Assembly (NCBI GenBank): GCA_024401115.1
Contig: JAKSLP010000003.1
Span: 1-64,000 of the forward strand
Source: Bacteroidaceae bacterium
GTDB taxonomy: Bacteria > Bacteroidota > Bacteroidia > Bacteroidales > Bacteroidaceae
DNA length: 64,000 bases
Direction of reading: 5' to 3'
Shown here: positions 1 through 64,000 of the stretch, piece after piece
How positions within the stretch are numbered: position 1 is the first letter of the stretch
Layout of the letters: each line of letters opens with the position of its first letter
The notes under the pieces: generated by a model
Told to the model about the DNA's origin: nothing
The model's database searches: none
Seen by the model: only the letters and a program-made list of their open reading frames with translations
Made by a program: the position numbers and the translations under genes

Positions 1-368
1 TGTTCATTTGCAAATCCTATTATGGACTGCAAAATTACAAATTCAAATCGTCGCACATGAAAGATTGATTCTAATAGACTATGTTTCAACTATTTCAAAG
101 ATCAATTCGTCCACTTTAACGGGACGGTAATGCACTTTCAATTCAATCCTTAATAGTGGACACTTACAAAAACAGAAAGTATATAAAACTTGTTTAATAA
201 TAAAAATAACAGTTTATCATATTATTAATCAACTTTTGGAAAAGATTTATTTATCTTTGCACTGATTACTAATAGAAAAAAATAACTATATACTGAAAAA
301 CAGAAATTCTTTTATTTACTAATACAACAAACAAGAAAATAAATTATTAAAAGAAAAGCAGCAGGACT
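1..368. other. intergenic region upstream of the acyltransferase gene
   Basis: This 368-base A+T-rich stretch holds no gene I can support. A rightward -7 box TATCTTTG lies at 253-260 and probably drives the acyltransferase, leaving a leader of about 100 bases; I see no TTTG at the expected spacing. A leftward -7 box (TAATTTTG on the minus strand) lies at 30-37, and an ATG on the minus strand at 5-7 could be the start of a divergent gene leaving the window, but only two codons are visible. A 7-base inverted repeat (GTCCACT at 109-115, AGTGGAC at 155-161) is too short to interpret. Confidence 0.5.
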
Positions 369-1352
369 ATGACAAAACGATATGATTATTTAGATGTTGC
401 AAAAGGAATTGGAATCCTTCTAGTATTATTACACCATCTTATTGGGCATTATGGTATTTCAACTTCTATCAGCTCGTATTTGATGGCTTTTATTTCACCT
501 TTTAATGTGACTATTTTCTTCTTTATTTCTGGATTTTTATTCAGTAGGAAAACAAGCTATAAAGAATTTTTAATTAACAAGTTCAAAAAATTGGTTGTTC
601 CCTTCTTTTTCTTTTATCTCACTTCATTAGGTTTGGTATTAGCAATGTTGACCTATGGAGTAGACATCCCTTATTTGCATAATATATCAACACTGAGATT
701 AATTGGGGACTTTTGGATGAATAGTTGCCAATGGGTTAACATTCCGTTATGGTTCTTTCAAAGTATGTTTTGGTGTTCAATAATGTATTATGCAATAACT
801 TCTCTTAAAAAAGCTCATATTCGCTATTTATTATCAATGACTCTAATACTTATAGGAACAATTCTATCAGTTTATAGAATTCAATTACCTATGGGATTAG
901 CTTCATCATTAACCTGCATGTCATTCATAGAATTAGGAAATTTCTATCGAGAATGGTCCGAGCACAATAGTATGAAATATGGTTTTGGATTTATTCTAGC
1001 CATACTTTACATCGCATTATTATTTATTAATAGATCTTTTGGTTGGATGTTAAATGAATTTAATCATCCCTTAATTGCAATTGTATGCGGAGGAATTGGA
1101 ACTATTCTTTTGATTGAATTTTGCAAAAAAATTAAAACTTCTTATTTTCTACAATTTTGCGGACAGAACTCACTTGTTTTTTTTAGTACGCACTATCTTG
1201 TTCTTCGTTTAGTGTCTAAGTTACTATCTGTAATAGGTGATGTTAATTTAGAAATGACATTGAGCTATATATCGATGATAATCATATGTGCTATTTTATC
1301 CATTGTGTTAAACAAATGTTGTCCTGTTCTAATTGGGAAGGCCAATAAATAG
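369..1352 (+). CDS. membrane acyltransferase, acyltransferase_3 family
   Basis: This is a 327-residue integral membrane protein that begins with the family hallmark: R-x-x-Y-L-D-V-A-K-G-I-G-I-L near residues 4-17 and an H-H-L pair around residue 22. About ten hydrophobic segments follow, and the protein ends in a short basic tail. Acyltransferase_3 proteins transfer acetyl or other acyl groups from the cytoplasm to sugars of surface polysaccharides, so the sugar-modifying role fits the neighbouring glycosyltransferases. The length is normal for the family (about 330-380). The ATG at 369 follows a purine-rich A-tract leader. The gene is visibly A+T-rich. It stands alone, convergent with the LruC gene. 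The acceptor sugar cannot be deduced. Confidence 0.85.
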   Translation: MTKRYDYLDVAKGIGILLVLLHHLIGHYGISTSISSYLMAFISPFNVTIFFFISGFLFSRKTSYKEFLINKFKKLVVPFFFFYLTSLGLVLAMLTYGVDIPYLHNISTLRLIGDFWMNSCQWVNIPLWFFQSMFWCSIMYYAITSLKKAHIRYLLSMTLILIGTILSVYRIQLPMGLASSLTCMSFIELGNFYREWSEHNSMKYGFGFILAILYIALLFINRSFGWMLNEFNHPLIAIVCGGIGTILLIEFCKKIKTSYFLQFCGQNSLVFFSTHYLVLRLVSKLLSVIGDVNLEMTLSYISMIIICAILSIVLNKCCPVLIGKANK

Positions 1353-1478
1353 CAAAATAATTATTCTTTTCTTAAGAGTAATAATTAAATCTCTTTACAC
1401 AGAATACAATCGAGTCATATTACAACACTAAACTAATCATTCGCTTGTATATTTTTGAATGACATTATTCGAAATAAT

Positions 1479-1514
1479 AATCCGGCATTAACCTTTAAGA
1501 GTTAATGCCGGATT
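1479..1514. terminator. bidirectional terminator between acyltransferase and LruC genes
   Basis: There is a perfect 14-base-pair stem: AATCCGGCATTAAC at 1479-1492 pairs with 1501-1514 across an 8-base loop. It sits between two convergent genes and has A/T-rich flanks on both sides, so it can end both transcripts. Confidence 0.8.
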
Positions 1515-1542
1515 CTATTAATTAATGAAATAATGCTTAAGA

Positions 1543-3264
1543 TTATTCAGTTGCTTCTGGCAAGTTAAAGTCTGTTTCATACCAACAAGCTTTCAAATTA
1601 TCAGTTACCCAATTGGTGAATGAAGGATAAACATTCTTGATATTTGCTCTTTCACTGCACCATGGCAATTTGGTATTGGTAATAAATGCTTGAGGAACAC
1701 GACCTGGCTGCAATGGAATAGAAATGGTATTCTCAGTTACACCATCTTTATATTTAACATCCACTGTGAACAGATTTGCGTGAGTAGTAAAGAAGAAATT
1801 CTTTGGAACCTCAAATGTAACAGTATAAGGATCTTTAGTAACACCGGCACCAGTGTTAATCATCTGACCATTAGCAGCGCCGAAACCAGCATGAATATTC
1901 TCAACCAAAACATTTCCATTGTAACTCAATGACATTGGAAGAGTACCACCAGCTGCCTGAACTGTTAATTCTGCCAAATTTGTTCCTACCAAATGCTTTA
2001 CATCAAAGACCAAGTCATTGTAGTCAAAATCATCAGTATCACCTAAATCCTCACACATGAAACGGAACTCTTCCTCATCGTAATCAACAATCAGAGGTCT
2101 TGGAGAAATCTCAAAGAAGAAATCATTATAAGTTTGGTTTGCACCACACTCAACTGTGAAATAGGTAGTATCACCATATCTAAAGGTTCCCATACCTGGA
2201 TTAGGAGATACCTCCTTATTTCGACTTACACCTAACATATCAGCCAAATCATCATTCAATGAAGGCATAGATGACCATACACCATTAATACCTGTACCCT
2301 TATTTGCCAATTTTTTATCGGTAAAGATCACATTGCCATTAGCATCCTTGTCAATAACATGAGCCTGAGTATTTGGGGTATTATACAAATACAAACCAAA
2401 TGTTGTATTTGCAGGAATAGTAACTCTATAAGCTTGTGAGCGATAATACTCTGGAGCCTTTGGGGAATCAAAATCATCCTCCATAATATAACTCATAAAC
2501 TCCCAATTCTGGTCGGCAGGGTATCTCAAATCACCTTCTTTATAACCCAATTCCTTCCAAGTCTGATTGTCATGGCTACCCATAATCGTAGAATTCACAC
2601 GATTAAAGAATGGCTGATTTTCTGGCTTTGTTAAATCAACATCACCTGTTAATGGCATGTTATGAACGCCACCATTCTCATCTACATAATACAATCCTAC
2701 ATATTGAGAACCACATAACCAATACAATGGATAAATATAGAATGAAGTTGTCTCACGAGCATAGAACTCAAAGTTACTGTGAATCTTTTGCTTGTTATTA
2801 GCGGTTGGACCAGTGTTACCACCATTTCTATACTGAGGCAGAAGATTCTTTGCAATATCACTCAGTTTTTCATATGACATATAACGATAGACATCTTCAC
2901 CGTCGAGTTTTCCATCTTCTTCGGTAGCTAATGACACCTTAAAATAGTCAGAGTTTCTAGGGGTAACATTTCTTGTTGACAAGCCCTGACCAATCTGCTG
3001 AAGACGCAGATCACGAACCTTGGCAACTAATTCAGCATAATCAAAATCATAGCTACCTTCATAGAAAGAAACCTCACCCATCCAATTCTGGGTAGGAGCA
3101 ACATTTCCAAAATTCTTAGTGAAATTTGACTCAAAGTCAGACTTAACATTCTGTTCAACGATAGTTGGATCGAACAGGTCCTTGTCTGCAGTACAAGAAG
3201 CAATACTCATACCTGCGCAAGCAGCAACTGCCAGCATAGAAAAGCTTTTAAACATTGTTTTCAT
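1543..3264 (-). CDS. LruC-domain (DUF4842) surface lipoprotein
   Basis: This is a 573-residue predicted lipoprotein. The start was placed at the ATG at 3264 (MKTMFKSF), so that the signal peptide ends in the lipobox S-I-A-S-C; an in-frame ATG five codons upstream would add residues to the signal peptide. The mature protein contains an acidic motif D-T-D-D-F-D-Y-N-D around residue 410, typical of LruC/DUF4842 proteins and reminiscent of calcium-binding loops, followed by a beta-rich C-terminal domain. LruC-type proteins are exported to the outer membrane or cell surface in Bacteroidetes, but their ligand is unknown. The gene is monocistronic, with a -7 box upstream and a strong terminator downstream. 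A paralogue lies at 20615-22174. Confidence 0.8.
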   Translation of the reverse strand: MKTMFKSFSMLAVAACAGMSIASCTADKDLFDPTIVEQNVKSDFESNFTKNFGNVAPTQNWMGEVSFYEGSYDFDYAELVAKVRDLRLQQIGQGLSTRNVTPRNSDYFKVSLATEEDGKLDGEDVYRYMSYEKLSDIAKNLLPQYRNGGNTGPTANNKQKIHSNFEFYARETTSFYIYPLYWLCGSQYVGLYYVDENGGVHNMPLTGDVDLTKPENQPFFNRVNSTIMGSHDNQTWKELGYKEGDLRYPADQNWEFMSYIMEDDFDSPKAPEYYRSQAYRVTIPANTTFGLYLYNTPNTQAHVIDKDANGNVIFTDKKLANKGTGINGVWSSMPSLNDDLADMLGVSRNKEVSPNPGMGTFRYGDTTYFTVECGANQTYNDFFFEISPRPLIVDYDEEEFRFMCEDLGDTDDFDYNDLVFDVKHLVGTNLAELTVQAAGGTLPMSLSYNGNVLVENIHAGFGAANGQMINTGAGVTKDPYTVTFEVPKNFFFTTHANLFTVDVKYKDGVTENTISIPLQPGRVPQAFITNTKLPWCSERANIKNVYPSFTNWVTDNLKACWYETDFNLPEATE

Positions 3265-3343
3265 AAAACTATTATACAATTATATTATGTGAAAATTTAC
3301 AATTTGTTATTATAATGCATGTGCACTAATTTCTTTTACACGG

Positions 3344-3351
3344 CAAAAATA
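3344..3351 (-). promoter_or_regulatory. -7 promoter box of the first LruC gene
   Basis: The minus strand reads TATTTTTG, an exact match to the Bacteroidetes -7 consensus TAnnTTTG, 80 bases ahead of the chosen ATG. The nearest TTG upstream is 27 bases away, longer than the usual 19-21, so the -33 element is uncertain. Confidence 0.5.
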
Positions 3352-3489
3352 GAGACTTTAAAAAAAATAAAAACGCCGCAACCGTTAATAAGTGTGAATT
3401 AATTTTTGCCTTTGCATTATTTTCTGTTTAGGCAATTATTGTCAAAACAGCAACAACCAGTAATACAATCATATAACTATAAAACAAGG

Positions 3490-4689
3490 TTATCTTATTT
3501 TTCGTTTTAAATGCACTAATTTCCGGAATAAAGAATAGTTCCAAAGTCTATTTTTAATGACCTCTTTATAAAATGACTTTTTATCATTTGCGGGAAGTTT
3601 ATTAATTACGAAGTCTGGAATTGAACTTAAGGCCAACGAAACCGACTTATCACGTTCGCCTGGTCTTATTGTAGGATGCTGAAATTGCATATTGGTGGTT
3701 TTCAAAACCAGTTCAGCAGAACTATGGATAAAATTTGTTTTCGTCTTGATTTTGTCCCATATTTCTCTGCCCATAGCACTATTTACCGTGACTAAGGATA
3801 CACCATTATAGGTATTAAAAGACTTTGGATGGATGTATTCAATATCCCAATAATCAGCAATAGTAATATCACCCGTTCTTTCCGGGCAGGCAAAAGGACA
3901 AGAGAAACAATCGTTTCGTGTTATTAATCCTTTTACGAATGCCTTATAAAAGGCTCTTAAATTCCGATCATAGGTTATCTTTCGTTTTCTCCCTTTCTTA
4001 CTAATAATAACGAAACTTGAGAATGCACCCCATCCTGCTATGGATTTATCGCGGAATATAACTTCATTCACGGAACGATTATAGTCTTTTTCAATCTGCC
4101 TTATAAAAGCATCAAAAACTTTTTGAGATGGAGTCCCGTGGCAAAATAGATCAGATGTTACTAAAGTTGCATATTCCTTTCTCAGAAAAGACTTCAAGCC
4201 AGCGACCTGACAAGGAGTGCCAGTGAAATATACCCACCTGCCCTGGCGGAGAAAGTTCTGAACCTGTTGATAAACATCAGCCACATCAGAATGAACATAC
4301 TTTGCTCCCCTAATTTTGTACAAGTCATCAGGGGTGTCAATAATAATATGTCTTACCTGTAGATTATCCTGATATGCAGCACCAACAACGGCTCCTCCTT
4401 TCTCTAACACAAAATTGGAGATCAATGAAAAAACACCTCCCGAAGTGCTCTCCTTTAATACTCTTCCATCAAGAGATTGGGCAGCATAAACCTCCCCTAT
4501 CGCATGTTTCAAAGAATCAGCATTTCGCATTGGACAGACTTTTTGGCATAATCCACAATCGACGCATTCTTTCTGATTTATAAAAGGATAGCAAAATCCT
4601 TCTTCATCCATCTGCATGCTGATTGCCTGATGCGGGCAACACTGTTCACATGCTCTACACTCAGAGCAGTTCTCACTGATTATATCCAT
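3490..4689 (-). CDS. FrhB-like iron-sulfur protein of a polysaccharide locus
   Basis: This 399-residue protein has two N-terminal 4Fe-4S ferredoxin motifs (C8, C11, C14, C18 and C42, C45, C48, C52) followed by a region like the coenzyme F420 hydrogenase/dehydrogenase beta-subunit C-terminal domain, including T-G-T-P-C-Q-V-A-G-L and a distal C-F-S-C-P-F-A-C cluster. Proteins of this type are common in bacterial polysaccharide loci beside pyruvyl transferases, and their substrate is not established. F420 itself is not expected in this lineage, so an oxidoreductase acting on a sugar or flavin partner is more likely. The gene follows the pyruvyl transferase gene by 6 bases and is clearly co-transcribed with it. 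Confidence 0.8.
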   Translation of the reverse strand: MDIISENCSECRACEQCCPHQAISMQMDEEGFCYPFINQKECVDCGLCQKVCPMRNADSLKHAIGEVYAAQSLDGRVLKESTSGGVFSLISNFVLEKGGAVVGAAYQDNLQVRHIIIDTPDDLYKIRGAKYVHSDVADVYQQVQNFLRQGRWVYFTGTPCQVAGLKSFLRKEYATLVTSDLFCHGTPSQKVFDAFIRQIEKDYNRSVNEVIFRDKSIAGWGAFSSFVIISKKGRKRKITYDRNLRAFYKAFVKGLITRNDCFSCPFACPERTGDITIADYWDIEYIHPKSFNTYNGVSLVTVNSAMGREIWDKIKTKTNFIHSSAELVLKTTNMQFQHPTIRPGERDKSVSLALSSIPDFVINKLPANDKKSFYKEVIKNRLWNYSLFRKLVHLKRKIR

Positions 4690-4695
4690 ACGAAA

Positions 4696-5817
4696 TTACT
4701 CCTTTAAGAAATCATCGATAATACTCATTGACTCGTGTCTGAACTTATCGAGCAGCTGGTACGTTTCTTCTGGTATGTTGTAATCCTTTAGAGGATCATA
4801 ATCGGATGTTCTTTCTAATAAATGATCCATCAAATTAAACTGCCCTAATAGAGAAATAAAACGAGCACCTCCTCTTTTATGATTGGCCACAACCACAAAT
4901 GGTTTATTAAAGAGAATAGAAAATACGCAGGCATGGAATGAATCAGTTATTACAAATTCGGCATCTCTAAACCCTGCAAGCCACTCTTCTACTGGTGGCT
5001 GAATTCTTTCTTCTGCGGCTTTAGAGAGATCATCAGCACAGCCAACATACAAAGGTGAAAGGCCTTTTGATTTAGCAATTTGTTCAATAAAAATCTGTTT
5101 CTCCTCATTCTTATCCAGAACATAAACAAGCATTTTAGTTTTACTTTCTGCGTAACCACTATTATTAATTAATGACAGATAGTCTTCTTTATGAAGTAAT
5201 AGAGTTGGATCCAAAGCATGAACAGCATTCACACCCAAATATTTATCACACAAATCAACGCCCGATTTTTCACGTACGGAAATATAGTCAAATTTTTGTG
5301 CCAATTTCTTTATATCTTTTGTCATGCTTTCGCTATACTCCCATACATCCGTACCAAATGAAGCTGCATAAGCCATACGCTTAATGTTCCAATTTTTAGC
5401 GAACATCAAGAATGCATTTCTAACATCAGACTCATGCGCTTTAAAATAATAAGGGCGCCAAACCTGATCACTTCCTACAATAATAGCGTCATAATCCGTT
5501 GAACGTATCTGTGTTATAGCTCTCGGATCAATAGGAATATACTTGTTGAAAAAGACTTTTGTGTTCTTCTCTATCAGTTCTGCACCTTTATTCCACTTCC
5601 TTTCCGGTAGAAACGAAAATCCATCACCTTTGAGAAATGTAGTAAAGGTTCTTTTGAGAGAGGCTAAGATATTATGAAAACTATAATAATATCTGAAAGG
5701 TCGTGATATGAGTTGAACACTGCATCCCCTCCGTTTAATTATTTGAGTTAATGCGTATGATTGTAATATTCCACCATAATTGGCATGCAGGGGTAAAGAT
5801 AAAATAGCTACTTTCAT
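4696..5817 (-). CDS. polysaccharide pyruvyl transferase family protein
   Basis: This is a 373-residue protein from the ATG at 5817 (MKVAILSLPLHANYGGILQ). A start 24 codons upstream would add a hydrophobic stretch not expected in this cytosolic family. The N-terminal N-Y-G-G-I-L-Q-S-Y-A-L glycine-rich motif, the central G-S-D-Q-V-W-R and the C-terminal D-S-F-H-A-C-V-F-S motif are all characteristic of the polysaccharide pyruvyl transferase fold. The predicted role is transfer of pyruvate from phosphoenolpyruvate to a sugar of a surface polysaccharide as a ketal, though some family members have other roles. A -7 box (TACCTTTG on the minus strand) lies at 5939-5946. The downstream neighbour is the FrhB-like gene, a frequent partner. 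Confidence 0.82.
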   Translation of the reverse strand: MKVAILSLPLHANYGGILQSYALTQIIKRRGCSVQLISRPFRYYYSFHNILASLKRTFTTFLKGDGFSFLPERKWNKGAELIEKNTKVFFNKYIPIDPRAITQIRSTDYDAIIVGSDQVWRPYYFKAHESDVRNAFLMFAKNWNIKRMAYAASFGTDVWEYSESMTKDIKKLAQKFDYISVREKSGVDLCDKYLGVNAVHALDPTLLLHKEDYLSLINNSGYAESKTKMLVYVLDKNEEKQIFIEQIAKSKGLSPLYVGCADDLSKAAEERIQPPVEEWLAGFRDAEFVITDSFHACVFSILFNKPFVVVANHKRGGARFISLLGQFNLMDHLLERTSDYDPLKDYNIPEETYQLLDKFRHESMSIIDDFLKE

Positions 5818-6023
5818 TATTACATTATAATGTTCTACCAATAAAAGAAAATGATAATAAAAATACAGAGTTGTTACCCTCATAAGCACAAGGGTATGGT
5901 GTAAACGCCCTCATCTGTCTCTTTATCATAACTCTCCACAAAGGTACTATATTTCTTCAATATAATCGGCATGAAAATAAAAAACAATTATTTGCAATTA
6001 ATATTAAGATATAATAATAACGA

Positions 6024-7040
6024 TTAATGTCTATCTCTATATCTCAACAAAAGACTAAACGCTTTATCTCTAATAATTTTATTTATTAATAGACTTTGAA
6101 AAGGTGAATATAATAGAACAGAGTCAAAACTAATCATCCAATTAGAAAAAGATAAATATTTAACAAGAATACCACGCAACTTTTTATATTGCTTTATATC
6201 TGATTCATCTATCTCAACCCTTGGCAAAGCTAACAGGCATGATAATGATAATAATTGATAAGCATAATAAAAAATATAGCAGCTGCTTCTGTTTTCATTT
6301 AATAAAGGAGATACCATTGATGCGATTTTCGCACGGCTTTTAAAACTTTTGGAATGGATTGTTGATTTCATAATACCATCAGGATTCATTCTGTAATAAT
6401 AAGTGGTTGAAGGAATGACAACATGAAGAGTGACATATGGTAAAGTACGTATGTTCCATATATGATCCTCATAAATATAGCCCTTATCAAAATAGAGTCC
6501 GTTATGGATGATAAAATCTTTCTTTATCAACCTATTCCATGCAGTTCCCATAAAATGCATAAACAGCAACGAGTGCTGATAATCACAGTTGGATTCGAGC
6601 ATTAACATACTAGATTCCGCATAATTGTCACTTTCATTAACGCCACAATATCTGCCAGTTATTATTTCAGCTTCAGGAAATTGCAAAGCTGCAGCCACAA
6701 AAGTAGAAATGGCATCCGATCTAATCAGATAATCATCGCTATCTATAAAAAAGACATATTGCCCATTTGAATTAATAATCCCGGTATTGCGAGCAGAGGA
6801 CAGTACTTCATTAAAAGTTTTATTTATCACCTTAAAACTAATCGGGCCACAATAAGATCCTAAAATTCTATCTACCACTGTCATGCTAGAATCTTGCGTG
6901 TCATCATTAACTATAACACATTCTAATTTGGCATAATCTTGAGCTATTACAGAATTTAAACAATCTTCCACATATCTTTCCACATTAAATACTGGTATAA
7001 TGATTGAAACCAGTATTGAATTACCCGTTGAATTAATCAT
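6024..7040 (-). CDS. family 2 glycosyltransferase
   Basis: This is a 338-residue GT-A-fold glycosyltransferase. The nucleotide-binding start V-S-I-I-I-P-V-F-N-V lies at residues 11-20, S-S-A-R-N-T-G at 81-87, and the metal-binding acidic motif F-F-I-D-S-D-D-Y at 97-104 (D100, D102, D103). Family 2 enzymes use UDP- or other nucleotide sugars to extend lipid-linked glycans on the cytoplasmic face. The donor and linkage cannot be read from the sequence. The gene has its own promoter at 7099-7130 and is followed by the pyruvyl transferase pair. It is strongly A+T-rich. The C-terminal hundred residues are helical and weakly conserved, as is usual. Confidence 0.88.
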   Translation of the reverse strand: MINSTGNSILVSIIIPVFNVERYVEDCLNSVIAQDYAKLECVIVNDDTQDSSMTVVDRILGSYCGPISFKVINKTFNEVLSSARNTGIINSNGQYVFFIDSDDYLIRSDAISTFVAAALQFPEAEIITGRYCGVNESDNYAESSMLMLESNCDYQHSLLFMHFMGTAWNRLIKKDFIIHNGLYFDKGYIYEDHIWNIRTLPYVTLHVVIPSTTYYYRMNPDGIMKSTIHSKSFKSRAKIASMVSPLLNENRSSCYIFYYAYQLLSLSCLLALPRVEIDESDIKQYKKLRGILVKYLSFSNWMISFDSVLLYSPFQSLLINKIIRDKAFSLLLRYRDRH

Positions 7041-7098
7041 ATTATAAGAAAATGTACAGAAGCTTTGCTTCTAAAAAAACTATTGTTACAATTTTGTG

Positions 7099-7130
7099 CA
7101 AAAATATAAAAAAAAAGGTTTAGAAAGCAA
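7099..7130 (-). promoter_or_regulatory. Bacteroidetes-type promoter of the leftward glycosyltransferase
   Basis: On the minus strand a TTG at 7128-7130 is followed after 21 bases by TATTTTTG (7099-7106), matching TAnnTTTG. Transcription would start near 7090, about 50 bases before the ATG at 7040. Confidence 0.6.
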
Positions 7131-7226
7131 TATACCTATATAATTTGTTTAATGGGCCATCATTTTATACAATCTTAATTCTATTTTTAATAATTCTTTG
7201 TATATTTGCAACAAGAGAAAAAGGTC

Positions 7227-8219
7227 ATGAATTCCCGATGGTATATGAACAAGTTGAAATTATCTTATATAATACCCGCATTTAATGTAGAGTCATTTCT
7301 GAAACAATGCGTAGAGAGTCTCTATTGTCAAGATATTTTCATTGACGAGTTCGAGGTTATCATTATTAATGACGGTTCAATGGATAGCACCATGGTAATC
7401 GCGGAAAAGTTGAAAAGCAAGTATAATAACATCATACTTATCAACCAAGAGAATCAAGGTGTTTCAGCAGCGAGAAATACGGGACTAGAGAAAGCCACTG
7501 GCATGTTTATCTGTTTTGTAGACGGAGATGACAAACTAGCACCAAGCACCATCAAAATACTATTGGATAAGGCCATAACGCATGATTTAGAAATAATCAG
7601 AGGTAATTATACTAGATTTTCATCCGATGAAGAAATTATAACGAAAGAAGGAACTACGCAATTTGTTGTTAAAGAAGGCGAAGACTGCTGGGATATTTAC
7701 AGCAAAAAAGATTGTGGCGTTTATTTAAATATCTATAAAACTGATTTTCTAAAAAGAAACCAGTTAAAATTCATGAAAGGAATTAGTATGGGAGAAGATC
7801 TTCTTTTCACAACCTCATGTTATAATTGCTTAAAACACTCTGGATATTTAGACCTTACTTTTTACCTGTACCGATACAATATAAATTCCTGCCTGCATAC
7901 CATTAATATAAAAAAACTATCGGATTGTGCGATTGTATTAAAAAAGCTAGGGGATATTTCCGATAATTCCACAGCTAAAAGCAAATACTTCTTAAACATA
8001 ATTATTGCGCAACATACCTCCAATATTTTATGGTACTTGTCACATCATAAATGTATATTTGAGAAACGAAATGAGCTCATTCCATTGCTAAAGGAATGTG
8101 TTAGACATAATCATTTTGGTCATGATATAAAATCATCTATAATACACTATTTTCTGATTAATCATCCTTATTTCTATATTTGGTTAAGATATCATACTGC
8201 AAGGAAGAAATACGAATAA
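7227..8219 (+). CDS. family 2 glycosyltransferase
   Basis: This 330-residue GT-A enzyme has L-S-Y-I-I-P-A-F-N-V near residues 12-21, I-N-D-G-S at 47-51, A-A-R-N-T-G at 81-86 and the acidic motif F-V-D-G-D-D at 97-102. The start was set at ATG 7227. An in-frame TTG at 7206 lies inside the -7 box TATATTTG (7201-7208) and cannot be the start of a normal leader, while an ATG at 7245 is a second possibility. The gene opens a rightward glycosyltransferase run. It is A+T-rich like its neighbours. The predicted role is adding a sugar to a lipid-linked surface glycan; donor specificity is unknown. Confidence 0.85.
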   Translation: MNSRWYMNKLKLSYIIPAFNVESFLKQCVESLYCQDIFIDEFEVIIINDGSMDSTMVIAEKLKSKYNNIILINQENQGVSAARNTGLEKATGMFICFVDGDDKLAPSTIKILLDKAITHDLEIIRGNYTRFSSDEEIITKEGTTQFVVKEGEDCWDIYSKKDCGVYLNIYKTDFLKRNQLKFMKGISMGEDLLFTTSCYNCLKHSGYLDLTFYLYRYNINSCLHTINIKKLSDCAIVLKKLGDISDNSTAKSKYFLNIIIAQHTSNILWYLSHHKCIFEKRNELIPLLKECVRHNHFGHDIKSSIIHYFLINHPYFYIWLRYHTARKKYE

Positions 8220-8260
8220 ATAATCATTGACCTACCTAGTACCAATCTATTAAAAATAAG

Positions 8261-9370
8261 ATGATTGATATTGTATATTATAAATCGGATTTAAGACGAA
8301 TAGGAGGAATAGAGAGAATTTGGATAAATAAAATGAATTATTTATCCGACAATCCCAATTTCCAAATATATGCATTAACATACGATCATGGCACTAATGA
8401 TTTTATATATCCTTTATCATCCAAAATAAAGCATATAGATTTAGGCGTTTTTATGTATCGGGTTTATAAATACCCACGCATAATTCGCGCTTTTTTGATT
8501 ATTTATAAGAATTTATTACTTTTCATTAAATTACAGATAGTTCTTTGGAAGCTAAAACCCGACTTCCTCATTATTGACAATACTTTTAACTCTTTATTTA
8601 AATATATAAAAATCTCTGGGAAAATAGTAGCAGAGTCTCATACCGCAAGATCTTATCTTTATAATGAGACTAAGCCAAACAGGTTAAGAAACCTATTTGA
8701 TGTTTATGAAAGGAAAGCAGATATTGTCGTAGCACTGACTGATGGTGATGCCAAAGAATGGTCAAAAGCTCATAACACTAAGGTAATTCCCAATTTTATA
8801 GAAAAAAGGCCGCTTCCGTCTCGTACAATTCTCTATAAAAGAGTTATTTCTGCAGGACGACTGGTTACCCAAAAGAGACAAGAGCATCTTATCCTGGCTT
8901 GGAAAAAGGTAATTGAGAAACATCCTGAATGGATTCTTGATCTTTATGGAGAAGGGGTATTGTACGATAAACTTCTGGCTTTAATAAAGGACAATGGCTT
9001 GGAAAATAATATTAAGATCCATCGCCCTACTAACACCTTCTTTGAAGAACTTGATAAAAGTGATTTCTTTGTCCTCTCTAGTTTGTATGAAGGATTTGGT
9101 TTAGTAATTGCAGAAGCAATGATGAGCGGATTACCTTGTATATCATATAACTGTCCTTATGGGCCTGGAGAATTGATTCATAATCATGAAGATGGTATTA
9201 TTGTAGCAAACGGAAACATTAATGATTTAGCATGTGCAATTAATTGGATGATAGAGAATCCGGATAAAATAATGGAGTATGGCAATAAAGCCTATTCAAA
9301 CATTCAAAAATATACTGCAGAATGTGTACTCCCTCTATGGAGCTCTTTTTTTATAGAGAGCCAAAAATGA
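8261..9370 (+). CDS. family 4 glycosyltransferase (GT-B fold)
   Basis: This is a 369-residue retaining glycosyltransferase. The N-terminal half carries G-G-I-E-R-I near residue 15, which shapes the acceptor site. The C-terminal half carries the donor-binding S-A-G-R-L-V-x-Q-K motif and the E-x7-E signature in S-L-Y-E-G-F-G-L-V-I-A-E-A (E277 and E285). It belongs to the same subgroup as the genes at 9461, 10608 and 14982, all sharing a C-P-x-G-P-x-E/D-I motif after the E-x7-E. The protein acts in the cytoplasm on lipid-linked glycans. The gene follows the GT2 gene by 41 bases with no obvious promoter, so the two are probably co-transcribed. Confidence 0.88.
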   Translation: MIDIVYYKSDLRRIGGIERIWINKMNYLSDNPNFQIYALTYDHGTNDFIYPLSSKIKHIDLGVFMYRVYKYPRIIRAFLIIYKNLLLFIKLQIVLWKLKPDFLIIDNTFNSLFKYIKISGKIVAESHTARSYLYNETKPNRLRNLFDVYERKADIVVALTDGDAKEWSKAHNTKVIPNFIEKRPLPSRTILYKRVISAGRLVTQKRQEHLILAWKKVIEKHPEWILDLYGEGVLYDKLLALIKDNGLENNIKIHRPTNTFFEELDKSDFFVLSSLYEGFGLVIAEAMMSGLPCISYNCPYGPGELIHNHEDGIIVANGNINDLACAINWMIENPDKIMEYGNKAYSNIQKYTAECVLPLWSSFFIESQK

Positions 9371-9402
9371 AGGCATAATTACACACAATTAATCAGTTAT
9401 TA

Positions 9403-9433
9403 TTGCTTCTAAAATTTATTCTTTGTATTTTTG
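9403..9433 (+). promoter_or_regulatory. Bacteroidetes-type promoter of the GT4 operon
   Basis: A TTG at 9403-9405 is followed after 20 bases by TATTTTTG (9426-9433), an exact TAnnTTTG match. The ATG of the next gene is at 9461, leaving a very short leader. The TTG inside the -7 box is in frame with that gene and would mislead a start-codon caller. Confidence 0.75.
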
Positions 9434-9460
9434 CATAAAATTGACAATCGGAGTTGTACG

Positions 9461-10591
9461 ATGAAAAAAATTGTATATTGCACACCGTCACTTTATATAG
9501 CCGGAGGAGTGGAAAGAGTTCTGACAACCGAAGTAAACTGGTTGGCAGAGAATACAGACCATGACATCACTATCATTTTAACTGATGGCGATGACAAGAA
9601 ACCGTATTATCCACTTTCTCCTAAAATCCACATAATCAATCTCAACATAAACTTTGAACAGATTTGGGGAAAATCATTCCTTAAAAAAGGGCTTATATAT
9701 CTTAACCTGCAACGAAAGTATAAAAAGGAACTTACAAGGACATTATTGGAGATAAGACCCGATATCACCATTTCCCTTCTTAGAAGGGAAATTAATTTCA
9801 TCTGCGACATAAAAGATGGAAGTAAGAAATTTGGGTGGCTACACATCACACGAGGTAATTACCGGAATTTTGAACCTGGACAAACCAATTTTATCAAAGA
9901 CCTTTTTAGTAAATTCTGGATGTCCTCTTTAATCCATCAATTAAAAAAACTGGATCAATTCATTGTTTTAACAGAGGAAGATAAAAAAAACTGGAGTGAA
10001 ATCGAAAAGGTTATCGCAATTCCAAATCCTTTACCATTTATTACGGAAAAGAGGAGTAAGCTAACAAGAAAGCAAGTACTCTCCGTTGGTCGGTATTCGC
10101 ATGAAAAAGGCTATGATATGCTACTTGAGGCTTGGAGCATAGTTCACAAGAAGCACCCTGACTGGGTTTTACAGACCTATGGTTCTGGCAATAAAGAGCC
10201 TATCGAGGAGCTGGCAAAACATTTAAACCTTGGTGGAAGTTGCATAATTAACGGGCCAACAGATAACATCATTGATAAGTATTGCGAAAGCAGTCTGTAT
10301 GTTTTAAGTTCCCGATTTGAAGGGTTTGGAATGGTACTGGTAGAAGCCATGTCATGCGGTCTACCATGCGTTAGCTTTGCATGCCCATGTGGTCCAAAAG
10401 AAATATTGGACAATGGACAAACTGGATTGTTAGCAGAAAATGGCAACATCCAAGATTTAGCTGATAAAATTAATCAAGTTATTGAAAACCAAGACCTTTT
10501 ATTGAATTTAAGACAAAAAGCATTAATGAAAACTAATGCATACAAAATTGAGATTATCATGAAACAATGGCTAAATTTACTGAATAATTAA
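9461..10591 (+). CDS. family 4 glycosyltransferase (GT-B fold)
   Basis: This is a 376-residue protein from ATG 9461 (MKKIVYCTPSLYIAGGVERV). It has the acceptor-side G-G-V-E-R-V, the donor-side S-V-G-R-Y-S-x-E-K-G-Y-D motif, and the E-x7-E in R-F-E-G-F-G-M-V-L-V-E-A (E287, E295), followed by C-P-C-G-P-K-E-I. It closely resembles the products of the genes at 10608 and 14982, pointing to duplication within the locus. This is the first gene of an operon with the two downstream genes (16-base gap, then a 4-base overlap). The predicted role is cytosolic sugar transfer from a nucleotide sugar during surface polysaccharide assembly; the sugar is unknown. Confidence 0.88.
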   Translation: MKKIVYCTPSLYIAGGVERVLTTEVNWLAENTDHDITIILTDGDDKKPYYPLSPKIHIINLNINFEQIWGKSFLKKGLIYLNLQRKYKKELTRTLLEIRPDITISLLRREINFICDIKDGSKKFGWLHITRGNYRNFEPGQTNFIKDLFSKFWMSSLIHQLKKLDQFIVLTEEDKKNWSEIEKVIAIPNPLPFITEKRSKLTRKQVLSVGRYSHEKGYDMLLEAWSIVHKKHPDWVLQTYGSGNKEPIEELAKHLNLGGSCIINGPTDNIIDKYCESSLYVLSSRFEGFGMVLVEAMSCGLPCVSFACPCGPKEILDNGQTGLLAENGNIQDLADKINQVIENQDLLLNLRQKALMKTNAYKIEIIMKQWLNLLNN

Positions 10592-10607
10592 CGCTCAATT
10601 GTAAAGG

Positions 10608-11762
10608 ATGAAACTCGTTTATTTATATAGTAATTTTTGGATTGCGGGAGGAGCTGATAGGGTACTCATAGAAAAAGCCAACTATCTGGCTGATTTCTAT
10701 CATTATGACGTCACCATTATCACTGATTCACAAGACGGGAAGGATTTCTTCTTCCCTCTTTCTTCCAATGTAAAACATATAGATCTTAACATCAACTTTA
10801 CTGTACAATACGAATTTAATCTCATAAAACGATTCTTTATCTACCGATCATTAATGAGACGATACAAGGAGCGTCTTTCCAAGGTCCTATTAGAAATCAA
10901 GCCTGATATTGTCATTACTACTTGTGGAAGAGAATTGGACTTCCTGGAAGACTTACACGATGGGAGTATAAAGGTTGGAGAATCACACATAGCAAAAGAC
11001 TATATTAGGAACCTTCACTTATTAGAAAAGAAAGGCTTTCTGCACAACATGGTCGCAAAATATTGGAGGGGGAAAATGGAACGAGCTATAGAAAAACTGG
11101 ATGAATTTGTTGTGCTAACACCCATGGATGCTAATAGTTGGAGTATAGTCAGGAGTTCAAAGGTTATACCTAATTCTATTCCATTTCTTCCTAAAGAACA
11201 TAGTACCTGCAAAAATCACAAAATCATCTCCGTTGGAAGACTAAGTGAGCAAAAAGGATATAACCGATTAATAGATGCATGGGCTTTATTAGCTAACAAA
11301 TATAAAGATTGGGCTTTAGATTTATATGGTGATGGTGAAGAGCATGATGAATTAGTCAACCACATTAAAGAAAAAGGTGTTGAGAACAGTTTCATCATCC
11401 ATAAGCCCACAAAAGATATCGCTTCTAAATATTCAGAAGCTTCTATCTATGTAATGTCATCCCGCTTTGAAGGATTTGGCATGGTATTAATTGAAGCTTT
11501 AGCTTGTGGAGTTCCATGCATTAGTTTTAATTGTCCGCATGGCCCCTCTGAAATCATTGAGAATGGAGTAAATGGTTTCTTAGTAGAAAATGGTAATGTA
11601 AAACAATTAGCAGAGTCTTTAGAAAAACTTATGATTGATGAGAAGGAAAGAATTAACATGGGAAAAGCAGCTTCTCAATCAGTTGAAAGATTTTCAAAAG
11701 ATCGAGTAATGAGAATGTGGAATGATCTATTTACTTCAATAATAGAGAACAAACGAAAATGA
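10608..11762 (+). CDS. family 4 glycosyltransferase (GT-B fold)
   Basis: This is a 384-residue paralogue of the preceding gene's product. It shows A-G-G-A-D-R-V in place of A-G-G-V-E-R-V, then S-V-G-R-L-S-E-Q-K-G-Y-N and E-x7-E in R-F-E-G-F-G-M-V-L-I-E-A, followed by C-P-H-G-P-S-E-I. The gene starts 16 bases after the previous stop and overlaps the next start by 4 bases (ATGA at 11759-11762), so it is translated as part of one operon. It is a retaining GT-B enzyme by family; donor and acceptor are unknown. Confidence 0.88.
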   Translation: MKLVYLYSNFWIAGGADRVLIEKANYLADFYHYDVTIITDSQDGKDFFFPLSSNVKHIDLNINFTVQYEFNLIKRFFIYRSLMRRYKERLSKVLLEIKPDIVITTCGRELDFLEDLHDGSIKVGESHIAKDYIRNLHLLEKKGFLHNMVAKYWRGKMERAIEKLDEFVVLTPMDANSWSIVRSSKVIPNSIPFLPKEHSTCKNHKIISVGRLSEQKGYNRLIDAWALLANKYKDWALDLYGDGEEHDELVNHIKEKGVENSFIIHKPTKDIASKYSEASIYVMSSRFEGFGMVLIEALACGVPCISFNCPHGPSEIIENGVNGFLVENGNVKQLAESLEKLMIDEKERINMGKAASQSVERFSKDRVMRMWNDLFTSIIENKRK

Positions 11763-12886
11763 AAATTCTATTTCTAATTTATCATGGATTTTCTGATATA
11801 AGCGGAATCAGCAAAAAAATTGCAGCTCAAGTAGAAGGTCTCAAACAGTGTAACCATGAAGTTCATGTTTGTACTTATTCCATAAAAGAAGATGGACACA
11901 GATGCAGATTTATTGATGACGAAATACTTCAAGATTTTGGAAAGAACTGTCTGGCACCTTTCAAAAAGAGAATATGTTACGATAAAGTGTATGAGTATTG
12001 CATTTTAAATGGTATTCAGGCTGTTTATTCTCGTTCATTCCATAATGCCAATCCTTTCACAATCAAGCTGTTCAAGAAATTAAAAAATGCAGGAATCCCA
12101 TGTGTGATGGAGATTCCAACTTATCCTTACGACCAGGAATATCTTGGCGCGGATTTTCGAACACGTTTGGGGACACTGATTGACAAACTATTTCGTCACC
12201 AACTGGCCATGCAAATGAAAGGCATCGTTACTTTTGCTGATGTAGAAACCATTTTTGGGCAGAAAACTATTCGTATCAGTAATGGCATTGACTTTGATGC
12301 GATTCCTATGCGCTCACCAATTCCTAATCCTGCGAATGAAGTGCATTGTTTGGGTGTAGCTGAGGTACATTATTGGCATGCATTTGACCGCTTGATTCAT
12401 GGATTAGGTGAATACTATAAGCAAGCTCGTGAGATAAAAGTGTATTTCCATATTGTAGGTGGCATCGCACCAAGTGATTTAAATGAATGGAAAGAGTATG
12501 TGAAGGAAAATCATATTGAACCATACGTTATATTCCATGGTGCACAGTTTGGCGAGGCGCTTACAGAATCATTCAACCGAGCTGATTTTGGTATTGGCAG
12601 CTTAGGCCGACACCGCAGTGGAATTGATAAAATCAAGACGCTAAAAAATAGAGAGTATGCTGCACGTGGATTAAAGTTCATCTACAGCGAAACTGATGAT
12701 GATTTTGAAACTATGCCTTACATCTTAAAGGCTCCTGCAGATGAGAGTCCTATTGACGTGGAATCTATCATCCGGTTTAACGAAGAATGCAGAATTTCTC
12801 CTGAGGAGATTCGTAAGAGCATTACACATCTGAGCTGGAAGGAACAAATGAGGATTGTAATGGAAAATATAAAAGGCAATAAGTAA
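11759..12886 (+). CDS. divergent GT4-type glycosyltransferase
   Basis: This 375-residue protein has the GT-B outline (N-terminal G-F-S-D-I-S-G-I-S-K-K, central H-I-V-G-G and H-G-A-Q-F-G) but lacks a clear E-x7-E motif. In its place stands S-G-I-D-K-I-K-T-L-K-N-R-E-Y-A-A-R-G, a variant seen in some capsule and exopolysaccharide transferases. It is the last gene of the rightward operon and overlaps the upstream gene by ATGA. The final codons, giving I-K-G-N-K, lie within a palindromic terminator shared with the convergent gene. Function as a sugar transferase is inferred from fold and context; catalytic competence is less certain than for its neighbours. Confidence 0.75.
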   Translation: MKILFLIYHGFSDISGISKKIAAQVEGLKQCNHEVHVCTYSIKEDGHRCRFIDDEILQDFGKNCLAPFKKRICYDKVYEYCILNGIQAVYSRSFHNANPFTIKLFKKLKNAGIPCVMEIPTYPYDQEYLGADFRTRLGTLIDKLFRHQLAMQMKGIVTFADVETIFGQKTIRISNGIDFDAIPMRSPIPNPANEVHCLGVAEVHYWHAFDRLIHGLGEYYKQAREIKVYFHIVGGIAPSDLNEWKEYVKENHIEPYVIFHGAQFGEALTESFNRADFGIGSLGRHRSGIDKIKTLKNREYAARGLKFIYSETDDDFETMPYILKAPADESPIDVESIIRFNEECRISPEEIRKSITHLSWKEQMRIVMENIKGNK

Positions 12887-12904
12887 TCACTTATTGCCTT
12901 TTAT
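12869..12904. terminator. palindromic bidirectional terminator inside two coding 3' ends
   Basis: Perfect 16-base arms (12869-12884 and 12889-12904) are separated by only AATC. The left arm encodes the last residues of the rightward gene and the right arm those of the leftward gene, so both proteins end I-K-G-N-K. The stop codons abut at 12886/12887. A and T runs on both sides make it a plausible two-way terminator. Confidence 0.8.
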
Positions 12905-13750
12905 TATATTATCATCATGATCTTCATAATGTTCTTTAGAAGTAAACAAACCAGAAATTCCTTTTAATGCTTTTCTCAAACGATTCACAAACATACCCAT
13001 TACTCCTCCATCTTTAGCAATGGTACCATTACCAGTTACTGGGCGTACCTTTCTGGTTAATAGGAACTTTAACTTGCCATATGGTTTCATGGCCAATGCC
13101 AATGAGCCATCTTCGCCTCGGATAATATCCGTACGGAATCCATACTTGCGACCTAATTCTGTATGGAATCCAAAAACCATACCTCGGACATTAAGTTCAG
13201 GACGACGAATCTGCTGAACAATCAAATACAGATCGCGGAGCGTCTCATAGCAAAATAAGCTAAATGCAGATTGTTTCTCATCTGGGATGAAACTCCATAA
13301 ACCATAAGCACATACCACATCTTTCTGTTGCAAGGCTTTTACCATGGTAGCAATATATGTTGGAGGATATATGGTATCTGAATCAATACACAAATGATAT
13401 TTACCTCGTGCATGATCTAAGCCACACTGACGGGCATAGCCTGGAGATTTCTTATATTCATTAACATAATTGGCTCCTAAATCCTGCAGCAGTTTCTCTG
13501 TTCCATCCTCAGAACTATTATTCACGACCAGAATCTCTATGGGAAAATCAACCTTGTTGTCTGCTAACGAATGAAGGCAACTTAACAAATGAGTTTCTTC
13601 ATTATGAGCGATAGCAACGACAGAGGCTAAAGGGGGCTGATCTGTATTCAGGTTTGCTATTTTATCACGGACTTCGTTAAAAAGTTCGGGGCGGATACTG
13701 TCAAGAGGTTTTTCGTATGTTTCGAGATATTTTGTGTACCAGTTGCTCAT
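12887..13750 (-). CDS. family 2 glycosyltransferase
   Basis: This 287-residue GT-A enzyme has A-S-V-V-A-I-A-H-N-E-E at residues 42-52, V-V-N-N-S-S-E-D-G-T at 75-84 and the metal-binding C-I-D-S-D-T at 121-126. The H-N-E-E start is typical of enzymes that act on simple acceptors such as lipid carriers. The gene is last in the leftward set after two GT4 genes, separated from the nearer one by 79 bases that contain a fragment of an interspersed repeat. Its C-terminus is formed by the shared palindromic terminator. The role is sugar transfer in glycan assembly; specificity is unknown. Confidence 0.85.
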   Translation of the reverse strand: MSNWYTKYLETYEKPLDSIRPELFNEVRDKIANLNTDQPPLASVVAIAHNEETHLLSCLHSLADNKVDFPIEILVVNNSSEDGTEKLLQDLGANYVNEYKKSPGYARQCGLDHARGKYHLCIDSDTIYPPTYIATMVKALQQKDVVCAYGLWSFIPDEKQSAFSLFCYETLRDLYLIVQQIRRPELNVRGMVFGFHTELGRKYGFRTDIIRGEDGSLALAMKPYGKLKFLLTRKVRPVTGNGTIAKDGGVMGMFVNRLRKALKGISGLFTSKEHYEDHDDNIIKGNK

Positions 13751-13782
13751 TTCTTAATTTTTAGTATGCACTACTTGTTTAG

Positions 13783-13811
13783 AAAGATCTTTCGCTGCGC
13801 TCAAGATGACA
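13783..13811. repeat. fragment of an interspersed intergenic repeat
   Basis: The stretch from about 13783 reads AAAGATCTTTCG and then ends in CTCAAGATGACA, close to the CTCAGAATGACA end of the fuller copies at 18746-18887 and 28089-28205. Only the right half is present here. Confidence 0.5.
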
Positions 13812-13829
13812 AATTAAAGAATGGTTGAA

Positions 13830-14948
13830 TCAGGGAACGATTTGTTTATAAAGTTCCAAAACTTTCTCGGCAGTGAAACGCCAACTGTACAGCTTAACAT
13901 GCTCGAGACCATAGTTCACAGATTGCTGATAATAATCGGCATCAGTCTCCAAACGGAGCATAGCGGCAGCAATCTGACTTTCCTGGTATGGATCAATCAG
14001 GATGGCACCGTCACCGGCAATCTCGGGGATAGCGGAGATGTTACTGCTGATGACAGGGGTTCCGCATGCCATGGCTTCCAGCAATGGGATTCCGAAACTC
14101 TCACGCAAAGAAGTGTAAAGGAATGCCTGTGCACCGCTGTAGATAGCCGGAAGGTCGGTATTGGCAATATATCCGGGTGCAACAATATTCTGGGCAATGG
14201 ATTCAATGCCTAATTCCTTCAAATAGCTGTCGATGATTGCCTGACTAAGGTCAGCAATGAGCAGTGGTGTCTTCTCGGTGCTCTTCTGCAGATACTCGGC
14301 ATAGGCTTTCAGTACACGTTTAGTGTTCTTCTTCGGGTCGGTATTTCCTAGGAAGAAGAAGTATTTCTCGCTACCTATATATTTCTGAACCACTGCCTTA
14401 TAATCGGCAATAGGATGAAAATGCTGACTGAATCCGTTGTGTACGGTTATTACTGTTTCGGCCGATAAACCGGTGGTACGACAGATGTTGTCGCGCTCAA
14501 AATCGGATACAGTAATGACTTTCTTGCATTTGGGCAATATTCTGGGTACTACCAAACGGCGGTAATACCAACCTAAATTCTGGTACAAGGATCGGTTGGC
14601 CCCATCGCGCTTCTCCAGAAAGATGATGTCATGCAGGGTAAGCACCAATGGAACACTACAATTGATAGGTGCAGTGTTACTGGTGCAATGAAGCAGGTCG
14701 GGCTTGATCTGTTTGATAGCATTGGGCAAGCCTACCTGTTCCCACAGCGGATAACTGGGTACCTTAACTTCATGGATATGGAAATTAGGGGTTTCCTGCA
14801 AACAGCGATCGCTGCCAGGAGCCACTAAAATATGATATTCGTTAACGTGATCAATCTGTTGCAACTGACGTACCATCTCCAATACCACAAAATCCATACC
14901 GTGTTTGTTGGGACGGAAGATACGCTGTGCTTCTATAGCTATTTTCAT
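13830..14948 (-). CDS. family 4 glycosyltransferase (GT-B fold)
   Basis: This is a 372-residue retaining glycosyltransferase of a different subgroup from its neighbours. It has H-G-M-D-F-V near residue 17, V-I-T-V-S-D-F-E-R-D in the linker, F-F-L-G-N-T-D-P-K-K-N donor-side motif, and E-x7-E in R-E-S-F-G-I-P-L-L-E-A followed by G-T-P-V-I-S-S. This resembles the mannosyltransferase-like part of family 4, though the sugar cannot be assigned. The gene starts 33 bases after the upstream GT4 gene ends and is probably co-transcribed with it. Base composition is noticeably richer in G+C than the rightward glycosyltransferases, suggesting a different history. Confidence 0.88.
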   Translation of the reverse strand: MKIAIEAQRIFRPNKHGMDFVVLEMVRQLQQIDHVNEYHILVAPGSDRCLQETPNFHIHEVKVPSYPLWEQVGLPNAIKQIKPDLLHCTSNTAPINCSVPLVLTLHDIIFLEKRDGANRSLYQNLGWYYRRLVVPRILPKCKKVITVSDFERDNICRTTGLSAETVITVHNGFSQHFHPIADYKAVVQKYIGSEKYFFFLGNTDPKKNTKRVLKAYAEYLQKSTEKTPLLIADLSQAIIDSYLKELGIESIAQNIVAPGYIANTDLPAIYSGAQAFLYTSLRESFGIPLLEAMACGTPVISSNISAIPEIAGDGAILIDPYQESQIAAAMLRLETDADYYQQSVNYGLEHVKLYSWRFTAEKVLELYKQIVP

Positions 14949-14981
14949 AAGTCTTTGAATTGTCCTTGCAAATTAACGAAT

Positions 14982-16115
14982 TTATTTTGAATTATTGAAC
15001 AAATCCTCCCACTTTTTCATGATTTGGTCTGTGGTATAGCGGAATGAAGCCTTTCGTGCCTGCTTACCCATACGCTGACGAAGGTCTTCATCATCCATCA
15101 AATGACTGAGTTTTTGAGCAAACTCATCAGGGGTGTGAACCAAAAAACCATCCTCACCATCGGTGATAATATCCTTAGGGCCGCAGGGACAATCGAAGGA
15201 CACACAAGGTAATCCGCAGTGCATAGCCTCTGTCAAGACCAATCCGAATCCTTCATACCGGGACGAGAAAGCAAAGATGGAAGATTGCTGATAGATTCTG
15301 GATATGTCTGATTCGTAAGGGTGCAACTGACAATTATCCGCTAGGTTCAGTTGGTCAATGAGTTGCAGGATGGGACTTCGAGGTCCACGACCATAGATGT
15401 GTAATTGCCAATCCGGATGCAGAGGTTGTACCTGACTCCAGATCTGAACCAATCGGTCAAAGCCTTTCTGCCAGGCATAGCGGCCTACTGCCACTACTTG
15501 TTTAGCAGTCAAGGGACTGACCTTGTCGGTTTGGAAACTTAACGGATTAGGTATGGTCACTACCCTATCCAAGTGTTTTTCCCAAGCCATTTTATCCTCA
15601 TCAGTCAACACCACAAGGGTATCTAAACGACGGAGTTGTTGATAGAATTGACTCTGCCAAATTCGGGTAAAAAATCCTCGTAAACGCCAAGGGCCAAAAT
15701 TGACCTGACGATAACTTCCACAGTTCAAATGGGCCCATCCTATTTTCCGGCTTCCATCCTGAATCTTATGAAGAAAATTGAGTTCCCTGCGAAGGGTTGT
15801 TATAACGACATCTGCCTTAATCTTAATGAGTTGCTCTTCCAACATTTGGCGATATCTACGCATCTTTCTTACATAATCGTATAATGCCCTAATTCGGCCA
15901 CCTGAACGGGGATTATAAAATCCGATATTCAGCTGAATAATCCTAACTAGTGGGGAGATGGGATAACTATAGGCCAGTCCTAAACCATCGGTCAGGATAA
16001 TTGTCACCTCATAGCCTAACTGATCGGCCAGATAGTTCGCCTGCCCAATAAGCACACGTTCTATGCCATCAGGATTGCATAAAGTGGGACTGAGATAGAC
16101 AATTTTACGTTTCAT
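14982..16115 (-). CDS. family 4 glycosyltransferase (GT-B fold)
   Basis: This is a 377-residue protein from the ATG at 16115 (MKRKIVYLSPTLCNPDGIERV), chosen because its paralogues at 9461 and 10608 begin at the equivalent residue. Motifs are D-G-I-E-R-V, A-V-G-R-Y-A-W-Q-K-G-F-D, and E-x7-E in R-Y-E-G-F-G-L-V-L-T-E-A, followed by C-P-C-G-P-K-D-I. The -7 box TATTTTTG on the minus strand at 16120-16127 ends only five bases before this ATG, so the mRNA may be leaderless or nearly so; an in-frame ATG at 16160 lies upstream of that box. This is the first gene of the leftward GT4-GT4-GT2 set and diverges from the peptide cassette. Confidence 0.86.
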   Translation of the reverse strand: MKRKIVYLSPTLCNPDGIERVLIGQANYLADQLGYEVTIILTDGLGLAYSYPISPLVRIIQLNIGFYNPRSGGRIRALYDYVRKMRRYRQMLEEQLIKIKADVVITTLRRELNFLHKIQDGSRKIGWAHLNCGSYRQVNFGPWRLRGFFTRIWQSQFYQQLRRLDTLVVLTDEDKMAWEKHLDRVVTIPNPLSFQTDKVSPLTAKQVVAVGRYAWQKGFDRLVQIWSQVQPLHPDWQLHIYGRGPRSPILQLIDQLNLADNCQLHPYESDISRIYQQSSIFAFSSRYEGFGLVLTEAMHCGLPCVSFDCPCGPKDIITDGEDGFLVHTPDEFAQKLSHLMDDEDLRQRMGKQARKASFRYTTDQIMKKWEDLFNNSK

Positions 16116-16147
16116 GACGCAAAAATAGACAAATATTTGGGATTTCC

Positions 16148-16179
16148 TTTGGTAGCTCATAGAAAAAATAGTAACTTTG
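16148..16179 (+). promoter_or_regulatory. consensus promoter of the RiPP-like cassette
   Basis: TTTG at 16148-16151, 20 bases, then TAACTTTG at 16172-16179: an exact match to the Bacteroidetes vegetative promoter. Transcription would begin near 16187, giving a leader of nearly 60 bases before the ATG at 16244. It overlaps the 5' region of the divergent glycosyltransferase gene. Confidence 0.8.
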
Positions 16180-16243
16180 TCGCGATTAATAGTATATACA
16201 ATACAAATTAAGAAAATAACAACTCAATTAAACTATCAAGATT

Positions 16244-16429
16244 ATGGGAAAGAAAGGTATTCCAATGACAATCATGATGCAGGCAGAAACAGCTCCTAAT
16301 GTTGCTCAGCCTATGGGCCCAGATGCTGATTATACTGGCACATGGGGTAGCTTGTATTATGAGAAGGGACAAGCTGTAATGACTACTTCAACTTACAGAA
16401 TTAAGCAGGCTGGTGGTGAAGTCGGCTAA
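16244..16429 (+). CDS. candidate ribosomal-peptide precursor, 61 residues
   Basis: I do not recognise this small protein. It begins M-G-K-K-G-I-P-M-T-I-M-M, has a Pro/Met/Asp-rich middle (residues 18-29), and an aromatic and hydroxyl-rich half from D29 onward: D-Y-T-G-T-W-G-S-L-Y-Y-E, then M-T-T-S-T-Y-R and a Gly-rich tail ending G-G-E-V-G. It has no signal peptide, membrane segment or cysteine. It is the first gene behind a consensus promoter and is followed after 14 bases by genes for an HPr-kinase-like protein, a PqqD-like peptide binder, a nucleotidyltransferase and an ABC exporter. That order is typical for a precursor peptide whose product is modified and exported. The leader/core boundary is unknown. 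Confidence 0.6.
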   Translation: MGKKGIPMTIMMQAETAPNVAQPMGPDADYTGTWGSLYYEKGQAVMTTSTYRIKQAGGEVG

Positions 16430-16443
16430 GTCTAAAATAGAGT

Positions 16444-17352
16444 GTGATTAATAACTACATAGTAGCAGGAATCCCCTTCCGGATTAACTGGAATGAGGAA
16501 TTTTGTACTAAAGAATGGCTGGTTCAATATCAGCCATTTTTAGTATCAGGTGCTGAAGAAAACGCGGCTTTCACCTTTACCTTTTGTGCAGAGGGTTTCG
16601 ACACCCACGGTAAAGAGCTCCTTTACAAGGAGGAAAGCGATGAGCGCTATATGCGCTTCGAAATCTATCAGGACAAGGATCATTATATCTTCTTGGCAGC
16701 TATTACCAAAACTGACGGGTTGCTGTATCATATCGTCACCTCGCGTGACTTTTCCGATGCCCGGTTGTATGTAAATCTGGAGGAGAACGGTAAAGATTCT
16801 GAATTCCTGCCTAAAACAAAATTCATCGCAGAGAACTTTATCCGTATCCTGTTCTCGCAGAATGCTGCTCCTAAACATGTGGTATGCCTGCATGCATCGG
16901 CCATGAGGTATAAGGACAAGGCTTACCTGTTCATGGGACATAGCGGTTCAGGAAAGAGCACGCACAGCCGCCTGTGGCTGAAGTACTTTGACGATACGGA
17001 ACTGATGAATGACGATAATCCGGTGGTGGCTCTGGATGCCGATGGTAAGCCTGTGGTTTACGGCAGTCCCTGGAGCGGAAAGACCATCTGCTATAAAAAG
17101 ATTAACGCTCCGCTGGCGGGTATCGCCCACATCGTGCAGCGTCCAGAAAATAAAATGGTGCCCTACCCTAAATATCCGGCTTACCGGTTCATTCACCGGA
17201 ATGCGTTCGGATTTACCTATCTGTCGGATGGCATAGCGGACGGCATTTATTATACGGTTGAGAAAATCATCTCACAGATTCCAATTTACCAACTGCAGTG
17301 CCGGGCCGATAAGGAGGCTGCGAAACTGTGCAAAAAGACGTTAGTGAAATGA
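16444..17352 (+). CDS. HPr-kinase-like (HprK-related) protein
   Basis: This 302-residue protein starts at a GTG. A beta-rich N-terminal half leads into an HPr-kinase-type P-loop domain: C-L-H-A-S at 148-152, Walker A G-H-S-G-S-G-K-S at 165-172, an acidic L-M-N-D-D-N-P at 188-194 and G-S-P-W-S-G-K at 207-213. True HPr kinases act on a phosphocarrier. Relatives without the HprK N-terminal domain occur in peptide-modifying clusters, where some phosphorylate the peptide (the paeninodin-type lasso kinases), and in PqqD-linked HprK-related systems of exopolysaccharide loci. The position between the small peptide and the PqqD gene suggests that it acts on the peptide. It overlaps the next gene by ATGA. 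The substrate is inferred, not shown. Confidence 0.75.
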   Translation: MINNYIVAGIPFRINWNEEFCTKEWLVQYQPFLVSGAEENAAFTFTFCAEGFDTHGKELLYKEESDERYMRFEIYQDKDHYIFLAAITKTDGLLYHIVTSRDFSDARLYVNLEENGKDSEFLPKTKFIAENFIRILFSQNAAPKHVVCLHASAMRYKDKAYLFMGHSGSGKSTHSRLWLKYFDDTELMNDDNPVVALDADGKPVVYGSPWSGKTICYKKINAPLAGIAHIVQRPENKMVPYPKYPAYRFIHRNAFGFTYLSDGIADGIYYTVEKIISQIPIYQLQCRADKEAAKLCKKTLVK

Positions 17353-17621
17353 GAATAATCGAAGGATTCAGATTGCGCCAGATTGCAGGTGAATACTACA
17401 TCCTGGGCGAGGGACTGAGACAACTGCAGAGCGGGTTCAACCAGGTGATGCAGATGAACGAGGCTGCGGCTTACCTGTGGGAGAACATCGAGGGTAAGGA
17501 TTTTGACGAAGAGACTATTGCCCGACTGCTGATGGCAGAGAACGACTTTACGCACGAGGAGGCTCTGGAGTATGCCAAGCAGACCCTGGAGTGCTGGAAG
17601 AATATTCCTATCATAGAATAA
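17349..17621 (+). CDS. PqqD-like peptide-binding protein
   Basis: This 90-residue protein starts at the ATG at 17349, overlapping the kinase stop as ATGA. The pattern is that of PqqD/RRE proteins: a short beta-hairpin (R-Q-I-A-G-E-Y-Y-I-L-G-E-G), N-E-A-A-A-Y-L-W-E-N-I-E-G before the helices, then D-E-E-T-I-A-R-L-L and a C-terminal helix. PqqD-type domains hold the leader of a precursor peptide and deliver it to modifying enzymes; the B1 proteins of lasso clusters are the same fold. Its presence is the strongest argument that the 61-residue protein is a modified peptide. It is followed after 3 bases by the nucleotidyltransferase gene. Confidence 0.82.
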   Translation: MRIIEGFRLRQIAGEYYILGEGLRQLQSGFNQVMQMNEAAAYLWENIEGKDFDEETIARLLMAENDFTHEEALEYAKQTLECWKNIPIIE

Positions 17622-17624
17622 ACA

Positions 17625-18719
17625 ATGCTGAGAAAACGCCAGATAATGATAGACTTGGTGCAGGCGGCTATATGGAACCGCCCTGCAGATACCAGCCAGT
17701 GGCAGAAGCCGGTGGACTGGAACGGGGTTTATGAACTGGCAAAGACTCAGGCACTGAGGGGCATTGTGATTGATGCCATCCTAAACCTACCTACCGAATG
17801 GCTTCCTGAAAAGAAATGGTATGTGGCCCGCCTGAACCGACTGATGGAAATGGCACAGGACAGTGCACTGCATCTGATGGTGAGCAACGAACTGCTGATG
17901 CGGTTTGAACAGTGCGGAGTACATGCGCTGCTGATGAAGGGTGTGACCATGGCGGCTCTCTACCCTAACCCGCAGTACCGTGCATGCGGTGACATCGACC
18001 TTTACATCGGTCCCGAGAATTACGACCGGGCTATCCAGTTGCTGTGCGACTGGGCAGGTTCTCACCAAACGGATGTGGTGAAGGATGATAAGCATACTTC
18101 CTTATTTTATAAATCCATTGAAATTGAACTGCACCGGATTACGGAGGATTTCTCGGTGCCTAAGTACGACCGGGAATGGCAAAAGTGGACCCGGGAGTGT
18201 CTGGACAATTGCAAGGGCCGGGAGTTTCCGCTGAACTATAACACGGTGTTCCTGTTTAACCATATCTGGCATCATTTCTGCATCTATGGCATCGGTCTGC
18301 GGCAGTTCTGCGACTGGACGCTGTTCCTGCATCATCATGCTAAGGAGATTGACCGCGAGGCGCTTAAGAATGATCTGGAGCGTATCGGTCTGTTCCACCA
18401 ATGGCAGATGTTCGGTTGCGTGGCTGTAGATACTTTAGGGCTGCCTGAGGAGGAATTTCCTTTCTATGATGCGCGTTACCGCAAAAAGGCAGAACGTATT
18501 GTGGACCAAGTGTTTGAGGATGGAAACTTTGGCAAGTCGGGCCGCTGGTTGGCGGGGAAACCCCGTAATTACCTGAAACGCAAGCTTCATTCGGCTTATT
18601 TCTGGTGCAAGCGACTGGCTATGGTATGGCAGTTCTCACCTATTTATGCCACTTACACGGTGCTGGATTATATGAAGTATGGAGTGGGGGTTGTTTTTAA
18701 AGATTTATTGAGAAAATAG
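17625..18719 (+). CDS. nucleotidyltransferase family protein (NTP_transf_5 type)
   Basis: This is a 364-residue protein of the uncharacterised nucleotidyltransferase type. The core shows L-L-M-K-G at 102-106, the two-carboxylate motif C-G-D-I-D-L-Y at 121-127 (D123, D125), and a likely third carboxylate in I-E-I-E-L-H at 165-170. The rest is helical, with a His/Trp-rich segment H-I-W-H-H-F at 213-218. Family members are found beside HprK-like and PqqD-like genes in lasso-peptide and exopolysaccharide clusters, where transfer of a nucleotide or phosphoryl group to peptide or sugar is suspected. Start spacing (3 bases) shows tight coupling with the PqqD gene. The substrate is unknown. Confidence 0.78.
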   Translation: MLRKRQIMIDLVQAAIWNRPADTSQWQKPVDWNGVYELAKTQALRGIVIDAILNLPTEWLPEKKWYVARLNRLMEMAQDSALHLMVSNELLMRFEQCGVHALLMKGVTMAALYPNPQYRACGDIDLYIGPENYDRAIQLLCDWAGSHQTDVVKDDKHTSLFYKSIEIELHRITEDFSVPKYDREWQKWTRECLDNCKGREFPLNYNTVFLFNHIWHHFCIYGIGLRQFCDWTLFLHHHAKEIDREALKNDLERIGLFHQWQMFGCVAVDTLGLPEEEFPFYDARYRKKAERIVDQVFEDGNFGKSGRWLAGKPRNYLKRKLHSAYFWCKRLAMVWQFSPIYATYTVLDYMKYGVGVVFKDLLRK

Positions 18720-18745
18720 CGAATTGTCATTCTGAATACCCCGCA

Positions 18746-18887
18746 TGTCATCCTGAGTGAAACGAACCAACGGTCGCCGTGGGAGGCGAAGCCGAGGTAG
18801 GCAATGGATCTTTCTATATAAGTAGTGGATTCTTTTTTAGTATGACTCCTCGCGAGGTAAGATTCTTCGCATTCGCTCAGAATGACA
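18746..18887. repeat. interspersed imperfect-palindrome element, about 142 bases
   Basis: The element begins TGTCATCCTGAG (18746-18757) and ends CTCAGAATGACA (18876-18887), inverted copies matching at 11 of 12 positions. Inside is a perfect palindrome CCTCGCGAGG (18848-18857). The same ends and inner GCGAG sequence recur at 28089-28205, and a half copy lies near 13800. There is no coding potential. It separates the nucleotidyltransferase and exporter genes. Confidence 0.75.
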
Positions 18888-18911
18888 TTAACATAATTGA
18901 TAATTGTTTTT

Positions 18912-20564
18912 ATGCAAATCAACTGGCAAAAGGATATCAGGACCATTAAGTGGTTGTTCATGACGGTCAAGGGTTTCAAACTGAAATCACTGGCCATCTA
19001 CTTCATGGGTCTGGTGCGTCTGCTGGTGGGTTTGTATTCCATCTGGGTTACCAAGACGGTGATTGATATTGCCACACACAAGACGGATGATAACATGTAT
19101 TTTTATCTGGGACTGATGGTGGCACTGATGGTGGCGCAACTGGTGATTGGTGTGTGCTACACCTGGATGGATGGTATTATCCGACTGAATTACAACAATA
19201 AGATACGTTATCATTTCTTTACCCGAGTGATGCAGAGCCCGTGGACGGGTAAGGACCGCATGCATACGGGTGACGTGGTGAACCGCCTGTCGGGCGATTT
19301 GGGTACGATAGCGGATTTTGCCTGCGGAACTATTCCTGCCTTTCTGCTGACACTGACTCAGCTGATAGCAGCCAGCACTATGCTGTATGTACTACAGCGG
19401 GAACTGCTGTGGGTTATCCTACTGGTGATGCCGGTGACTGCTTTGTTGAGCCGCATCTATGTATTGACCATGCGCCGACTGAACCGCCAGTTGCGTGAGA
19501 ACAGCAGCCGTATGCTGTCGCACCTGCAGGATAGCGTACAGAACCGTATCATCCTGATTGCCTTAGGGGGCATCCGCCAGTCGTTCGATAAATTGCTGAG
19601 TATCCAGTCGCAGTTGGTCAGTCTGACCAAACAGCAGATGCGCTTTTCTATCTTCTCGGGCACCCTGGTGCGTGTGGGCTTCACCGCGGGTTACACCATT
19701 GCCTTTGTGTGGGGTGTATTAGGCATCCGATCGGGTGCGGTGACTTTCGGAACCATGACGGCTTTCCTGCAATTGGTTTCGCAGGTACAAGGGCCTTTTG
19801 CGGATATGGCCGCTCATATCCCAGCATTTATTCATGTGGTTACTTCCTCTGAGCGTATCATGGAACTGCTGCCTGTGGGCAAGCAGTCTATCCTCTCGGA
19901 TGAGGAAGTGCCAATCGAGGGACCTATCGGTATCCGAGTGAAAGACCTTTCGTTCAGCTATGTAAATGAGAGCAGCAACCAGACCCGCGTGCTGACGAAT
20001 GTAAATCTGGATTTCCGTCCGGGCACACGTACAGCCATTGTGGGTGAAACCGGTATCGGTAAGAGCACACTGATCCGACTGATCCTGTCGCTGCTGGATA
20101 CAGATAAGGGTTCAATAACCTTATATAATGACATGGGGGAATGGGCTTCGGACGAGCACACCCGTTGCAACTTCAGCATGGTGCCTCAAGGCAACAGTCT
20201 GTTTAGCGGCACCATCCGCGAGAACCTGCTGATTGGCAATCCTGAGGCTACTGAGGAGCAGATGCATGAGGCACTGACCACAGCGGCTGCTGAGTTTGTA
20301 TTTACCCTACCCCGTGGTTTGGACACCAATTGTACCGAGCGTGGTGCGGGACTGAGTGAGGGCCAGGCACAGCGCATTGCCATCGCCCGAGCCTTTTTAC
20401 ACCGGGGCAGCATCCTAATCATGGACGAGGCCAGCAGTGCTCTGGACGAGGAGACCGAGCAGCGAATCATTGACCGCCTGTCGGCCCGCAAGGATAAGAC
20501 AATTCTTTGGATTACACATCACCGCGCTGTGGCGGAGGCATTGGATGCCATCGTAAGATTATAA
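18912..20564 (+). CDS. ABC exporter (fused membrane and ATPase domains)
   Basis: This is a 550-residue protein from the ATG at 18912. Residues 1 to about 310 form a six-helix exporter membrane domain. The ATPase domain carries Walker A G-E-T-G-I-G-K-S (378-385), Q-loop V-P-Q-G, signature L-S-E-G-Q (481-485, Glu in place of the usual Gly), Walker B I-L-I-M-D-E (501-506) and an H-loop near 536. There is no N-terminal C39 peptidase domain, so if it exports the upstream peptide it does not cleave a double-glycine leader itself. It is separated from the nucleotidyltransferase gene by the repeat element but lies in the same direction and before a strong terminator, so it is probably part of the cassette. 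Confidence 0.85.
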   Translation: MQINWQKDIRTIKWLFMTVKGFKLKSLAIYFMGLVRLLVGLYSIWVTKTVIDIATHKTDDNMYFYLGLMVALMVAQLVIGVCYTWMDGIIRLNYNNKIRYHFFTRVMQSPWTGKDRMHTGDVVNRLSGDLGTIADFACGTIPAFLLTLTQLIAASTMLYVLQRELLWVILLVMPVTALLSRIYVLTMRRLNRQLRENSSRMLSHLQDSVQNRIILIALGGIRQSFDKLLSIQSQLVSLTKQQMRFSIFSGTLVRVGFTAGYTIAFVWGVLGIRSGAVTFGTMTAFLQLVSQVQGPFADMAAHIPAFIHVVTSSERIMELLPVGKQSILSDEEVPIEGPIGIRVKDLSFSYVNESSNQTRVLTNVNLDFRPGTRTAIVGETGIGKSTLIRLILSLLDTDKGSITLYNDMGEWASDEHTRCNFSMVPQGNSLFSGTIRENLLIGNPEATEEQMHEALTTAAAEFVFTLPRGLDTNCTERGAGLSEGQAQRIAIARAFLHRGSILIMDEASSALDEETEQRIIDRLSARKDKTILWITHHRAVAEALDAIVRL

Positions 20565-20592
20565 AAGGGCGATTCTCACGAACCGCCCTTTT
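20563..20592. terminator. terminator after the ABC exporter
   Basis: A 9-base-pair stem (AAAAGGGCG at 20563-20571 with CGCCCTTTT at 20584-20592) has a 12-base loop and A/T flanks on both sides. It lies between convergent genes and can serve both the exporter and the LruC gene. Confidence 0.75.
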
Positions 20593-20614
20593 ACCATAAA
20601 ATCAATGTTACAAC

Positions 20615-22174
20615 TTATTTTAAGTAGTTTTGTAAATCAGTAAATTCTTTGCGCTCTACTGCCCACTTCTGATCAACAGGAACGGCAATGATGAATGGAG
20701 TTGCACCTGGTGCAGGGAACTCGGTACGCATGCTCCAGGCATTGATACCTGTAGAGGCTGCGTCGCTCATGCGGTTCTGGAACACTTCAATTGAGATGTT
20801 ATTTTCCGCTGCATTCCAGCCTTCGATACCGGTCACTACATACTCCTCTGCATTCCAATTGATGTTTGTTCCATCATAAATAACATGGCCCTTGTCATCC
20901 TTGGCTGAAGTTGGAGTACCCGTATTCCACATGGCATATGGATTGTTGGTCACAGCCCTCTTACTCCATGTGGTATTACCGATAGTTAAGTTAAAGTCTA
21001 AGGTACCACCTAATGCGCGGATGATGGCCTTGGTATCAACGTCTGTGCCAGTAATCACATCCTCAGTCTTTTCACCATTAACATAGGTAATCTTGTGATG
21101 TACAGAAGTAGTCTTTACTACATCAACAACAACATCGTTATAATCGAAGTCATCGGTAGCACCCAAGTCCTCTATCATATAACGCTTAGAGACAGAAGTA
21201 GAAACTGTTGATTCACCATTCTCAATGATAATCTCCTTTGGTACAAATGGGTTACCAACAATACACAGCACCAGGTCATTGAAGTCTAAGTCGCCTGAAG
21301 GTTTATTGGTAGTAGCATTATACTGGTCCTCAATACCAATGTATCGAATCTCAGCATTTGGAAGCATGCCTTCAATATCAGGCTTGATGTTAGGATCAGA
21401 AGGTTCAACATAAATTCCATTACTAGTGCCCAATCCTACCAACACATTTTTATTTACTGAAGTATTTCCATTTTTAATGTTCTTCAAGTAAATCTGAATT
21501 TCTGTTCCCACCTCGGCATTGATATGTATACCAGGCATGGTTGCCTTAGAGACCTCTCCATTCTTTTCATTAATAGAATATGCCATTCCATTTACATAAG
21601 GTTTATCAGATGCACTGAAATTCTTGGAGAAGACTTTCACTTCTGGGTTGTCGCCGACCTTGACATACAGATCATAGGTATAACCACCCTGAGCTGAAAC
21701 TGGGTAGATGGTGAAATCATTACTTGGTGCTACCAAATAAGCCGTTTTTCCGGTATGCTGTTTGCTGTCAGGCAACTGCTTTACGGAAATGTCGTTGTAA
21801 ATGCCGTAGTTTGGGGAAGAAGAGGTTATATTATTTGTACCATCTTTAATAACCCATTTATTTAATAATCCGGTATAACCCTTTTTTATATATTCAGACT
21901 GTGGATTAAGTCCAAAATCCAGACCCTCTACTACAGTTGCAGAATACTCCACCGCACGAGTCAAATAGGGATTGCTTCCAGCAAAATCCCAACTCTGGGT
22001 TGGAGAGATCTTACCAAACTTCTCCTCGAAATTGGTACGGAACTCGTTCTTCTGGTTCTGGGTGTACTGTTCACGATAGGCTTCACCATTCTCGGTATTG
22101 AAATAATCTTCTGCACCACAAGCAGAAAGCATCAGGGCCGCACAAGCCACTGAATAACTCAACCAATTTTTCAT
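20615..22174 (-). CDS. LruC-domain (DUF4842) surface lipoprotein, second copy
   Basis: This is a 519-residue predicted lipoprotein. The ATG at 22174 (MKNWLSYS) was chosen because it gives a compact signal peptide ending in the lipobox L-S-A-C-G. Two acidic motifs are visible: G-D-L-D-F-N-D-L-V around residue 295 and A-T-D-D-F-D-Y-N-D-V around residue 340, the latter shared with the LruC protein at 1543-3264. The C-terminal portion is the DUF4842 beta domain. The N-terminal motif S-P-T-Q-S-W-D-F-A matches A-P-T-Q-N-W-M-G-E in the paralogue, so the two share their whole architecture. It is probably exposed on the cell surface; its ligand is unknown. It has a strong promoter of its own. Confidence 0.8.
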   Translation of the reverse strand: MKNWLSYSVACAALMLSACGAEDYFNTENGEAYREQYTQNQKNEFRTNFEEKFGKISPTQSWDFAGSNPYLTRAVEYSATVVEGLDFGLNPQSEYIKKGYTGLLNKWVIKDGTNNITSSSPNYGIYNDISVKQLPDSKQHTGKTAYLVAPSNDFTIYPVSAQGGYTYDLYVKVGDNPEVKVFSKNFSASDKPYVNGMAYSINEKNGEVSKATMPGIHINAEVGTEIQIYLKNIKNGNTSVNKNVLVGLGTSNGIYVEPSDPNIKPDIEGMLPNAEIRYIGIEDQYNATTNKPSGDLDFNDLVLCIVGNPFVPKEIIIENGESTVSTSVSKRYMIEDLGATDDFDYNDVVVDVVKTTSVHHKITYVNGEKTEDVITGTDVDTKAIIRALGGTLDFNLTIGNTTWSKRAVTNNPYAMWNTGTPTSAKDDKGHVIYDGTNINWNAEEYVVTGIEGWNAAENNISIEVFQNRMSDAASTGINAWSMRTEFPAPGATPFIIAVPVDQKWAVERKEFTDLQNYLK

Positions 22175-22201
22175 AATATGCACATTTTCAATTAAGCAAC
22201 A

Positions 22202-22232
22202 CAAAAATACCTATTTATTAAGTATTTACCAA
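22202..22232 (-). promoter_or_regulatory. consensus promoter of the second LruC gene
   Basis: On the minus strand a TTG (22230-22232) is followed after 20 bases by TATTTTTG (22202-22209). The start would lie near 22195, giving a leader of about 20 bases. Confidence 0.75.
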
Positions 22233-22280
22233 TAAAGGCCATTGTATGTTTGCATTTTTTAACAACTGGCGCGTCAAGCT

Positions 22281-22309
22281 AAAAAAAGCTCTTCGCTAAG
22301 GAAGAGCTT
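22281..22309 (-). terminator. terminator of the mazG-lipoprotein transcript
   Basis: The stem AAGCTCTTC (22286-22294) pairs with GAAGAGCTT (22301-22309). On the minus strand it is followed by a run of seven T. Confidence 0.8.
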
Positions 22310-22320
22310 ATATAGCTGTA

Positions 22321-22923
22321 TTATTTCTGGCGATAATAAGTAGTCGTTAATGTCGGGTCGTAAGAAGAAACAATCTTTAATGTATCCTTACTCAAATAGC
22401 GTATATCGCATGTATCCACCAGTTCGGAGGTGCCATCACTACCATCACCCGACCAAGTGAGCAACAGGCGGGTGCCGTCCATGGTCCATGAACTGAAGTT
22501 CTGGGTGTCGTTGTTGATGCTGGATGCTATACCGCCTTCCTTGATGTTGATGCCTGATTCTTCCTCAGCTACATTCTTCATGACCCATCGGCCAGCTAAG
22601 GTGGTCAGATTGAGTAACTCCTCGGCATTATCACCGTTGTCGGGCACAACTACCACATAATCATTCACTGCGTAACCGCCATACACTTTCTGGTTGGCCA
22701 ATGCCTCGGTCATGGCAAAAGAACAGGTATCACCTGCCTCAGTCAGGACAGCAATGATGTCGTCTTCCACACTGGTCACAATGCCACTGATACTGGCATT
22801 CTCCGAAAAGTCTTCCGGTACGATAAACTCTGGCTCGTCCACTTCCTGGCGGGGAGCCTTACTTTCGCAAGCGCACAGTAACAGGGCTGTGGCTGCTGCA
22901 CAAATGTATTTAACTGTTTTCAT
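22321..22923 (-). CDS. lipocalin-like lipoprotein
   Basis: This is a 200-residue predicted lipoprotein from the ATG at 22923, with signal peptide and lipobox L-L-L-C-A-C. The C-terminal half resembles small lipocalin-like domains of Bacteroidetes: L-A-G-R-W-V-M-K, then short beta strands including M-D-G-T-R-L-L-L-T-W and D-T-L-K-I-V. The N-terminal half (S-G-I-V-T-S-V-E-D-D-I-I-A-V) looks like a small beta-barrel repeat. The start lies inside the mazG coding region (14-base overlap, different frame), so it must be translated from the mazG message. The ligand is unknown. Confidence 0.65.
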   Translation of the reverse strand: MKTVKYICAAATALLLCACESKAPRQEVDEPEFIVPEDFSENASISGIVTSVEDDIIAVLTEAGDTCSFAMTEALANQKVYGGYAVNDYVVVVPDNGDNAEELLNLTTLAGRWVMKNVAEEESGINIKEGGIASSINNDTQNFSSWTMDGTRLLLTWSGDGSDGTSELVDTCDIRYLSKDTLKIVSSYDPTLTTTYYRQK

Positions 22924-23764
22924 AATTCTTAGCTTCATTCCAATATTCATCCATTTCACCTAAGGTCAGGTCTTTCAACTCGCGACCCTGTTCCTTGGCC
23001 TTGGCCTCAACGTAGCCAAAGCGGCGGATGAACTTCTGATTGGTGCGCTCCAGGGCGTTGTCTGGATTAATCTTATACAGACGACCGGCATTGACCATAC
23101 TGAATAGCAGGTCTCCAAATTCCTGTTCACTGCGGGCCTTTATGGCCTGAATCTCAGGACCCTTAGGATCGGCTCCTGCGGCTTCAAGGGCCTTACGCTG
23201 TGCCTTCAAGTCATTCAGTTCTACCTGCAACTCGTCATACTCTTCACGCACCTTATCCCACACATCCTCGGGCTTCTCCCAATCGAATCCCACATTGGCT
23301 GCCTTTTCCTGCACACGGAATGCCTTGATAAGTGATGGCAATGCCGATGGCACGCCACTCAACACGGTCTTATTGCCATCCTTCTCCTTCTGCTTGATCT
23401 GTTCCCAGTTGACCAAGACCTGATCGGCGGTATCGGCTTTCACCTCGCCAAACACATGGGGATGGCGGAATATGAGCTTATCGCACAACTGGTCGCACAC
23501 GTCCTTGATATCGAAACTGTCGGTCTCACTACCAATCTTGGCATAGAATACGATATGCAAAAGGACATCTCCCAATTCCTTGCAGATGTTCTTGGTATCC
23601 TCGTTCATCAGGGCCTCGCACAACTCATAAGTCTCCTCAATGGTGTTGGCACGCAGGCTCTGGTTGGTCTGCTTACGGTCCCAAGGGCATTTCTCACGCA
23701 ACTCGTCCATCACGTCCAACAGACGTTCGAATGCCTTTAACTGTTCTTCTCGGGTATGATTCAT
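22910..23764 (-). CDS. mazG: nucleoside triphosphate pyrophosphohydrolase MazG
   Basis: This is a 284-residue two-domain MazG. It has C-P-W-D-R-K-Q-T near residue 26 and the metal-binding E-x-x-E...E-L-G-D signatures, seen as E-E-T-Y-E-L-C-E-A and K-E-L-G-D-V-L-L-H, with a second copy in E-Q-E-F-G-D-L-L-F. Family members hydrolyse (d)NTPs to monophosphates, removing aberrant nucleotides or lowering ppGpp. The protein is slightly longer than the E. coli one because of a Lys/Ala-rich linker around residue 190. It diverges from rfbC across an 82-base region with a -7 box TAACTTTG at 23784-23791 (minus strand), and overlaps the downstream lipoprotein gene. Confidence 0.93.
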   Translation of the reverse strand: MNHTREEQLKAFERLLDVMDELREKCPWDRKQTNQSLRANTIEETYELCEALMNEDTKNICKELGDVLLHIVFYAKIGSETDSFDIKDVCDQLCDKLIFRHPHVFGEVKADTADQVLVNWEQIKQKEKDGNKTVLSGVPSALPSLIKAFRVQEKAANVGFDWEKPEDVWDKVREEYDELQVELNDLKAQRKALEAAGADPKGPEIQAIKARSEQEFGDLLFSMVNAGRLYKINPDNALERTNQKFIRRFGYVEAKAKEQGRELKDLTLGEMDEYWNEAKNYENS

Positions 23765-23783
23765 ATTTTTTAAAAATATGGGG

Positions 23784-23822
23784 CAAAGTTAGTGCTATTT
23801 TTTAATATTTTCGCTATCTTTG
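23784..23822. promoter_or_regulatory. divergent -7 boxes between mazG and rfbC
   Basis: A leftward TAACTTTG (23784-23791, minus strand) serves mazG, and a rightward TATCTTTG (23815-23822) serves rfbC. Neither has a TTG at the ideal spacing. The promoters lie nearly back to back, so the two genes may compete for polymerase. Confidence 0.55.
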
Positions 23823-23846
23823 CACAAATAAAGACGTTATTTTTAC

Positions 23847-24401
23847 ATGGAAGTCAAGAAAACCAAAATCGACGGGCCGGTTATCATTGAGCCGCGCCTG
23901 TTTAACGATGCCAGAGGTTATTTTTTCGAGTCTTTCTCACAACGCGAATTCGAGGAGAAGGTGACTAAGACCGTGTTTGTTCAGGATAATGAAAGCAAAT
24001 CCAGCTATGGAGTGCTGAGAGGACTGCATTTCCAGAAGCCTCCTTTTACCCAAAGCAAGCTGGTCCGCTGCGTGAAGGGTGCCGTACTGGATGTAGCAGT
24101 GGATATCCGCAAGGGCTCGCCTACCTACGGACAGTGGGTAAGCTGCATTCTAACCGAAGATAACCATACCCAGTTCTTCATCCCCAAGGGTTTTGCCCAC
24201 GGATTCAGCGTACTGAGCGAGGAAGTCATTTTCCAGTACAAGTGCGACGAGTTCTATGCTCCTCAGAGCGAGGGTGCCATAGCCTGGGATGATCCGGACC
24301 TGAACATCGACTGGATGGTTCCTGCCGACCGCGTGATTCTGAGCGCCAAGGATGCCAACCATCCAAGACTGAAGGATTTCGAGTCACCGTTTGAATACTA
24401 G
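23847..24401 (+). CDS. rfbC: dTDP-4-dehydrorhamnose 3,5-epimerase
   Basis: This is a 184-residue cupin epimerase of full family length. Diagnostic residues are L-R-G-L-H-F-Q (catalytic H61), D-V-A-V-D-I-R at 82-88, F-I-P-K-G-F-A-H-G-F at 111-120 and F-Q-Y-K-C (Y131). It converts dTDP-4-dehydro-6-deoxyglucose to the L-lyxo form in dTDP-L-rhamnose synthesis, so it feeds rhamnose into surface glycans. The other rml genes are not in this window. It is followed after 3 bases by a histidine kinase gene, an unusual partner, and the two are probably one transcript. Confidence 0.93.
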   Translation: MEVKKTKIDGPVIIEPRLFNDARGYFFESFSQREFEEKVTKTVFVQDNESKSSYGVLRGLHFQKPPFTQSKLVRCVKGAVLDVAVDIRKGSPTYGQWVSCILTEDNHTQFFIPKGFAHGFSVLSEEVIFQYKCDEFYAPQSEGAIAWDDPDLNIDWMVPADRVILSAKDANHPRLKDFESPFEY

Positions 24402-24404
24402 GCC

Positions 24405-26633
24405 ATGATTAAAGACGCGACAAACAACATAACAACTTATTTGAAAAGAAGCATACTGACCATGCTCCTTTTAGGGATGAGTTGCCTGCTGTTTGCGCAA
24501 AACAATCCATATAGCATCAACGACCGCATCTACGAGATTTACCAGGAGGCGCTGCGCGTGCGTACACAACCGAAGGCACTGGAACTGGGTGAAGATATGC
24601 TGAACCTTTCCCTTCAGCTCAAAGATAAAAAAGCGGAAGTGATGTCGTACCTGATTCCACTGAGCTACTATGTGAACAATAAGGATACGGCCAACGTATC
24701 CAAGACAGCACAAAAGGTACGCGATGTGGCCCGGAGTAACGATTATGCCCAGTATTACTACTACTCTTTCAATCAGGAATCTGTAGCACTGCTCAATAGC
24801 AATGACAATGCGAGAGCTATCAATCTGCTGGGACAGATGCGGCGTGAAGCTACCGCAGAACATAACACCTATGGCATGTACACCAGCTATATTTCACTGG
24901 GACATGTGTACCAAAACATCTTCAATTTCAACGAGTCAGAGGAGATGTATGTGATGGCCGCCGAACTGACCGAAAAGGAGATTGAGAATCAGTCGCCTGC
25001 GAGTGCATGGCTGAATGCGGCAATCATCGCCTTCAAAAACAACGCCTACCAGAATACACTGAATTACCTGCAGAGTTTGAAACGCTCATTCCACACCACC
25101 CGAATTCAAATGGATGTATTGGGGTTAGAGGCTGCGGCTCATTACATGCTAAAAAATAAGGAAGCAGCCCGACAGAAAGTCAAGGAGTATTACGAAATAG
25201 CCGACTCCATCAAGAACGAAACGGGAGTTAACAGTTACCGAATCGAAATAACGGATGAAATGCTGAAGGGACATTTCGATAAGGCCATCGAACTGGCAAA
25301 AAAAGTGACTGACGAGACTGAGTCTACCATCTTCCAGGTGGGATGCTACGAAGAGATGGGGGATTATCAACATGCCCTGTCAATAGCAGAACAGTACCGC
25401 GTGGAGGTGCAAAATACGTTGAGCCGCTATATGCAGTCGAATGCTGCCCTGCAGGGTACATTGCTGCAAACACAGAACGAAGACCTGAAAACGAGCAACA
25501 TCCAGTTGGAGTTGGATCACCAGAAACTGGCACTGCGAAACAATGAGCTGGCGCTGCTGCAAGCAAAGCAGGACCTGGAACTGAACAAGACCAAGCAGCG
25601 CAACACCGAGCTGGCCCTGCAACAGGAGCGTGAGAAACAGGAGCGTATCATTGCTGAGCAGGAGAAACGCGATGCCGAACGTGACAGGGAGCTCAAGGAT
25701 CTGGAACTTCAGAGACGTACCCAGCGACTGGGAATCGGCATTCTGACGATCATCCTGCTGAGTGTTATCGGCTATTCCATCACCCGCATCCGCAACAACC
25801 GCATACTGAAGAAAACCAACAAGCAACTGCAGATTGCCAAGGAAGAGGCTGAAACCAACCTGGTAAAGGCGGAGGAAAACCGACGCATTGCCGAGGAGAA
25901 CCAGAAACAGGCCGAGCGCTCGGAACAGATGAAAACGATGTTTATTCAAAACATGAGTCACGAAATCCGCACTCCACTGAACGCCATTGTGGGATTCTCG
26001 CAGATTCTGACCGACCCAGAGATTTTTGCCTCATTGGAGGAAGAGGAAAAGACGGAGTTCATGAACCTGATCAATAATAACACGAACCTGCTGACCACTC
26101 TGGTAAATGATATCTTGAACCTGAGTGACCTACAGAGCGGTAAGTACAAGGTGGCATTGAGTAATGTGCGTATCAACGATACCGTAAACCTGGCCATCAA
26201 GAATGTGGAAGACAGGGTTCCTTATGGTGTGAGAATGTATTATACCTCTGAATTGGAGGACGATTATATCCTGTACTCCGACCAGCAGCGTATCCAGCAG
26301 GTCATCAGCAATTTCCTAACCAATGCCTGCAAATACACCGATAAGGGTGAGATTCATATTCACTCATCACTGACCGAGAATGTGGGCCATGTAACTATCT
26401 CTGTGGCAGACACGGGTAAGGGCATTCCAGCAGATAAGGCTGAATCCATATTCAACCGCTTCGAAAAGTTGGACAACTTTGTTCAGGGTACGGGTCTGGG
26501 ATTGTCCATCTGCCGCCTGATAGCCGGAATCCTGCATGGTGAGGTAAAACTGGACACCACATACACCAATGGTGCCCGTTTCGTATTCCTTCTTCCGGTA
26601 GACAATCTGGCCAACACAACAAATACACCTTAA
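24405..26633 (+). CDS. TPR-containing sensor histidine kinase
   Basis: This is a 742-residue membrane kinase. An N-terminal signal or anchor (about residues 14-31) is followed by a periplasmic array of TPR-like helices to about 330, a Gln/Glu/Lys-rich coiled coil (about 340-435), a membrane segment (about 443-460) and a second short coiled coil. The kinase core then has the H-box N-M-S-H-E-I-R-T-P-L-N (H519), N-box N-F-L-T-N-A-C-K-Y, G1 D-T-G-K-G-I-P and G2 G-T-G-L-G-L-S-I. There is no receiver or DNA-binding domain and no response-regulator gene nearby, so it is an orphan kinase with an unknown partner. Co-transcription with rfbC suggests a link to envelope state. Confidence 0.88.
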   Translation: MIKDATNNITTYLKRSILTMLLLGMSCLLFAQNNPYSINDRIYEIYQEALRVRTQPKALELGEDMLNLSLQLKDKKAEVMSYLIPLSYYVNNKDTANVSKTAQKVRDVARSNDYAQYYYYSFNQESVALLNSNDNARAINLLGQMRREATAEHNTYGMYTSYISLGHVYQNIFNFNESEEMYVMAAELTEKEIENQSPASAWLNAAIIAFKNNAYQNTLNYLQSLKRSFHTTRIQMDVLGLEAAAHYMLKNKEAARQKVKEYYEIADSIKNETGVNSYRIEITDEMLKGHFDKAIELAKKVTDETESTIFQVGCYEEMGDYQHALSIAEQYRVEVQNTLSRYMQSNAALQGTLLQTQNEDLKTSNIQLELDHQKLALRNNELALLQAKQDLELNKTKQRNTELALQQEREKQERIIAEQEKRDAERDRELKDLELQRRTQRLGIGILTIILLSVIGYSITRIRNNRILKKTNKQLQIAKEEAETNLVKAEENRRIAEENQKQAERSEQMKTMFIQNMSHEIRTPLNAIVGFSQILTDPEIFASLEEEEKTEFMNLINNNTNLLTTLVNDILNLSDLQSGKYKVALSNVRINDTVNLAIKNVEDRVPYGVRMYYTSELEDDYILYSDQQRIQQVISNFLTNACKYTDKGEIHIHSSLTENVGHVTISVADTGKGIPADKAESIFNRFEKLDNFVQGTGLGLSICRLIAGILHGEVKLDTTYTNGARFVFLLPVDNLANTTNTP

Positions 26634-26681
26634 TATAATATAAAGGCTGTTTAAAGATTTTTCGTTTTTTCTGTCTTTTTG

Positions 26682-26713
26682 TTTGGTCATATGAAATATT
26701 TGTAATACTTTTG
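26682..26713 (+). promoter_or_regulatory. consensus promoter of the trp operon
   Basis: TTTG (26682-26685), 20 bases, then TACTTTTG (26706-26713): a full match to the Bacteroidetes promoter. Transcription would start near 26720, just ahead of the leader peptide start at 26737. Confidence 0.85.
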
Positions 26714-26736
26714 CAAAGTAATAAAAGAAAAAGAAG

Positions 26737-26793
26737 ATGAATTGTAATCTGAATACATGTTGGTGGCATAGCTTACAACTTAAAAAGTGGTAA
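26737..26793 (+). CDS. trpL: trp operon leader peptide
   Basis: This is an 18-codon reading frame, MNCNLNTCWWHSLQLKKW, with tandem Trp codons at positions 9-10 (26761-26766) and a third Trp as the last codon. It begins about 17 bases after the predicted transcription start and ends inside a hairpin that precedes the attenuator terminator. Tandem Trp codons in a tiny frame upstream of trpB, with terminator and alternative pairing, are the classical signs of ribosome-mediated attenuation: when charged tRNA-Trp is scarce the ribosome stalls here and the downstream genes are read. The purine-rich AAAAGAAAAAGAAG before the ATG may help initiation. Confidence 0.85.
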   Translation: MNCNLNTCWWHSLQLKKW

Positions 26794-26852
26794 GCCCAAA
26801 ACCTGTGTACCTGATTCAAGAAAAATATACGAAAAGGACCTGTCGGACTTAC
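26771..26852 (+). promoter_or_regulatory. trp attenuator: alternative RNA pairing
   Basis: Segment 1 GCTTAC (26771-26776) pairs with segment 2 GTAAGC (26790-26795), with a further inner ACTT/AAGT helix. Segment 2 can instead pair with GGACTTAC (26845-26852) in the terminator loop and base, with one mismatch. A ribosome stalled at the Trp pair (26761-26766) would cover segment 1 and free segment 2; a ribosome at the leader stop (26791-26793) would cover segment 2 and allow the terminator. The exact antiterminator is an inference. Confidence 0.6.
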
Positions 26853-26868
26853 GACAGGTCCTTTTTTT
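26832..26868 (+). terminator. attenuator terminator of the trp operon
   Basis: There is a perfect 14-base-pair stem (AAAAGGACCTGTCG at 26832-26845 with its complement starting at 26852) with a 6-base loop GACTTA and a run of seven T (26862-26868). It lies between the leader peptide and trpB, 35 bases before the trpB ATG. Confidence 0.9.
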
Positions 26869-26902
26869 GGTTAGTAAAGAAATAAAACAATACAATTATA
26901 AA

Positions 26903-28081
26903 ATGATAGACTACAATGTAAATGAAGACGGCTTTTATGGTGAATTCGGCGGAGCCTACATTCCCGAGATTCTATACAAAACCGTAGAGGACCTGAAGAA
27001 GGCATATCTGCCTATTTTGGAAAGTCAGGAGTTTAATGAAGAGCTGCATATCCTACTGCGTGATTATGTGGGCCGCCCTTCCCCACTTTATTATGCTAAA
27101 CGGATGAGCGAGCAGTACGGTTGCCAGTTGTACCTGAAACGTGAGGACCTGAACCATACCGGTGCTCATAAGATCAACAATGCATTGGGACAGATTCTGC
27201 TGGCCAAGAAAATGGGTAAGACACGCATCATTGCCGAGACGGGTGCCGGTCAGCACGGTGTGGCCACTGCAACCGCATGTGCACTGATGAACCTGCCTTG
27301 CGTGGTTTACATGGGTGCAACCGATGTGGAGCGTCAGCACGTAAATGTGCAGCGTATGCGTATGCTGGGTGCCGAGGTTCATCCGGTAACCAGCGGTAAC
27401 ATGACCCTAAAGGACGCCACCAACGAGGCAATACGTGACTGGTGCTGTCATCCAGCCGACACTTTCTATATTATCGGTTCTACCGTGGGCCCTCACCCTT
27501 ATCCTGATATGGTGGCCCGACTGCAGAGCGTTATCTCGGAAGAGATCAAATGGCAGTTGGAAGAGAAGATTGGCCGCAACTATCCGGATTACCTGATGGC
27601 CTGCGTAGGCGGTGGCAGTAATGCCGCAGGCACCATCTACCATTACCTGAATGACGAGCGAGTAAAGATTGTACTGGCAGAAGCTGGCGGCTTAGGCATG
27701 GAGACTCCTATGACTGCAGCCAGCATGCAGATTGGCACCGTGGGTATTCTGCACGGTAGCCGCATCAAACTAATGCAGACCGAGGACGGTCAGATTATTG
27801 AGCCTTATAGCATCAGTGCCGGTCTGGATTATCCGGGTACTGGCCCACTGCACTGCAACCTGCATGCTACGGGTCGTGCCAAGGTAATTGCCATTAACGA
27901 TGACGAGGTATTGGATGCAGCATTTGAACTGACCCGTCTGGAAGGTATCATCCCTGCCCTGGAATCGGCTCATGCCCTGGGTGCCCTGAAGCACATGCAG
28001 TTCAAGCCTGATGACGTGGTGGTACTGACCGTGAGCGGACGTGGAGACAAGGATCTTAGCACCTACCTGAAGCATATTTAA
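26903..28081 (+). CDS. trpB: tryptophan synthase beta chain
   Basis: This is a 392-residue PLP enzyme from the ATG at 26903; an in-frame TTG at 26867 lies in the terminator T-run and is rejected. Hallmarks are G-E-F-G-G-A-Y-I-P-E near the start, the PLP lysine in H-T-G-A-H-K-I-N-N (K90), A-E-T-G-A-G-Q-H-G for substrate carboxylate binding and the phosphate-binding C-V-G-G-G-S-N-A. It condenses indole and serine to tryptophan in complex with TrpA. It is the first structural gene after the attenuator and is separated from trpE by a repeat element, whereas trpA is last in the operon. Confidence 0.97.
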   Translation: MIDYNVNEDGFYGEFGGAYIPEILYKTVEDLKKAYLPILESQEFNEELHILLRDYVGRPSPLYYAKRMSEQYGCQLYLKREDLNHTGAHKINNALGQILLAKKMGKTRIIAETGAGQHGVATATACALMNLPCVVYMGATDVERQHVNVQRMRMLGAEVHPVTSGNMTLKDATNEAIRDWCCHPADTFYIIGSTVGPHPYPDMVARLQSVISEEIKWQLEEKIGRNYPDYLMACVGGGSNAAGTIYHYLNDERVKIVLAEAGGLGMETPMTAASMQIGTVGILHGSRIKLMQTEDGQIIEPYSISAGLDYPGTGPLHCNLHATGRAKVIAINDDEVLDAAFELTRLEGIIPALESAHALGALKHMQFKPDDVVVLTVSGRGDKDLSTYLKHI

Positions 28082-28088
28082 TAAAACA

Positions 28089-28205
28089 TGTCATCCTGAG
28101 AGGTGCAAAGCACCCGAAGGATCTTACCTCGCGAGAAAAGATTCTTGCTCCACTTTGTTACGCAAGCGAGCAGAGCTCGAGCGCTTCGCTTCGCTCAGAA
28201 TGACA
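28089..28205. repeat. interspersed repeat element inside the trp operon
   Basis: The element starts TGTCATCCTGAG (28089-28100) and ends CTCAGAATGACA (28194-28205), with ends inverted at 11 of 12 positions. It contains ACCTCGCGAG and a GAGCTCGAGCG-rich second hairpin. It is the same family as 18746-18887. It lies between trpB and trpE and so must be transcribed with the operon, where its folded RNA could affect stability or the trpB:trpE ratio. Confidence 0.75.
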
Positions 28206-28218
28206 AATTCAAAATAAA

Positions 28219-29637
28219 ATGAAAACATACAAATACCATACTGCATCGAAGTTCATCCTCGCCGACCTGAACACCCCGGTATCGGTGTACCTGAAGGTGC
28301 GTGATGCTTATCCACAAAGTGCCCTGATGGAGTGTTCAGACTATCATGGCGGAGACAATGCACGATCGTTCATCGGTGTGCATCCCATAGGCAGCATTGC
28401 CATAGAGCATGGCATGGCGGTGGCCAAATATCCTAACGGTGAGCAGACCCAGCGACCGGTATCGGCAGAATACGGTTCAGCACAGGCTATCAACGACTTC
28501 CTGGAGGCGTTTGACATTCAAGGAGAAAACAGCCAATACTGCGGCCTTTTCGGCTATACCTCGTTCAACGCTGTGCGTTACTTTGAGGACATTGAGGTTA
28601 AGGACGAGACCCAGAAGGAAAATGATGCACCCGACCTGCTGTATATCCTGTACAAGGATGTGATAGTGTTCGACCACTTCCGCAACCAGATGGTACTGAT
28701 AGAACTGCTGGAAGAGGGCGAGGAAGACGATATTGACCAACTGGAGAAAGACATCAACACCTGGGCGGTGCGGACTTACGACTTTCATCCGGTAGGCGAC
28801 TTCTGGAGTACACTGACTGATGAGGAGCATAAGGAGAATATCCGTAAGGGCATAGCACACTGCATGAGAGGTGATGTGTTCCAGATTGTGCTGTCGAGAC
28901 GCTTCAAACAGCGTTATGAGGGTGACGACTTTAAGTTGTACCGTGCCCTGCGCAGTATCAACCCCAGTCCCTACCTGTTCTACTTCGACTTTGGCGGTTT
29001 CCGCATCTTCGGTTCAAGTCCTGAGACACACTGTAGGATTACCCGAGAGGAGAACGGAATGTACAAAGCCTACATTGACCCGATAGCCGGTACCACCAAA
29101 CGTACGGGCAATACCGAACAGGACCGCAAGAATGCAGAGTATCTGCGTAACGACCCTAAGGAAAACGCCGAGCATGTGATGCTGGTGGATCTGGCCCGTA
29201 ATGACCTGAGCCGCAGTTGCCATAACGTGCATGTGGAGTTTTACAAGGATATGCAGTTCTACAGCCATGTGATTCATCTGGTGAGCCGTGTATGCGGCGA
29301 ACTGGACGAGGGCGCTGATCCTATCAAGGCATTCATCGACACCTTCCCGGCCGGCACTCTGAGCGGTGCGCCAAAGGTACGTGCCATGCAGCTGATCAGC
29401 GAATACGAGCCACACAACCGTGGTGCCTACGGTGGTTGCATCGGATTCATCGGATTTGACAAGAGCCTCAACCAGGCGATAACCATACGCACATTTGTGA
29501 GCCGAAACAATGAATTATGGTTCCAGGCAGGCGGCGGCATTGTAGCCAAGAGCGATGTGGAATACGAACTGCAGGAGGTAAACAATAAGTTGGGTGCATT
29601 GCGGAAAGCCATCAGCAATGCCGAAGTGATGAACTAA
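28219..29637 (+). CDS. trpE: anthranilate synthase component I
   Basis: This is a 472-residue chorismate-utilising enzyme. The C-terminal catalytic domain carries F-Q-I-V-L-S-R-R-F, F-G-S-S-P-E-T, D-P-I-A-G-T-T-K-R-T, E-H-V-M-L-V-D-L-A-R-N-D and F-P-A-G-T-L-S-G-A-P-K. With TrpG it converts chorismate and glutamine to anthranilate. The N-terminal tryptophan-binding motif, usually L-L-E-S, reads L-M-E-C-S here (residues about 37-41), so feedback contacts may be slightly altered. The ATG at 28219 follows the repeat by 13 bases. Confidence 0.96.
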   Translation: MKTYKYHTASKFILADLNTPVSVYLKVRDAYPQSALMECSDYHGGDNARSFIGVHPIGSIAIEHGMAVAKYPNGEQTQRPVSAEYGSAQAINDFLEAFDIQGENSQYCGLFGYTSFNAVRYFEDIEVKDETQKENDAPDLLYILYKDVIVFDHFRNQMVLIELLEEGEEDDIDQLEKDINTWAVRTYDFHPVGDFWSTLTDEEHKENIRKGIAHCMRGDVFQIVLSRRFKQRYEGDDFKLYRALRSINPSPYLFYFDFGGFRIFGSSPETHCRITREENGMYKAYIDPIAGTTKRTGNTEQDRKNAEYLRNDPKENAEHVMLVDLARNDLSRSCHNVHVEFYKDMQFYSHVIHLVSRVCGELDEGADPIKAFIDTFPAGTLSGAPKVRAMQLISEYEPHNRGAYGGCIGFIGFDKSLNQAITIRTFVSRNNELWFQAGGGIVAKSDVEYELQEVNNKLGALRKAISNAEVMN

Positions 29638-29648
29638 ATATCTGAGTT

Positions 29649-30215
29649 ATGCACATCGTAATCATAGACAACTACGACAGTTTTACCTATAACCTGAGCC
29701 ACCTGATCAAAGAGCTGGGAGCAAAGGTGACTGTTTACAGAAACGATAAATTTACCCTGGACCAACTGGAGGTCTTCGACAAGATTGTATTGTCTCCAGG
29801 CCCGGGTATTCCAAGTGAAGCGGGTCTGCTGCTGGATGTAATCAAAACCTATGCAGGCAAAAAACCTATCTTGGGTGTTTGCCTGGGACACCAGGCCATT
29901 GGCGAAAGCTTTGGCGGACAGCTGACCAATCTGAGTAAAGTGTATCACGGCGTAGCTACCCCTGCCACCCGTACCGTGGAGGATTATCTCTTTGAGGGAC
30001 TGCCTGAGCAGATTGAGGTGGGCAGATACCATTCATGGGTAGTGGACCAAAAGGGCTTCCCCGAATGTCTGGAAGTGACATCGGTATCGGACGAGGGATT
30101 CATCATGTCTCTGCGGCACAAGGAATATGACATTCGCGGTATTCAGTACCATCCGGAATCCGTACTGACCAAGGATGGACGTACAATTTTACAGAACTGG
30201 TTAAACCACAACTAA
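29649..30215 (+). CDS. trpG: anthranilate synthase component II (glutamine amidotransferase)
   Basis: This is a 188-residue class I glutamine amidotransferase. The oxyanion segment S-P-G-P-G-I-P lies at 49-55, the nucleophile in G-V-C-L-G-H-Q (C78), and the H168/E170 pair in Q-Y-H-P-E-S completes the triad. It releases ammonia from glutamine for TrpE. It may also serve as the amidotransferase of folate synthesis, as in other bacteria with a single copy; that is not shown here. It starts 11 bases after trpE. Confidence 0.96.
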   Translation: MHIVIIDNYDSFTYNLSHLIKELGAKVTVYRNDKFTLDQLEVFDKIVLSPGPGIPSEAGLLLDVIKTYAGKKPILGVCLGHQAIGESFGGQLTNLSKVYHGVATPATRTVEDYLFEGLPEQIEVGRYHSWVVDQKGFPECLEVTSVSDEGFIMSLRHKEYDIRGIQYHPESVLTKDGRTILQNWLNHN

Positions 30216-30230
30216 ACACAGAATCTATAT

Positions 30231-31226
30231 ATGAAACAATATCTTTTAAAACTGATTGCCGGTGAGACCCTGAAGCAGGAGGATACTCACCAGATTATGC
30301 TCAACATTGTTCAGGAGCAGTATAACGTTCAGCAGATTGCAGCCCTGCTGATGGCCATCCAGACACGCGGTGCCACCGTGGATGAGCTGTTAGGTTTCAG
30401 ACAGGGCTTGCTGGAGACTGGCAAGTACATGGATTTCAGTGAGTATGACACACTGGACATAGTAGGTACTGGCGGTGACGGCAAAAACACCTTCAATATC
30501 TCAACCTGCTCTGCATTTGTAGTGGCCGGTGCAGGATATAAGGTAACCAAACATGGAAATGGCGGCAGTTCATCGGTGAGCGGTGCCAGCAATGTACTGG
30601 CCGGTCATGGCGTAAAGTTCAGCGATGACCTGGATGTGCTGAAGAAGAGTCTTGAAGAAACCAATATCTGCTATTTCCATGCACCCCTGTTCGCCTATGG
30701 CATGAAATTCGTGGGTCCTACCCGCAAGGCTCTGGGTGTACCAACCTGTTTCAATCTGTTGGGCCCCCTGGTTAACCCTTGCCACCCTAAATTCTCGCTG
30801 CATGGCACAGCCAATCAGGAGCAATTACGTCTGTACACCAACATTCACCAGCGTATTGGTGACACCTATGGTGTAGTGACCAGTTATGACGGATATGACG
30901 AGATTTCACTGACCAGCGGATTCAAGATTACCACCAACAACTTTGAGAAAGTATTTACTCCTAAGGATTTGGGATTCAACTATATTGAACAATCAGACAT
31001 CTATGGTGGCGAGACCCCTGAAGAGGCCATGAAGATTTTCGACAGTGTGCTGGATGGCACATCTACCGAGGCTCAGAAGAACGTAGTTCTGGCCAATGCG
31101 GCTTGCGCCATCAGCGTATTGGACCGCAACCTGTCTGTTGAGGATTCAATTGCTATAGCCCGTGAGTCTTTGGATAGCGGAAAGGCCCTGAACTGCCTGA
31201 AGAAGTTTGTAGAACTGAACAGTTGA
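30231..31226 (+). CDS. trpD: anthranilate phosphoribosyltransferase
   Basis: This is a 331-residue enzyme of normal length. It has the PRPP/metal-binding D-I-V-G-T-G-G-D-G near residues 80-88, the K-H-G-N-G-G-S-S-S-V-S-G substrate loop around 107-118, and R-K-A-L-G-V-P-T-C-F-N-L-L-G-P-L. It joins anthranilate to phosphoribosyl pyrophosphate. It starts 15 bases after trpG, and its TGA is followed after 2 bases by the trpC ATG. Confidence 0.96.
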   Translation: MKQYLLKLIAGETLKQEDTHQIMLNIVQEQYNVQQIAALLMAIQTRGATVDELLGFRQGLLETGKYMDFSEYDTLDIVGTGGDGKNTFNISTCSAFVVAGAGYKVTKHGNGGSSSVSGASNVLAGHGVKFSDDLDVLKKSLEETNICYFHAPLFAYGMKFVGPTRKALGVPTCFNLLGPLVNPCHPKFSLHGTANQEQLRLYTNIHQRIGDTYGVVTSYDGYDEISLTSGFKITTNNFEKVFTPKDLGFNYIEQSDIYGGETPEEAMKIFDSVLDGTSTEAQKNVVLANAACAISVLDRNLSVEDSIAIARESLDSGKALNCLKKFVELNS

Positions 31227-31228
31227 TT

Positions 31229-32038
31229 ATGGCTGACATATTAGAACAGATAGTAGCCCGTAAGCGCCAGGAACTGGAACAACAGAAACAACTGCTGTCT
31301 TTCAGTGAGCTGGCCTCCCAAGTGGATTACAAACTCTCCCACCGTTCCTGCGGAGACGCAGTAAAGAGAAGCATGCGCCAATCGCTGGCCGACTCTCCTT
31401 CGGGTATTATTGCGGAGTTCAAGCGCAAGTCACCTTCCAAAGGATGGATCAAGGAGGAAGGCCGTGTGGACGTGGTGGTTCCCGGTTACGAGCAAGCCGG
31501 AGCCTCAGCCTGCAGTATCTTGACCAACGGGTATTACTTTGGCGGTCACCTGAACTTCATTGAAAAGGTACGTCCGATGGTTAACCTTCCTCTGCTGCGC
31601 AAGGAATTCATCGTGGACGAGTACCAGTTGCTTGAAGCCTGTATGGTGGGGGCCGATGCAGTCTTGCTGATTGCTGCCGACCTGACTGTTCAGGAGTGCA
31701 AGACCCTGGCCCGGGTAAGTCATGATTTGGGACTGGAAACCCTATTGGAGATACATCAGGAAAACGAATTGGATTACCTGAACGACAGTATAGATATGGT
31801 AGGTGTGAACAACCGCAATCTGGGTACGTTTGTCACCCAAGTGGAGAATTCGTTCCGTCTGGCCGAGAAACTGCCTGCAGACATGCTGAAGGTAAGTGAG
31901 AGCGGCATCTCTAATGCAGAAACCGTCAGAGAGTTGCGAAAGGCCGGATTCCGCGGATTCCTGATAGGAGAATGTTTTATGAAGACCGCCAACCCGGCAG
32001 AGTCATTGAAAATGTTTATAGAACAAGTTACGCGTTAA
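31229..32038 (+). CDS. trpC: indole-3-glycerol phosphate synthase
   Basis: This is a 269-residue (beta-alpha)8 enzyme from the ATG at 31229; a TTG two codons earlier overlaps the trpD stop and is less likely. Catalytic segments are I-A-E-F-K-R-K-S-P-S-K-G (with E and K of the active site), L-R-K-E-F-I-V-D-E-Y-Q, G-V-N-N-R-N-L-G and V-S-E-S-G-I. It closes the indole ring by decarboxylation. It is a stand-alone enzyme, not fused to TrpF as in enteric bacteria; trpF follows after 3 bases. Confidence 0.96.
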   Translation: MADILEQIVARKRQELEQQKQLLSFSELASQVDYKLSHRSCGDAVKRSMRQSLADSPSGIIAEFKRKSPSKGWIKEEGRVDVVVPGYEQAGASACSILTNGYYFGGHLNFIEKVRPMVNLPLLRKEFIVDEYQLLEACMVGADAVLLIAADLTVQECKTLARVSHDLGLETLLEIHQENELDYLNDSIDMVGVNNRNLGTFVTQVENSFRLAEKLPADMLKVSESGISNAETVRELRKAGFRGFLIGECFMKTANPAESLKMFIEQVTR

Positions 32039-32041
32039 GTT

Positions 32042-32704
32042 ATGAAAATCATCAAAGTGTGCGGTATGCGCGAATCACGGAACATTCAGGAGGTGGAAGC
32101 GCTGGGCGTGAACTGGATGGGATTTATCTTCTACCCCAAATCTCCCCGGTATGTGACCGAAGTTCCTGAGTATCTGCCACAGAATGTGCGTCGCATTGGT
32201 GTATTTGTAGATGCCACCGTAGAGGAAATAGCCGATAAAGTCATCGAGTTCGGACTGAACGGCATACAGTTGCACGGCCATGAATCACCGTCATTCTGCG
32301 GCAGTCTGCCAGGCAAAATCGGTAAGATCATGTATGAGAAAACCGGCGAGGCCCGCCCTCTGTTCCTAATCAAGGCTTTCAGCATCTCCTGCGGATCAGA
32401 TTTTGATGCCGTAAGCCAATACGACGGCACTTGCCAATACTACCTTTTCGACACCAAATGCAATACCGTAGGAGGCAGCGGACGCAGATTTGACTGGCGC
32501 CTGCTGAACCTGTATACCGGGTTTGCACCATTCATTCTAAGTGGCGGTATTGACGAGGAAAGTCTGGAAGACATTAAGAGCCTGTGTCACCCCCGTTGGA
32601 TGGGCATTGACCTGAACAGCCGCTTTGAGAGTGCTCCGGCACTGAAAGATACTGAGAAGCTTAAACCGTTTATCGAAAACTTTAGAAAACATATTGAATT
32701 ATGA
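32042..32704 (+). CDS. trpF: phosphoribosylanthranilate isomerase
   Basis: This is a 220-residue (beta-alpha)8 isomerase. It opens with K-V-C-G-M-R (catalytic Cys), and has [11 protein letters not shown] near 23-33, N-G-I-Q-L-H-G-H-E, a late catalytic Asp in Y-L-F-D-T-K, and L-S-G-G-I-D-E. It performs the Amadori rearrangement before TrpC. The gene overlaps trpA by ATGA (32701-32704), coupling their translation. Confidence 0.95.
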
Positions 32705-33477
32705 ATAGAATAAATCAGTTATTCCAGAATAAGAAAGAAGGTATCCTGTCGCTGTACTTCTGCGCCGGACACCCCACACTGGAGGGAACCAATAATGTGA
32801 TAAGCACACTGGCTCAGAAAGGTATTGACATGATTGAGGTAGGTATCCCATTCAGCGACCCAATGGCCGACGGCCCGGTGATTCAGGATGCAGCCACCAA
32901 GGCACTGAAAAACGGCATGAGCCTTCGTCTGCTGTTCAGCCAGTTGGAAACCATCCGTCAGGAAGGCGTAACCATTCCTTTGGTACTGATGGGTTACCTG
33001 AACCCTATCATGCAGTACGGCTTTGAAACCTTCTGCCAGAGTTGCGTAAAATGCGGTGTGGACGGTGTAATCATCCCTGACCTGCCTTTCCGTGACTATC
33101 AGGAAGAGTTCAAGCCTATTGCCGATAAGTATGACATCCGCATCATCATGCTGATAACTCCTGAGACCAGTGAGGAGCGCATCCGCTTCATTGACGAGCA
33201 TACCGATGGATTTATCTATATGGTAAGTTCGGCTGCCATTACCGGTGCGCAGAAGGAATTCAACGAGGCCAAGCAGGCCTATTTCCAGCGCATCAACGGC
33301 ATGAACCTGAAGAACCCACGCATGATAGGTTTCGGCATCAGCAACAAGCAGACCCTGGAATCTGCCCAAAGCAATGCGGCAGGTGCCATTATCGGTTCCA
33401 AGTTTGTCTCATTGATGGATGAAATGAAAGATCCCGGCAAAGCCCTTGCCCGCCTGTATGAACTGCTAGCTGAATAA
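32701..33477 (+). CDS. trpA: tryptophan synthase alpha chain
   Basis: This is a 258-residue (beta-alpha)8 enzyme. The active-site glutamate lies in [11 protein letters not shown] and the aspartate in [21 protein letters not shown] and the phosphate-binding I-I-G-S-K-F-V complete the pattern. It cleaves indole-3-glycerol phosphate and passes indole through a tunnel to TrpB. It is the last gene of the operon and ends 9 bases before a hairpin that it shares with a convergent gene. Confidence 0.96.
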
Positions 33478-33485
33478 AATAAAAG

Positions 33486-33514
33486 GAGGATGGTTACTTG
33501 ACGTAACCATCCTC
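33486..33514. terminator. terminator shared by trpA and a convergent small gene
   Basis: A 12-base-pair perfect stem (GAGGATGGTTAC at 33486-33497 with 33503-33514) has a 5-base loop. It overlaps the last codons and stop of the leftward gene. On the minus strand it is followed by a T-rich run; on the plus strand the T-run is weaker and 8 bases away. Confidence 0.7.
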
Positions 33515-33757
33515 TATCAGTTTTTGACGAATCTCCTGCAAACGGCGGAAGTAACCGCCAAAGTACATATGTTCCTGGTGGTCATAAGCCACCTCTATCA
33601 GATAATCTACCGTTAGCGGAAGATGTATGAAATTACAATAGTTATTAAGTTGCAAAGTAGGCGGCAATTCTGCCTTATGCTCTGTAAACCAAGCATTCAT
33701 CTCATCCACCTGCTGACGTGTATAGGGCAGCGGTCTTTTATTTCTGGGGAGTGCCAT
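33494..33757 (-). CDS. small conserved protein, possibly DUF6965-like
   Basis: This is an 87-residue basic/aromatic protein with no signal peptide or membrane segment. It contains L-P-P-T-L-Q-L-N-N-Y-C-N-F near residues 36-48 and ends in a helix E-I-R-Q-K-L-I-E-D-G. This pattern resembles small Bacteroidetes proteins grouped as DUF6965, but I am not certain. Its ATG overlaps the stop of the upstream membrane-protein gene as TAATG, so it is translated by reinitiation from the same message as the branching enzyme. No function is known. Confidence 0.6.
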   Translation of the reverse strand: MALPRNKRPLPYTRQQVDEMNAWFTEHKAELPPTLQLNNYCNFIHLPLTVDYLIEVAYDHQEHMYFGGYFRRLQEIRQKLIEDGYVK

Positions 33758-34932
33758 TATTCTTCGTTTTTCTTGTTTCCAAAATCATAATACCACCAAT
33801 AGGTGGTTCCAAAATCCTCTCCAGCCAGGTTTTTCGACTGATGGTCGTCCTCACCCTGACGCATGGCTGACTGATAATCCTCGTAATTGGTCTCCTGAAT
33901 GACGTTGTGGTATGGCAATTCGGGACGGAACCGGTGACGATACAGCACCAACGCTTCCTGATAGTAACGCGGATAATCGATACTGTCCGATATTTCCTGA
34001 ATCTGATTCAACTCCTCAACAAACTCAGGCAACTTACGCTCCAGCAACAAGGCTGCCAATAGATAATCCTTAGCTAATGGCTTACGTTGAGCTTCGGACT
34101 TATCCAACCATTGTAGGAACATCAGAGCCGTAGTAGTACGGGCGGACGGATAGGCTCCAAGCATGAAGTACAAACTATCAGGAGCATAAAGCATACGCAA
34201 GCTGTCAGCCCGGTTCAGCAACAGTCCCTCTGCCCCATATTCCTGTGGATAATTGAAAAGCTTATCGCCTAATACGCCCTCTTTGGCCATGGCAACAGCA
34301 CGAAGCGCGGTAGTTGCCTGGTTGGCCCTTGGTGAATATTTGCCAACCGTAAGTGCCTTCCGGTAATCACCATTGGCAATGGCATACTCAATCTCCACCT
34401 GATTATGCAGTTCCTTTTCGGTATAGCTGAAGGAACAGGTCAAGATGCAGGAAAGCATCATGATGACAGCGTTAGGGAGCAGTAGGCGAACTTCCCATCC
34501 GTAACCCCGCTGAGAGGTAAAGGGAGCCGTACCCCTCAAGATAAAGGCAAGCAGGAAATAAAGCACAAGCACCATGGGTACACCAACCTTTACAGGTACA
34601 ATGCTAGCACCAGTGTATAGGGTGGAATCTGCATAAGTCAAAGCTGTCAAGAACACAAATGACGGGAAGAAACTAAATGCATACCACTCCCCACGGAGGC
34701 GGACTATGGTATTTAACAACAATTGCAGCAACCACAACACGACAGTCAAGACCAAAGCCCCTACTGGCGGGAAATAGATGGTCTGACCATGAGAAAGGAT
34801 GTGTTGAGCCATACCCAGCATACCGCCCTGTACCTTCCACAGAAAGATGTAGCAGAAGGCACAGAACAGGAGACTGTACAGGACATAGCACCAGAGTACA
34901 GCGCTCCTTTGCTGGGGATTGTTATAGTTCAT
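33757..34932 (-). CDS. DUF6057-type membrane protein
   Basis: This is a 391-residue protein with five or six hydrophobic segments in the first 170 residues, then a soluble helical half with TPR-like spacing (about 180-390) and an acidic, Tyr/Trp-rich tail. The layout matches the Bacteroidetes family DUF6057, which has no known function. The gene is linked on both sides by one-base TAATG overlaps, to glgB upstream and to the small gene downstream, so the three proteins are made from one message and may act together. Full-length family members can be longer, so this may be a shorter variant. Confidence 0.7.
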   Translation of the reverse strand: MNYNNPQQRSAVLWCYVLYSLLFCAFCYIFLWKVQGGMLGMAQHILSHGQTIYFPPVGALVLTVVLWLLQLLLNTIVRLRGEWYAFSFFPSFVFLTALTYADSTLYTGASIVPVKVGVPMVLVLYFLLAFILRGTAPFTSQRGYGWEVRLLLPNAVIMMLSCILTCSFSYTEKELHNQVEIEYAIANGDYRKALTVGKYSPRANQATTALRAVAMAKEGVLGDKLFNYPQEYGAEGLLLNRADSLRMLYAPDSLYFMLGAYPSARTTTALMFLQWLDKSEAQRKPLAKDYLLAALLLERKLPEFVEELNQIQEISDSIDYPRYYQEALVLYRHRFRPELPYHNVIQETNYEDYQSAMRQGEDDHQSKNLAGEDFGTTYWWYYDFGNKKNEE

Positions 34933-36965
34933 TATTCCTTAACCTTGCGCAATACCAGTGCAGTACGTGCAGGCAAGTACAGACGAAGCCACTCCTTCTT
35001 GGCCTTTCTGTACAAGGCATCGTACTGGGTGAAATGACGAACAGTATCATCGTTCAGCCCATTACCGCCAAACTTAGGATCATCGGAATCCAAAACCACA
35101 TCATATGAGCCGGCAGGAACCAACATACCGTAATCGGTGAATGACTTGGTAGGGCTGAAATTGAATACGAAAATCAAATCCTTACGGCGATAAGCCAATA
35201 CCTGATCAGGATCGTTATGCCAGATTTCCACAATCGGAGAATTCTGGATATTCTTGGTTCCGGTCATCAGGTGAGTCATCGCCTTATCGAAATCTCCCAA
35301 GTAGTGGAAGCACAGTTCCGGATTATCCACCAGATTCCACTGGCGACGTGCATATTTGTGGCTCCATCCGTTGCCCTCACGAGGGAAATCAATCCATTCC
35401 GGATGACCGAACTCATTACCCATAAAGTTCAGATAACCACCGTTAATCGTTGAACAGGTCAACAGGCGAATCAGCTTATGAAGAGCAATACCGCGGTGTG
35501 CACGCTCGGTCTCATCACCAATCTTGAAGTGCCAATACATATCAGCATCCACCAGACGGAAGATGATAGTCTTATCACCAACCAGAGCCTGATCATGACT
35601 CTCGGCATACGAGATAGTCTTCTCATCCTTGCGGCGATTGGTTACCTCCCAGAACATGCTGCTTGGTTTCCAGTCCTCGTCCTTCAGTTCCTTTATGGTC
35701 TTAATCCAATAATCAGGAACATTCATGGCCATGCGATAGTCAAAGCCGTAACCGCCATCCTCAATCTTGGCTGCCAGACCCGGCATGCCGGAAACCTCCT
35801 CAGCAATCGTAATAGCGTTAGGATTTATCTCATGAATCAGTTCGTTGGCCAATGTCAGATAAACGATAGCATCGTCGTCCTGACCGCCATTATAATAATC
35901 AGCATAACCGCCAAAAGCCTGACCCAAACCGTGGCTGTAGTAAAGCATAGAAGTCACACCATCAAAACGGAAGCCGTCGAAATGGAACTCCTCCATCCAG
36001 TACTTGCAGTTAGACAACAGGAAATGCAGGACCTCGTTCTTACCATAATCAAAGCACAGGGAGTCCCAAGCCGGATGCTCACGGCGGTCACCCTGCAGGA
36101 AATACTGGCAAGGATCACCGGCAATGTTACCGATACCCTCCAGTACATTCTTTACCGCATGGCTGTGAACAATATCCATAATGACAGCTATACCCTGCTG
36201 ATGAGCCGCATCAATAAGTTCCTTCAACTCTTCAGGAGTACCGCAACGGCTGGAAGAAGCGAAGAAGTTGCTGACATGGTAACCAAAGCTACCATAATAT
36301 GGATGCTCCTGGATAGCCATAATCTGAATACAATTGTATCCGTCAGCTACCACACGAGGCAGGACATTTTCACGGAACTCAGCATAGGTACCCACCTTTT
36401 CGGCATCCTGTCCCATACCCACATGGCACTCGTAGATAAGCAGCGGAGAAGTGTTTGGCTTGAACTTTTTCTTCTTGAAAACATATGGAACCTCAGGAGA
36501 CCACACCTGAGCACTGAACAGGCGAGTAACAGGGTCCTGAACCACACGACGCACCCATGCAGGAATACGCTCTCCCTGGCCGCCATTCCAATGAACCATC
36601 ATCTTATACAGATTACCATGCTTCAAGGCATTTTCCTTCAGGTTTATCTCCCAAACGCCATTCTTTTTAGGTTTCAAGGCATATTCAGGACGCTCCTCCC
36701 AATTGTTGAACTCACCCACCAGATAGATGGCAGTTGCATTTGGGGCCCACTCACGGAAGGTCCAACCCTTATCGGTATGATGAAGACCATAGTACATATA
36801 TCCTGTAGCAAAGTCGCTCAGTGAAGTCTTACCCTTGCCCGTCAACTCAGCTTTCTTGTCCAGTACACGCTGGCGGCGACCCTCAATGGCTGCCTCGAAA
36901 GGTTCCAGCCAAGAATCATTCTTAACCAGATTCAATTGCTGTTTCTCAACTTGTTTTTTCTGCAT
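34932..36965 (-). CDS. glgB: 1,4-alpha-glucan branching enzyme (eukaryote-like GH13)
   Basis: This is a 677-residue enzyme. An N-terminal CBM48-like domain (about 55-160, with F-R-E-W-A-P-N-A-T) leads into the GH13 barrel. Catalytic residues are D335 in G-F-R-F-D-G-V-T-S, E389 in I-A-E-E-V-S-G-M-P and D458 in A-E-S-H-D-Q-A-L-V-G. The A-E-x-V-S-G-M-P and E-S-H-D-Q-A-L-V-G segments resemble eukaryotic branching enzymes (GH13_8) more than the E. coli GlgB. It makes alpha-1,6 branches in glycogen. No other glycogen gene is adjacent; the partners are the overlapping DUF6057 gene and a small gene. Confidence 0.93.
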   Translation of the reverse strand: MQKKQVEKQQLNLVKNDSWLEPFEAAIEGRRQRVLDKKAELTGKGKTSLSDFATGYMYYGLHHTDKGWTFREWAPNATAIYLVGEFNNWEERPEYALKPKKNGVWEINLKENALKHGNLYKMMVHWNGGQGERIPAWVRRVVQDPVTRLFSAQVWSPEVPYVFKKKKFKPNTSPLLIYECHVGMGQDAEKVGTYAEFRENVLPRVVADGYNCIQIMAIQEHPYYGSFGYHVSNFFASSSRCGTPEELKELIDAAHQQGIAVIMDIVHSHAVKNVLEGIGNIAGDPCQYFLQGDRREHPAWDSLCFDYGKNEVLHFLLSNCKYWMEEFHFDGFRFDGVTSMLYYSHGLGQAFGGYADYYNGGQDDDAIVYLTLANELIHEINPNAITIAEEVSGMPGLAAKIEDGGYGFDYRMAMNVPDYWIKTIKELKDEDWKPSSMFWEVTNRRKDEKTISYAESHDQALVGDKTIIFRLVDADMYWHFKIGDETERAHRGIALHKLIRLLTCSTINGGYLNFMGNEFGHPEWIDFPREGNGWSHKYARRQWNLVDNPELCFHYLGDFDKAMTHLMTGTKNIQNSPIVEIWHNDPDQVLAYRRKDLIFVFNFSPTKSFTDYGMLVPAGSYDVVLDSDDPKFGGNGLNDDTVRHFTQYDALYRKAKKEWLRLYLPARTALVLRKVKE

Positions 36966-37004
36966 AATTCCAGTGGCAAATGCCCAAATTATAAGGTTAA
37001 TATT

Positions 37005-38303
37005 TTATCTTCTCCTACGACGGCGGGTGACACGCTTACGGGTGCTCGCACGCTTCTGTTGCTGCTGCTCTTTAACTTTGGCAGCCTCATCAGCAGCCAC
37101 GTGTTCAGCAGAAAAAGTACCGATAAGCAAGCCTTCTGCAGTCTGAACACCCTGTGTATCACCAGCCTGCAGGTTCACAAACGAGCCCGTCTGCAACACT
37201 CCGTTCAGGTAAGAAGCCTTGGCCAGGACAGTACCCTGTGCGTCAGTCTCCTCGAACGGGCCATCCATCAAATCATTCTTATAGAAACCAACCAGACGAT
37301 GACCGTTTGGTGCCATCATCACACCGGCTCCCTCTTTCTTTCCCTTGGCAAATGTGCCCTTATAGATCGTGCCATCAGCCAGTCTCAGGCTGCCCTCACC
37401 ATCCATCAGGTTGTCTTTCCACTCACCGTCATACACATCACCATTAGACCAGGTATAGATGCCATGCCCATGCATCTGGTTATCCTTCCAGCTGCCGTCA
37501 TATACCGCACCGTTTGTCCAATAGAAAGTACCCTTTCCGTCCTGGTTGCCATTCAGGAAGTGACCGATATACTTGTTGCCGTCAGCCGAGGTAAACGAGC
37601 CCTGACCGGTACGCTCACCATCCTGGTAGTCACCCTCGTATACATCACCATTGCGAAATTCATAACGGCCCTTACCATGCTGGACATCATCCTTCCAGTT
37701 GCCCGTATAAGTATCACCATCCACAAAGTGATAGACGCCGTTGCCATTGCGGGCATTGTGTGACATCTCTCCAGAATAGCTGGAACCATCCTCCCAAACA
37801 AATGTACCCGTACCGTGGCGCTCGTCATTCTTCCACTGACCCTCGTAATAAGCACCGTCCTTCCAGGTATAGCGGCCCTGGCCGTCACGCTCATTGTTGG
37901 TCCAGTTGCCCTCGTAAACATCACCGGTAAAATAATACATCTTACCCTGGCCCTGGCGGATACCCTTGTACCAGAGACCTACATAACGGTTGTTATTGTC
38001 AAAGTAATAAGATCCGGTACCATGAGGCATATCATCAAACCATTCGCCATCATAACGCTCGTTCTTCTCGGAATAAGTCATTACGCCATGGCCCTGGCGC
38101 TTGCTGATAATCCAGTCGCCCTCATAGACATTCCCGTCAGGCCAGATACACTTGCCCTTGCCATATGGTTTCTTCTTGACCAGTTCTCCGCTGTACTCAG
38201 AGCCATCCTTGAACATATATGTACCCACAGAATAGCGCTGTGCCCAGAGAGGGTTCACTGAAAGTGAAAAGATGAATATAATCGATAAAAGAGTCTTCTG
38301 CAT
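37005..38303 (-). CDS. secreted MORN-repeat protein
   Basis: This is a 432-residue protein with a signal peptide (first 21 residues, ending W-A-Q). The body consists of thirteen to fourteen MORN repeats of about 23 residues (pattern Y-x-G-x-W-x-x-x-x-x-x-G-x-G), from about residue 35 to 350. A short linker follows, and the protein ends in a very basic tail, R-K-R-V-T-R-R-R-R-R-R. MORN repeats form elongated beta structures that bind lipids or proteins; the bacterial role is not defined. The gene has its own consensus promoter and precedes glgB by 39 bases. Confidence 0.85.
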   Translation of the reverse strand: MQKTLLSIIFIFSLSVNPLWAQRYSVGTYMFKDGSEYSGELVKKKPYGKGKCIWPDGNVYEGDWIISKRQGHGVMTYSEKNERYDGEWFDDMPHGTGSYYFDNNNRYVGLWYKGIRQGQGKMYYFTGDVYEGNWTNNERDGQGRYTWKDGAYYEGQWKNDERHGTGTFVWEDGSSYSGEMSHNARNGNGVYHFVDGDTYTGNWKDDVQHGKGRYEFRNGDVYEGDYQDGERTGQGSFTSADGNKYIGHFLNGNQDGKGTFYWTNGAVYDGSWKDNQMHGHGIYTWSNGDVYDGEWKDNLMDGEGSLRLADGTIYKGTFAKGKKEGAGVMMAPNGHRLVGFYKNDLMDGPFEETDAQGTVLAKASYLNGVLQTGSFVNLQAGDTQGVQTAEGLLIGTFSAEHVAADEAAKVKEQQQQKRASTRKRVTRRRRRR

Positions 38304-38334
38304 ATTTTCAAAGTATAATCACAATGATAACATG

Positions 38335-38366
38335 CAAATTTAAAGAAAAAAAAGCAGACAGACAAA
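38335..38366 (-). promoter_or_regulatory. consensus promoter of the MORN gene
   Basis: On the minus strand TTTG (38363-38366), 20 bases, then TAAATTTG (38335-38342). It lies between the M16-like gene and the MORN gene and probably serves the MORN-glgB-DUF6057-small gene series. Confidence 0.75.
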
Positions 38367-38383
38367 CGGATTAAGGTTTCTTA

Positions 38384-39667
38384 TCATTTTTTACCGGCCA
38401 CAACAACCTTCATTTTCTCCGGGTCGAAATACCTGGCCACTATCTCTGACACGCGTTCCGGTGTAATGTTACGGATGTCAGCAGTTCTCTTAGCCATAAA
38501 ATCATCTTTCAGGCCTGTAGTATCCACATAAATGAACGCATCATTAAGTGACAAGATATTCTCATACCGGCGACTGAGTTCACCCAGCATATAATTCTGT
38601 ACCATTTCCAATTCTTCCTGAGGAATCCCCTGCTCGTGCAAACGCTGGATTTCTACAAAGACCTCGTCAATCAGCGGGTTTACATATTCATGGGCACATT
38701 GCGAAATAATGATCTTCACGCTCTCAAAAGGTTGCGGAATCGTACCGCTGAATATACCGTACGTGTATCCCTTATCCTCACGGATATTACTCATCAGACG
38801 GCTACCGAAATAACCGCCGAAAGCCGTTTCAACCACCTGCAAGGCATCATAGTCGGGATGAGACAACGGGATAGTGACATTACCCATGCACACCGCACTT
38901 TGAACAGAGTCTGTCACCTCTTCAAAAAAACGTTTATCAGACTGAGTGACAGGAGTTATAGGAACCAAAGGGACCAAGGTGGAAGACTGTCCCCATTCAC
39001 GTTTACCAAAGCGGTCCTCCACCATCTTACGAATAGGTCCGTTGACCTTTCCAGAGAGATAAACAGACACATTTCCACTATGGTAGTGGCGGTTGTAGAA
39101 ATCTACCAGATTATAGGTCTGAATACGGGAATAATCCTCGCGACCTGCAAACTTTGCGCAGGGATGCTCATCGCCCAAGAGAACCTTATTCAAGAGCACA
39201 CGAGCCTTATAATCAACCTTCTTACTGTTTACCTGATACTGCTGAAGAGCATTATCAACCATAATCTGGAACTCATCCTGCGGAAAGGAAGGCTCACGTA
39301 ATATTTTTTCAACAACATCCAAGGTTTCCTTGGCATACTTTGTCAATGAAAAAAGCGTGATGACACTGAAATTCACAGAAGTCTCCTGAACAACCCACGC
39401 ACCATATCGGTCCAGCAAATCAAATATCTGCTCTGAGGTAAGACCCACCGTACCCTCATTCAACATACGGTTGGTGAAATTAGCCTGAAGCGGCATTGTC
39501 TGGCGCCATTTTCCACCATGAACCAATAAGTCAAGGCGGAAGACCTCATGATTACCGCCATCCATTACGGTCATACGAGTGCCGTTGGGCATCACCAGTC
39601 GCTCAGGGGCAGGCAAGTTAAACACCTGCATGGGGCGGATTTCGGGCTGTCGGGTTCTATCAATCAT
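38384..39667 (-). CDS. M16-family peptidase homologue lacking the zinc motif
   Basis: This is a 427-residue protein with both halves of the M16B (insulinase-like) fold. The zinc motif H-x-x-E-H is replaced by N-F-T-N-R at residues 63-67, although flanking residues (M-L-N-E-G-T) align with the usual H-M-L-F-K-G-T. The C-terminal R...Y pair in S-N-I-R-E-D-K-G-Y-T-Y-G is kept. Heterodimeric M16 peptidases pair one zinc subunit with one such R/Y subunit, so it may be the non-catalytic partner of a peptidase encoded elsewhere. There is no signal peptide. It overlaps kdsB by ATGA (39664-39667) and is the last gene of the PBP1A-kdsB operon. Confidence 0.82.
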   Translation of the reverse strand: MIDRTRQPEIRPMQVFNLPAPERLVMPNGTRMTVMDGGNHEVFRLDLLVHGGKWRQTMPLQANFTNRMLNEGTVGLTSEQIFDLLDRYGAWVVQETSVNFSVITLFSLTKYAKETLDVVEKILREPSFPQDEFQIMVDNALQQYQVNSKKVDYKARVLLNKVLLGDEHPCAKFAGREDYSRIQTYNLVDFYNRHYHSGNVSVYLSGKVNGPIRKMVEDRFGKREWGQSSTLVPLVPITPVTQSDKRFFEEVTDSVQSAVCMGNVTIPLSHPDYDALQVVETAFGGYFGSRLMSNIREDKGYTYGIFSGTIPQPFESVKIIISQCAHEYVNPLIDEVFVEIQRLHEQGIPQEELEMVQNYMLGELSRRYENILSLNDAFIYVDTTGLKDDFMAKRTADIRNITPERVSEIVARYFDPEKMKVVVAGKK

Positions 39668-40413
39668 CGGCCAGCAAGAAAAGCTTCTGCACGTTCCAAA
39701 TCCTGAGGGGTATCAATGCCGATAGTCTCCACATCGGTCATACCAACCTTAATCACATAGCCGTTCTCCAGCCAACGCAACTGTTCCAGAGATTCTGCCA
39801 GCTCCAGCGGTGACTGAGGCAATGAGGTAATCTGACGCAACACCTCGGTACGATAAGCGTACAAACCGATATGCTTATAATAAGTATGGCCGGCCAACCA
39901 ATCCTGACGTTCCCTGTTGCGTGTAAATGGAATAATGCTACGGCTGAAATACAGCGCCTGGCTGCGCTGATTCAGCACCACCTTTGGTGAATTGACATTC
40001 TCCAAGGCAGCTAAACCATCCTCTGGCTTAAACGGCTTAACCAGCGTAGCAATCTGCGTCTCAGGATCCTGAAAGCAGTCCATGATGCTCTGCAACTGAG
40101 AAGGCTGTATAAACGGCTCGTCACCCTGGATATTAACCACCACGTCAAAATCTCCCGGGGTTTTGGTTAACGCCTCATAACAGCGATCGGTACCGCTCTT
40201 ATGGTTCGGGCTGGTCATTACCACTTTACCGCCAAAGGCAAGCACAGCAGCCTCAATACGTTCATCATCGGTAGCCACCACAGCATCCTGCAAGGTGCTT
40301 ACTACCTGTTCATAAACCCGCTGAATAACGGTTTTTCCACCCAGCATTGCCAAAGGTTTGGCTGGAAAACGGGTGGATGCATATCGTGCAGGAATAATAC
40401 CTAAAAACTTCAT
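39664..40413 (-). CDS. kdsB: CMP-KDO synthetase
   Basis: This is a 249-residue cytidylyltransferase. The N-terminal nucleotide loop I-I-P-A-R-Y-A-S-T-R-F-P-A-K-P-L lies at residues 6-21, followed by V-A-T-D-D at 46-50, G-T-D-R-C-Y-E near 75-81 and V-V-N-I-Q-G-D-E-P-F-I. It activates KDO with CTP for lipid A-core assembly, which confirms a Gram-negative envelope. Its ATG lies 2 bases after the PBP1A stop, and its TGA overlaps the ATG of the M16-like gene. Confidence 0.96.
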   Translation of the reverse strand: MKFLGIIPARYASTRFPAKPLAMLGGKTVIQRVYEQVVSTLQDAVVATDDERIEAAVLAFGGKVVMTSPNHKSGTDRCYEALTKTPGDFDVVVNIQGDEPFIQPSQLQSIMDCFQDPETQIATLVKPFKPEDGLAALENVNSPKVVLNQRSQALYFSRSIIPFTRNRERQDWLAGHTYYKHIGLYAYRTEVLRQITSLPQSPLELAESLEQLRWLENGYVIKVGMTDVETIGIDTPQDLERAEAFLAGR

Positions 40414-40415
40414 GA

Positions 40416-42740
40416 TTAATTGAAAATATCGTCAATACCGCTTTCGCTCATCTCATCTCCCATACCTGAGAACAGGCCATCTAAATCACATGGAGACCAT
40501 CCCTCAGGAATGTCGAAACGCTCGTTCTCATCATAGCCCAGGGACTTATCTGCAAACACTTTCTGCATGTAGATAGCCCAAACAGGCAAGCCGGCAGCAG
40601 CACCCTGACCGAATGTCATGGTATCGAAATGGATATCACGGTCCTCACCACCTACCCAGACACCACTGACCAGTGAAGGTGTATAGCCCATGAACCAGCA
40701 GTCGGAGTTGTTGTTGGTGGTACCCGTCTTTCCACCCATATCACATCTCAGGTTGTAACGGGAACGTACACGGCTACCGGTACCGCCATCAATAACAGAG
40801 CGCATCATATAAACCATCTTGTATGAGCTGTCCTCACTGATCACCTCGACCTGCTGTGGCTGGAAATCAGCAACTACAGCACCCTCACCATCCACAATTC
40901 GGGTAACATACATAGGAACCGAGCGGATACCATGGTTTGCAAAGGCAGAATATGCAGAAACCATCTCACTAACCTTGATGTCACAGGTACCCAGACACAA
41001 TGGCATATAAGGCTCAATCATATTGTTACGCACGCCATAGCGCTTCAACATATCGGCAAAGCGAATAGGAGTAACATGATCCATCAGATAAGCAGAAATC
41101 CAGTTGTTTGACTGCTGCAAACCCCATTGCAAGGTTACCATCTGTCCCACTCTTGAGCTACCGCTATTACGAGGAGTCCAGTTGCCGTAAGTACGCTGAA
41201 CATTCAGCACCTCGGAACAAGGAGTAAATCCATCCTCCATAGCCAATGAGTACAGATAAGGTTTGATGGTAGAACCAACCTGACGGCGGCCTGTACCGGC
41301 CATATCGTATGCAAAGTGTTCATAGTCAGTACCACCTACATAAGCCTTGACATGACCATTCTTTGGATCCATGGACATGAAGCCACATCTCAGGAAGTGC
41401 TTATAATACTTGATGGAATCCAGAGGAGTCATCAAGGTATCAATCTCACCATTGTAAGTAAACAGGCTCATGCGCTGCTTCTCATTAAATGATTTTGTAA
41501 TCTCATCGTCACTGTAACCGGCAGCGCGCATGTTACGCCAACGGTCGGTCTGACGGATAGAGCGATCCAAAATCTTATCGATATCAGTCTGAGACAAGTT
41601 GCGTGAATATGGTGCATAAGAACGGCCCTTCTTCTCTGCAAAGAAAGCATTCTGCAACACCTTGGCCACATGTTCGAAACAAGCCTCCTCGGCATAACGC
41701 TGCATACGGCTATCAATCGAAGTGTAAATCTTCAAGCCATCGGTGTAAATATTATATGGCTCACCGTTCTTCTTTCGGTTCTTGTTACACCAGCCATACA
41801 AAGGATCATCCTTCCATGCGATAGAATCCTCATAGAAGTTGAGAGACTGCCAAGAAGCATAATCACTGCGAACAGGCTCCTTGGCCATCATAATCTTACG
41901 CAAATATTCACGCAAATAAGGGGCAATACCATCCTTATGGTCGGCACGGTGGAAATTCAGTTTCAATTCCTTGGCCTTATAGGTCTCATAGTCCGCATCG
42001 GTCAGGAAACCGGCCTTACGCATCTGGTCCAAAACAATATTGCGTCGGCTGACTGCACGTTCCGGGAAACGGACAGGATTATACAGAGAAGGGTTCTTAC
42101 ACATACCCACGAGCAGTGCAGACTCCTCAACAGTCAGTTCGATAGGATTCTTATGGAAATACACATTACTTGCGGTCTTGATACCAACGGCATTATTCAA
42201 GAAATCGAAGTAATTCAGATACATGGTAAGAATCTCCTCCTTGGTATAAAAACGCTCCAACTTGATGGCAATCACCCACTCCACCGGTTTCTGAATCAAA
42301 CGCTCAAATGAACTGGAAGCCTTTTCTGAATACAGCTGCTTAGCCAACTGCTGAGTCAGGGTACTACCACCACCCGCACTGGCCTGGCCCATCAAACCAC
42401 GCTTTACCACTGCACGGGCCAACGCACGGGCATCGATACCGGAATGGTCATAGAAACGGACATCCTCGGTCGCCACCAAAGCATCCACCAATGATGAAGG
42501 TAGCTCATCGTAACGGACAAACACACGGTTATCACGGCTCAGCGACCAAGTACCCATCAGTTTACCATCAGCCGAAAAGATCTGAGTGGCAAATCTGTTG
42601 ACCGGATTCTCCAATTCAGCAACGGGAGGCATATAGCCGATCCATCCGTTATAAATACCGACAAAGACAGTGAAGGCAAAAATTGTAGCACCGAAAATTA
42701 ATCCCCAAAGGATTTTTGCGTATATGTTCATAGGATACAT
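40416..42740 (-). CDS. class A penicillin-binding protein 1A
   Basis: This is a 774-residue bifunctional peptidoglycan synthase. The ATG at 42740 was chosen because an in-frame TTG at 42758 lies in the -7 box; MNIYAKIL at 42731 is an alternative. A membrane anchor is followed by the GT51 domain with A-T-E-D-V-R-F-Y-D-H-S-G-I and G-G-S-T-L-T-Q-Q-L-A-K-Q-L. The transpeptidase domain shows S-T-I-K-P (catalytic Ser), S-N-N and K-T-G-T-T. It polymerises and crosslinks peptidoglycan at the inner membrane. It is the first gene of an operon with kdsB and the M16 homologue. Confidence 0.94.
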   Translation of the reverse strand: MYPMNIYAKILWGLIFGATIFAFTVFVGIYNGWIGYMPPVAELENPVNRFATQIFSADGKLMGTWSLSRDNRVFVRYDELPSSLVDALVATEDVRFYDHSGIDARALARAVVKRGLMGQASAGGGSTLTQQLAKQLYSEKASSSFERLIQKPVEWVIAIKLERFYTKEEILTMYLNYFDFLNNAVGIKTASNVYFHKNPIELTVEESALLVGMCKNPSLYNPVRFPERAVSRRNIVLDQMRKAGFLTDADYETYKAKELKLNFHRADHKDGIAPYLREYLRKIMMAKEPVRSDYASWQSLNFYEDSIAWKDDPLYGWCNKNRKKNGEPYNIYTDGLKIYTSIDSRMQRYAEEACFEHVAKVLQNAFFAEKKGRSYAPYSRNLSQTDIDKILDRSIRQTDRWRNMRAAGYSDDEITKSFNEKQRMSLFTYNGEIDTLMTPLDSIKYYKHFLRCGFMSMDPKNGHVKAYVGGTDYEHFAYDMAGTGRRQVGSTIKPYLYSLAMEDGFTPCSEVLNVQRTYGNWTPRNSGSSRVGQMVTLQWGLQQSNNWISAYLMDHVTPIRFADMLKRYGVRNNMIEPYMPLCLGTCDIKVSEMVSAYSAFANHGIRSVPMYVTRIVDGEGAVVADFQPQQVEVISEDSSYKMVYMMRSVIDGGTGSRVRSRYNLRCDMGGKTGTTNNNSDCWFMGYTPSLVSGVWVGGEDRDIHFDTMTFGQGAAAGLPVWAIYMQKVFADKSLGYDENERFDIPEGWSPCDLDGLFSGMGDEMSESGIDDIFN

Positions 42741-42755
42741 TCTTCTAAATCTCTG

Positions 42756-42854
42756 CAAATTTAGCGAATATTATTGGATAATTTTAGAGATTCAGAAAAA
42801 GTTCTTCATTTTCCATATAAAATGTGGCGTTTTGAGTTTTTTTCCGTACCTTTG
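42756..42854. promoter_or_regulatory. divergent -7 boxes between PBP1A and pyrB
   Basis: A leftward TAAATTTG (minus strand, 42756-42763) for the PBP1A operon and a rightward TACCTTTG (42847-42854) for pyrB both match TAnnTTTG. Neither has a convincing TTG at 19-21 bases. The leftward leader would be only about 10 bases long. Confidence 0.5.
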
Positions 42855-42886
42855 AAGCCTGAATAAGTTTTATATTATCTCAGATT

Positions 42887-43834
42887 ATGCAAACTCATAG
42901 TTTAGTGACAATTGCAGACCTTTCCAAGGAAAAGCTGAATTATCTGTTGGAAATGGCCCGCGAATTCGAGAAAAATCCAAATAGGGAACTGTTGAAGGGC
43001 CGAGTAGTTGCAACCTTATTTTTTGAGCCATCTACCCGTACTCGCCTGAGTTTTGAAACAGCGGCTAATCGCCTGGGAGCACGTGTCATTGGTTTTGCAG
43101 ACCCAAAAATCACCAGTGGGACCAAGGGTGAGACACTGAAGGATACCATCATGATGGTCAGCAATTATGTAGACGTTATTGTGATGAGACATTATCTGGA
43201 AGGAGCAGCAAGATATGCCAGCGAGGTAGCTCCTGTACCTATCATCAATGCCGGAGACGGTGCCAACCAGCATCCTTCACAGACTATGCTCGACCTCTAT
43301 ACCATCTATCAGACTCAGGGCACACTGGAAAACCTGAACATCTATCTGGTAGGCGACTTGAAATACGGACGTACCGTTCACTCCCTGCTGATGGCTATGC
43401 GCCATTACAATCCTACTTTCCATTTCATTGCTCCTAAGGAACTGGAAATGCCTGAAGAGTACAAGATTTACTGCAAGGAGAACAACATCAAATACGTGGA
43501 GCATACCGACTTTAACAGCGAGGTTATTGCAGATGCTGACATCCTGTACATGACCCGCGTACAAAAGGAACGCTTTACTGACCTGATGGAATACGAAAGA
43601 GTTAAGGATGTATATATCCTGAAGAATGACATGCTGGAGGGCACCCGTGACAATCTGAAGATTCTTCACCCACTGCCACGCGTGAACGAGATTGCCTATG
43701 ACATTGATGACAATCCAAAGGCTTATTATTTCCAGCAGGCAAAGAACGGTTTGTTTGCCCGTCAGGCTCTGATTTGCGATTGTCTGGGCATCACCCTGGA
43801 CGATGTTAAAAATGACACAACTATCATCAAATAA
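42887..43834 (+). CDS. pyrB: aspartate carbamoyltransferase catalytic chain
   Basis: This is a 315-residue enzyme. Carbamoyl-phosphate binding S-T-R-T-R-L-S-F-E lies near residues 50-58, followed by H-P-S-Q-T-M-L-D-L and the aspartate-domain H-P-L-P-R near 263. It catalyses the first committed step of pyrimidine synthesis. The regulatory-chain gene pyrI follows after 9 bases, so a class B holoenzyme (PyrB6PyrI6) inhibited by CTP is expected. Confidence 0.97.
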
Positions 43835-43843
43835 TAGAAGGAA

Positions 43844-44296
43844 ATGAAAAAGGAATTACAAGTTGCAGCATTGGAGAATGGTACCGTAATCGACCATATC
43901 CCAACCGAGAAATTATTTGATGTTGTGAATCTGCTGGGTTTGCAGAGCATGAAAACTCCTGTAACCATTGGCTATAACCTGCCAAGTACCATCATGGGTT
44001 GCAAGGGTATCATCAAGGTTGCTGACAAGTTCTTCACTGACGAGGAGATTTCACGCTTGAGTGTTATCGCCGAGAACATGAAACTGGTGCTGATCCGCAA
44101 TTACGAGATTGTAGAGAAGAAGGATGTAGTAACCCCAGACCAGTTGAAGGGCATTGTCAAATGTGCAAATCCTAAGTGTATCTGTAACAATGAGCCTATG
44201 CCTACCCTGTTTAATGTCGTTGACAAGGTAAAAGGCGTAATCAAGTGCCATTACTGCGAGAAAGAGCAGGCACTGAAAGATGTAAAACTGCTGTAA
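43844..44296 (+). CDS. pyrI: aspartate carbamoyltransferase regulatory chain
   Basis: This is a 150-residue regulatory subunit. The N-terminal nucleotide-binding half includes [14 protein letters not shown] near residues 5-18. The C-terminal zinc domain has four cysteines as C-A-N-P-K-C and C-H-Y-C. It binds CTP and ATP and sets the activity of PyrB. It starts 9 bases after pyrB. Confidence 0.97.
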
Positions 44297-44300
44297 GACC

Positions 44301-44864
44301 ATGAAGCAAGACTGGAAACCGGGGACAATGATCTATCCCCTGCCAGCCGTGCTGGTCAGTGTAGGTTCTACCCCTGAAGAATATAACCTGATAACCATAG
44401 CATGGACGGGTACATTATGCACGAACCCGCCCATGTGCTATATTTCCGTCAGACCCGAGAGACACTCACATGAAATTCTGATGAAGAACATGGAGTTCGT
44501 CATCAATCTGACCACTGAAGACATGGCATTTGCTACCGATTGGTGCGGTGTACGTTCGGGAAAGGACTATCAAAAATTCAAGGAGATGAAACTGACACCT
44601 GGAAAGGCATCAGTTGTCAATTGTCCTATTGTAGAAGAAGCCCCCCTATGCATTGAATGCAAGGTTAAGGAAGTCATTTCATTAGGATCACACGATATGT
44701 TTATTGCCGATGTAGTTAATGTTAAAGCTGATGAGAAATACCTGAATGCAGACGGAAAATGGGATTTGGCCCAAAGCAACCCACTGGTGTATCTGCATGG
44801 AGGATATTACGGCTTAGGGGAAAAGATCGGCAAGTTTGGTTGGAGCGTTGAAAAGAAAAAATAA
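44301..44864 (+). CDS. flavin reductase-like FMN-binding protein
   Basis: This is a 187-residue split-barrel flavin reductase family protein. The FMN-binding core T-I-A-W-T-G-T-L-C-T-N-P-P lies near residues 32-44 and is followed by Y-I-S-V-R-P-E-R-H-S and E-F-V-I-N-L-T-T-E. Such proteins bind FMN and reduce it or another acceptor with NAD(P)H; the physiological substrate is unknown. It lies 4 bases after pyrI and 19 before glyA, so it is part of a pyrB-pyrI-flavin reductase-glyA transcript. Confidence 0.85.
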   Translation: MKQDWKPGTMIYPLPAVLVSVGSTPEEYNLITIAWTGTLCTNPPMCYISVRPERHSHEILMKNMEFVINLTTEDMAFATDWCGVRSGKDYQKFKEMKLTPGKASVVNCPIVEEAPLCIECKVKEVISLGSHDMFIADVVNVKADEKYLNADGKWDLAQSNPLVYLHGGYYGLGEKIGKFGWSVEKKK

Positions 44865-44883
44865 GATTTTAGTTTGATTAAGT

Positions 44884-46164
44884 ATGAGAAGAGATGAAGA
44901 GATTTTTGCCCTGATCCAAAAAGAGGACCAGCGGCAAAGGAAGGGTATCGAATTAATTGCATCCGAAAACTTTGTAAGCGAGCAAGTCATGCAGGCCATG
45001 GGTTCATGCATGACGAACAAGTATGCCGAGGGTTATCCTGGCAAGCGTTATTACGGTGGTTGCGAAGTAGTGGATCAATCAGAGACTATCGCTATTGAAC
45101 GTGTTTGCCAGCTGTTTGGCGCAGAATACGCAAATGTTCAGCCTCATTCAGGAGCCCAGGCTAATGCAGCCGTTCTGTTGGCTGTGTTAAATCCAGGTGA
45201 CAAGTTCATGGGATTGAATCTGGCTCACGGAGGCCATTTATCCCACGGTTCTGCCGTGAACACCTCAGGCATCCTGTACAAGCCATGTGAATATAACGTC
45301 AACAAGGATACAGGATTGGTTGACTATGACCAGATGGAAGAAGTGGCATTGCGCGAGCGACCAAAATTGATTATCGGTGGTGGTTCAGCCTACAGCCGTG
45401 ACTGGGATTATGCCCGTATGCGTAAGATTGCCGATGAGGTTGGTGCCCTGCTGATGATTGACATGGCTCACCCAGCCGGTTTGATTGCAGCCGGACTGCT
45501 GGATAATCCATTGAAATATGCTCACATTGTCACCTCTACCACCCACAAGACACTGCGTGGTCCTCGCGGAGGTATCATCCTTTTGGGTAAGGATTTCGAA
45601 AACCCATGGGGTCTGACCACTCCAAAGGGCCAGGTAAAGATGATGAGTCAGTTGCTGAACAGCGCCGTATTCCCAGGCCAGCAGGGCGGTCCGCTGGAAC
45701 ATGTTATTGCAGCAAAAGCCGTAGCATTTGGCGAAGCCTTACAGCCAGAATTCAAGGATTACCAGATTCAGGTACAAAAGAATGCCCGTGTATTGGCCAA
45801 TGCACTGATGGAGCGTGGATTCCACATCATCTCTGGCGGCACAGACAATCACTCCATGTTGGTAGACCTGCGCACAAAGTATCCTGAACTGACCGGTAAG
45901 GTGGCAGAAAAGGCTTTGGTTGCAGCAGACATTACAGCCAACAAGAATATGGTACCATTCGACAGCAGAAGCGCTTTCCAGACATCCGGTATCCGCTTGG
46001 GTACACCTGCCATCACCACCCGTGGTGCCAAGGAAGACTTGATGTTGTTGATTGCAGAAATGATTGAGACTGTACTGAATGCTCCGGAAGATGATAACGT
46101 TATTGCATCAGTCAGAGCAAAAGTAAACGAGACCATGAAAGATTATCCGATCTTTGCTTACTAA
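44884..46164 (+). CDS. glyA: serine hydroxymethyltransferase
   Basis: This is a 426-residue PLP enzyme. It has L-I-A-S-E-N-F-V-S near residues 21-29, [13 protein letters not shown], the H-S-G-A-Q-A-N motif, I-D-M-A-H-P-A-G-L and the PLP lysine in [14 protein letters not shown]. It interconverts serine and glycine while charging tetrahydrofolate with a one-carbon unit. Its place in the pyr operon is consistent with supplying one-carbon units for nucleotide synthesis. A strong terminator follows. Confidence 0.97.
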
Positions 46165-46171
46165 AAAAGAT

Positions 46172-46198
46172 AAAGGCTTGCCAAAAGGCAAGCCTTTT
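46172..46198. terminator. terminator after glyA
   Basis: The 11-base-pair stem AAAGGCTTGCC (46172-46182) pairs with 46187-46197 around AAAA, and the right arm ends in T residues. It lies 5 bases before the stop of a convergent gene and may serve both directions. Confidence 0.85.
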
Positions 46199-46202
46199 AT
46201 AG

Positions 46203-46640
46203 TTAATCTGCTAACAAATGTTTTAAAAATTCATTCAAATCCTCATCCAAGTCTTTCAAGAGACCTTCACTGGCAATAACCAAATCGTCATCCACCAGCA
46301 ACAATTCAGAAAGAGTCTCCTTCTGTAAGTCAACCATCACGAAAGAGAAAGGCTTCATGATTGGTAACTGTTCAAATGACTTACGGTGATTTTCCAGACA
46401 ACGGCGCAGAATAGTCTCAACCTCCTTTAGCGCTGTCTTGCTATTCAACCCTTGAAATTCCGGGACTGATATTCGGTCCAGTTCCTCATCCTCATCATTA
46501 AATATAACAATCTCGCCCGACTTAAAGAGGGGTTGAAAGTGAATGTCGGTAACCACCTCGCCTTCTATATTGGAATAGCGGGATACCAACCTGTCAAGCC
46601 CCGACTTTATCAGAGACATGGATTCATTGCTTATTTTCAT
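46203..46640 (-). CDS. conserved hypothetical acidic protein
   Basis: This is a 145-residue protein from the ATG at 46640 (MKISNESMS). An in-frame TTG at 46667 lies in the -7 box TAAATTTG (46665-46672, minus strand) and is rejected. There is no signal peptide or membrane segment. It is acidic, especially at its C-terminus (L-L-V-D-D-D-L-V and L-K-D-L-D-E-D-L-N-E-F), with an alternating strand/helix pattern. I do not recognise the family. It has its own promoter region and may be monocistronic between glyA and the DUF6340-like gene. Confidence 0.6.
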   Translation of the reverse strand: MKISNESMSLIKSGLDRLVSRYSNIEGEVVTDIHFQPLFKSGEIVIFNDEDEELDRISVPEFQGLNSKTALKEVETILRRCLENHRKSFEQLPIMKPFSFVMVDLQKETLSELLLVDDDLVIASEGLLKDLDEDLNEFLKHLLAD

Positions 46641-46734
46641 AGGCTTAGTTTTTATTACAAGGGTCAAATTTACGAAAAATATCTTTCAATCTTGCAATTT
46701 ACAAACAAAAACTGAACAATAAACGTAAAAACTA

Positions 46735-47676
46735 TTAATCAAACCTCTTCATCTGTAAATTTAAGGTTTGATGACTGGCAATCCGGTTTTTTAGTAATGA
46801 TGAATAGAACAGGGCAAGTTTAGCCAGACTTGATTCAGGTTTACATTCTGCAAGCAATTCCAGACAGTCTTTATAAGCACCATCCGGATCACCCGTCATT
46901 TCCTTAGCCAAGATAAGATTAAAGCGAGTCTGCTGTTTAGACAAACCCTTTGCCTGATGTAGGTATTCCTCCCACTGCTCAGCCGCAGTCTCCCAATCTC
47001 CCTGATGGATGAACATATCGGCATCACGGAAATATGCATTACCACCAGTGAAATAATAACGCTCTGTCATTTCCCAATAAGGAGCCAGTTGGTGCGCCAG
47101 TTTCTCGGCAATGTAGCTTGTCACATCATCGCATACCAGCCCTAACAGGCTTGTACTATTCAGGTATTCCCATTCAATAGTATCAGAAACAGCTAAAGAC
47201 CGAAAAGGCCCCTTTCGGCTCGGCACATAAACACGGGCCAGCGCCTTGATATCAGCCATTGGCCTATAGATGGAGCCCAAAGCCTTAGTGTTAACATTTT
47301 CAATGGTAATCAGCATATTGGCATTCAAATCCCGTGTAAGGTCCTGAACAGCATCCTGAGATAGAGGGTTGATGATGGAATCATTACGGTCGATGGCAGA
47401 AATATCACTGTCACACACTATCACGTCATCAAAATAGTCGGCATCTGCCAAATAGGTACCTAATGACTCGACTACACGCTTTGAGTTGATGGGAAGGGCT
47501 TGTTTTCCCACTCCCAGGCTGTCATTCAGACGATCGACAATAGCCACACGCCTAATCTCGTTAGGTAAAGAGATGCTGGCCGGTGTCAACTGCTCAAACT
47601 GAAATGCCGACAAAGATGCGGTGGAGCATGATGCCACCACTGCTCCTAATAACAATAACAATAACCCCTTCTTCAT
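46735..47676 (-). CDS. DUF6340-like lipoprotein with C-terminal TPR-like helices
   Basis: This is a 313-residue predicted lipoprotein with signal peptide and lipobox V-V-A-S-C. The N-terminal domain has L-P-N-E-I-R-R-V-A-I-V-D-R and a conserved D-x-x-V-C-D-S-D pattern typical of the Bacteroidetes family DUF6340. Residues from about 215 form TPR-like helices (W-E-T-A-A-E-Q-W-E-E-Y). The function is unknown; it is probably periplasmic or at the outer membrane. It lies 69 bases downstream of secA, behind the secA terminator. Confidence 0.65.
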   Translation of the reverse strand: MKKGLLLLLLGAVVASCSTASLSAFQFEQLTPASISLPNEIRRVAIVDRLNDSLGVGKQALPINSKRVVESLGTYLADADYFDDVIVCDSDISAIDRNDSIINPLSQDAVQDLTRDLNANMLITIENVNTKALGSIYRPMADIKALARVYVPSRKGPFRSLAVSDTIEWEYLNSTSLLGLVCDDVTSYIAEKLAHQLAPYWEMTERYYFTGGNAYFRDADMFIHQGDWETAAEQWEEYLHQAKGLSKQQTRFNLILAKEMTGDPDGAYKDCLELLAECKPESSLAKLALFYSSLLKNRIASHQTLNLQMKRFD

Positions 47677-47684
47677 TATAATTA

Positions 47685-47734
47685 GAAAAAAAGGTTTGCA
47701 GAGTCTGCCCTTTTGAGCAGATTTGCAAACCTTT
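47685..47734 (-). terminator. terminator of secA
   Basis: Arms 47690-47700 and 47724-47734 (AAAGGTTTGCA and complement) enclose a second TCTGC/GCAGA helix (47704-47708 with 47717-47721). On the minus strand a T-run follows at 47685-47690. It ends 11 bases after the secA stop codon. Confidence 0.8.
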
Positions 47735-47745
47735 ATGATTGAATG

Positions 47746-50700
47746 TTATAAACCTCTACCGTGGCAGTTCTTGAACTTCTTTCCACTGCCGCAAGGACAT
47801 GGGTCGTTACGTCCTGGAAGTTTGTCCCGGCGAACTGGCTCTGCTGGAATGTCACGGGTATCTCGTGCTGCAGCATCAGCCTGAGCAGCTTCCTCTGCAG
47901 ATGTAACCTCCTGCTTAGTCTCACGCAATTGCTGTTTTGGAACTACCGGTTCCGGAGCAGCCTCACGGACTGGTTCAGACTGGCGAACAGGAATCTGGCC
48001 ACGCATCAAGATGCTGATAGTTTTCTCGTTGATAGAGTCAACCATAGAATCAAACAGAGTTACAGACTCCAGCTTAAAGATCAACAATGGATCCTTCTGC
48101 TCATAACTTGCATTGCGTACAGACTGCTTCAGCTCGTCCAAATCACGAAGATTCTCCTTCCAGCACTCATCAATAATATTCAGAAGGATACGCTTTTCGA
48201 AAGCCTTAACAACTGAAGCACATTCTGTATCGTATGCCTCCTTGATTGGAGTGCTGACCTGATATACACGCTTACCATCGGTGATAGGAACCATGATGTT
48301 GTGATAAGCATTAGGATTCTGCTCATAGATGCCCTTGATTACAGAGAATGCTACATGAGCCATGAAATCCATCTTGCGCTTGAAGTTGACCATTACTGCA
48401 TCAAATGCCTTCTCGGTCAAAGCATCACGCTTGGTATCCTCGTATTCCTGTGCAGTAAACGGAACCTCCATAGAGAAAGTCTTCAGATACAGCATCTTGA
48501 TCGACTCGTAATCCGATGTAATATTGAATGCGTTTACTACACGCTCCCAAATCATATTACTGATATCCATACCGATACGTTCACCCATCAACGCATGGCG
48601 ACGCTTAGTGTAGATGGCATTACGCTGCTTGTTCATCACGTCATCGTACTCGATCAGGCGCTTACGGATACCGAAGTTGTTCTCCTCTACCTTCTTCTGT
48701 GCACGTTCGATTGAGTTGGAAATCATCTTGTGCTCAATCATCTCGCCCTCCTGGAAGCCCAGCTTATCCATCATCGAAGCGATACGGTCGCTGGCAAACA
48801 GACGCATCAAGTTATCCTCCAGTGATACAAAGAATACAGAAGAACCCACATCACCCTGACGACCGGAACGTCCACGCAACTGGCGGTCAACACGGCGGCT
48901 CTCGTGACGCTCAGTACCGATGATAGCCAAACCTCCTGCTGCTCTAACCTCAGGACTCAACTTGATATCAGTACCACGACCTGCCATGTTGGTAGCAATG
49001 GTTACTGCACCCAGACGGGTCTTACCATCCTCAGCCAAAGTACTCTGACCGGCCAATGCTACGATATCAGCCTCCTTCTGGTGCAACTTAGCATTCAATA
49101 CCTGATGTGGAATCTTACGCATAGACAACATCTTGCTCAATTGCTCAGAGATGTCAACGCTGGTAGTACCCACCAGACAAGGACGGCCGCTCTCACGCAT
49201 CTTAACCACCTCTTCGATAACAGCCTTATACTTCTCACGCTTAGTCTTATAAACGCGGTCGTTCATATCATCACGTGCAATTGGCTTATTGGTAGGAATG
49301 ACAACAACATCCAACTTATAGATATCCCAGAACTCACCGGCCTCGGTCTCTGCAGTACCGGTCATACCACTCAGCTTGTGGTACATACGGAAATAGTTCT
49401 GTAAGGTGATGGTAGCAAAGGTCTGAGTGGCAGCCTCGATATTTACACGCTCCTTAGCCTCAATAGCCTGGTGCAAACCATCGCTGTAACGACGGCCTTC
49501 CATGATACGGCCAGTCTGCTCATCAACAATCTTAACCTTACCGTTCTCATCAACGATATACTGATCGTTCTTCTCGAACATAGCATAAGCCTTCAGCAAC
49601 TGATGAATGGTATGAACACGCTCACTCTTTACGGAATAATCGGTCATCAGCTCATCCTTCTTGCGCATACGCTCCTCGGATGACAAGGTAGTATCAGCCT
49701 CCAACTGCGACAGCAGTGAAGTAATATCAGGCAGGACGAAGAAGTTAGGATCCTGAGAACTTCCACTCAGAATCTCAACACCCTTATCAGTCAGGTCCGC
49801 ACTGTTCTGCTTCTCATCAATGACGAAATACAATGGTGCAACAGCCTCTGGCATGTGCTTCTGGTTTTGCTCCAGATAGTACTCCTCGGTCTTCAACATA
49901 CCGGCCTTAACACCAGGCTCACTCAGGAACTTAATCAGCTGCTTGTTCTTTGGCAGTGCCTTGTGGCTACGGAACAATGACAGGTAACCCTCATTGACCT
50001 CCTCCTGATTATCGCTCTCAATCTTCTTGCGGGCATCAATCAAAAGCTGGTTAGCCAACTTCTTCTGCAGTTCATACAAGCGCTCTACCAATGGACAGAG
50101 CTGCTCATACATCTGGTCCTCACCTCTTGGCACAGGACCTGAGATAATCAATGGAGTACGGGCATCATCAATCAAGACAGAGTCAACCTCATCGACAATG
50201 GCATAATTGTGCTTGCGCTGTACCAACTCCTCAGGAGAAGAGGCCATATTATCACGCAAGTAGTCGAAACCGAACTCATTATTGGTACCGAAAGTAATAT
50301 CAGCACGGTAAGCCTTGCGGCGAGCCTCAGAATTAGGCTTGTGCTTATCGATACAGTCTACAGACAGACCATGGAACATGTAAAGAGGACCCATCCACTC
50401 AGAGTCACGCTTTGACAAATAGTCGTTGACTGTTACCACATGAACACCGTTTCCGGTCAGTGCATTCAGGTAAACAGGCAATGTTGCCACCAAAGTCTTA
50501 CCCTCACCGGTAGCCATCTCCGCAATCTTACCCTCGTGAAGAACGGTACCGCCAATCATCTGCACGTCATAATGAACCATGTTCCAGGTTGTCTCGTTAC
50601 CACCGGCAACCCAATGATTCAGCCAAATAGCCTTGTCACCCTCAATACGAAGGAAATCCTTACCCTGAGCAGCCAGCTCACGGTCAAAATCGGTAGCAGT

Positions 50701-51087
50701 TACAACAATCTCCTCGTTGTCGTTGAATCGGCGTGCGGTTTCCTTTACCACAGCGAATGCCATAGGCAGAACCTTATTCAGAGCCTCCTCATAACGGTCC
50801 AGGACCTCGCTCTCCAATTTATCAATCTTGTTGAACAAAGTCTCTCTCTGTTCAATTTCAGTCTTCTCAACCTGTGCCTTCAATTCCTCAATCTTGGCAC
50901 GCTCATCGATAGCACTGTCTAAAATAACCTTTTTAAACTCCACTGTCTTTGCACGGAGTTCGTCATTGCTCAGTTTCTGAACCTCTGGATAAAATGTTCT
51001 AATCTTGTCGAGCTGAGGCTTCATAGCCTTCATATCACGAGTAGATTTGTTACCGAACAATGAGCTAACAAATGATACGAATCCCAT
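47746..51087 (-). CDS. secA: preprotein translocase ATPase SecA
   Basis: This is a 1113-residue motor ATPase from the ATG at 51087. The first nucleotide-binding domain has M-A-T-G-E-G-K-T at 191-198 and I-V-D-E-V-D-S-V-L later. The preprotein crosslinking and helical domains contain A-G-R-G-T-D-I-K and R-G-R-S-G-R-Q-G-D. The protein ends in a SEC-C zinc site, [13 protein letters not shown]. It is longer than E. coli SecA (about 900) because of insertions in the N-terminal half, as usual in Bacteroidetes. It drives proteins through SecYEG. A -7 box (TAAATTTG, minus strand) lies at 51128-51135. Confidence 0.97.
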
Positions 51088-51174
51088 AATATGTCGTTTT
51101 TTTATTGTCAAATAATGAAATAGTCTGCAAATTTAAGGAAAAAATACGTATTTTTCCTCAAAATAGTCTTTAAA

Positions 51175-52743
51175 TTAACGGCGAATGCCTTTTAAAGGGG
51201 CTGAAGTGCAGGCATTTGGGGCGCGGATGCGCATAAATGAGGCCAATGTAGGTGCCACGACATCAATAGACACAGGCGTATAAACCTGCTCGTTGACCAC
51301 CTGATAGCCAAGGAAATATAAAGGGAAATCAGCCAATGGGGTATAATCGCGATAGAACATCTGCATTTCCTCGTTGATCATATTCCATCCAGGAAGAAGT
51401 TCCACACTGATGTCACCTGAACATTTAGCGTTATAATTGTTTCGTAATAAATTCAGTACGGTATTTGAGGTGCCGGACAGCAACTGACGTGAGGTGTAGA
51501 CATTCTTTACGCCACTGCACTGCAACAGGAAATCACGGGCTTTCTCAAACGCAGTGTTGAGATCGATTTGCTTCTCATCGAACTGCTTATAATTCAGATA
51601 AATCTGATTCTGAAACGTAGCATCGACATACCTGCCTTGGCCGTATGTGGCCATAAAGTACATGTTGAGCAAAGCCGATGTCCGGTTCATGTAGAACGTA
51701 CCCTGCGGAATCTTATAGGCAGACATATCCACATCTACCTTCTCTTCTGCACCAGAGGACGTAAGGACCACCAAAGTCTTATCCAGGCCCACCTTGTCAT
51801 CCAGCATATCCAGCAAATCCTTCAACGACCTGTCGAGCCGGACGTACATATCCTGCATTTCCAACGGTCTTTCCAATACGGAACGGTGCTCAAAATTGCC
51901 CGCATAATAAGACACTGAGATAAAATCTGTTATCTCATCCTGTCCGACCGAAGTATTGTCCAGACAAGACTTAACCATCAGGTTCATCTCATCGTTGATA
52001 AACGGAGAAGCCTTATAGCTGCTATATTGGTCCTTATAAGAAAACTTATGCTTAAACGGAGTTGTCAGTCCATTGCTCAGGAAGTAATTAAACTGAGCGA
52101 CTTCCTGGGAATAAGGTTCGTAAACCAGTTTGCCCAAGCGATGGCTTAACGGATCTGTCTGTGCAGCATACTCAAACCACCCGGGCGTAGAACCGTAGAA
52201 CGAGGCTGAGGACCACTCGCCATTCACTTCATTCACCCAAAAAGCACCATCAGCCGCATGACCTGCGGAAAGAATAGCCATCTCCCTGTCCGGTGCAAAT
52301 GAATATACCAGTGAACGGCCGCTGGTAGCAAGCTTCAATTCATCGGTTAACGTGGTTACGGCTAAATTAGATGGGGTGAAACCATGCTCGTAGTCATCCA
52401 CACAATAAACAGGACGAAGGGTGGCACGGTCAAGCCATTGTTCCCCAACTATGCCGTGATTAAAGGGTACGGTTCCGGTAAACAATGTAGAAATGGCAGC
52501 AGCACGATCAATCCTGGCCAAGGGGTAATTGACAGAGCCATACATCCTGCCCTCCTTCATCAGACGGTCAAAACCTCCCTGGGAATACAACGGAGAGAAT
52601 GCCTCGATATAATCGGAACGTAATTGGTCAATAAAGACCGTAACAACCAGTCTGGGAACGGGTTGCGCCGTCTGAGCCGACACGCCCACTAAGGTGGTCA
52701 GCAATCCGATTAATGAGGTAAATATGCGCATTCTGTCTTTCAT
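51175..52743 (-). CDS. degenerate PafA-like alkaline phosphatase superfamily protein
   Basis: This is a 522-residue protein with signal peptide (ending V-S-A-Q) from the ATG at 52743. It aligns with the Bacteroidetes phosphatase PafA: V-F-I-D-Q-L-R-S-D-Y holds the first metal aspartate (D39), and F-T-G-T-V-P-F-N-H-G-I and the A-G-H segment are kept. But the nucleophile segment (normally P-T-x-T-x-x-G-H) reads L-A-R-I-D-R-A-A-A around 75-83, the metal pair D-H is S-G in L-T-S-S-G near 323, and the D-x-x-x-H site near 278 keeps only the His. It probably cannot hydrolyse phosphate esters the usual way. It lies 4 bases after the DUF4105 gene. Confidence 0.75.
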   Translation of the reverse strand: MKDRMRIFTSLIGLLTTLVGVSAQTAQPVPRLVVTVFIDQLRSDYIEAFSPLYSQGGFDRLMKEGRMYGSVNYPLARIDRAAAISTLFTGTVPFNHGIVGEQWLDRATLRPVYCVDDYEHGFTPSNLAVTTLTDELKLATSGRSLVYSFAPDREMAILSAGHAADGAFWVNEVNGEWSSASFYGSTPGWFEYAAQTDPLSHRLGKLVYEPYSQEVAQFNYFLSNGLTTPFKHKFSYKDQYSSYKASPFINDEMNLMVKSCLDNTSVGQDEITDFISVSYYAGNFEHRSVLERPLEMQDMYVRLDRSLKDLLDMLDDKVGLDKTLVVLTSSGAEEKVDVDMSAYKIPQGTFYMNRTSALLNMYFMATYGQGRYVDATFQNQIYLNYKQFDEKQIDLNTAFEKARDFLLQCSGVKNVYTSRQLLSGTSNTVLNLLRNNYNAKCSGDISVELLPGWNMINEEMQMFYRDYTPLADFPLYFLGYQVVNEQVYTPVSIDVVAPTLASFMRIRAPNACTSAPLKGIRR

Positions 52744-52747
52744 TGCA

Positions 52748-53971
52748 TCACAGTTTTGATAGATAATCATGGCGCACATGGCTCATTGAGCGAATCATCA
52801 ATACGTTCGCAGCGTATATTGATTCAATTGGTAAGTCCTGCGGAATCACCATACTTGCCAATACAAACAAGAACAGCCAAACAGCATTGAAGACATGATA
52901 AGGCTCTTTCAAGCTCTTGGCTCTGCAATATATCATTACCGGTAAATAAAGCAACGGTATCGGATTAAAAATCCACAATAACCAGTTCGTATTTACTGTA
53001 GGATGTTCTGAGAAAAAGAACAGGATAAATATCAATACTCCCGCTATTCCCTGTGCCAAATGAAACAGCACATCAACACCCCAATACAGTTTATGTATTT
53101 TTATTTCAACATGAGCAAGAATCAGTACGAAAACAAGTAAAACTGTTATACATTGCAAGGGTGTTAAAAAGAATTCCTTTGAATCATCCAATGGTCTGAC
53201 AGCCTTGAGCACAGTCGTATTTGCCACCATTGGACGAACCTGGCCCTGTGCGTTGCGGATAGCAGCCTCATTCAAATGATCCAATAGATATACAGGCAAG
53301 AACTCCTGCTCCCTTGGTGAAATTTTCTTATCAGCAGCTTGTCCCAGTACCAAATCCACACCTAACCGAGACCAAGGCCATGGATCGTTACACTGATGCA
53401 TCAACTTACGGTAAGTCAAATCTGAATCCTGATCATTCCACTGCAGTTCACCGTCAATTACAGAAGCAATAATGTCACGGGGACGAGTACTGCAATTATC
53501 ATAAAGGAAGTTGTAGCGATAGCCTCTGTTTTCCGGCAAGTAATTCACTGCCAGTACTTGATAAAAACGGGCTTTTTCCTCGGGAGTCAAATTCAGTTCC
53601 TGCTGAGTAATATCACAGCCATCATTCGAATAATGCATCCAAAACCTTTCAAAAGGAACCAGCCCCAACTCATAATCCAACAAGCCCAGCATAAACTTCA
53701 AAATGAAGTTAGGTTCAGCCATATTGAACGAGCCATAATTAAAGACCAAATCCGATCCGTTGTTGTGATTGACAACACGTAAAGCCGTATGACCGTATAA
53801 AGCATAAACCTCGGGGCCTGGCGAACAGGTAAGAAGAGAGATTTGCAATGAATCCTGTTCTACAAATCCACCAAATGAAGGTTTTTCACTCCCCAATTGC
53901 TCAGTCTGAGCATACCCAAAAGGAATGATCCATAATAATAAGGTGAAAAATAGAGCAAATCTACGCATCAT
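52748..53971 (-). CDS. DUF4105 (Lnb N-terminal type) membrane protein
   Basis: This is a 407-residue protein with a signal peptide (ending G-Y-A-Q) and a periplasmic domain of the DUF4105/Lnb N-terminal type: L-L-T-C-S-P-G-P-E-V-Y-A-L-Y-G-H-T near 45-61, F-N-Y-G-S-F-N, and D-N-C-S-T-R-P-R-D near 160. The C-terminal third has about four membrane helices. The His and Cys residues recall NlpC/P60-like active sites, and related Lnb proteins act on lipoproteins, but no activity is shown for this one. A -7 box (TATTTTTG, minus strand) lies at 53998-54005. It is followed by the phosphatase-like gene. Confidence 0.78.
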   Translation of the reverse strand: MMRRFALFFTLLLWIIPFGYAQTEQLGSEKPSFGGFVEQDSLQISLLTCSPGPEVYALYGHTALRVVNHNNGSDLVFNYGSFNMAEPNFILKFMLGLLDYELGLVPFERFWMHYSNDGCDITQQELNLTPEEKARFYQVLAVNYLPENRGYRYNFLYDNCSTRPRDIIASVIDGELQWNDQDSDLTYRKLMHQCNDPWPWSRLGVDLVLGQAADKKISPREQEFLPVYLLDHLNEAAIRNAQGQVRPMVANTTVLKAVRPLDDSKEFFLTPLQCITVLLVFVLILAHVEIKIHKLYWGVDVLFHLAQGIAGVLIFILFFFSEHPTVNTNWLLWIFNPIPLLYLPVMIYCRAKSLKEPYHVFNAVWLFLFVLASMVIPQDLPIESIYAANVLMIRSMSHVRHDYLSKL

Positions 53972-54118
53972 TTAACCGTCACATTTTTAATCGAGTGCAA
54001 AAATAACTTTATTTTGTCATTCAATCTATAGAAAATGCTAAAAAAAACATTTTTTAGGGTTAATGAGGATGGTTATTTGGTGTTTTTTATCTTATTTTGC
54101 ACAAACAAAATAAAAGAA

Positions 54119-54847
54119 ATGATAAAATTAATCATCGACTTGGGCAACACCAGAGCCAAGTTGGCTATTTTTAAGGATGACACTTGCCTTGAGGTACGCG
54201 CATGCAGCAACAAGGACTTAACCGAATTGGATGGGATCATCAATGACTACCATCCTGAGAAAGGCATAATTTCTTCCGTCATTCACCCTAACGAGAAAGT
54301 CACAGAACAGCTGAATAGTATTTCCATTCCCATGCTGAAACTGAACTGCAATACTCCCCTTCCCATTAAAAATTGGGAGAACATCCCTAAGACCATGGGG
54401 GCAGACCGCCTGGCAGCCATTGCCGAAGCCGTCAATGCAAAACCCAACACCCCATTGCTGGTTGTAGATTCGGGAACATGCATTACCTACGAGTTCATTT
54501 CGGATACAGGAGAGTACCTTGGAGGCAACATTTCGCCCGGTGCTGACATGCGTTTTACAGCCATGCACGAGCATACAGCATTGCTGCCTATAGTCACTCC
54601 CGAAGGCGAAACTCCTCTGATCGGATATAACACGGAAACAGCCATGAGAAGTGGAGTAATGTTGGGCATTTCACACGAAATTGAGGGATACATTAGACGC
54701 TTGAGAGAAAAAAATCCAAAAGTTTTAGTTTTTTTAACAGGTGGTAACGTTCTAGATTTTGATACAAACATAAAAAGTGGCATCTTTGCAGACAAATTAC
54801 TATTGCTAAAAGGCCTCAATAGAATTTTGGACTATAATGAACATTAA
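54119..54847 (+). CDS. coaX: type III pantothenate kinase
   Basis: This is a 242-residue ASKHA-fold kinase from the ATG at 54119; an upstream ATG at 54035 would add a hydrophobic extension foreign to this family. Motifs are I-D-L-G-N-T-R-A-K near the start, G-A-D-R-L-A-A-I near residue 97, V-V-D-S-G-T-C-I-T-Y and G-G-N-I-S-P-G. It phosphorylates pantothenate in coenzyme A synthesis and typically needs a monovalent cation. Its end overlaps the next gene by 11 bases. Confidence 0.95.
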   Translation: MIKLIIDLGNTRAKLAIFKDDTCLEVRACSNKDLTELDGIINDYHPEKGIISSVIHPNEKVTEQLNSISIPMLKLNCNTPLPIKNWENIPKTMGADRLAAIAEAVNAKPNTPLLVVDSGTCITYEFISDTGEYLGGNISPGADMRFTAMHEHTALLPIVTPEGETPLIGYNTETAMRSGVMLGISHEIEGYIRRLREKNPKVLVFLTGGNVLDFDTNIKSGIFADKLLLLKGLNRILDYNEH

Positions 54848-56156
54848 GAGATATACTTTCAGCCTGCTTTTGCTGGCTCTATTTATGGTTAATTCTTATG
54901 CGCAAAACGGGGTTAGTTCGCCACTTTCCCGCTATGGTTTTGGGCAGTTGTCGGATATGACCATAGGCAGAAGTACAGCCATGGGAGGTGCTGGATTGGG
55001 TTTACGTGCCGGCCAGCAGATTAATATAGCGAATCCAGCTTCCTATTCGGCAGTTGACTCGCTAACTTTCCTGTTAGATGCAGGCGTTACATTGGAGAAC
55101 ACCAATTACAGTAATGGAACTATAAAGCTGAACAACAAATCAGCAAACTTTGAGTATCTGGCTATGCAGTTCAGAGCTTTCCGTAAAATCGGTATGGCTT
55201 TCGGATTTGCACCATTTTCAAAGATCGGCTATGATTTTGGAGAGACAAAGGAGCCAATTACTGACATATACGGCAGTACAACACCGGGATTCTCCTATAC
55301 AGGAGAGGGAGGTGTGACTAAAGCGTTCTTTGGTATAGGTTGGAATCCAATCGCAGGTCTTTCTGTGGGTGTTAACGGAGAATTCCTGTTTGGTAACATA
55401 ACTCATTCCATCACTAACAGTTACAGCAATACCAGTGTATTCAGCAATGTTCGTTCCTACACTGCACGAATCTCAACATTCAATACCAGTTGGGGATTGC
55501 AGTATGAATTACCCGTTAGCAAGTTGGATAAATTAACAGTAGGAGCCACATTTACACCGGGACATGATGTAAATAATGCAGCCTACCGCCAGGATTATCT
55601 GTTTGATGCGGCTAATGAGAAATACGAGGGATCGACTACAGACACCATTCAGAACGCATTCCAGTTGCCTAAATCTTTCGGTTTCGGCGTAACATATACT
55701 CACGGACGAAAGCTGACGGTTTCAGCAGATTTCATGCTTCAGAAATGGTCAGACTGCAAGTACCCGATGACCTATGCAGATGAAAACGGGAATAGCACAT
55801 TCGGTTCAAAAACCGGATTCCTGTCCGACAGAAAGAAAATCAGTGTTGGAGCAGAGTACATTCCAAACATCATGAGCCGTAATTACCTGAAACGCGTAAG
55901 ATACCGTGTGGGAGGATTCTATGCTACACAATATGCAAAGGTGGACAAATTTGAGCCAGGAAAGGAACTGGGATTGACAGCCGGATTGGGCTTACCTATC
56001 CAAAACCAATGGAACAATCTGTCCGTTGTTAACCTTTCAGCCCAGTACGTGCATGTAGAGCCAAGCGTAAAGCAGTTGCCGGTTGAAAACCATTTCCGCA
56101 TTTGTGTAGGTATCACATTTGACGAGCGCTGGTTCATGAAATGGAAAGCAGATTAA
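54837..56156 (+). CDS. outer-membrane beta-barrel protein
   Basis: This is a 439-residue protein with a signal peptide (ending S-Y-A-Q). The mature region is a run of alternating strands, with an N-terminal plug-like segment S-P-L-S-R-Y-G-F-G and S-T-A-M-G-G-A-G-L-G-L-R. This resembles FadL-like barrels of Bacteroidetes. It ends in a C-terminal strand F-M-K-W-K-A-D. The substrate is unknown. It overlaps coaX by 11 bases and starts a series of envelope genes. Confidence 0.8.
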   Translation: MNIKRYTFSLLLLALFMVNSYAQNGVSSPLSRYGFGQLSDMTIGRSTAMGGAGLGLRAGQQINIANPASYSAVDSLTFLLDAGVTLENTNYSNGTIKLNNKSANFEYLAMQFRAFRKIGMAFGFAPFSKIGYDFGETKEPITDIYGSTTPGFSYTGEGGVTKAFFGIGWNPIAGLSVGVNGEFLFGNITHSITNSYSNTSVFSNVRSYTARISTFNTSWGLQYELPVSKLDKLTVGATFTPGHDVNNAAYRQDYLFDAANEKYEGSTTDTIQNAFQLPKSFGFGVTYTHGRKLTVSADFMLQKWSDCKYPMTYADENGNSTFGSKTGFLSDRKKISVGAEYIPNIMSRNYLKRVRYRVGGFYATQYAKVDKFEPGKELGLTAGLGLPIQNQWNNLSVVNLSAQYVHVEPSVKQLPVENHFRICVGITFDERWFMKWKAD

Positions 56157-56202
56157 AGTAATTAAGAATATCATTTATAAACACTTAAAATATCTTTTTA
56201 CG

Positions 56203-57555
56203 ATGAATGTAAAGTTATTAGTTGCAGCTATTGCTGTTATGGGTTCTACCAGTGCATTTGCACAGTACGCTGGTACCCAGCTGGTAGATCGTGTTGGACA
56301 TGGCCAGGACAGTATCGACTGTTTGACCAACTTGAGTACTTACGGTGAGTACGCAAAGAGCAAGAACTATCGCGATGCTTATGAGCCATGGAAGTTCTGT
56401 TTTGAGAAGTGCCCAGTAGCTCAGCTGAGTTTGTACACCAATGGTGTAAACATCATGCACTGGATGATTCTGAACGATGAGGCAAACAAGCAGGCTCACT
56501 TCGACTTGTTGATGAAGGTTTACGACCAGCGTATCCAGTACATGAATGAGTTGAACTCATTCAACAGAACTAAGACTTTGAAGGGTACATACCTGTGCCG
56601 TAAGGCTTATGACTATTCTGAGTACGGTGGTGATGCAGAAACCGCATACAAGATGTTTAGCGAGGCTATGGCTATCGTAGCAAACTCTGAGGATGAGAAC
56701 GAGGAGGTACCAGGTTACGCACTGAACCGTTACTTCAACCTGTCATATGAGAAGTTCAAGGCTGATAGCAATCATCGTGAGCAGTTCATCAAGGACTACA
56801 TGGAGAGCAAGGAAATCTGCGACCGTATGTTGGCAAAGGCTAATGAGGAGTCTGACGCAAACAAGAAGCAGCAGATCATCGACCAGTATGACCCAACCGG
56901 TTATAACATTGAGATCACTTTCGCTGAGTCTAAGGCAGCTGACCGTGATGAGCTGATTAAGATCTTTACTCCAAAGGTTGAGGAGAACAAGTCAAATCTG
57001 GAGTACTTGAAGTCTGTATTGACCATCATGTCATCTAACGACTGTGATGATACTGACATCTACTACACCGCTGCTCAGTATGCATACGCTATCCAGCCTA
57101 CTTACGAGTCTGCAATGGGTACCGGTCAGTACTATTATAAGGAGGGTAAGGCTCAGGAGTCTGTTAAGTACTTCCAGGATGCTATTGAGCTGAGTCCTAA
57201 CGATCGTATTAAGGGTAACACCGCTTACAAGGTAGCTACCGCTCAGGCTAAGGCTGGTAACTCACAGGCTGCATTCGGTTTCATCGAGCAGGCTAAGCAG
57301 TTCAACCCATCCCTGACTGGTCGTTGCAACTTCCTGAGCGCTCAGATTTATGCTGGTGACAAGAAGTGGGATTTGGCTAACGAGGCTTGCGACAAGGCTG
57401 CTGAGGATGCTGTATACACCAACGCTGCTGCACGTTTGAAGGAGAGAATCGCTTCTGCACGTAAGCGTGAGGCTGAGGTTAATGCATACAATGCTGCTGC
57501 AGCTGCTGCTAAGGCTAAGAGAGACAAGGAGGACGCATTCTGGAATGCTAAGTAA
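56203..57555 (+). CDS. periplasmic TPR protein
   Basis: This is a 450-residue protein with a signal peptide (ending S-A-F-A-Q), then about ten helical-hairpin repeats of TPR type, clearest near 290-400 (A-Y-A-I-Q-P-T-Y, Y-Y-K-E-G-K-A-Q-E-S-V-K-Y-F), and an Ala/Lys-rich coiled tail. Codon use is strongly biased to GCT, GAG, AAG, CAG and TAC, unlike the genes upstream, which suggests high expression. It precedes lptC with an 11-base overlap. A scaffold role at the outer membrane is likely but unproven. Confidence 0.75.
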   Translation: MNVKLLVAAIAVMGSTSAFAQYAGTQLVDRVGHGQDSIDCLTNLSTYGEYAKSKNYRDAYEPWKFCFEKCPVAQLSLYTNGVNIMHWMILNDEANKQAHFDLLMKVYDQRIQYMNELNSFNRTKTLKGTYLCRKAYDYSEYGGDAETAYKMFSEAMAIVANSEDENEEVPGYALNRYFNLSYEKFKADSNHREQFIKDYMESKEICDRMLAKANEESDANKKQQIIDQYDPTGYNIEITFAESKAADRDELIKIFTPKVEENKSNLEYLKSVLTIMSSNDCDDTDIYYTAAQYAYAIQPTYESAMGTGQYYYKEGKAQESVKYFQDAIELSPNDRIKGNTAYKVATAQAKAGNSQAAFGFIEQAKQFNPSLTGRCNFLSAQIYAGDKKWDLANEACDKAAEDAVYTNAAARLKERIASARKREAEVNAYNAAAAAAKAKRDKEDAFWNAK

Positions 57556-58141
57556 TTTGCGTCATACACCTATATTAAGCATAATAGCCGTATTCTTTAC
57601 GGCTATTATGCTTTTGTCATATACATCATGCGCTTCATCGGATGAACATTTTGTTGAAGCCATCAATGAGCAGGACTCCCTTCCTACTCTATCGTCTACA
57701 GGAATCTCAACACTCGTGTCTGATTCAGGCGTAATCCGTTACAAACTGGTAACAGAGAAATGGGACATCTATACTAAAACCAATCCCAGCAAATGGGAAT
57801 TCATCAAGGGCCTATACATAGAGCAATTTGATGAAACAATGCACGTAACAGCTTCCATACAGGCTGATACTGCCTATTTTTATGATCAGAACAAGTTGTG
57901 GGAGCTGAGAGGCCGGGTATTCGTCCGGAACCGTGAAGGTACGACATTCAGGACTAAAGTCCTATTTTGGGATCAAAGTACCCGCGAATTCTATTCCCAC
58001 GAGAACATGTTGGTTGTTACCCCTGACAGAGAATTAAGGGGTACCGAATTCCGTTCCAATGAACAGATGACCAACTATACCGTATCCAATCCAAAGGGAT
58101 ATTTCCCTGTCTCGGATACAGAACAAAACGAAGAATACTAA
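57545..58141 (+). CDS. lptC: LPS export protein LptC
   Basis: This is a 198-residue protein from the ATG at 57545; longer forms would read through the TPR gene in another frame. An N-terminal hydrophobic segment with a lipobox-like L-S-Y-T-S-C is followed by the LptC beta-jellyroll strands (V-S-D-S-G-V-I-R-Y-K-L, A-D-T-A-Y-F-Y, W-E-L-R-G-R-V-F-V). LptC passes lipopolysaccharide from LptBFG to the periplasmic bridge. It starts inside the TPR gene (11-base overlap) and is followed after 13 bases by the CNNM gene. Confidence 0.88.
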   Translation: MLSNLRHTPILSIIAVFFTAIMLLSYTSCASSDEHFVEAINEQDSLPTLSSTGISTLVSDSGVIRYKLVTEKWDIYTKTNPSKWEFIKGLYIEQFDETMHVTASIQADTAYFYDQNKLWELRGRVFVRNREGTTFRTKVLFWDQSTREFYSHENMLVVTPDRELRGTEFRSNEQMTNYTVSNPKGYFPVSDTEQNEEY

Positions 58142-58154
58142 AACATCCATACCT

Positions 58155-59417
58155 ATGAATATTCTTTTTCTTTTCATCAGTATGATTTTCTCTGCCTATT
58201 TTTCTGGCATGGAAATTGCATTCGTATCCAGCAATAAAATGCGGTTTGAAATGGAAAAGAGTGAGCATAATGGGCTTGTTAACAGAATAATATCACTTTT
58301 TTACAAGCATAGTAACAATTTCATTTCCACCATGCTTGTAGGAAATAACATCGCCTTGGTAGTATACGGTATACTGGCTGCACATATCATTGACAAGATA
58401 CTGATTCTACCCTTATTTGGCAATAATTTCAATGAGTTTCTGGATGTGTCTATCCAAACCATTATTTCCACCTTCATCATACTCTTCACTGGTGAGTTTA
58501 TTCCAAAAACACTTTTTAAAATAAACCCAAACCAGACTTTGCGCATATTTGCATTACCCACATTCGTCTTTTACATATTGCTCTACCCTATCTCACGGTT
58601 TTCAACCATGCTTTCCGGAGTGCTACTGTGGGTTTGCGGATCGAAGATCAGTAAAGAATCCAGCAACAAGGCATTCACCAAGGTGGATTTGGATAACTTA
58701 ATCCAAAGCAGTATCGAAGAGAATGAGGAGGAGGAAGTAGAAGATGAAGTAAAGATCTTCCAAAATGCTTTGGATTTCTCAAGTGTAAAGATCAGGGATT
58801 GTATTCTACCCCGAACAGAGATTACAGCTGTACCCGATACAGCAACAATTCAGGAACTTGAAGCCCAGTTTATTGAAAGCGGTCACTCAAAGATCATTGT
58901 CTATAAAGACAACATAGACCACATTATCGGCTATATACATTCCTCTGAAATGTTCCGTAGAAAGGACGATTGGAAAGAAAGTATCCGACAGATTCCAATT
59001 GTACCTGAAACCATGGCTGCACAAAAGCTCATGCGGTTATTCATGCAGCAGAAAAAGAGCCTGGCCGTTGTTGTAGATGAGTTCGGAGGCACAAGCGGCA
59101 TTGTATCCCTGGAAGATTTAGTGGAAGAAATCACAGGTGACATTGAAGATGAACACGACAACACCAATTACATAGCCAAGAAAATTGGAGACAAAGAATA
59201 TGTCATCTCTGCCAGATTAGAGATAGAAAAAGTTAACGAGTTGCTGGATTTGGACTTACCGGAATCGGAGGAATATCTGACCGTTGGAGGCTTAATCCTG
59301 CATCAATATCAAAGTATCCCAAAACTGCATGAAATCATACGATTTGATCACTTTGTATTCAAAATAATTAAAGTCGAAACCACGAAAATTGAGCTTGTGC
59401 GCTTAAAAGTGGTATAA
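58155..59417 (+). CDS. CNNM/CBS-domain membrane protein (hemolysin family)
   Basis: This is a 420-residue protein. The N-terminal DUF21/CNNM membrane domain (about 1-190) begins I-F-S-A-Y-F-S-G-M-E-I-A-F-V. A pair of CBS domains (about 200-325, with I-L-P-R-T-E-I-T-A-V and V-V-D-E-F-G-G-T-S-G) and a C-terminal CorC/HlyC domain complete the usual layout. Homologues are linked to magnesium or cobalt export; the hemolysin name is historical. It is part of the coaX-to-ppiD block and lies directly after lptC. Confidence 0.9.
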   Translation: MNILFLFISMIFSAYFSGMEIAFVSSNKMRFEMEKSEHNGLVNRIISLFYKHSNNFISTMLVGNNIALVVYGILAAHIIDKILILPLFGNNFNEFLDVSIQTIISTFIILFTGEFIPKTLFKINPNQTLRIFALPTFVFYILLYPISRFSTMLSGVLLWVCGSKISKESSNKAFTKVDLDNLIQSSIEENEEEEVEDEVKIFQNALDFSSVKIRDCILPRTEITAVPDTATIQELEAQFIESGHSKIIVYKDNIDHIIGYIHSSEMFRRKDDWKESIRQIPIVPETMAAQKLMRLFMQQKKSLAVVVDEFGGTSGIVSLEDLVEEITGDIEDEHDNTNYIAKKIGDKEYVISARLEIEKVNELLDLDLPESEEYLTVGGLILHQYQSIPKLHEIIRFDHFVFKIIKVETTKIELVRLKVV

Positions 59418-59522
59418 TTAGGCATTTTTTTAAGAAATCGTTTTACCAAGTGCCTGAAAATTCGTATCTTCGTGCGCTCAAATTGTAAAGAGGTAAAAGA
59501 TAAAAGAAAAATTATATAAGAA

Positions 59523-61643
59523 ATGGCAATTTTAACTAAAATTAGAAAGCACCGCAAAATCCTGTTGGGAGTAGTAGGTGGTGGCCTGCTGTTCTTTATC
59601 GGTGAGGTAGTTATGGAAGGTATTCAGTCTACCCAGAACCAGAGCAAGCAGGAGATTGGTGGTGTAAACGGAGACGTAATCTATATTCAGGATTATCAGA
59701 ATTTAGTTGATGAGTTTGCTGACGTCATCAAGATGTCACAGGGCACCAACAACTTGAATGAGGATCAGATGTCTCAGATTCAGGATCAGGTTTGGAACAC
59801 ATATGTAACCAATAAGTTATTAGAGGCTGAGTGCAAGAAACTGGGTCTCCGTGTATCAGACAAGGAACTTCAGAATATCATCAACGATGGTACAAACCCA
59901 TTGTTGCTGCAGTCACCATTCCGTGACCAGCAGACAGGTGCATTTGATAAGGACCAGTTGACCAACTTCCTGGCTGAATACAACCGTGTCATCAACAACA
60001 ATCAGATGCAGCCAGAGTTGAGAGAGTATTATCAGAGAATCTACAACTACTGGTCATTCATTGAGAAGACATTGCGTCAGAATATCCTGCAGCAGAAGTA
60101 TCAGTCTTTGCTGGCTGGCTCATTTGTTTCAAATCCAGTATCAGCTAAGGCAAGTTTTGAGGGTCGCACAAAGAGCAGTGATGTACTGTTGGCAGCCATC
60201 CCTTACACTGCAATCTCTGACAGTACCGTTAAGGTAACTGACGATGACATCAAGAAGGTTTACAATGAGCAGAAGGATGCTATGCTGCAGACCGCAGAAA
60301 GCAGAAATATCCGCTACATTGACGTATTGGTTACCCCAAGCCAGGAGGATAAGGACAATTTGATGGCAGAGATGCAGGAATACGCTTCAGAGCTGGGCAA
60401 TGCAGAAAATCTGACAGAGGCTGTTCGTAATGCTGCTTCGTTAGTTCCATATGCAAACATCGCAGTTAAGAAGTCATCTCTTCCTTCAGATGTTGCAACA
60501 GAATTGGATTCTGTATCGGTAGGTGCAATTGTTAATCCTTATTACACTGCATCAGACAACACCTACACTACCTTTAAGTATGTTGAGAAGGTAAGTCAGC
60601 CAGACTCTATCGAGTTCCGCCAGATTCAGGTAGAGGTAGAAAAGGCTGATTCTGTTTACGATGCTTTGAAGGCTGGTGCCTCATTCGAGGAAATGGCAAA
60701 GAAGTACGGTCAGGAGGGTAACACTACATGGTTGACCGGCAATCAGTATGAGGGTGTACAGTTGGATCTGAACAACACTAAGTTTGTGAACACCCTGCTG
60801 ACTGCTGACGTTAACAATCTGCAGAAGGTTGACTTGCAGAGTTTCGTTTCCATTCTGGAAGTAAAGAGCCGCAAGGCATATACCGACAAGTATAAGGTGG
60901 CTATCGTTAAGAAAGAACTGCAGTTCTCTCAGGACACATACCGTCAGGCTTACAATGCATTCAGCTCATTTGTAGCAACTAACACAGACATCAACGCTAT
61001 TCAGAAAAATGCAGAAGAGAAGGGCTACCGCGTATTGGAGCGTCTGGATATGTTCAACAATGAGCACAAGGTTTGCGGAATCAGCAGCACCCGTGATGCT
61101 ATGAAGTGGATCTTCGATGCTAAGGTTGGTCAGGTTTCTCCTTTGTATGAGTGTGGTGATAACGATCATATGCTGGTTGTTATGCTGACTGGAATCAATA
61201 AGGCTGGTTACCGTTCATTTGAATCAGTAAAAGAGACCTTGCGTCCAGAGGCCATCCGCAACGAGAAGGCTGAGCAGATCTTAGCTAAGATCGGTGATGT
61301 TAAGTCTATGGATCAGGCAAAGGGTCTTCAGGATGTTAGAACCGACTCTGTAAAGCACATCACTTTCGCAGCAGCAGCATTTGTTCCAGTTACCATGTCT
61401 AGCGAGCCTACATTAAGCGGTAAGGCAGCTGTTGCAAAGAAGGGCGACTTTGTAGGTCCATTCAAGGGCAACGGTGGTGTAATGATGTTCCAGGTATACA
61501 ACACCGAGAACAGCGAAGAGAAATTTGATGAGCAGGCAGAGATGCAGCGTTTGCAGCAGCAGGGTATGCAGGCAGCATCTAACTTTACCTCAGAATTGTA
61601 TCAGAAGGCAAAGGTGGTTGACAATCGCTACTTGTACTTCTAA
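59523..61643 (+). CDS. PpiD/SurA-type periplasmic chaperone-isomerase
   Basis: This is a 706-residue protein anchored by one N-terminal membrane helix (about 15-33). A SurA_N-like chaperone region (about 40-200, beginning G-E-V-V-M-E-G-I and N-G-D-V-I-Y) is followed by a parvulin-like core near 360-400 (F-R-Q-I-Q-V-E, A-G-A-S-F-E-E-M-A-K-K-Y-G) that is weakly conserved, so isomerase activity is uncertain. A second helical region follows. It probably assists folding of exported proteins at the inner membrane. Codon use is as biased as in the TPR gene, again suggesting high expression. Confidence 0.87.
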   Translation: MAILTKIRKHRKILLGVVGGGLLFFIGEVVMEGIQSTQNQSKQEIGGVNGDVIYIQDYQNLVDEFADVIKMSQGTNNLNEDQMSQIQDQVWNTYVTNKLLEAECKKLGLRVSDKELQNIINDGTNPLLLQSPFRDQQTGAFDKDQLTNFLAEYNRVINNNQMQPELREYYQRIYNYWSFIEKTLRQNILQQKYQSLLAGSFVSNPVSAKASFEGRTKSSDVLLAAIPYTAISDSTVKVTDDDIKKVYNEQKDAMLQTAESRNIRYIDVLVTPSQEDKDNLMAEMQEYASELGNAENLTEAVRNAASLVPYANIAVKKSSLPSDVATELDSVSVGAIVNPYYTASDNTYTTFKYVEKVSQPDSIEFRQIQVEVEKADSVYDALKAGASFEEMAKKYGQEGNTTWLTGNQYEGVQLDLNNTKFVNTLLTADVNNLQKVDLQSFVSILEVKSRKAYTDKYKVAIVKKELQFSQDTYRQAYNAFSSFVATNTDINAIQKNAEEKGYRVLERLDMFNNEHKVCGISSTRDAMKWIFDAKVGQVSPLYECGDNDHMLVVMLTGINKAGYRSFESVKETLRPEAIRNEKAEQILAKIGDVKSMDQAKGLQDVRTDSVKHITFAAAAFVPVTMSSEPTLSGKAAVAKKGDFVGPFKGNGGVMMFQVYNTENSEEKFDEQAEMQRLQQQGMQAASNFTSELYQKAKVVDNRYLYF

Positions 61644-61661
61644 TCTCAATAACGAACAATA

Positions 61662-61695
61662 AAAAGAGGCAATCACAATTGTGGTTGCCTCTTTT
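61662..61695. terminator. terminator after the PpiD-like gene
   Basis: There is a 15-base-pair stem with one G.U pair (arms 61662-61676 and 61681-61695) around AATT. A/T runs on both sides suggest it serves the convergent antitoxin-like gene too. Confidence 0.85.
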
Positions 61696-61740
61696 ATTTA
61701 TACAATAGTAGTCATTGCTCTCTAGTAATCTTTTGAAATG

Positions 61741-62130
61741 TCAAAGCTTACCATATTCTGCAACTTCCTCAGCTACCATGTTTGCACCTTCATCCACGAT
61801 GTCTGAGTCATAAGAAAGGCTGTAGGGACTTGTCAGCATAATCTTTAGTTGAAGGCAACTTTCAATCTTTGATATTGTCTCAAGCGAAAGGTTCTCCTGC
61901 CCCTTCAGCACCTTTGAAATATACTGCTGGCTACAGCCCATGAGTTCAGAAAGTTGTTTCTGTGACATGTGCATCTCCTCCATCTTGTCCAACATCATCA
62001 TGGCGATGTGCTGCGAATGGCGCAACCAAGCTCTGTTCTTCATGCGCCACTCTGCATTCTCGCGCCACTTTGAAGGTGTAGATGACTGATGTCCCTTCAG
62101 TTTAGCGATTACTTCCTCGTGTGTTCTCAT
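61741..62130 (-). CDS. XRE-type helix-turn-helix antitoxin-like protein
   Basis: This is a 129-residue protein. Residues 1-50 are charged and helical (W-R-E-N-A-E-W-R-M-K-N-R-A-W), and residues 50-95 form a Cro/XRE helix-turn-helix: M-S-Q-K-Q-L-S-E-L-M-G-C-S-Q-Q-Y-I-S-K-V-L-K-G. A short acidic tail follows. It lies 15 bases after the larger gene and has a near-perfect Shine-Dalgarno site, unusual in this genome. The arrangement, toxin-size gene first and HTH protein second, matches HigBA-type modules, in which the HTH protein both neutralises the toxin and represses the promoter. Confidence 0.78.
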   Translation of the reverse strand: MRTHEEVIAKLKGHQSSTPSKWRENAEWRMKNRAWLRHSQHIAMMMLDKMEEMHMSQKQLSELMGCSQQYISKVLKGQENLSLETISKIESCLQLKIMLTSPYSLSYDSDIVDEGANMVAEEVAEYGKL

Positions 62131-62135
62131 TGAAA

Positions 62136-62143
62136 CCTCCTTT
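62136..62143 (-). promoter_or_regulatory. strong Shine-Dalgarno site of the antitoxin-like gene
   Basis: On the minus strand AAAGGAGG lies 5 bases before the ATG at 62130. Few other genes in this window have such a site, so it may keep antitoxin synthesis ahead of the first gene, or mark acquisition from another lineage. Confidence 0.7.
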
Positions 62144-62145
62144 CG

Positions 62146-62697
62146 TTAATTGACTTCTTTCTGATAGTCGTCAAAAGAATCCTTATCCGTAATATCATTA
62201 TCGAGCATAAACCTACGAACCTTCTCCATCCTTGCCAATTCAACAAGCGTATGTTCTCGTTCCTGCATCGTATAGGTAAGCTTGATTGCGCCACCAGTTA
62301 TCACGTAGATTCCTGGCTCCAACTTGATGGCATAGATGCGCAACCATGATGCATGTCTTGGTGTATTATGCAAGCGAGCTTTTTCCTTGCCCAACAACAT
62401 CTCCGAAGTACGGTTATTCTCAAGTGGACGAAACACATCATCAAGGTTTGCCTCTGGAGAAATGTCCATGATGAGACATTGCAACTTCTCGCTATCCTCA
62501 ATCGTATCATAGATGGCTTGATTCACATCCGTAATCTTAAAGTATGATGTCAAATCCTCGAGGTTTACCCTGAAGAAATCGCGAAGCCATACTACATCAT
62601 TCCATTGTCCAAGAATAGAATCAAGTACATTGTCCTGACTATCATCGTATCTTACCGCCCAGAGTTTCTCGTTATCTGTTATTTGTTCGAAAGTCAT
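62146..62697 (-). CDS. candidate toxin of a toxin-antitoxin pair
   Basis: This is a 183-residue soluble protein. The C-terminal part contains R-I-Y-A-I-K-L-E-P-G-I-Y-V-I-T-G-G near residues 119-135 followed by M-Q-E-R-E-H-T-L-V-E-L, which recalls the R-x-F-y/x-V...T-G-G-x-I-K strand pattern of RelE/HigB-like toxins. The N-terminal half is acidic and not recognised. It is larger than a typical HigB (about 100), so the assignment rests mainly on the neighbouring XRE gene, spacing and promoter. An alternative is a two-gene regulator of unknown kind. Confidence 0.55.
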   Translation of the reverse strand: MTFEQITDNEKLWAVRYDDSQDNVLDSILGQWNDVVWLRDFFRVNLEDLTSYFKITDVNQAIYDTIEDSEKLQCLIMDISPEANLDDVFRPLENNRTSEMLLGKEKARLHNTPRHASWLRIYAIKLEPGIYVITGGAIKLTYTMQEREHTLVELARMEKVRRFMLDNDITDKDSFDDYQKEVN

Positions 62698-62714
62698 ATT
62701 TTAATTATTTAATG

Positions 62715-62745
62715 CAAAAATACACAAAAAAGAAACATCATACAA
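62715..62745 (-). promoter_or_regulatory. consensus promoter of the toxin-antitoxin-like pair
   Basis: On the minus strand TTG (62743-62745), 20 bases, then TATTTTTG (62715-62722). Transcription would start near 62708, about 10 bases before the ATG at 62697, so repression by the XRE protein would be expected here. Confidence 0.75.
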
Positions 62746-62849
62746 CTCATAGGTTGATTATTCGCAATTTTGTGCTTAATCTAATCAAATTTTGCATTAA
62801 TATAACGGAACACTAGGAGGAAACAATAGTCACAAAGTACAGAAACAAT

Positions 62850-63002
62850 ATGGATCCAAAGCGTAATTCAGTCATCATTTTGGGCACATATATCTTTTCT
62901 CTCTCCATAATATCTGGGTCAATCATTGTATGTTTTTATATATCTTCTCAGCTATTTGCATTAACAATCCAGAATCCTAGAACCATTACTTTACTGAAGT
63001 AA
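62850..63002 (+). CDS. possible 50-residue hydrophobic peptide
   Basis: This short frame begins M-D-P-K-R-N-S-V and continues as one long hydrophobic segment (I-I-L-G-T-Y-I-F-S-L-S-I-I and S-I-I-V-C-F-Y-I) with a short polar tail ending T-L-L-K. The positive N-terminus followed by one membrane helix is typical of small membrane proteins. Its stop at 63000-63002 abuts the stop of the convergent caspase-like gene with no gap. I see no good promoter or Shine-Dalgarno match at the right distance (an AGGAGG at 62815-62820 is too far), so expression is unproven. Confidence 0.35.
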   Translation: MDPKRNSVIILGTYIFSLSIISGSIIVCFYISSQLFALTIQNPRTITLLK

Positions 63003-63728
63003 TTATCTCCAATCCATCATAACAAAATTATCATCAAACTTGCCCCACATCACGGGATGCTGGCGATTCTTGCTAATCGTTTTTACGCCATCGCTTACGA
63101 ACTTGAATATTTCTTTGGCTGTTATGATTCTGTCTTTGTTCACATCAGCCCCACCACGTAGTCCTCTTTCAAGATAGGCGGTGAAGAAACCATTCTTCAT
63201 TCTGGCATTCTCAATAGAAGATTCTGTGGTACGAGATGACAGAAACAGGACCACATCCGATGTATGATTTGATGGATTAGATTGAGATATACCCTCTATC
63301 AGAACAGCAGAAATACATGCATCAGACAGTATCACTGGCCTGAGAGCAAAGCTCGAGCAAAAAGCAGAGCACAAAACCTCATAACTCAGCGCATTTTCCA
63401 TCTTCCTGCCCATATCATAAGGGCATAAGCCACCAGGATAGCCATGACCACTGAAATAAAGCACAACCATATCCCCTTTCTGTGCACGCGAAAATTGATC
63501 GCTCATGGCCTTCACAATAGCAGATTTGGTCGCAGCAACTCCAATTAACGTCATAACATTTTTGGTTTTCGTCTTAAATAGAGCAGCCATAGTCCTGGCA
63601 TCATTCTCTGGGAGCCGCAAACTCGGAATATGCTGATACTTAGCAATACCCACTGCCACTACGTATGTTTCAGCCCTTAACGCAGTGAATGCAAATATAA
63701 CAACCAAGAAGAAAAATATTTTTTTCAT
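63003..63728 (-). CDS. secreted caspase-like protease (peptidase C14 family)
   Basis: This is a 241-residue protein with a signal peptide (about 19 residues, ending A-L-R-A). The caspase fold starts Y-V-V-A-V-G-I-A-K-Y. The catalytic histidine is H95 in Y-F-S-G-H-G and the cysteine C138 in L-S-D-A-C-I-S. A loop D-V-N-K-D-R-I-I-T-A-K-E near residue 205 resembles an EF-hand. It is predicted to be periplasmic or surface-exposed and to cleave after basic or acidic residues depending on subtype; the substrate is unknown. It lies 5 bases downstream of a zinc-ribbon gene, so the two are one operon. Confidence 0.85.
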   Translation of the reverse strand: MKKIFFFLVVIFAFTALRAETYVVAVGIAKYQHIPSLRLPENDARTMAALFKTKTKNVMTLIGVAATKSAIVKAMSDQFSRAQKGDMVVLYFSGHGYPGGLCPYDMGRKMENALSYEVLCSAFCSSFALRPVILSDACISAVLIEGISQSNPSNHTSDVVLFLSSRTTESSIENARMKNGFFTAYLERGLRGGADVNKDRIITAKEIFKFVSDGVKTISKNRQHPVMWGKFDDNFVMMDWR

Positions 63729-63733
63729 CCGAC

Positions 63734-64000
63734 TTAATCGCAGTATTTACAACTACATGCCGGGCACTGTTTCTGATAGCGAACATTTCTGTAAGCCATG
63801 TTGCCTAATGGACGGCCACATGCAGGGTTAGGACATTTATATTTGGATGCATATTCTTCATCCAAATCGTGAAGCTGGCGTTGAACAGAAGTTGTACTCT
63901 GCCCCTGCATAAAGAAATAAATTCCTAAGAACAATGAAGCCAACACACAAATAGCACGAAAGACAACAGGAATAGGCAGAAGACCAAGTGCCATACCCAA
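63734..64000 (-). CDS. zinc-ribbon membrane protein, cut by window edge
   Basis: These are the last 88 codons of a gene that may extend past the window. The visible part has a hydrophobic segment (V-F-R-A-I-C-V-L-A-S-L-F-L-G-I-Y-F-F), a short charged linker, and a zinc-ribbon-like end with C-P-N-P-A-C and C-P-A-C-S-C-K-Y-C. Upstream Met codons exist inside the visible part, so it may be nearly complete, but no start can be fixed. It precedes the caspase-like gene by 5 bases, which suggests joint function. Confidence 0.6.
   Translation of the reverse strand: MGMALGLLPIPVVFRAICVLASLFLGIYFFMQGQSTTSVQRQLHDLDEEYASKYKCPNPACGRPLGNMAYRNVRYQKQCPACSCKYCD

Follow-up and report, generated by a model that had tools for sequence, protein, structure and literature searches.

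A five-gene cassette in the DNA analyzed here, a 64,000-nucleotide stretch from a gut bacterium of the Bacteroidaceae that we call the window, appears to be a RiPP-type operon related to the linear polyphosphorylated peptides (LPPs), in which a kinase guided by an RRE would phosphorylate a peptide with a Tyr-less leader, followed by export. We put the probability of this reading at roughly two in three. LPPs, described in 2026 from the Paenibacillus alginolyticus cluster lppAKBSDN, are specified by genes for a precursor, an HprK kinase, an RRE, a SipW-like peptidase, an NTP transferase and an MsbA-like pump (PMC13381572). LppK phosphorylates core Ser3, with one to four phosphates seen, requires a Ser some 15 residues beyond the leader Pro and does not accept S3T; LppS cuts the leader, aided by the RRE, and LppN showed no activity in the heterologous system of that study (PMC13381572). 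The window cassette shares with these clusters a precursor, an HprK-like kinase, a discrete RRE, an NTP transferase, an MsbA-like pump, adjacent polysaccharide genes and the lack of a cyclase. It differs in having no SipW-like LppS, no YxxPxVL...FETxxS leader, Tyr in place of Asp70 in its RRE, and a host from Bacteroidota instead of Bacillota.

Gene order and a counterpart in a related species

The cassette lies on the + strand in the order promoter, 61-residue peptide, HprK-like kinase, PqqD/RRE, NTP_transf_5 protein and MsbA-like ABC exporter; Pfam, motif and pattern matches bear out the five genes and exact promoter of the preliminary description. The promoter (16148..16179, +) is an exact match to the Bacteroidota-type pattern TTTG-N20-TAACTTTG. 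This pattern occurs at 4 sites in the 64-kb window against 1.24 expected, and so it is the position of the site, not its rarity, that gives it weight. Spacing is as tight as had been described up to the nucleotidyltransferase, with 14 bp between peptide and kinase, a 25-bp overlap of kinase and RRE, and 3 bp between RRE and NTP genes. The 192 bp that then precede the ABC gene (18720..18911) hold a dispersed repeat (CATCCTGAGTGAAACGA ... TCGCTCAGAATGACA) for which the same genome gives 58 matches.

The same five genes in the same order were found in Candidatus Minthousia equi (contig G073, locus L052), with a similar promoter site upstream of the peptide gene and overlaps of 4-14 bp at all four junctions. 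The NTP and ABC genes of L052 overlap by 4 bp where the window has its repeat-bearing gap, and the repeat therefore probably entered an operon that was already tight. L052 is the only other locus of the window type found; 2 of 6 genomes of the genus carry one. The organism groups with Candidatus Minthousia in the Bacteroidaceae, not in the Prevotellaceae as had been supposed. Identities between the two loci are 40% for the kinase, 61% for the RRE, 54% for the NTP protein and 56% for the ABC protein.

The putative precursor peptide

The putative precursor (16244..16429, +) has 61 residues, MGKKGIPMT...GSLYY...TTSTY...GGEVG. Direct BLAST across the family gave no convincing match (best foreign E 0.02), and the counterpart was found by synteny after this search had failed to show one. 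It is a 51-residue peptide, MAKIGVPMT..., at 9057-9212 of L052, whose gene runs 4 bp into that of the kinase. Aligned with each other, the two peptides are identical in 18 columns, among them K-x-G-x-P-M-T, GS-x-Y, TTS and GE. Their global alignment score was matched by 4 of 20000 shuffles, and their local alignment by 105 of 20000, which is of moderate significance only. Judging from the counterpart and the same gene order in Candidatus Minthousia equi, the small gene is not a stray ORF. The preliminary description had made its model depend on conservation of this gene beside the other four, and it was kept in the one relative where comparison was possible.

Conservation of the peptide gene also bears on the view that the cassette acts on surface polysaccharide, with the kinase, RRE and NTP protein modifying a sugar intermediate, the ABC protein flipping it, and the small ORF a minor accessory. 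As described earlier, glycosyltransferase genes adjoin the cassette: the polysaccharide gene cluster at 3490-16160 of the window (about 3.5-16 kb) encodes a pyruvyl transferase and several GT2 and GT4 glycosyltransferases. Since the locus adjoins this cluster, a role in polysaccharide metabolism retains some probability; L052 retains the neighboring GT gene, at 60% identity, and stand-alone NTP_transf_5 genes occur in sugar loci of relatives. Nevertheless, we consider such a role unlikely. In L052 the peptide gene is not only conserved but also coupled in translation to that of the kinase, peptides are what RREs bind in the systems studied, and LPP clusters too are embedded in capsule loci (PMC13381572).

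Neither peptide has the YxxP leader motif, KGIP and IGVP being found instead, and neither has an aromatic residue three positions before any Pro. The conserved Pro is kept, preceded at that distance by Lys or Ile and not by Tyr. The full LPP leader motif, YxxPxVLxHQxIxFETxxS, is absent from the window peptide, and the window and L052 peptides have no Ser in common at the spacing from the leader Pro that LppK requires (about 15 residues).

The RRE and a probable change in its pocket

The RRE gene (17328..17621, +) encodes an LppB-like protein that matches Pfam PqqD above the cut-off (E 1.7e-6) and, in a sequence search of the PDB, the lasso RRE TfuB1. LppB uses Asp70 for a hydrogen bond to the leader Tyr and Asn33 to hold a kink at the leader Pro (PMC13381572). 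Alignment of the RREs shows that the Asn matching Asn33 is retained in the window protein, and column comparison places a Tyr (Tyr82 of the 97-aa ORF) at the Asp70 position. This position is Tyr in both loci of the window type and Asp in all 61 other family-level RREs. It is also Asp in 21 of 21 order-level RREs, a set that includes two from genomes of the same family. In a looser set of 54, which also takes in RREs that are fused or divergent, the counts are D 47, E 3, Y 2, S 1 and G 1. Two nearby positions likewise separate both window-type loci from all 61 others, changing from S/T to A and from V/I to F; the first corresponds to the LppB pocket residue V35. This mapping, like that to Asp70, was made by sequence spacing and not from structure.

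The simplest reading of these comparisons is that the RRE pocket and the leader changed together. The switch was probably a single event, because only two such loci are known and they come from related species. A more far-reaching proposal, which we hold only tentatively, is that the RRE and leader jointly switched their recognition chemistry: the Tyr and Phe of the RRE itself would fill the Tyr pocket, a Tyr-free leader would bind, and the product would be exported without a dedicated leader cut, defining a Bacteroidota class of phosphopeptide RiPPs.

The kinase, nucleotidyltransferase and exporter

The kinase gene (16444..17352, +) begins with GTG and encodes an HprK-like, LppK-like Ser kinase in which H150, K171, D190 and D191 are conserved. 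This is the His-Lys-Asp-Asp pattern of lasso kinases, a set of residues that matters in ThcoK (PMC9266682). Searched alone, the window kinase matched no curated family above its cut-off; 12 of 12 scanned kinase homologues matched HprK_rel_A, the best at E 8.5e-7, below the curated cut-off. Sequence searches of the PDB gave the kinase PEPCK-like P-loop matches only, and AlphaFold2 models built from two-row alignments were too poor to use (pLDDT 32, kinase; 51, NTP protein). The preliminary description had named HPr as an unrelated substrate that would undo its model. As far as the assembly shows, at 87% completeness, this case is excluded: no PF00381 match was found there while the controls did match, and a reading as HPr kinase/phosphorylase was ruled out on that ground.

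The NTP_transf_5 gene (17625..18719, +; PF14907, E 1.1e-34) encodes an LppN/PsmN-like protein with GDID and EIE acidic motifs. No relatives were found by sequence search of the PDB or among viral contigs, and phage records gave three weak matches. The LppD-like exporter (18912..20564, +) matches PF00664 and PF00005 only, without a peptidase domain in the Pfam scan, and MsbA models are among its best matches.

A kinase of the H-K-D-D type, an NTP_transf protein and an RRE are also the tailoring set of pseudomycoidin and paeninodin clusters (PsmK/PsmN, PadeK; PMC9266682), and one could read the cassette as a lasso system of the paeninodin type, with the cyclase and B2 protease supplied in trans. 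We regard this as very improbable. Those clusters encode a cyclase and B2 protease, whereas the window has neither, as the preliminary description had noted, and a search of the same genome assembly, 87% complete, gave no B2 homologue (Transglut_core3, PF13471) and one Asn_synthase protein only, on another contig, which was typed by Pfam and which we take for ordinary AsnB. The window peptide has neither a C-terminal Ser nor a Y/WxxP leader motif, and the family-wide version of the module carries a SipW-like peptidase with no cyclase recognized nearby. The lasso reading was rejected for lack of a cyclase or B2 protease in the genome. Because the gene set matches that of LPPs, which need neither enzyme, neither need be thought missing: of the earlier proposals, peptide modification mainly by phosphorylation fits the gene set and kinase motifs, and a lasso system with absent parts is not supported.

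Related genes in the Bacteroidaceae

Of 121 Bacteroidaceae genomes sampled, 94 had LPP-like kinase homologues and 96 had RREs, in most cases alongside a SipW-like peptidase. Most fetched loci have a protein of about 150 residues between kinase and RRE, whose best NCBIfam match, a weak one, is archaeal-type signal peptidase I. Loci of the order kinase-S26-RRE-(NTP)-ABC (among them L054, L124 and L126) resemble the window cassette in their homologous kinase (29-38% identity in the aligned set), RRE (34-41%), NTP and ABC genes; they differ in having the SipW-like peptidase, in having no peptide directly before the kinase, and in that their candidate YxxP peptides are encoded at other sites of the genome. 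On the Butyrivibrio fibrisolvens plasmid pNP243 (L142), kinase, small peptide, RRE, ABC and NTP genes also occupy one region, but the peptide, encoded between kinase and RRE, is a canonical YVKPEL type, an S24/S26 peptidase is present and the gene order is different.

Small ORFs near several family loci have Y-x-x-P about 16 residues before Ser or Cys. A profile of 14 such segments, supplied by six genomes, matched 61 of the 94 genomes with a kinase and 3 of the 27 without one (Fisher 5e-7, uncorrected for phylogeny). Without the six contributing genomes the figures are 55/88 and 3/27 (2e-6), and with genomes divided by RRE instead of kinase 62/96 and 2/25 (2e-7), both likewise uncorrected. 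Within the six genera holding both kinds, the kinase contrast is 14/21 versus 3/11, with p = 0.06 only. In one of the kinase-negative genomes that matched the profile, the WxxP peptide adjoins an RRE. The window genome itself gave no profile match, though it has kinase and RRE.

Gene fusions occur in genomes of the same genus, joining RRE to NTP protein (L107 15694-17064; L109 5385-6758, with an RRE match in L109) and kinase to SipW-like peptidase (L111 16159-17370; L113 1588-2742), which supports action on one common substrate. The RRE-NTP_transf_5 fusions sit beside a radical SAM gene. Another same-genus locus, L110 (G054:C23, 3762-14333), combines in one stretch five or more paralogous genes for YVKP/YVSP peptides, radical SAM-like genes, a kinase and a SipW-like peptidase, and looks like a separate RiPP system. 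In L063, L064, L068, L070 and L143 a sigma-factor-like gene, a small gene, kinase, peptidase and RRE recur together; the small gene often has a signal-like N-terminus, and no cassette-type exporter was recognized directly downstream. This arrangement could be a form of the module with a housekeeping role.

A SipW-like peptidase gene is absent from the locus in both the window and Candidatus Minthousia equi, and none was found elsewhere in the 87% complete assembly from which the window comes. The cassette might accordingly be a decaying LPP cluster that lost its peptidase gene, the remainder relaxing towards inactivity, as the repeat between NTP and ABC genes and the lower conservation of the kinase than of its partners could also suggest. 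This we think quite improbable, given that two species, with 39-60% difference between their proteins, both keep all four enzymes intact and their active sites conserved, and that NTP protein and RRE still share 54-61% identity.

Proposed pathway and significance

What the sequences show directly is the gene content, the operon layout, the conserved peptide, the active-site motifs and the RRE substitutions. The steps that we infer for a phosphopeptide operon, from binding through phosphorylation and its site to sugar addition and export, would run as follows. The 61-residue peptide would be made from the promoter at 16148. The RRE at 17328 would bind its N-terminal K-x-G-[I/V]-P-M-T, the changed Tyr pocket fitting a leader without the usual Tyr, and pass the peptide on to the HprK-like kinase. 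This enzyme would place at least one phosphate on a conserved Ser, either Ser36 (GS-x-Y) or Ser49 (TTS). The phosphate may next receive a sugar, such as a hexose, or a nucleotide from the NTP_transf_5 protein, in line with what has been suggested for PsmN (PMC9266682), and the ABC protein would export the product. As no dedicated leader peptidase is encoded, the peptide would be exported whole or cut in trans.

In 2026 LPPs were described as confined to Bacillota and without an assigned role (PMC13381572); the window cassette would be their relative in Bacteroidota. If this is correct, LPP-like kinase and RRE genes would be present in most sampled members of the Bacteroidaceae, a dominant gut family, along with many candidate YxxP peptides. 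The window cassette would then be a natural specificity variant, in which recognition between RRE and leader could be tested by a few point mutations.
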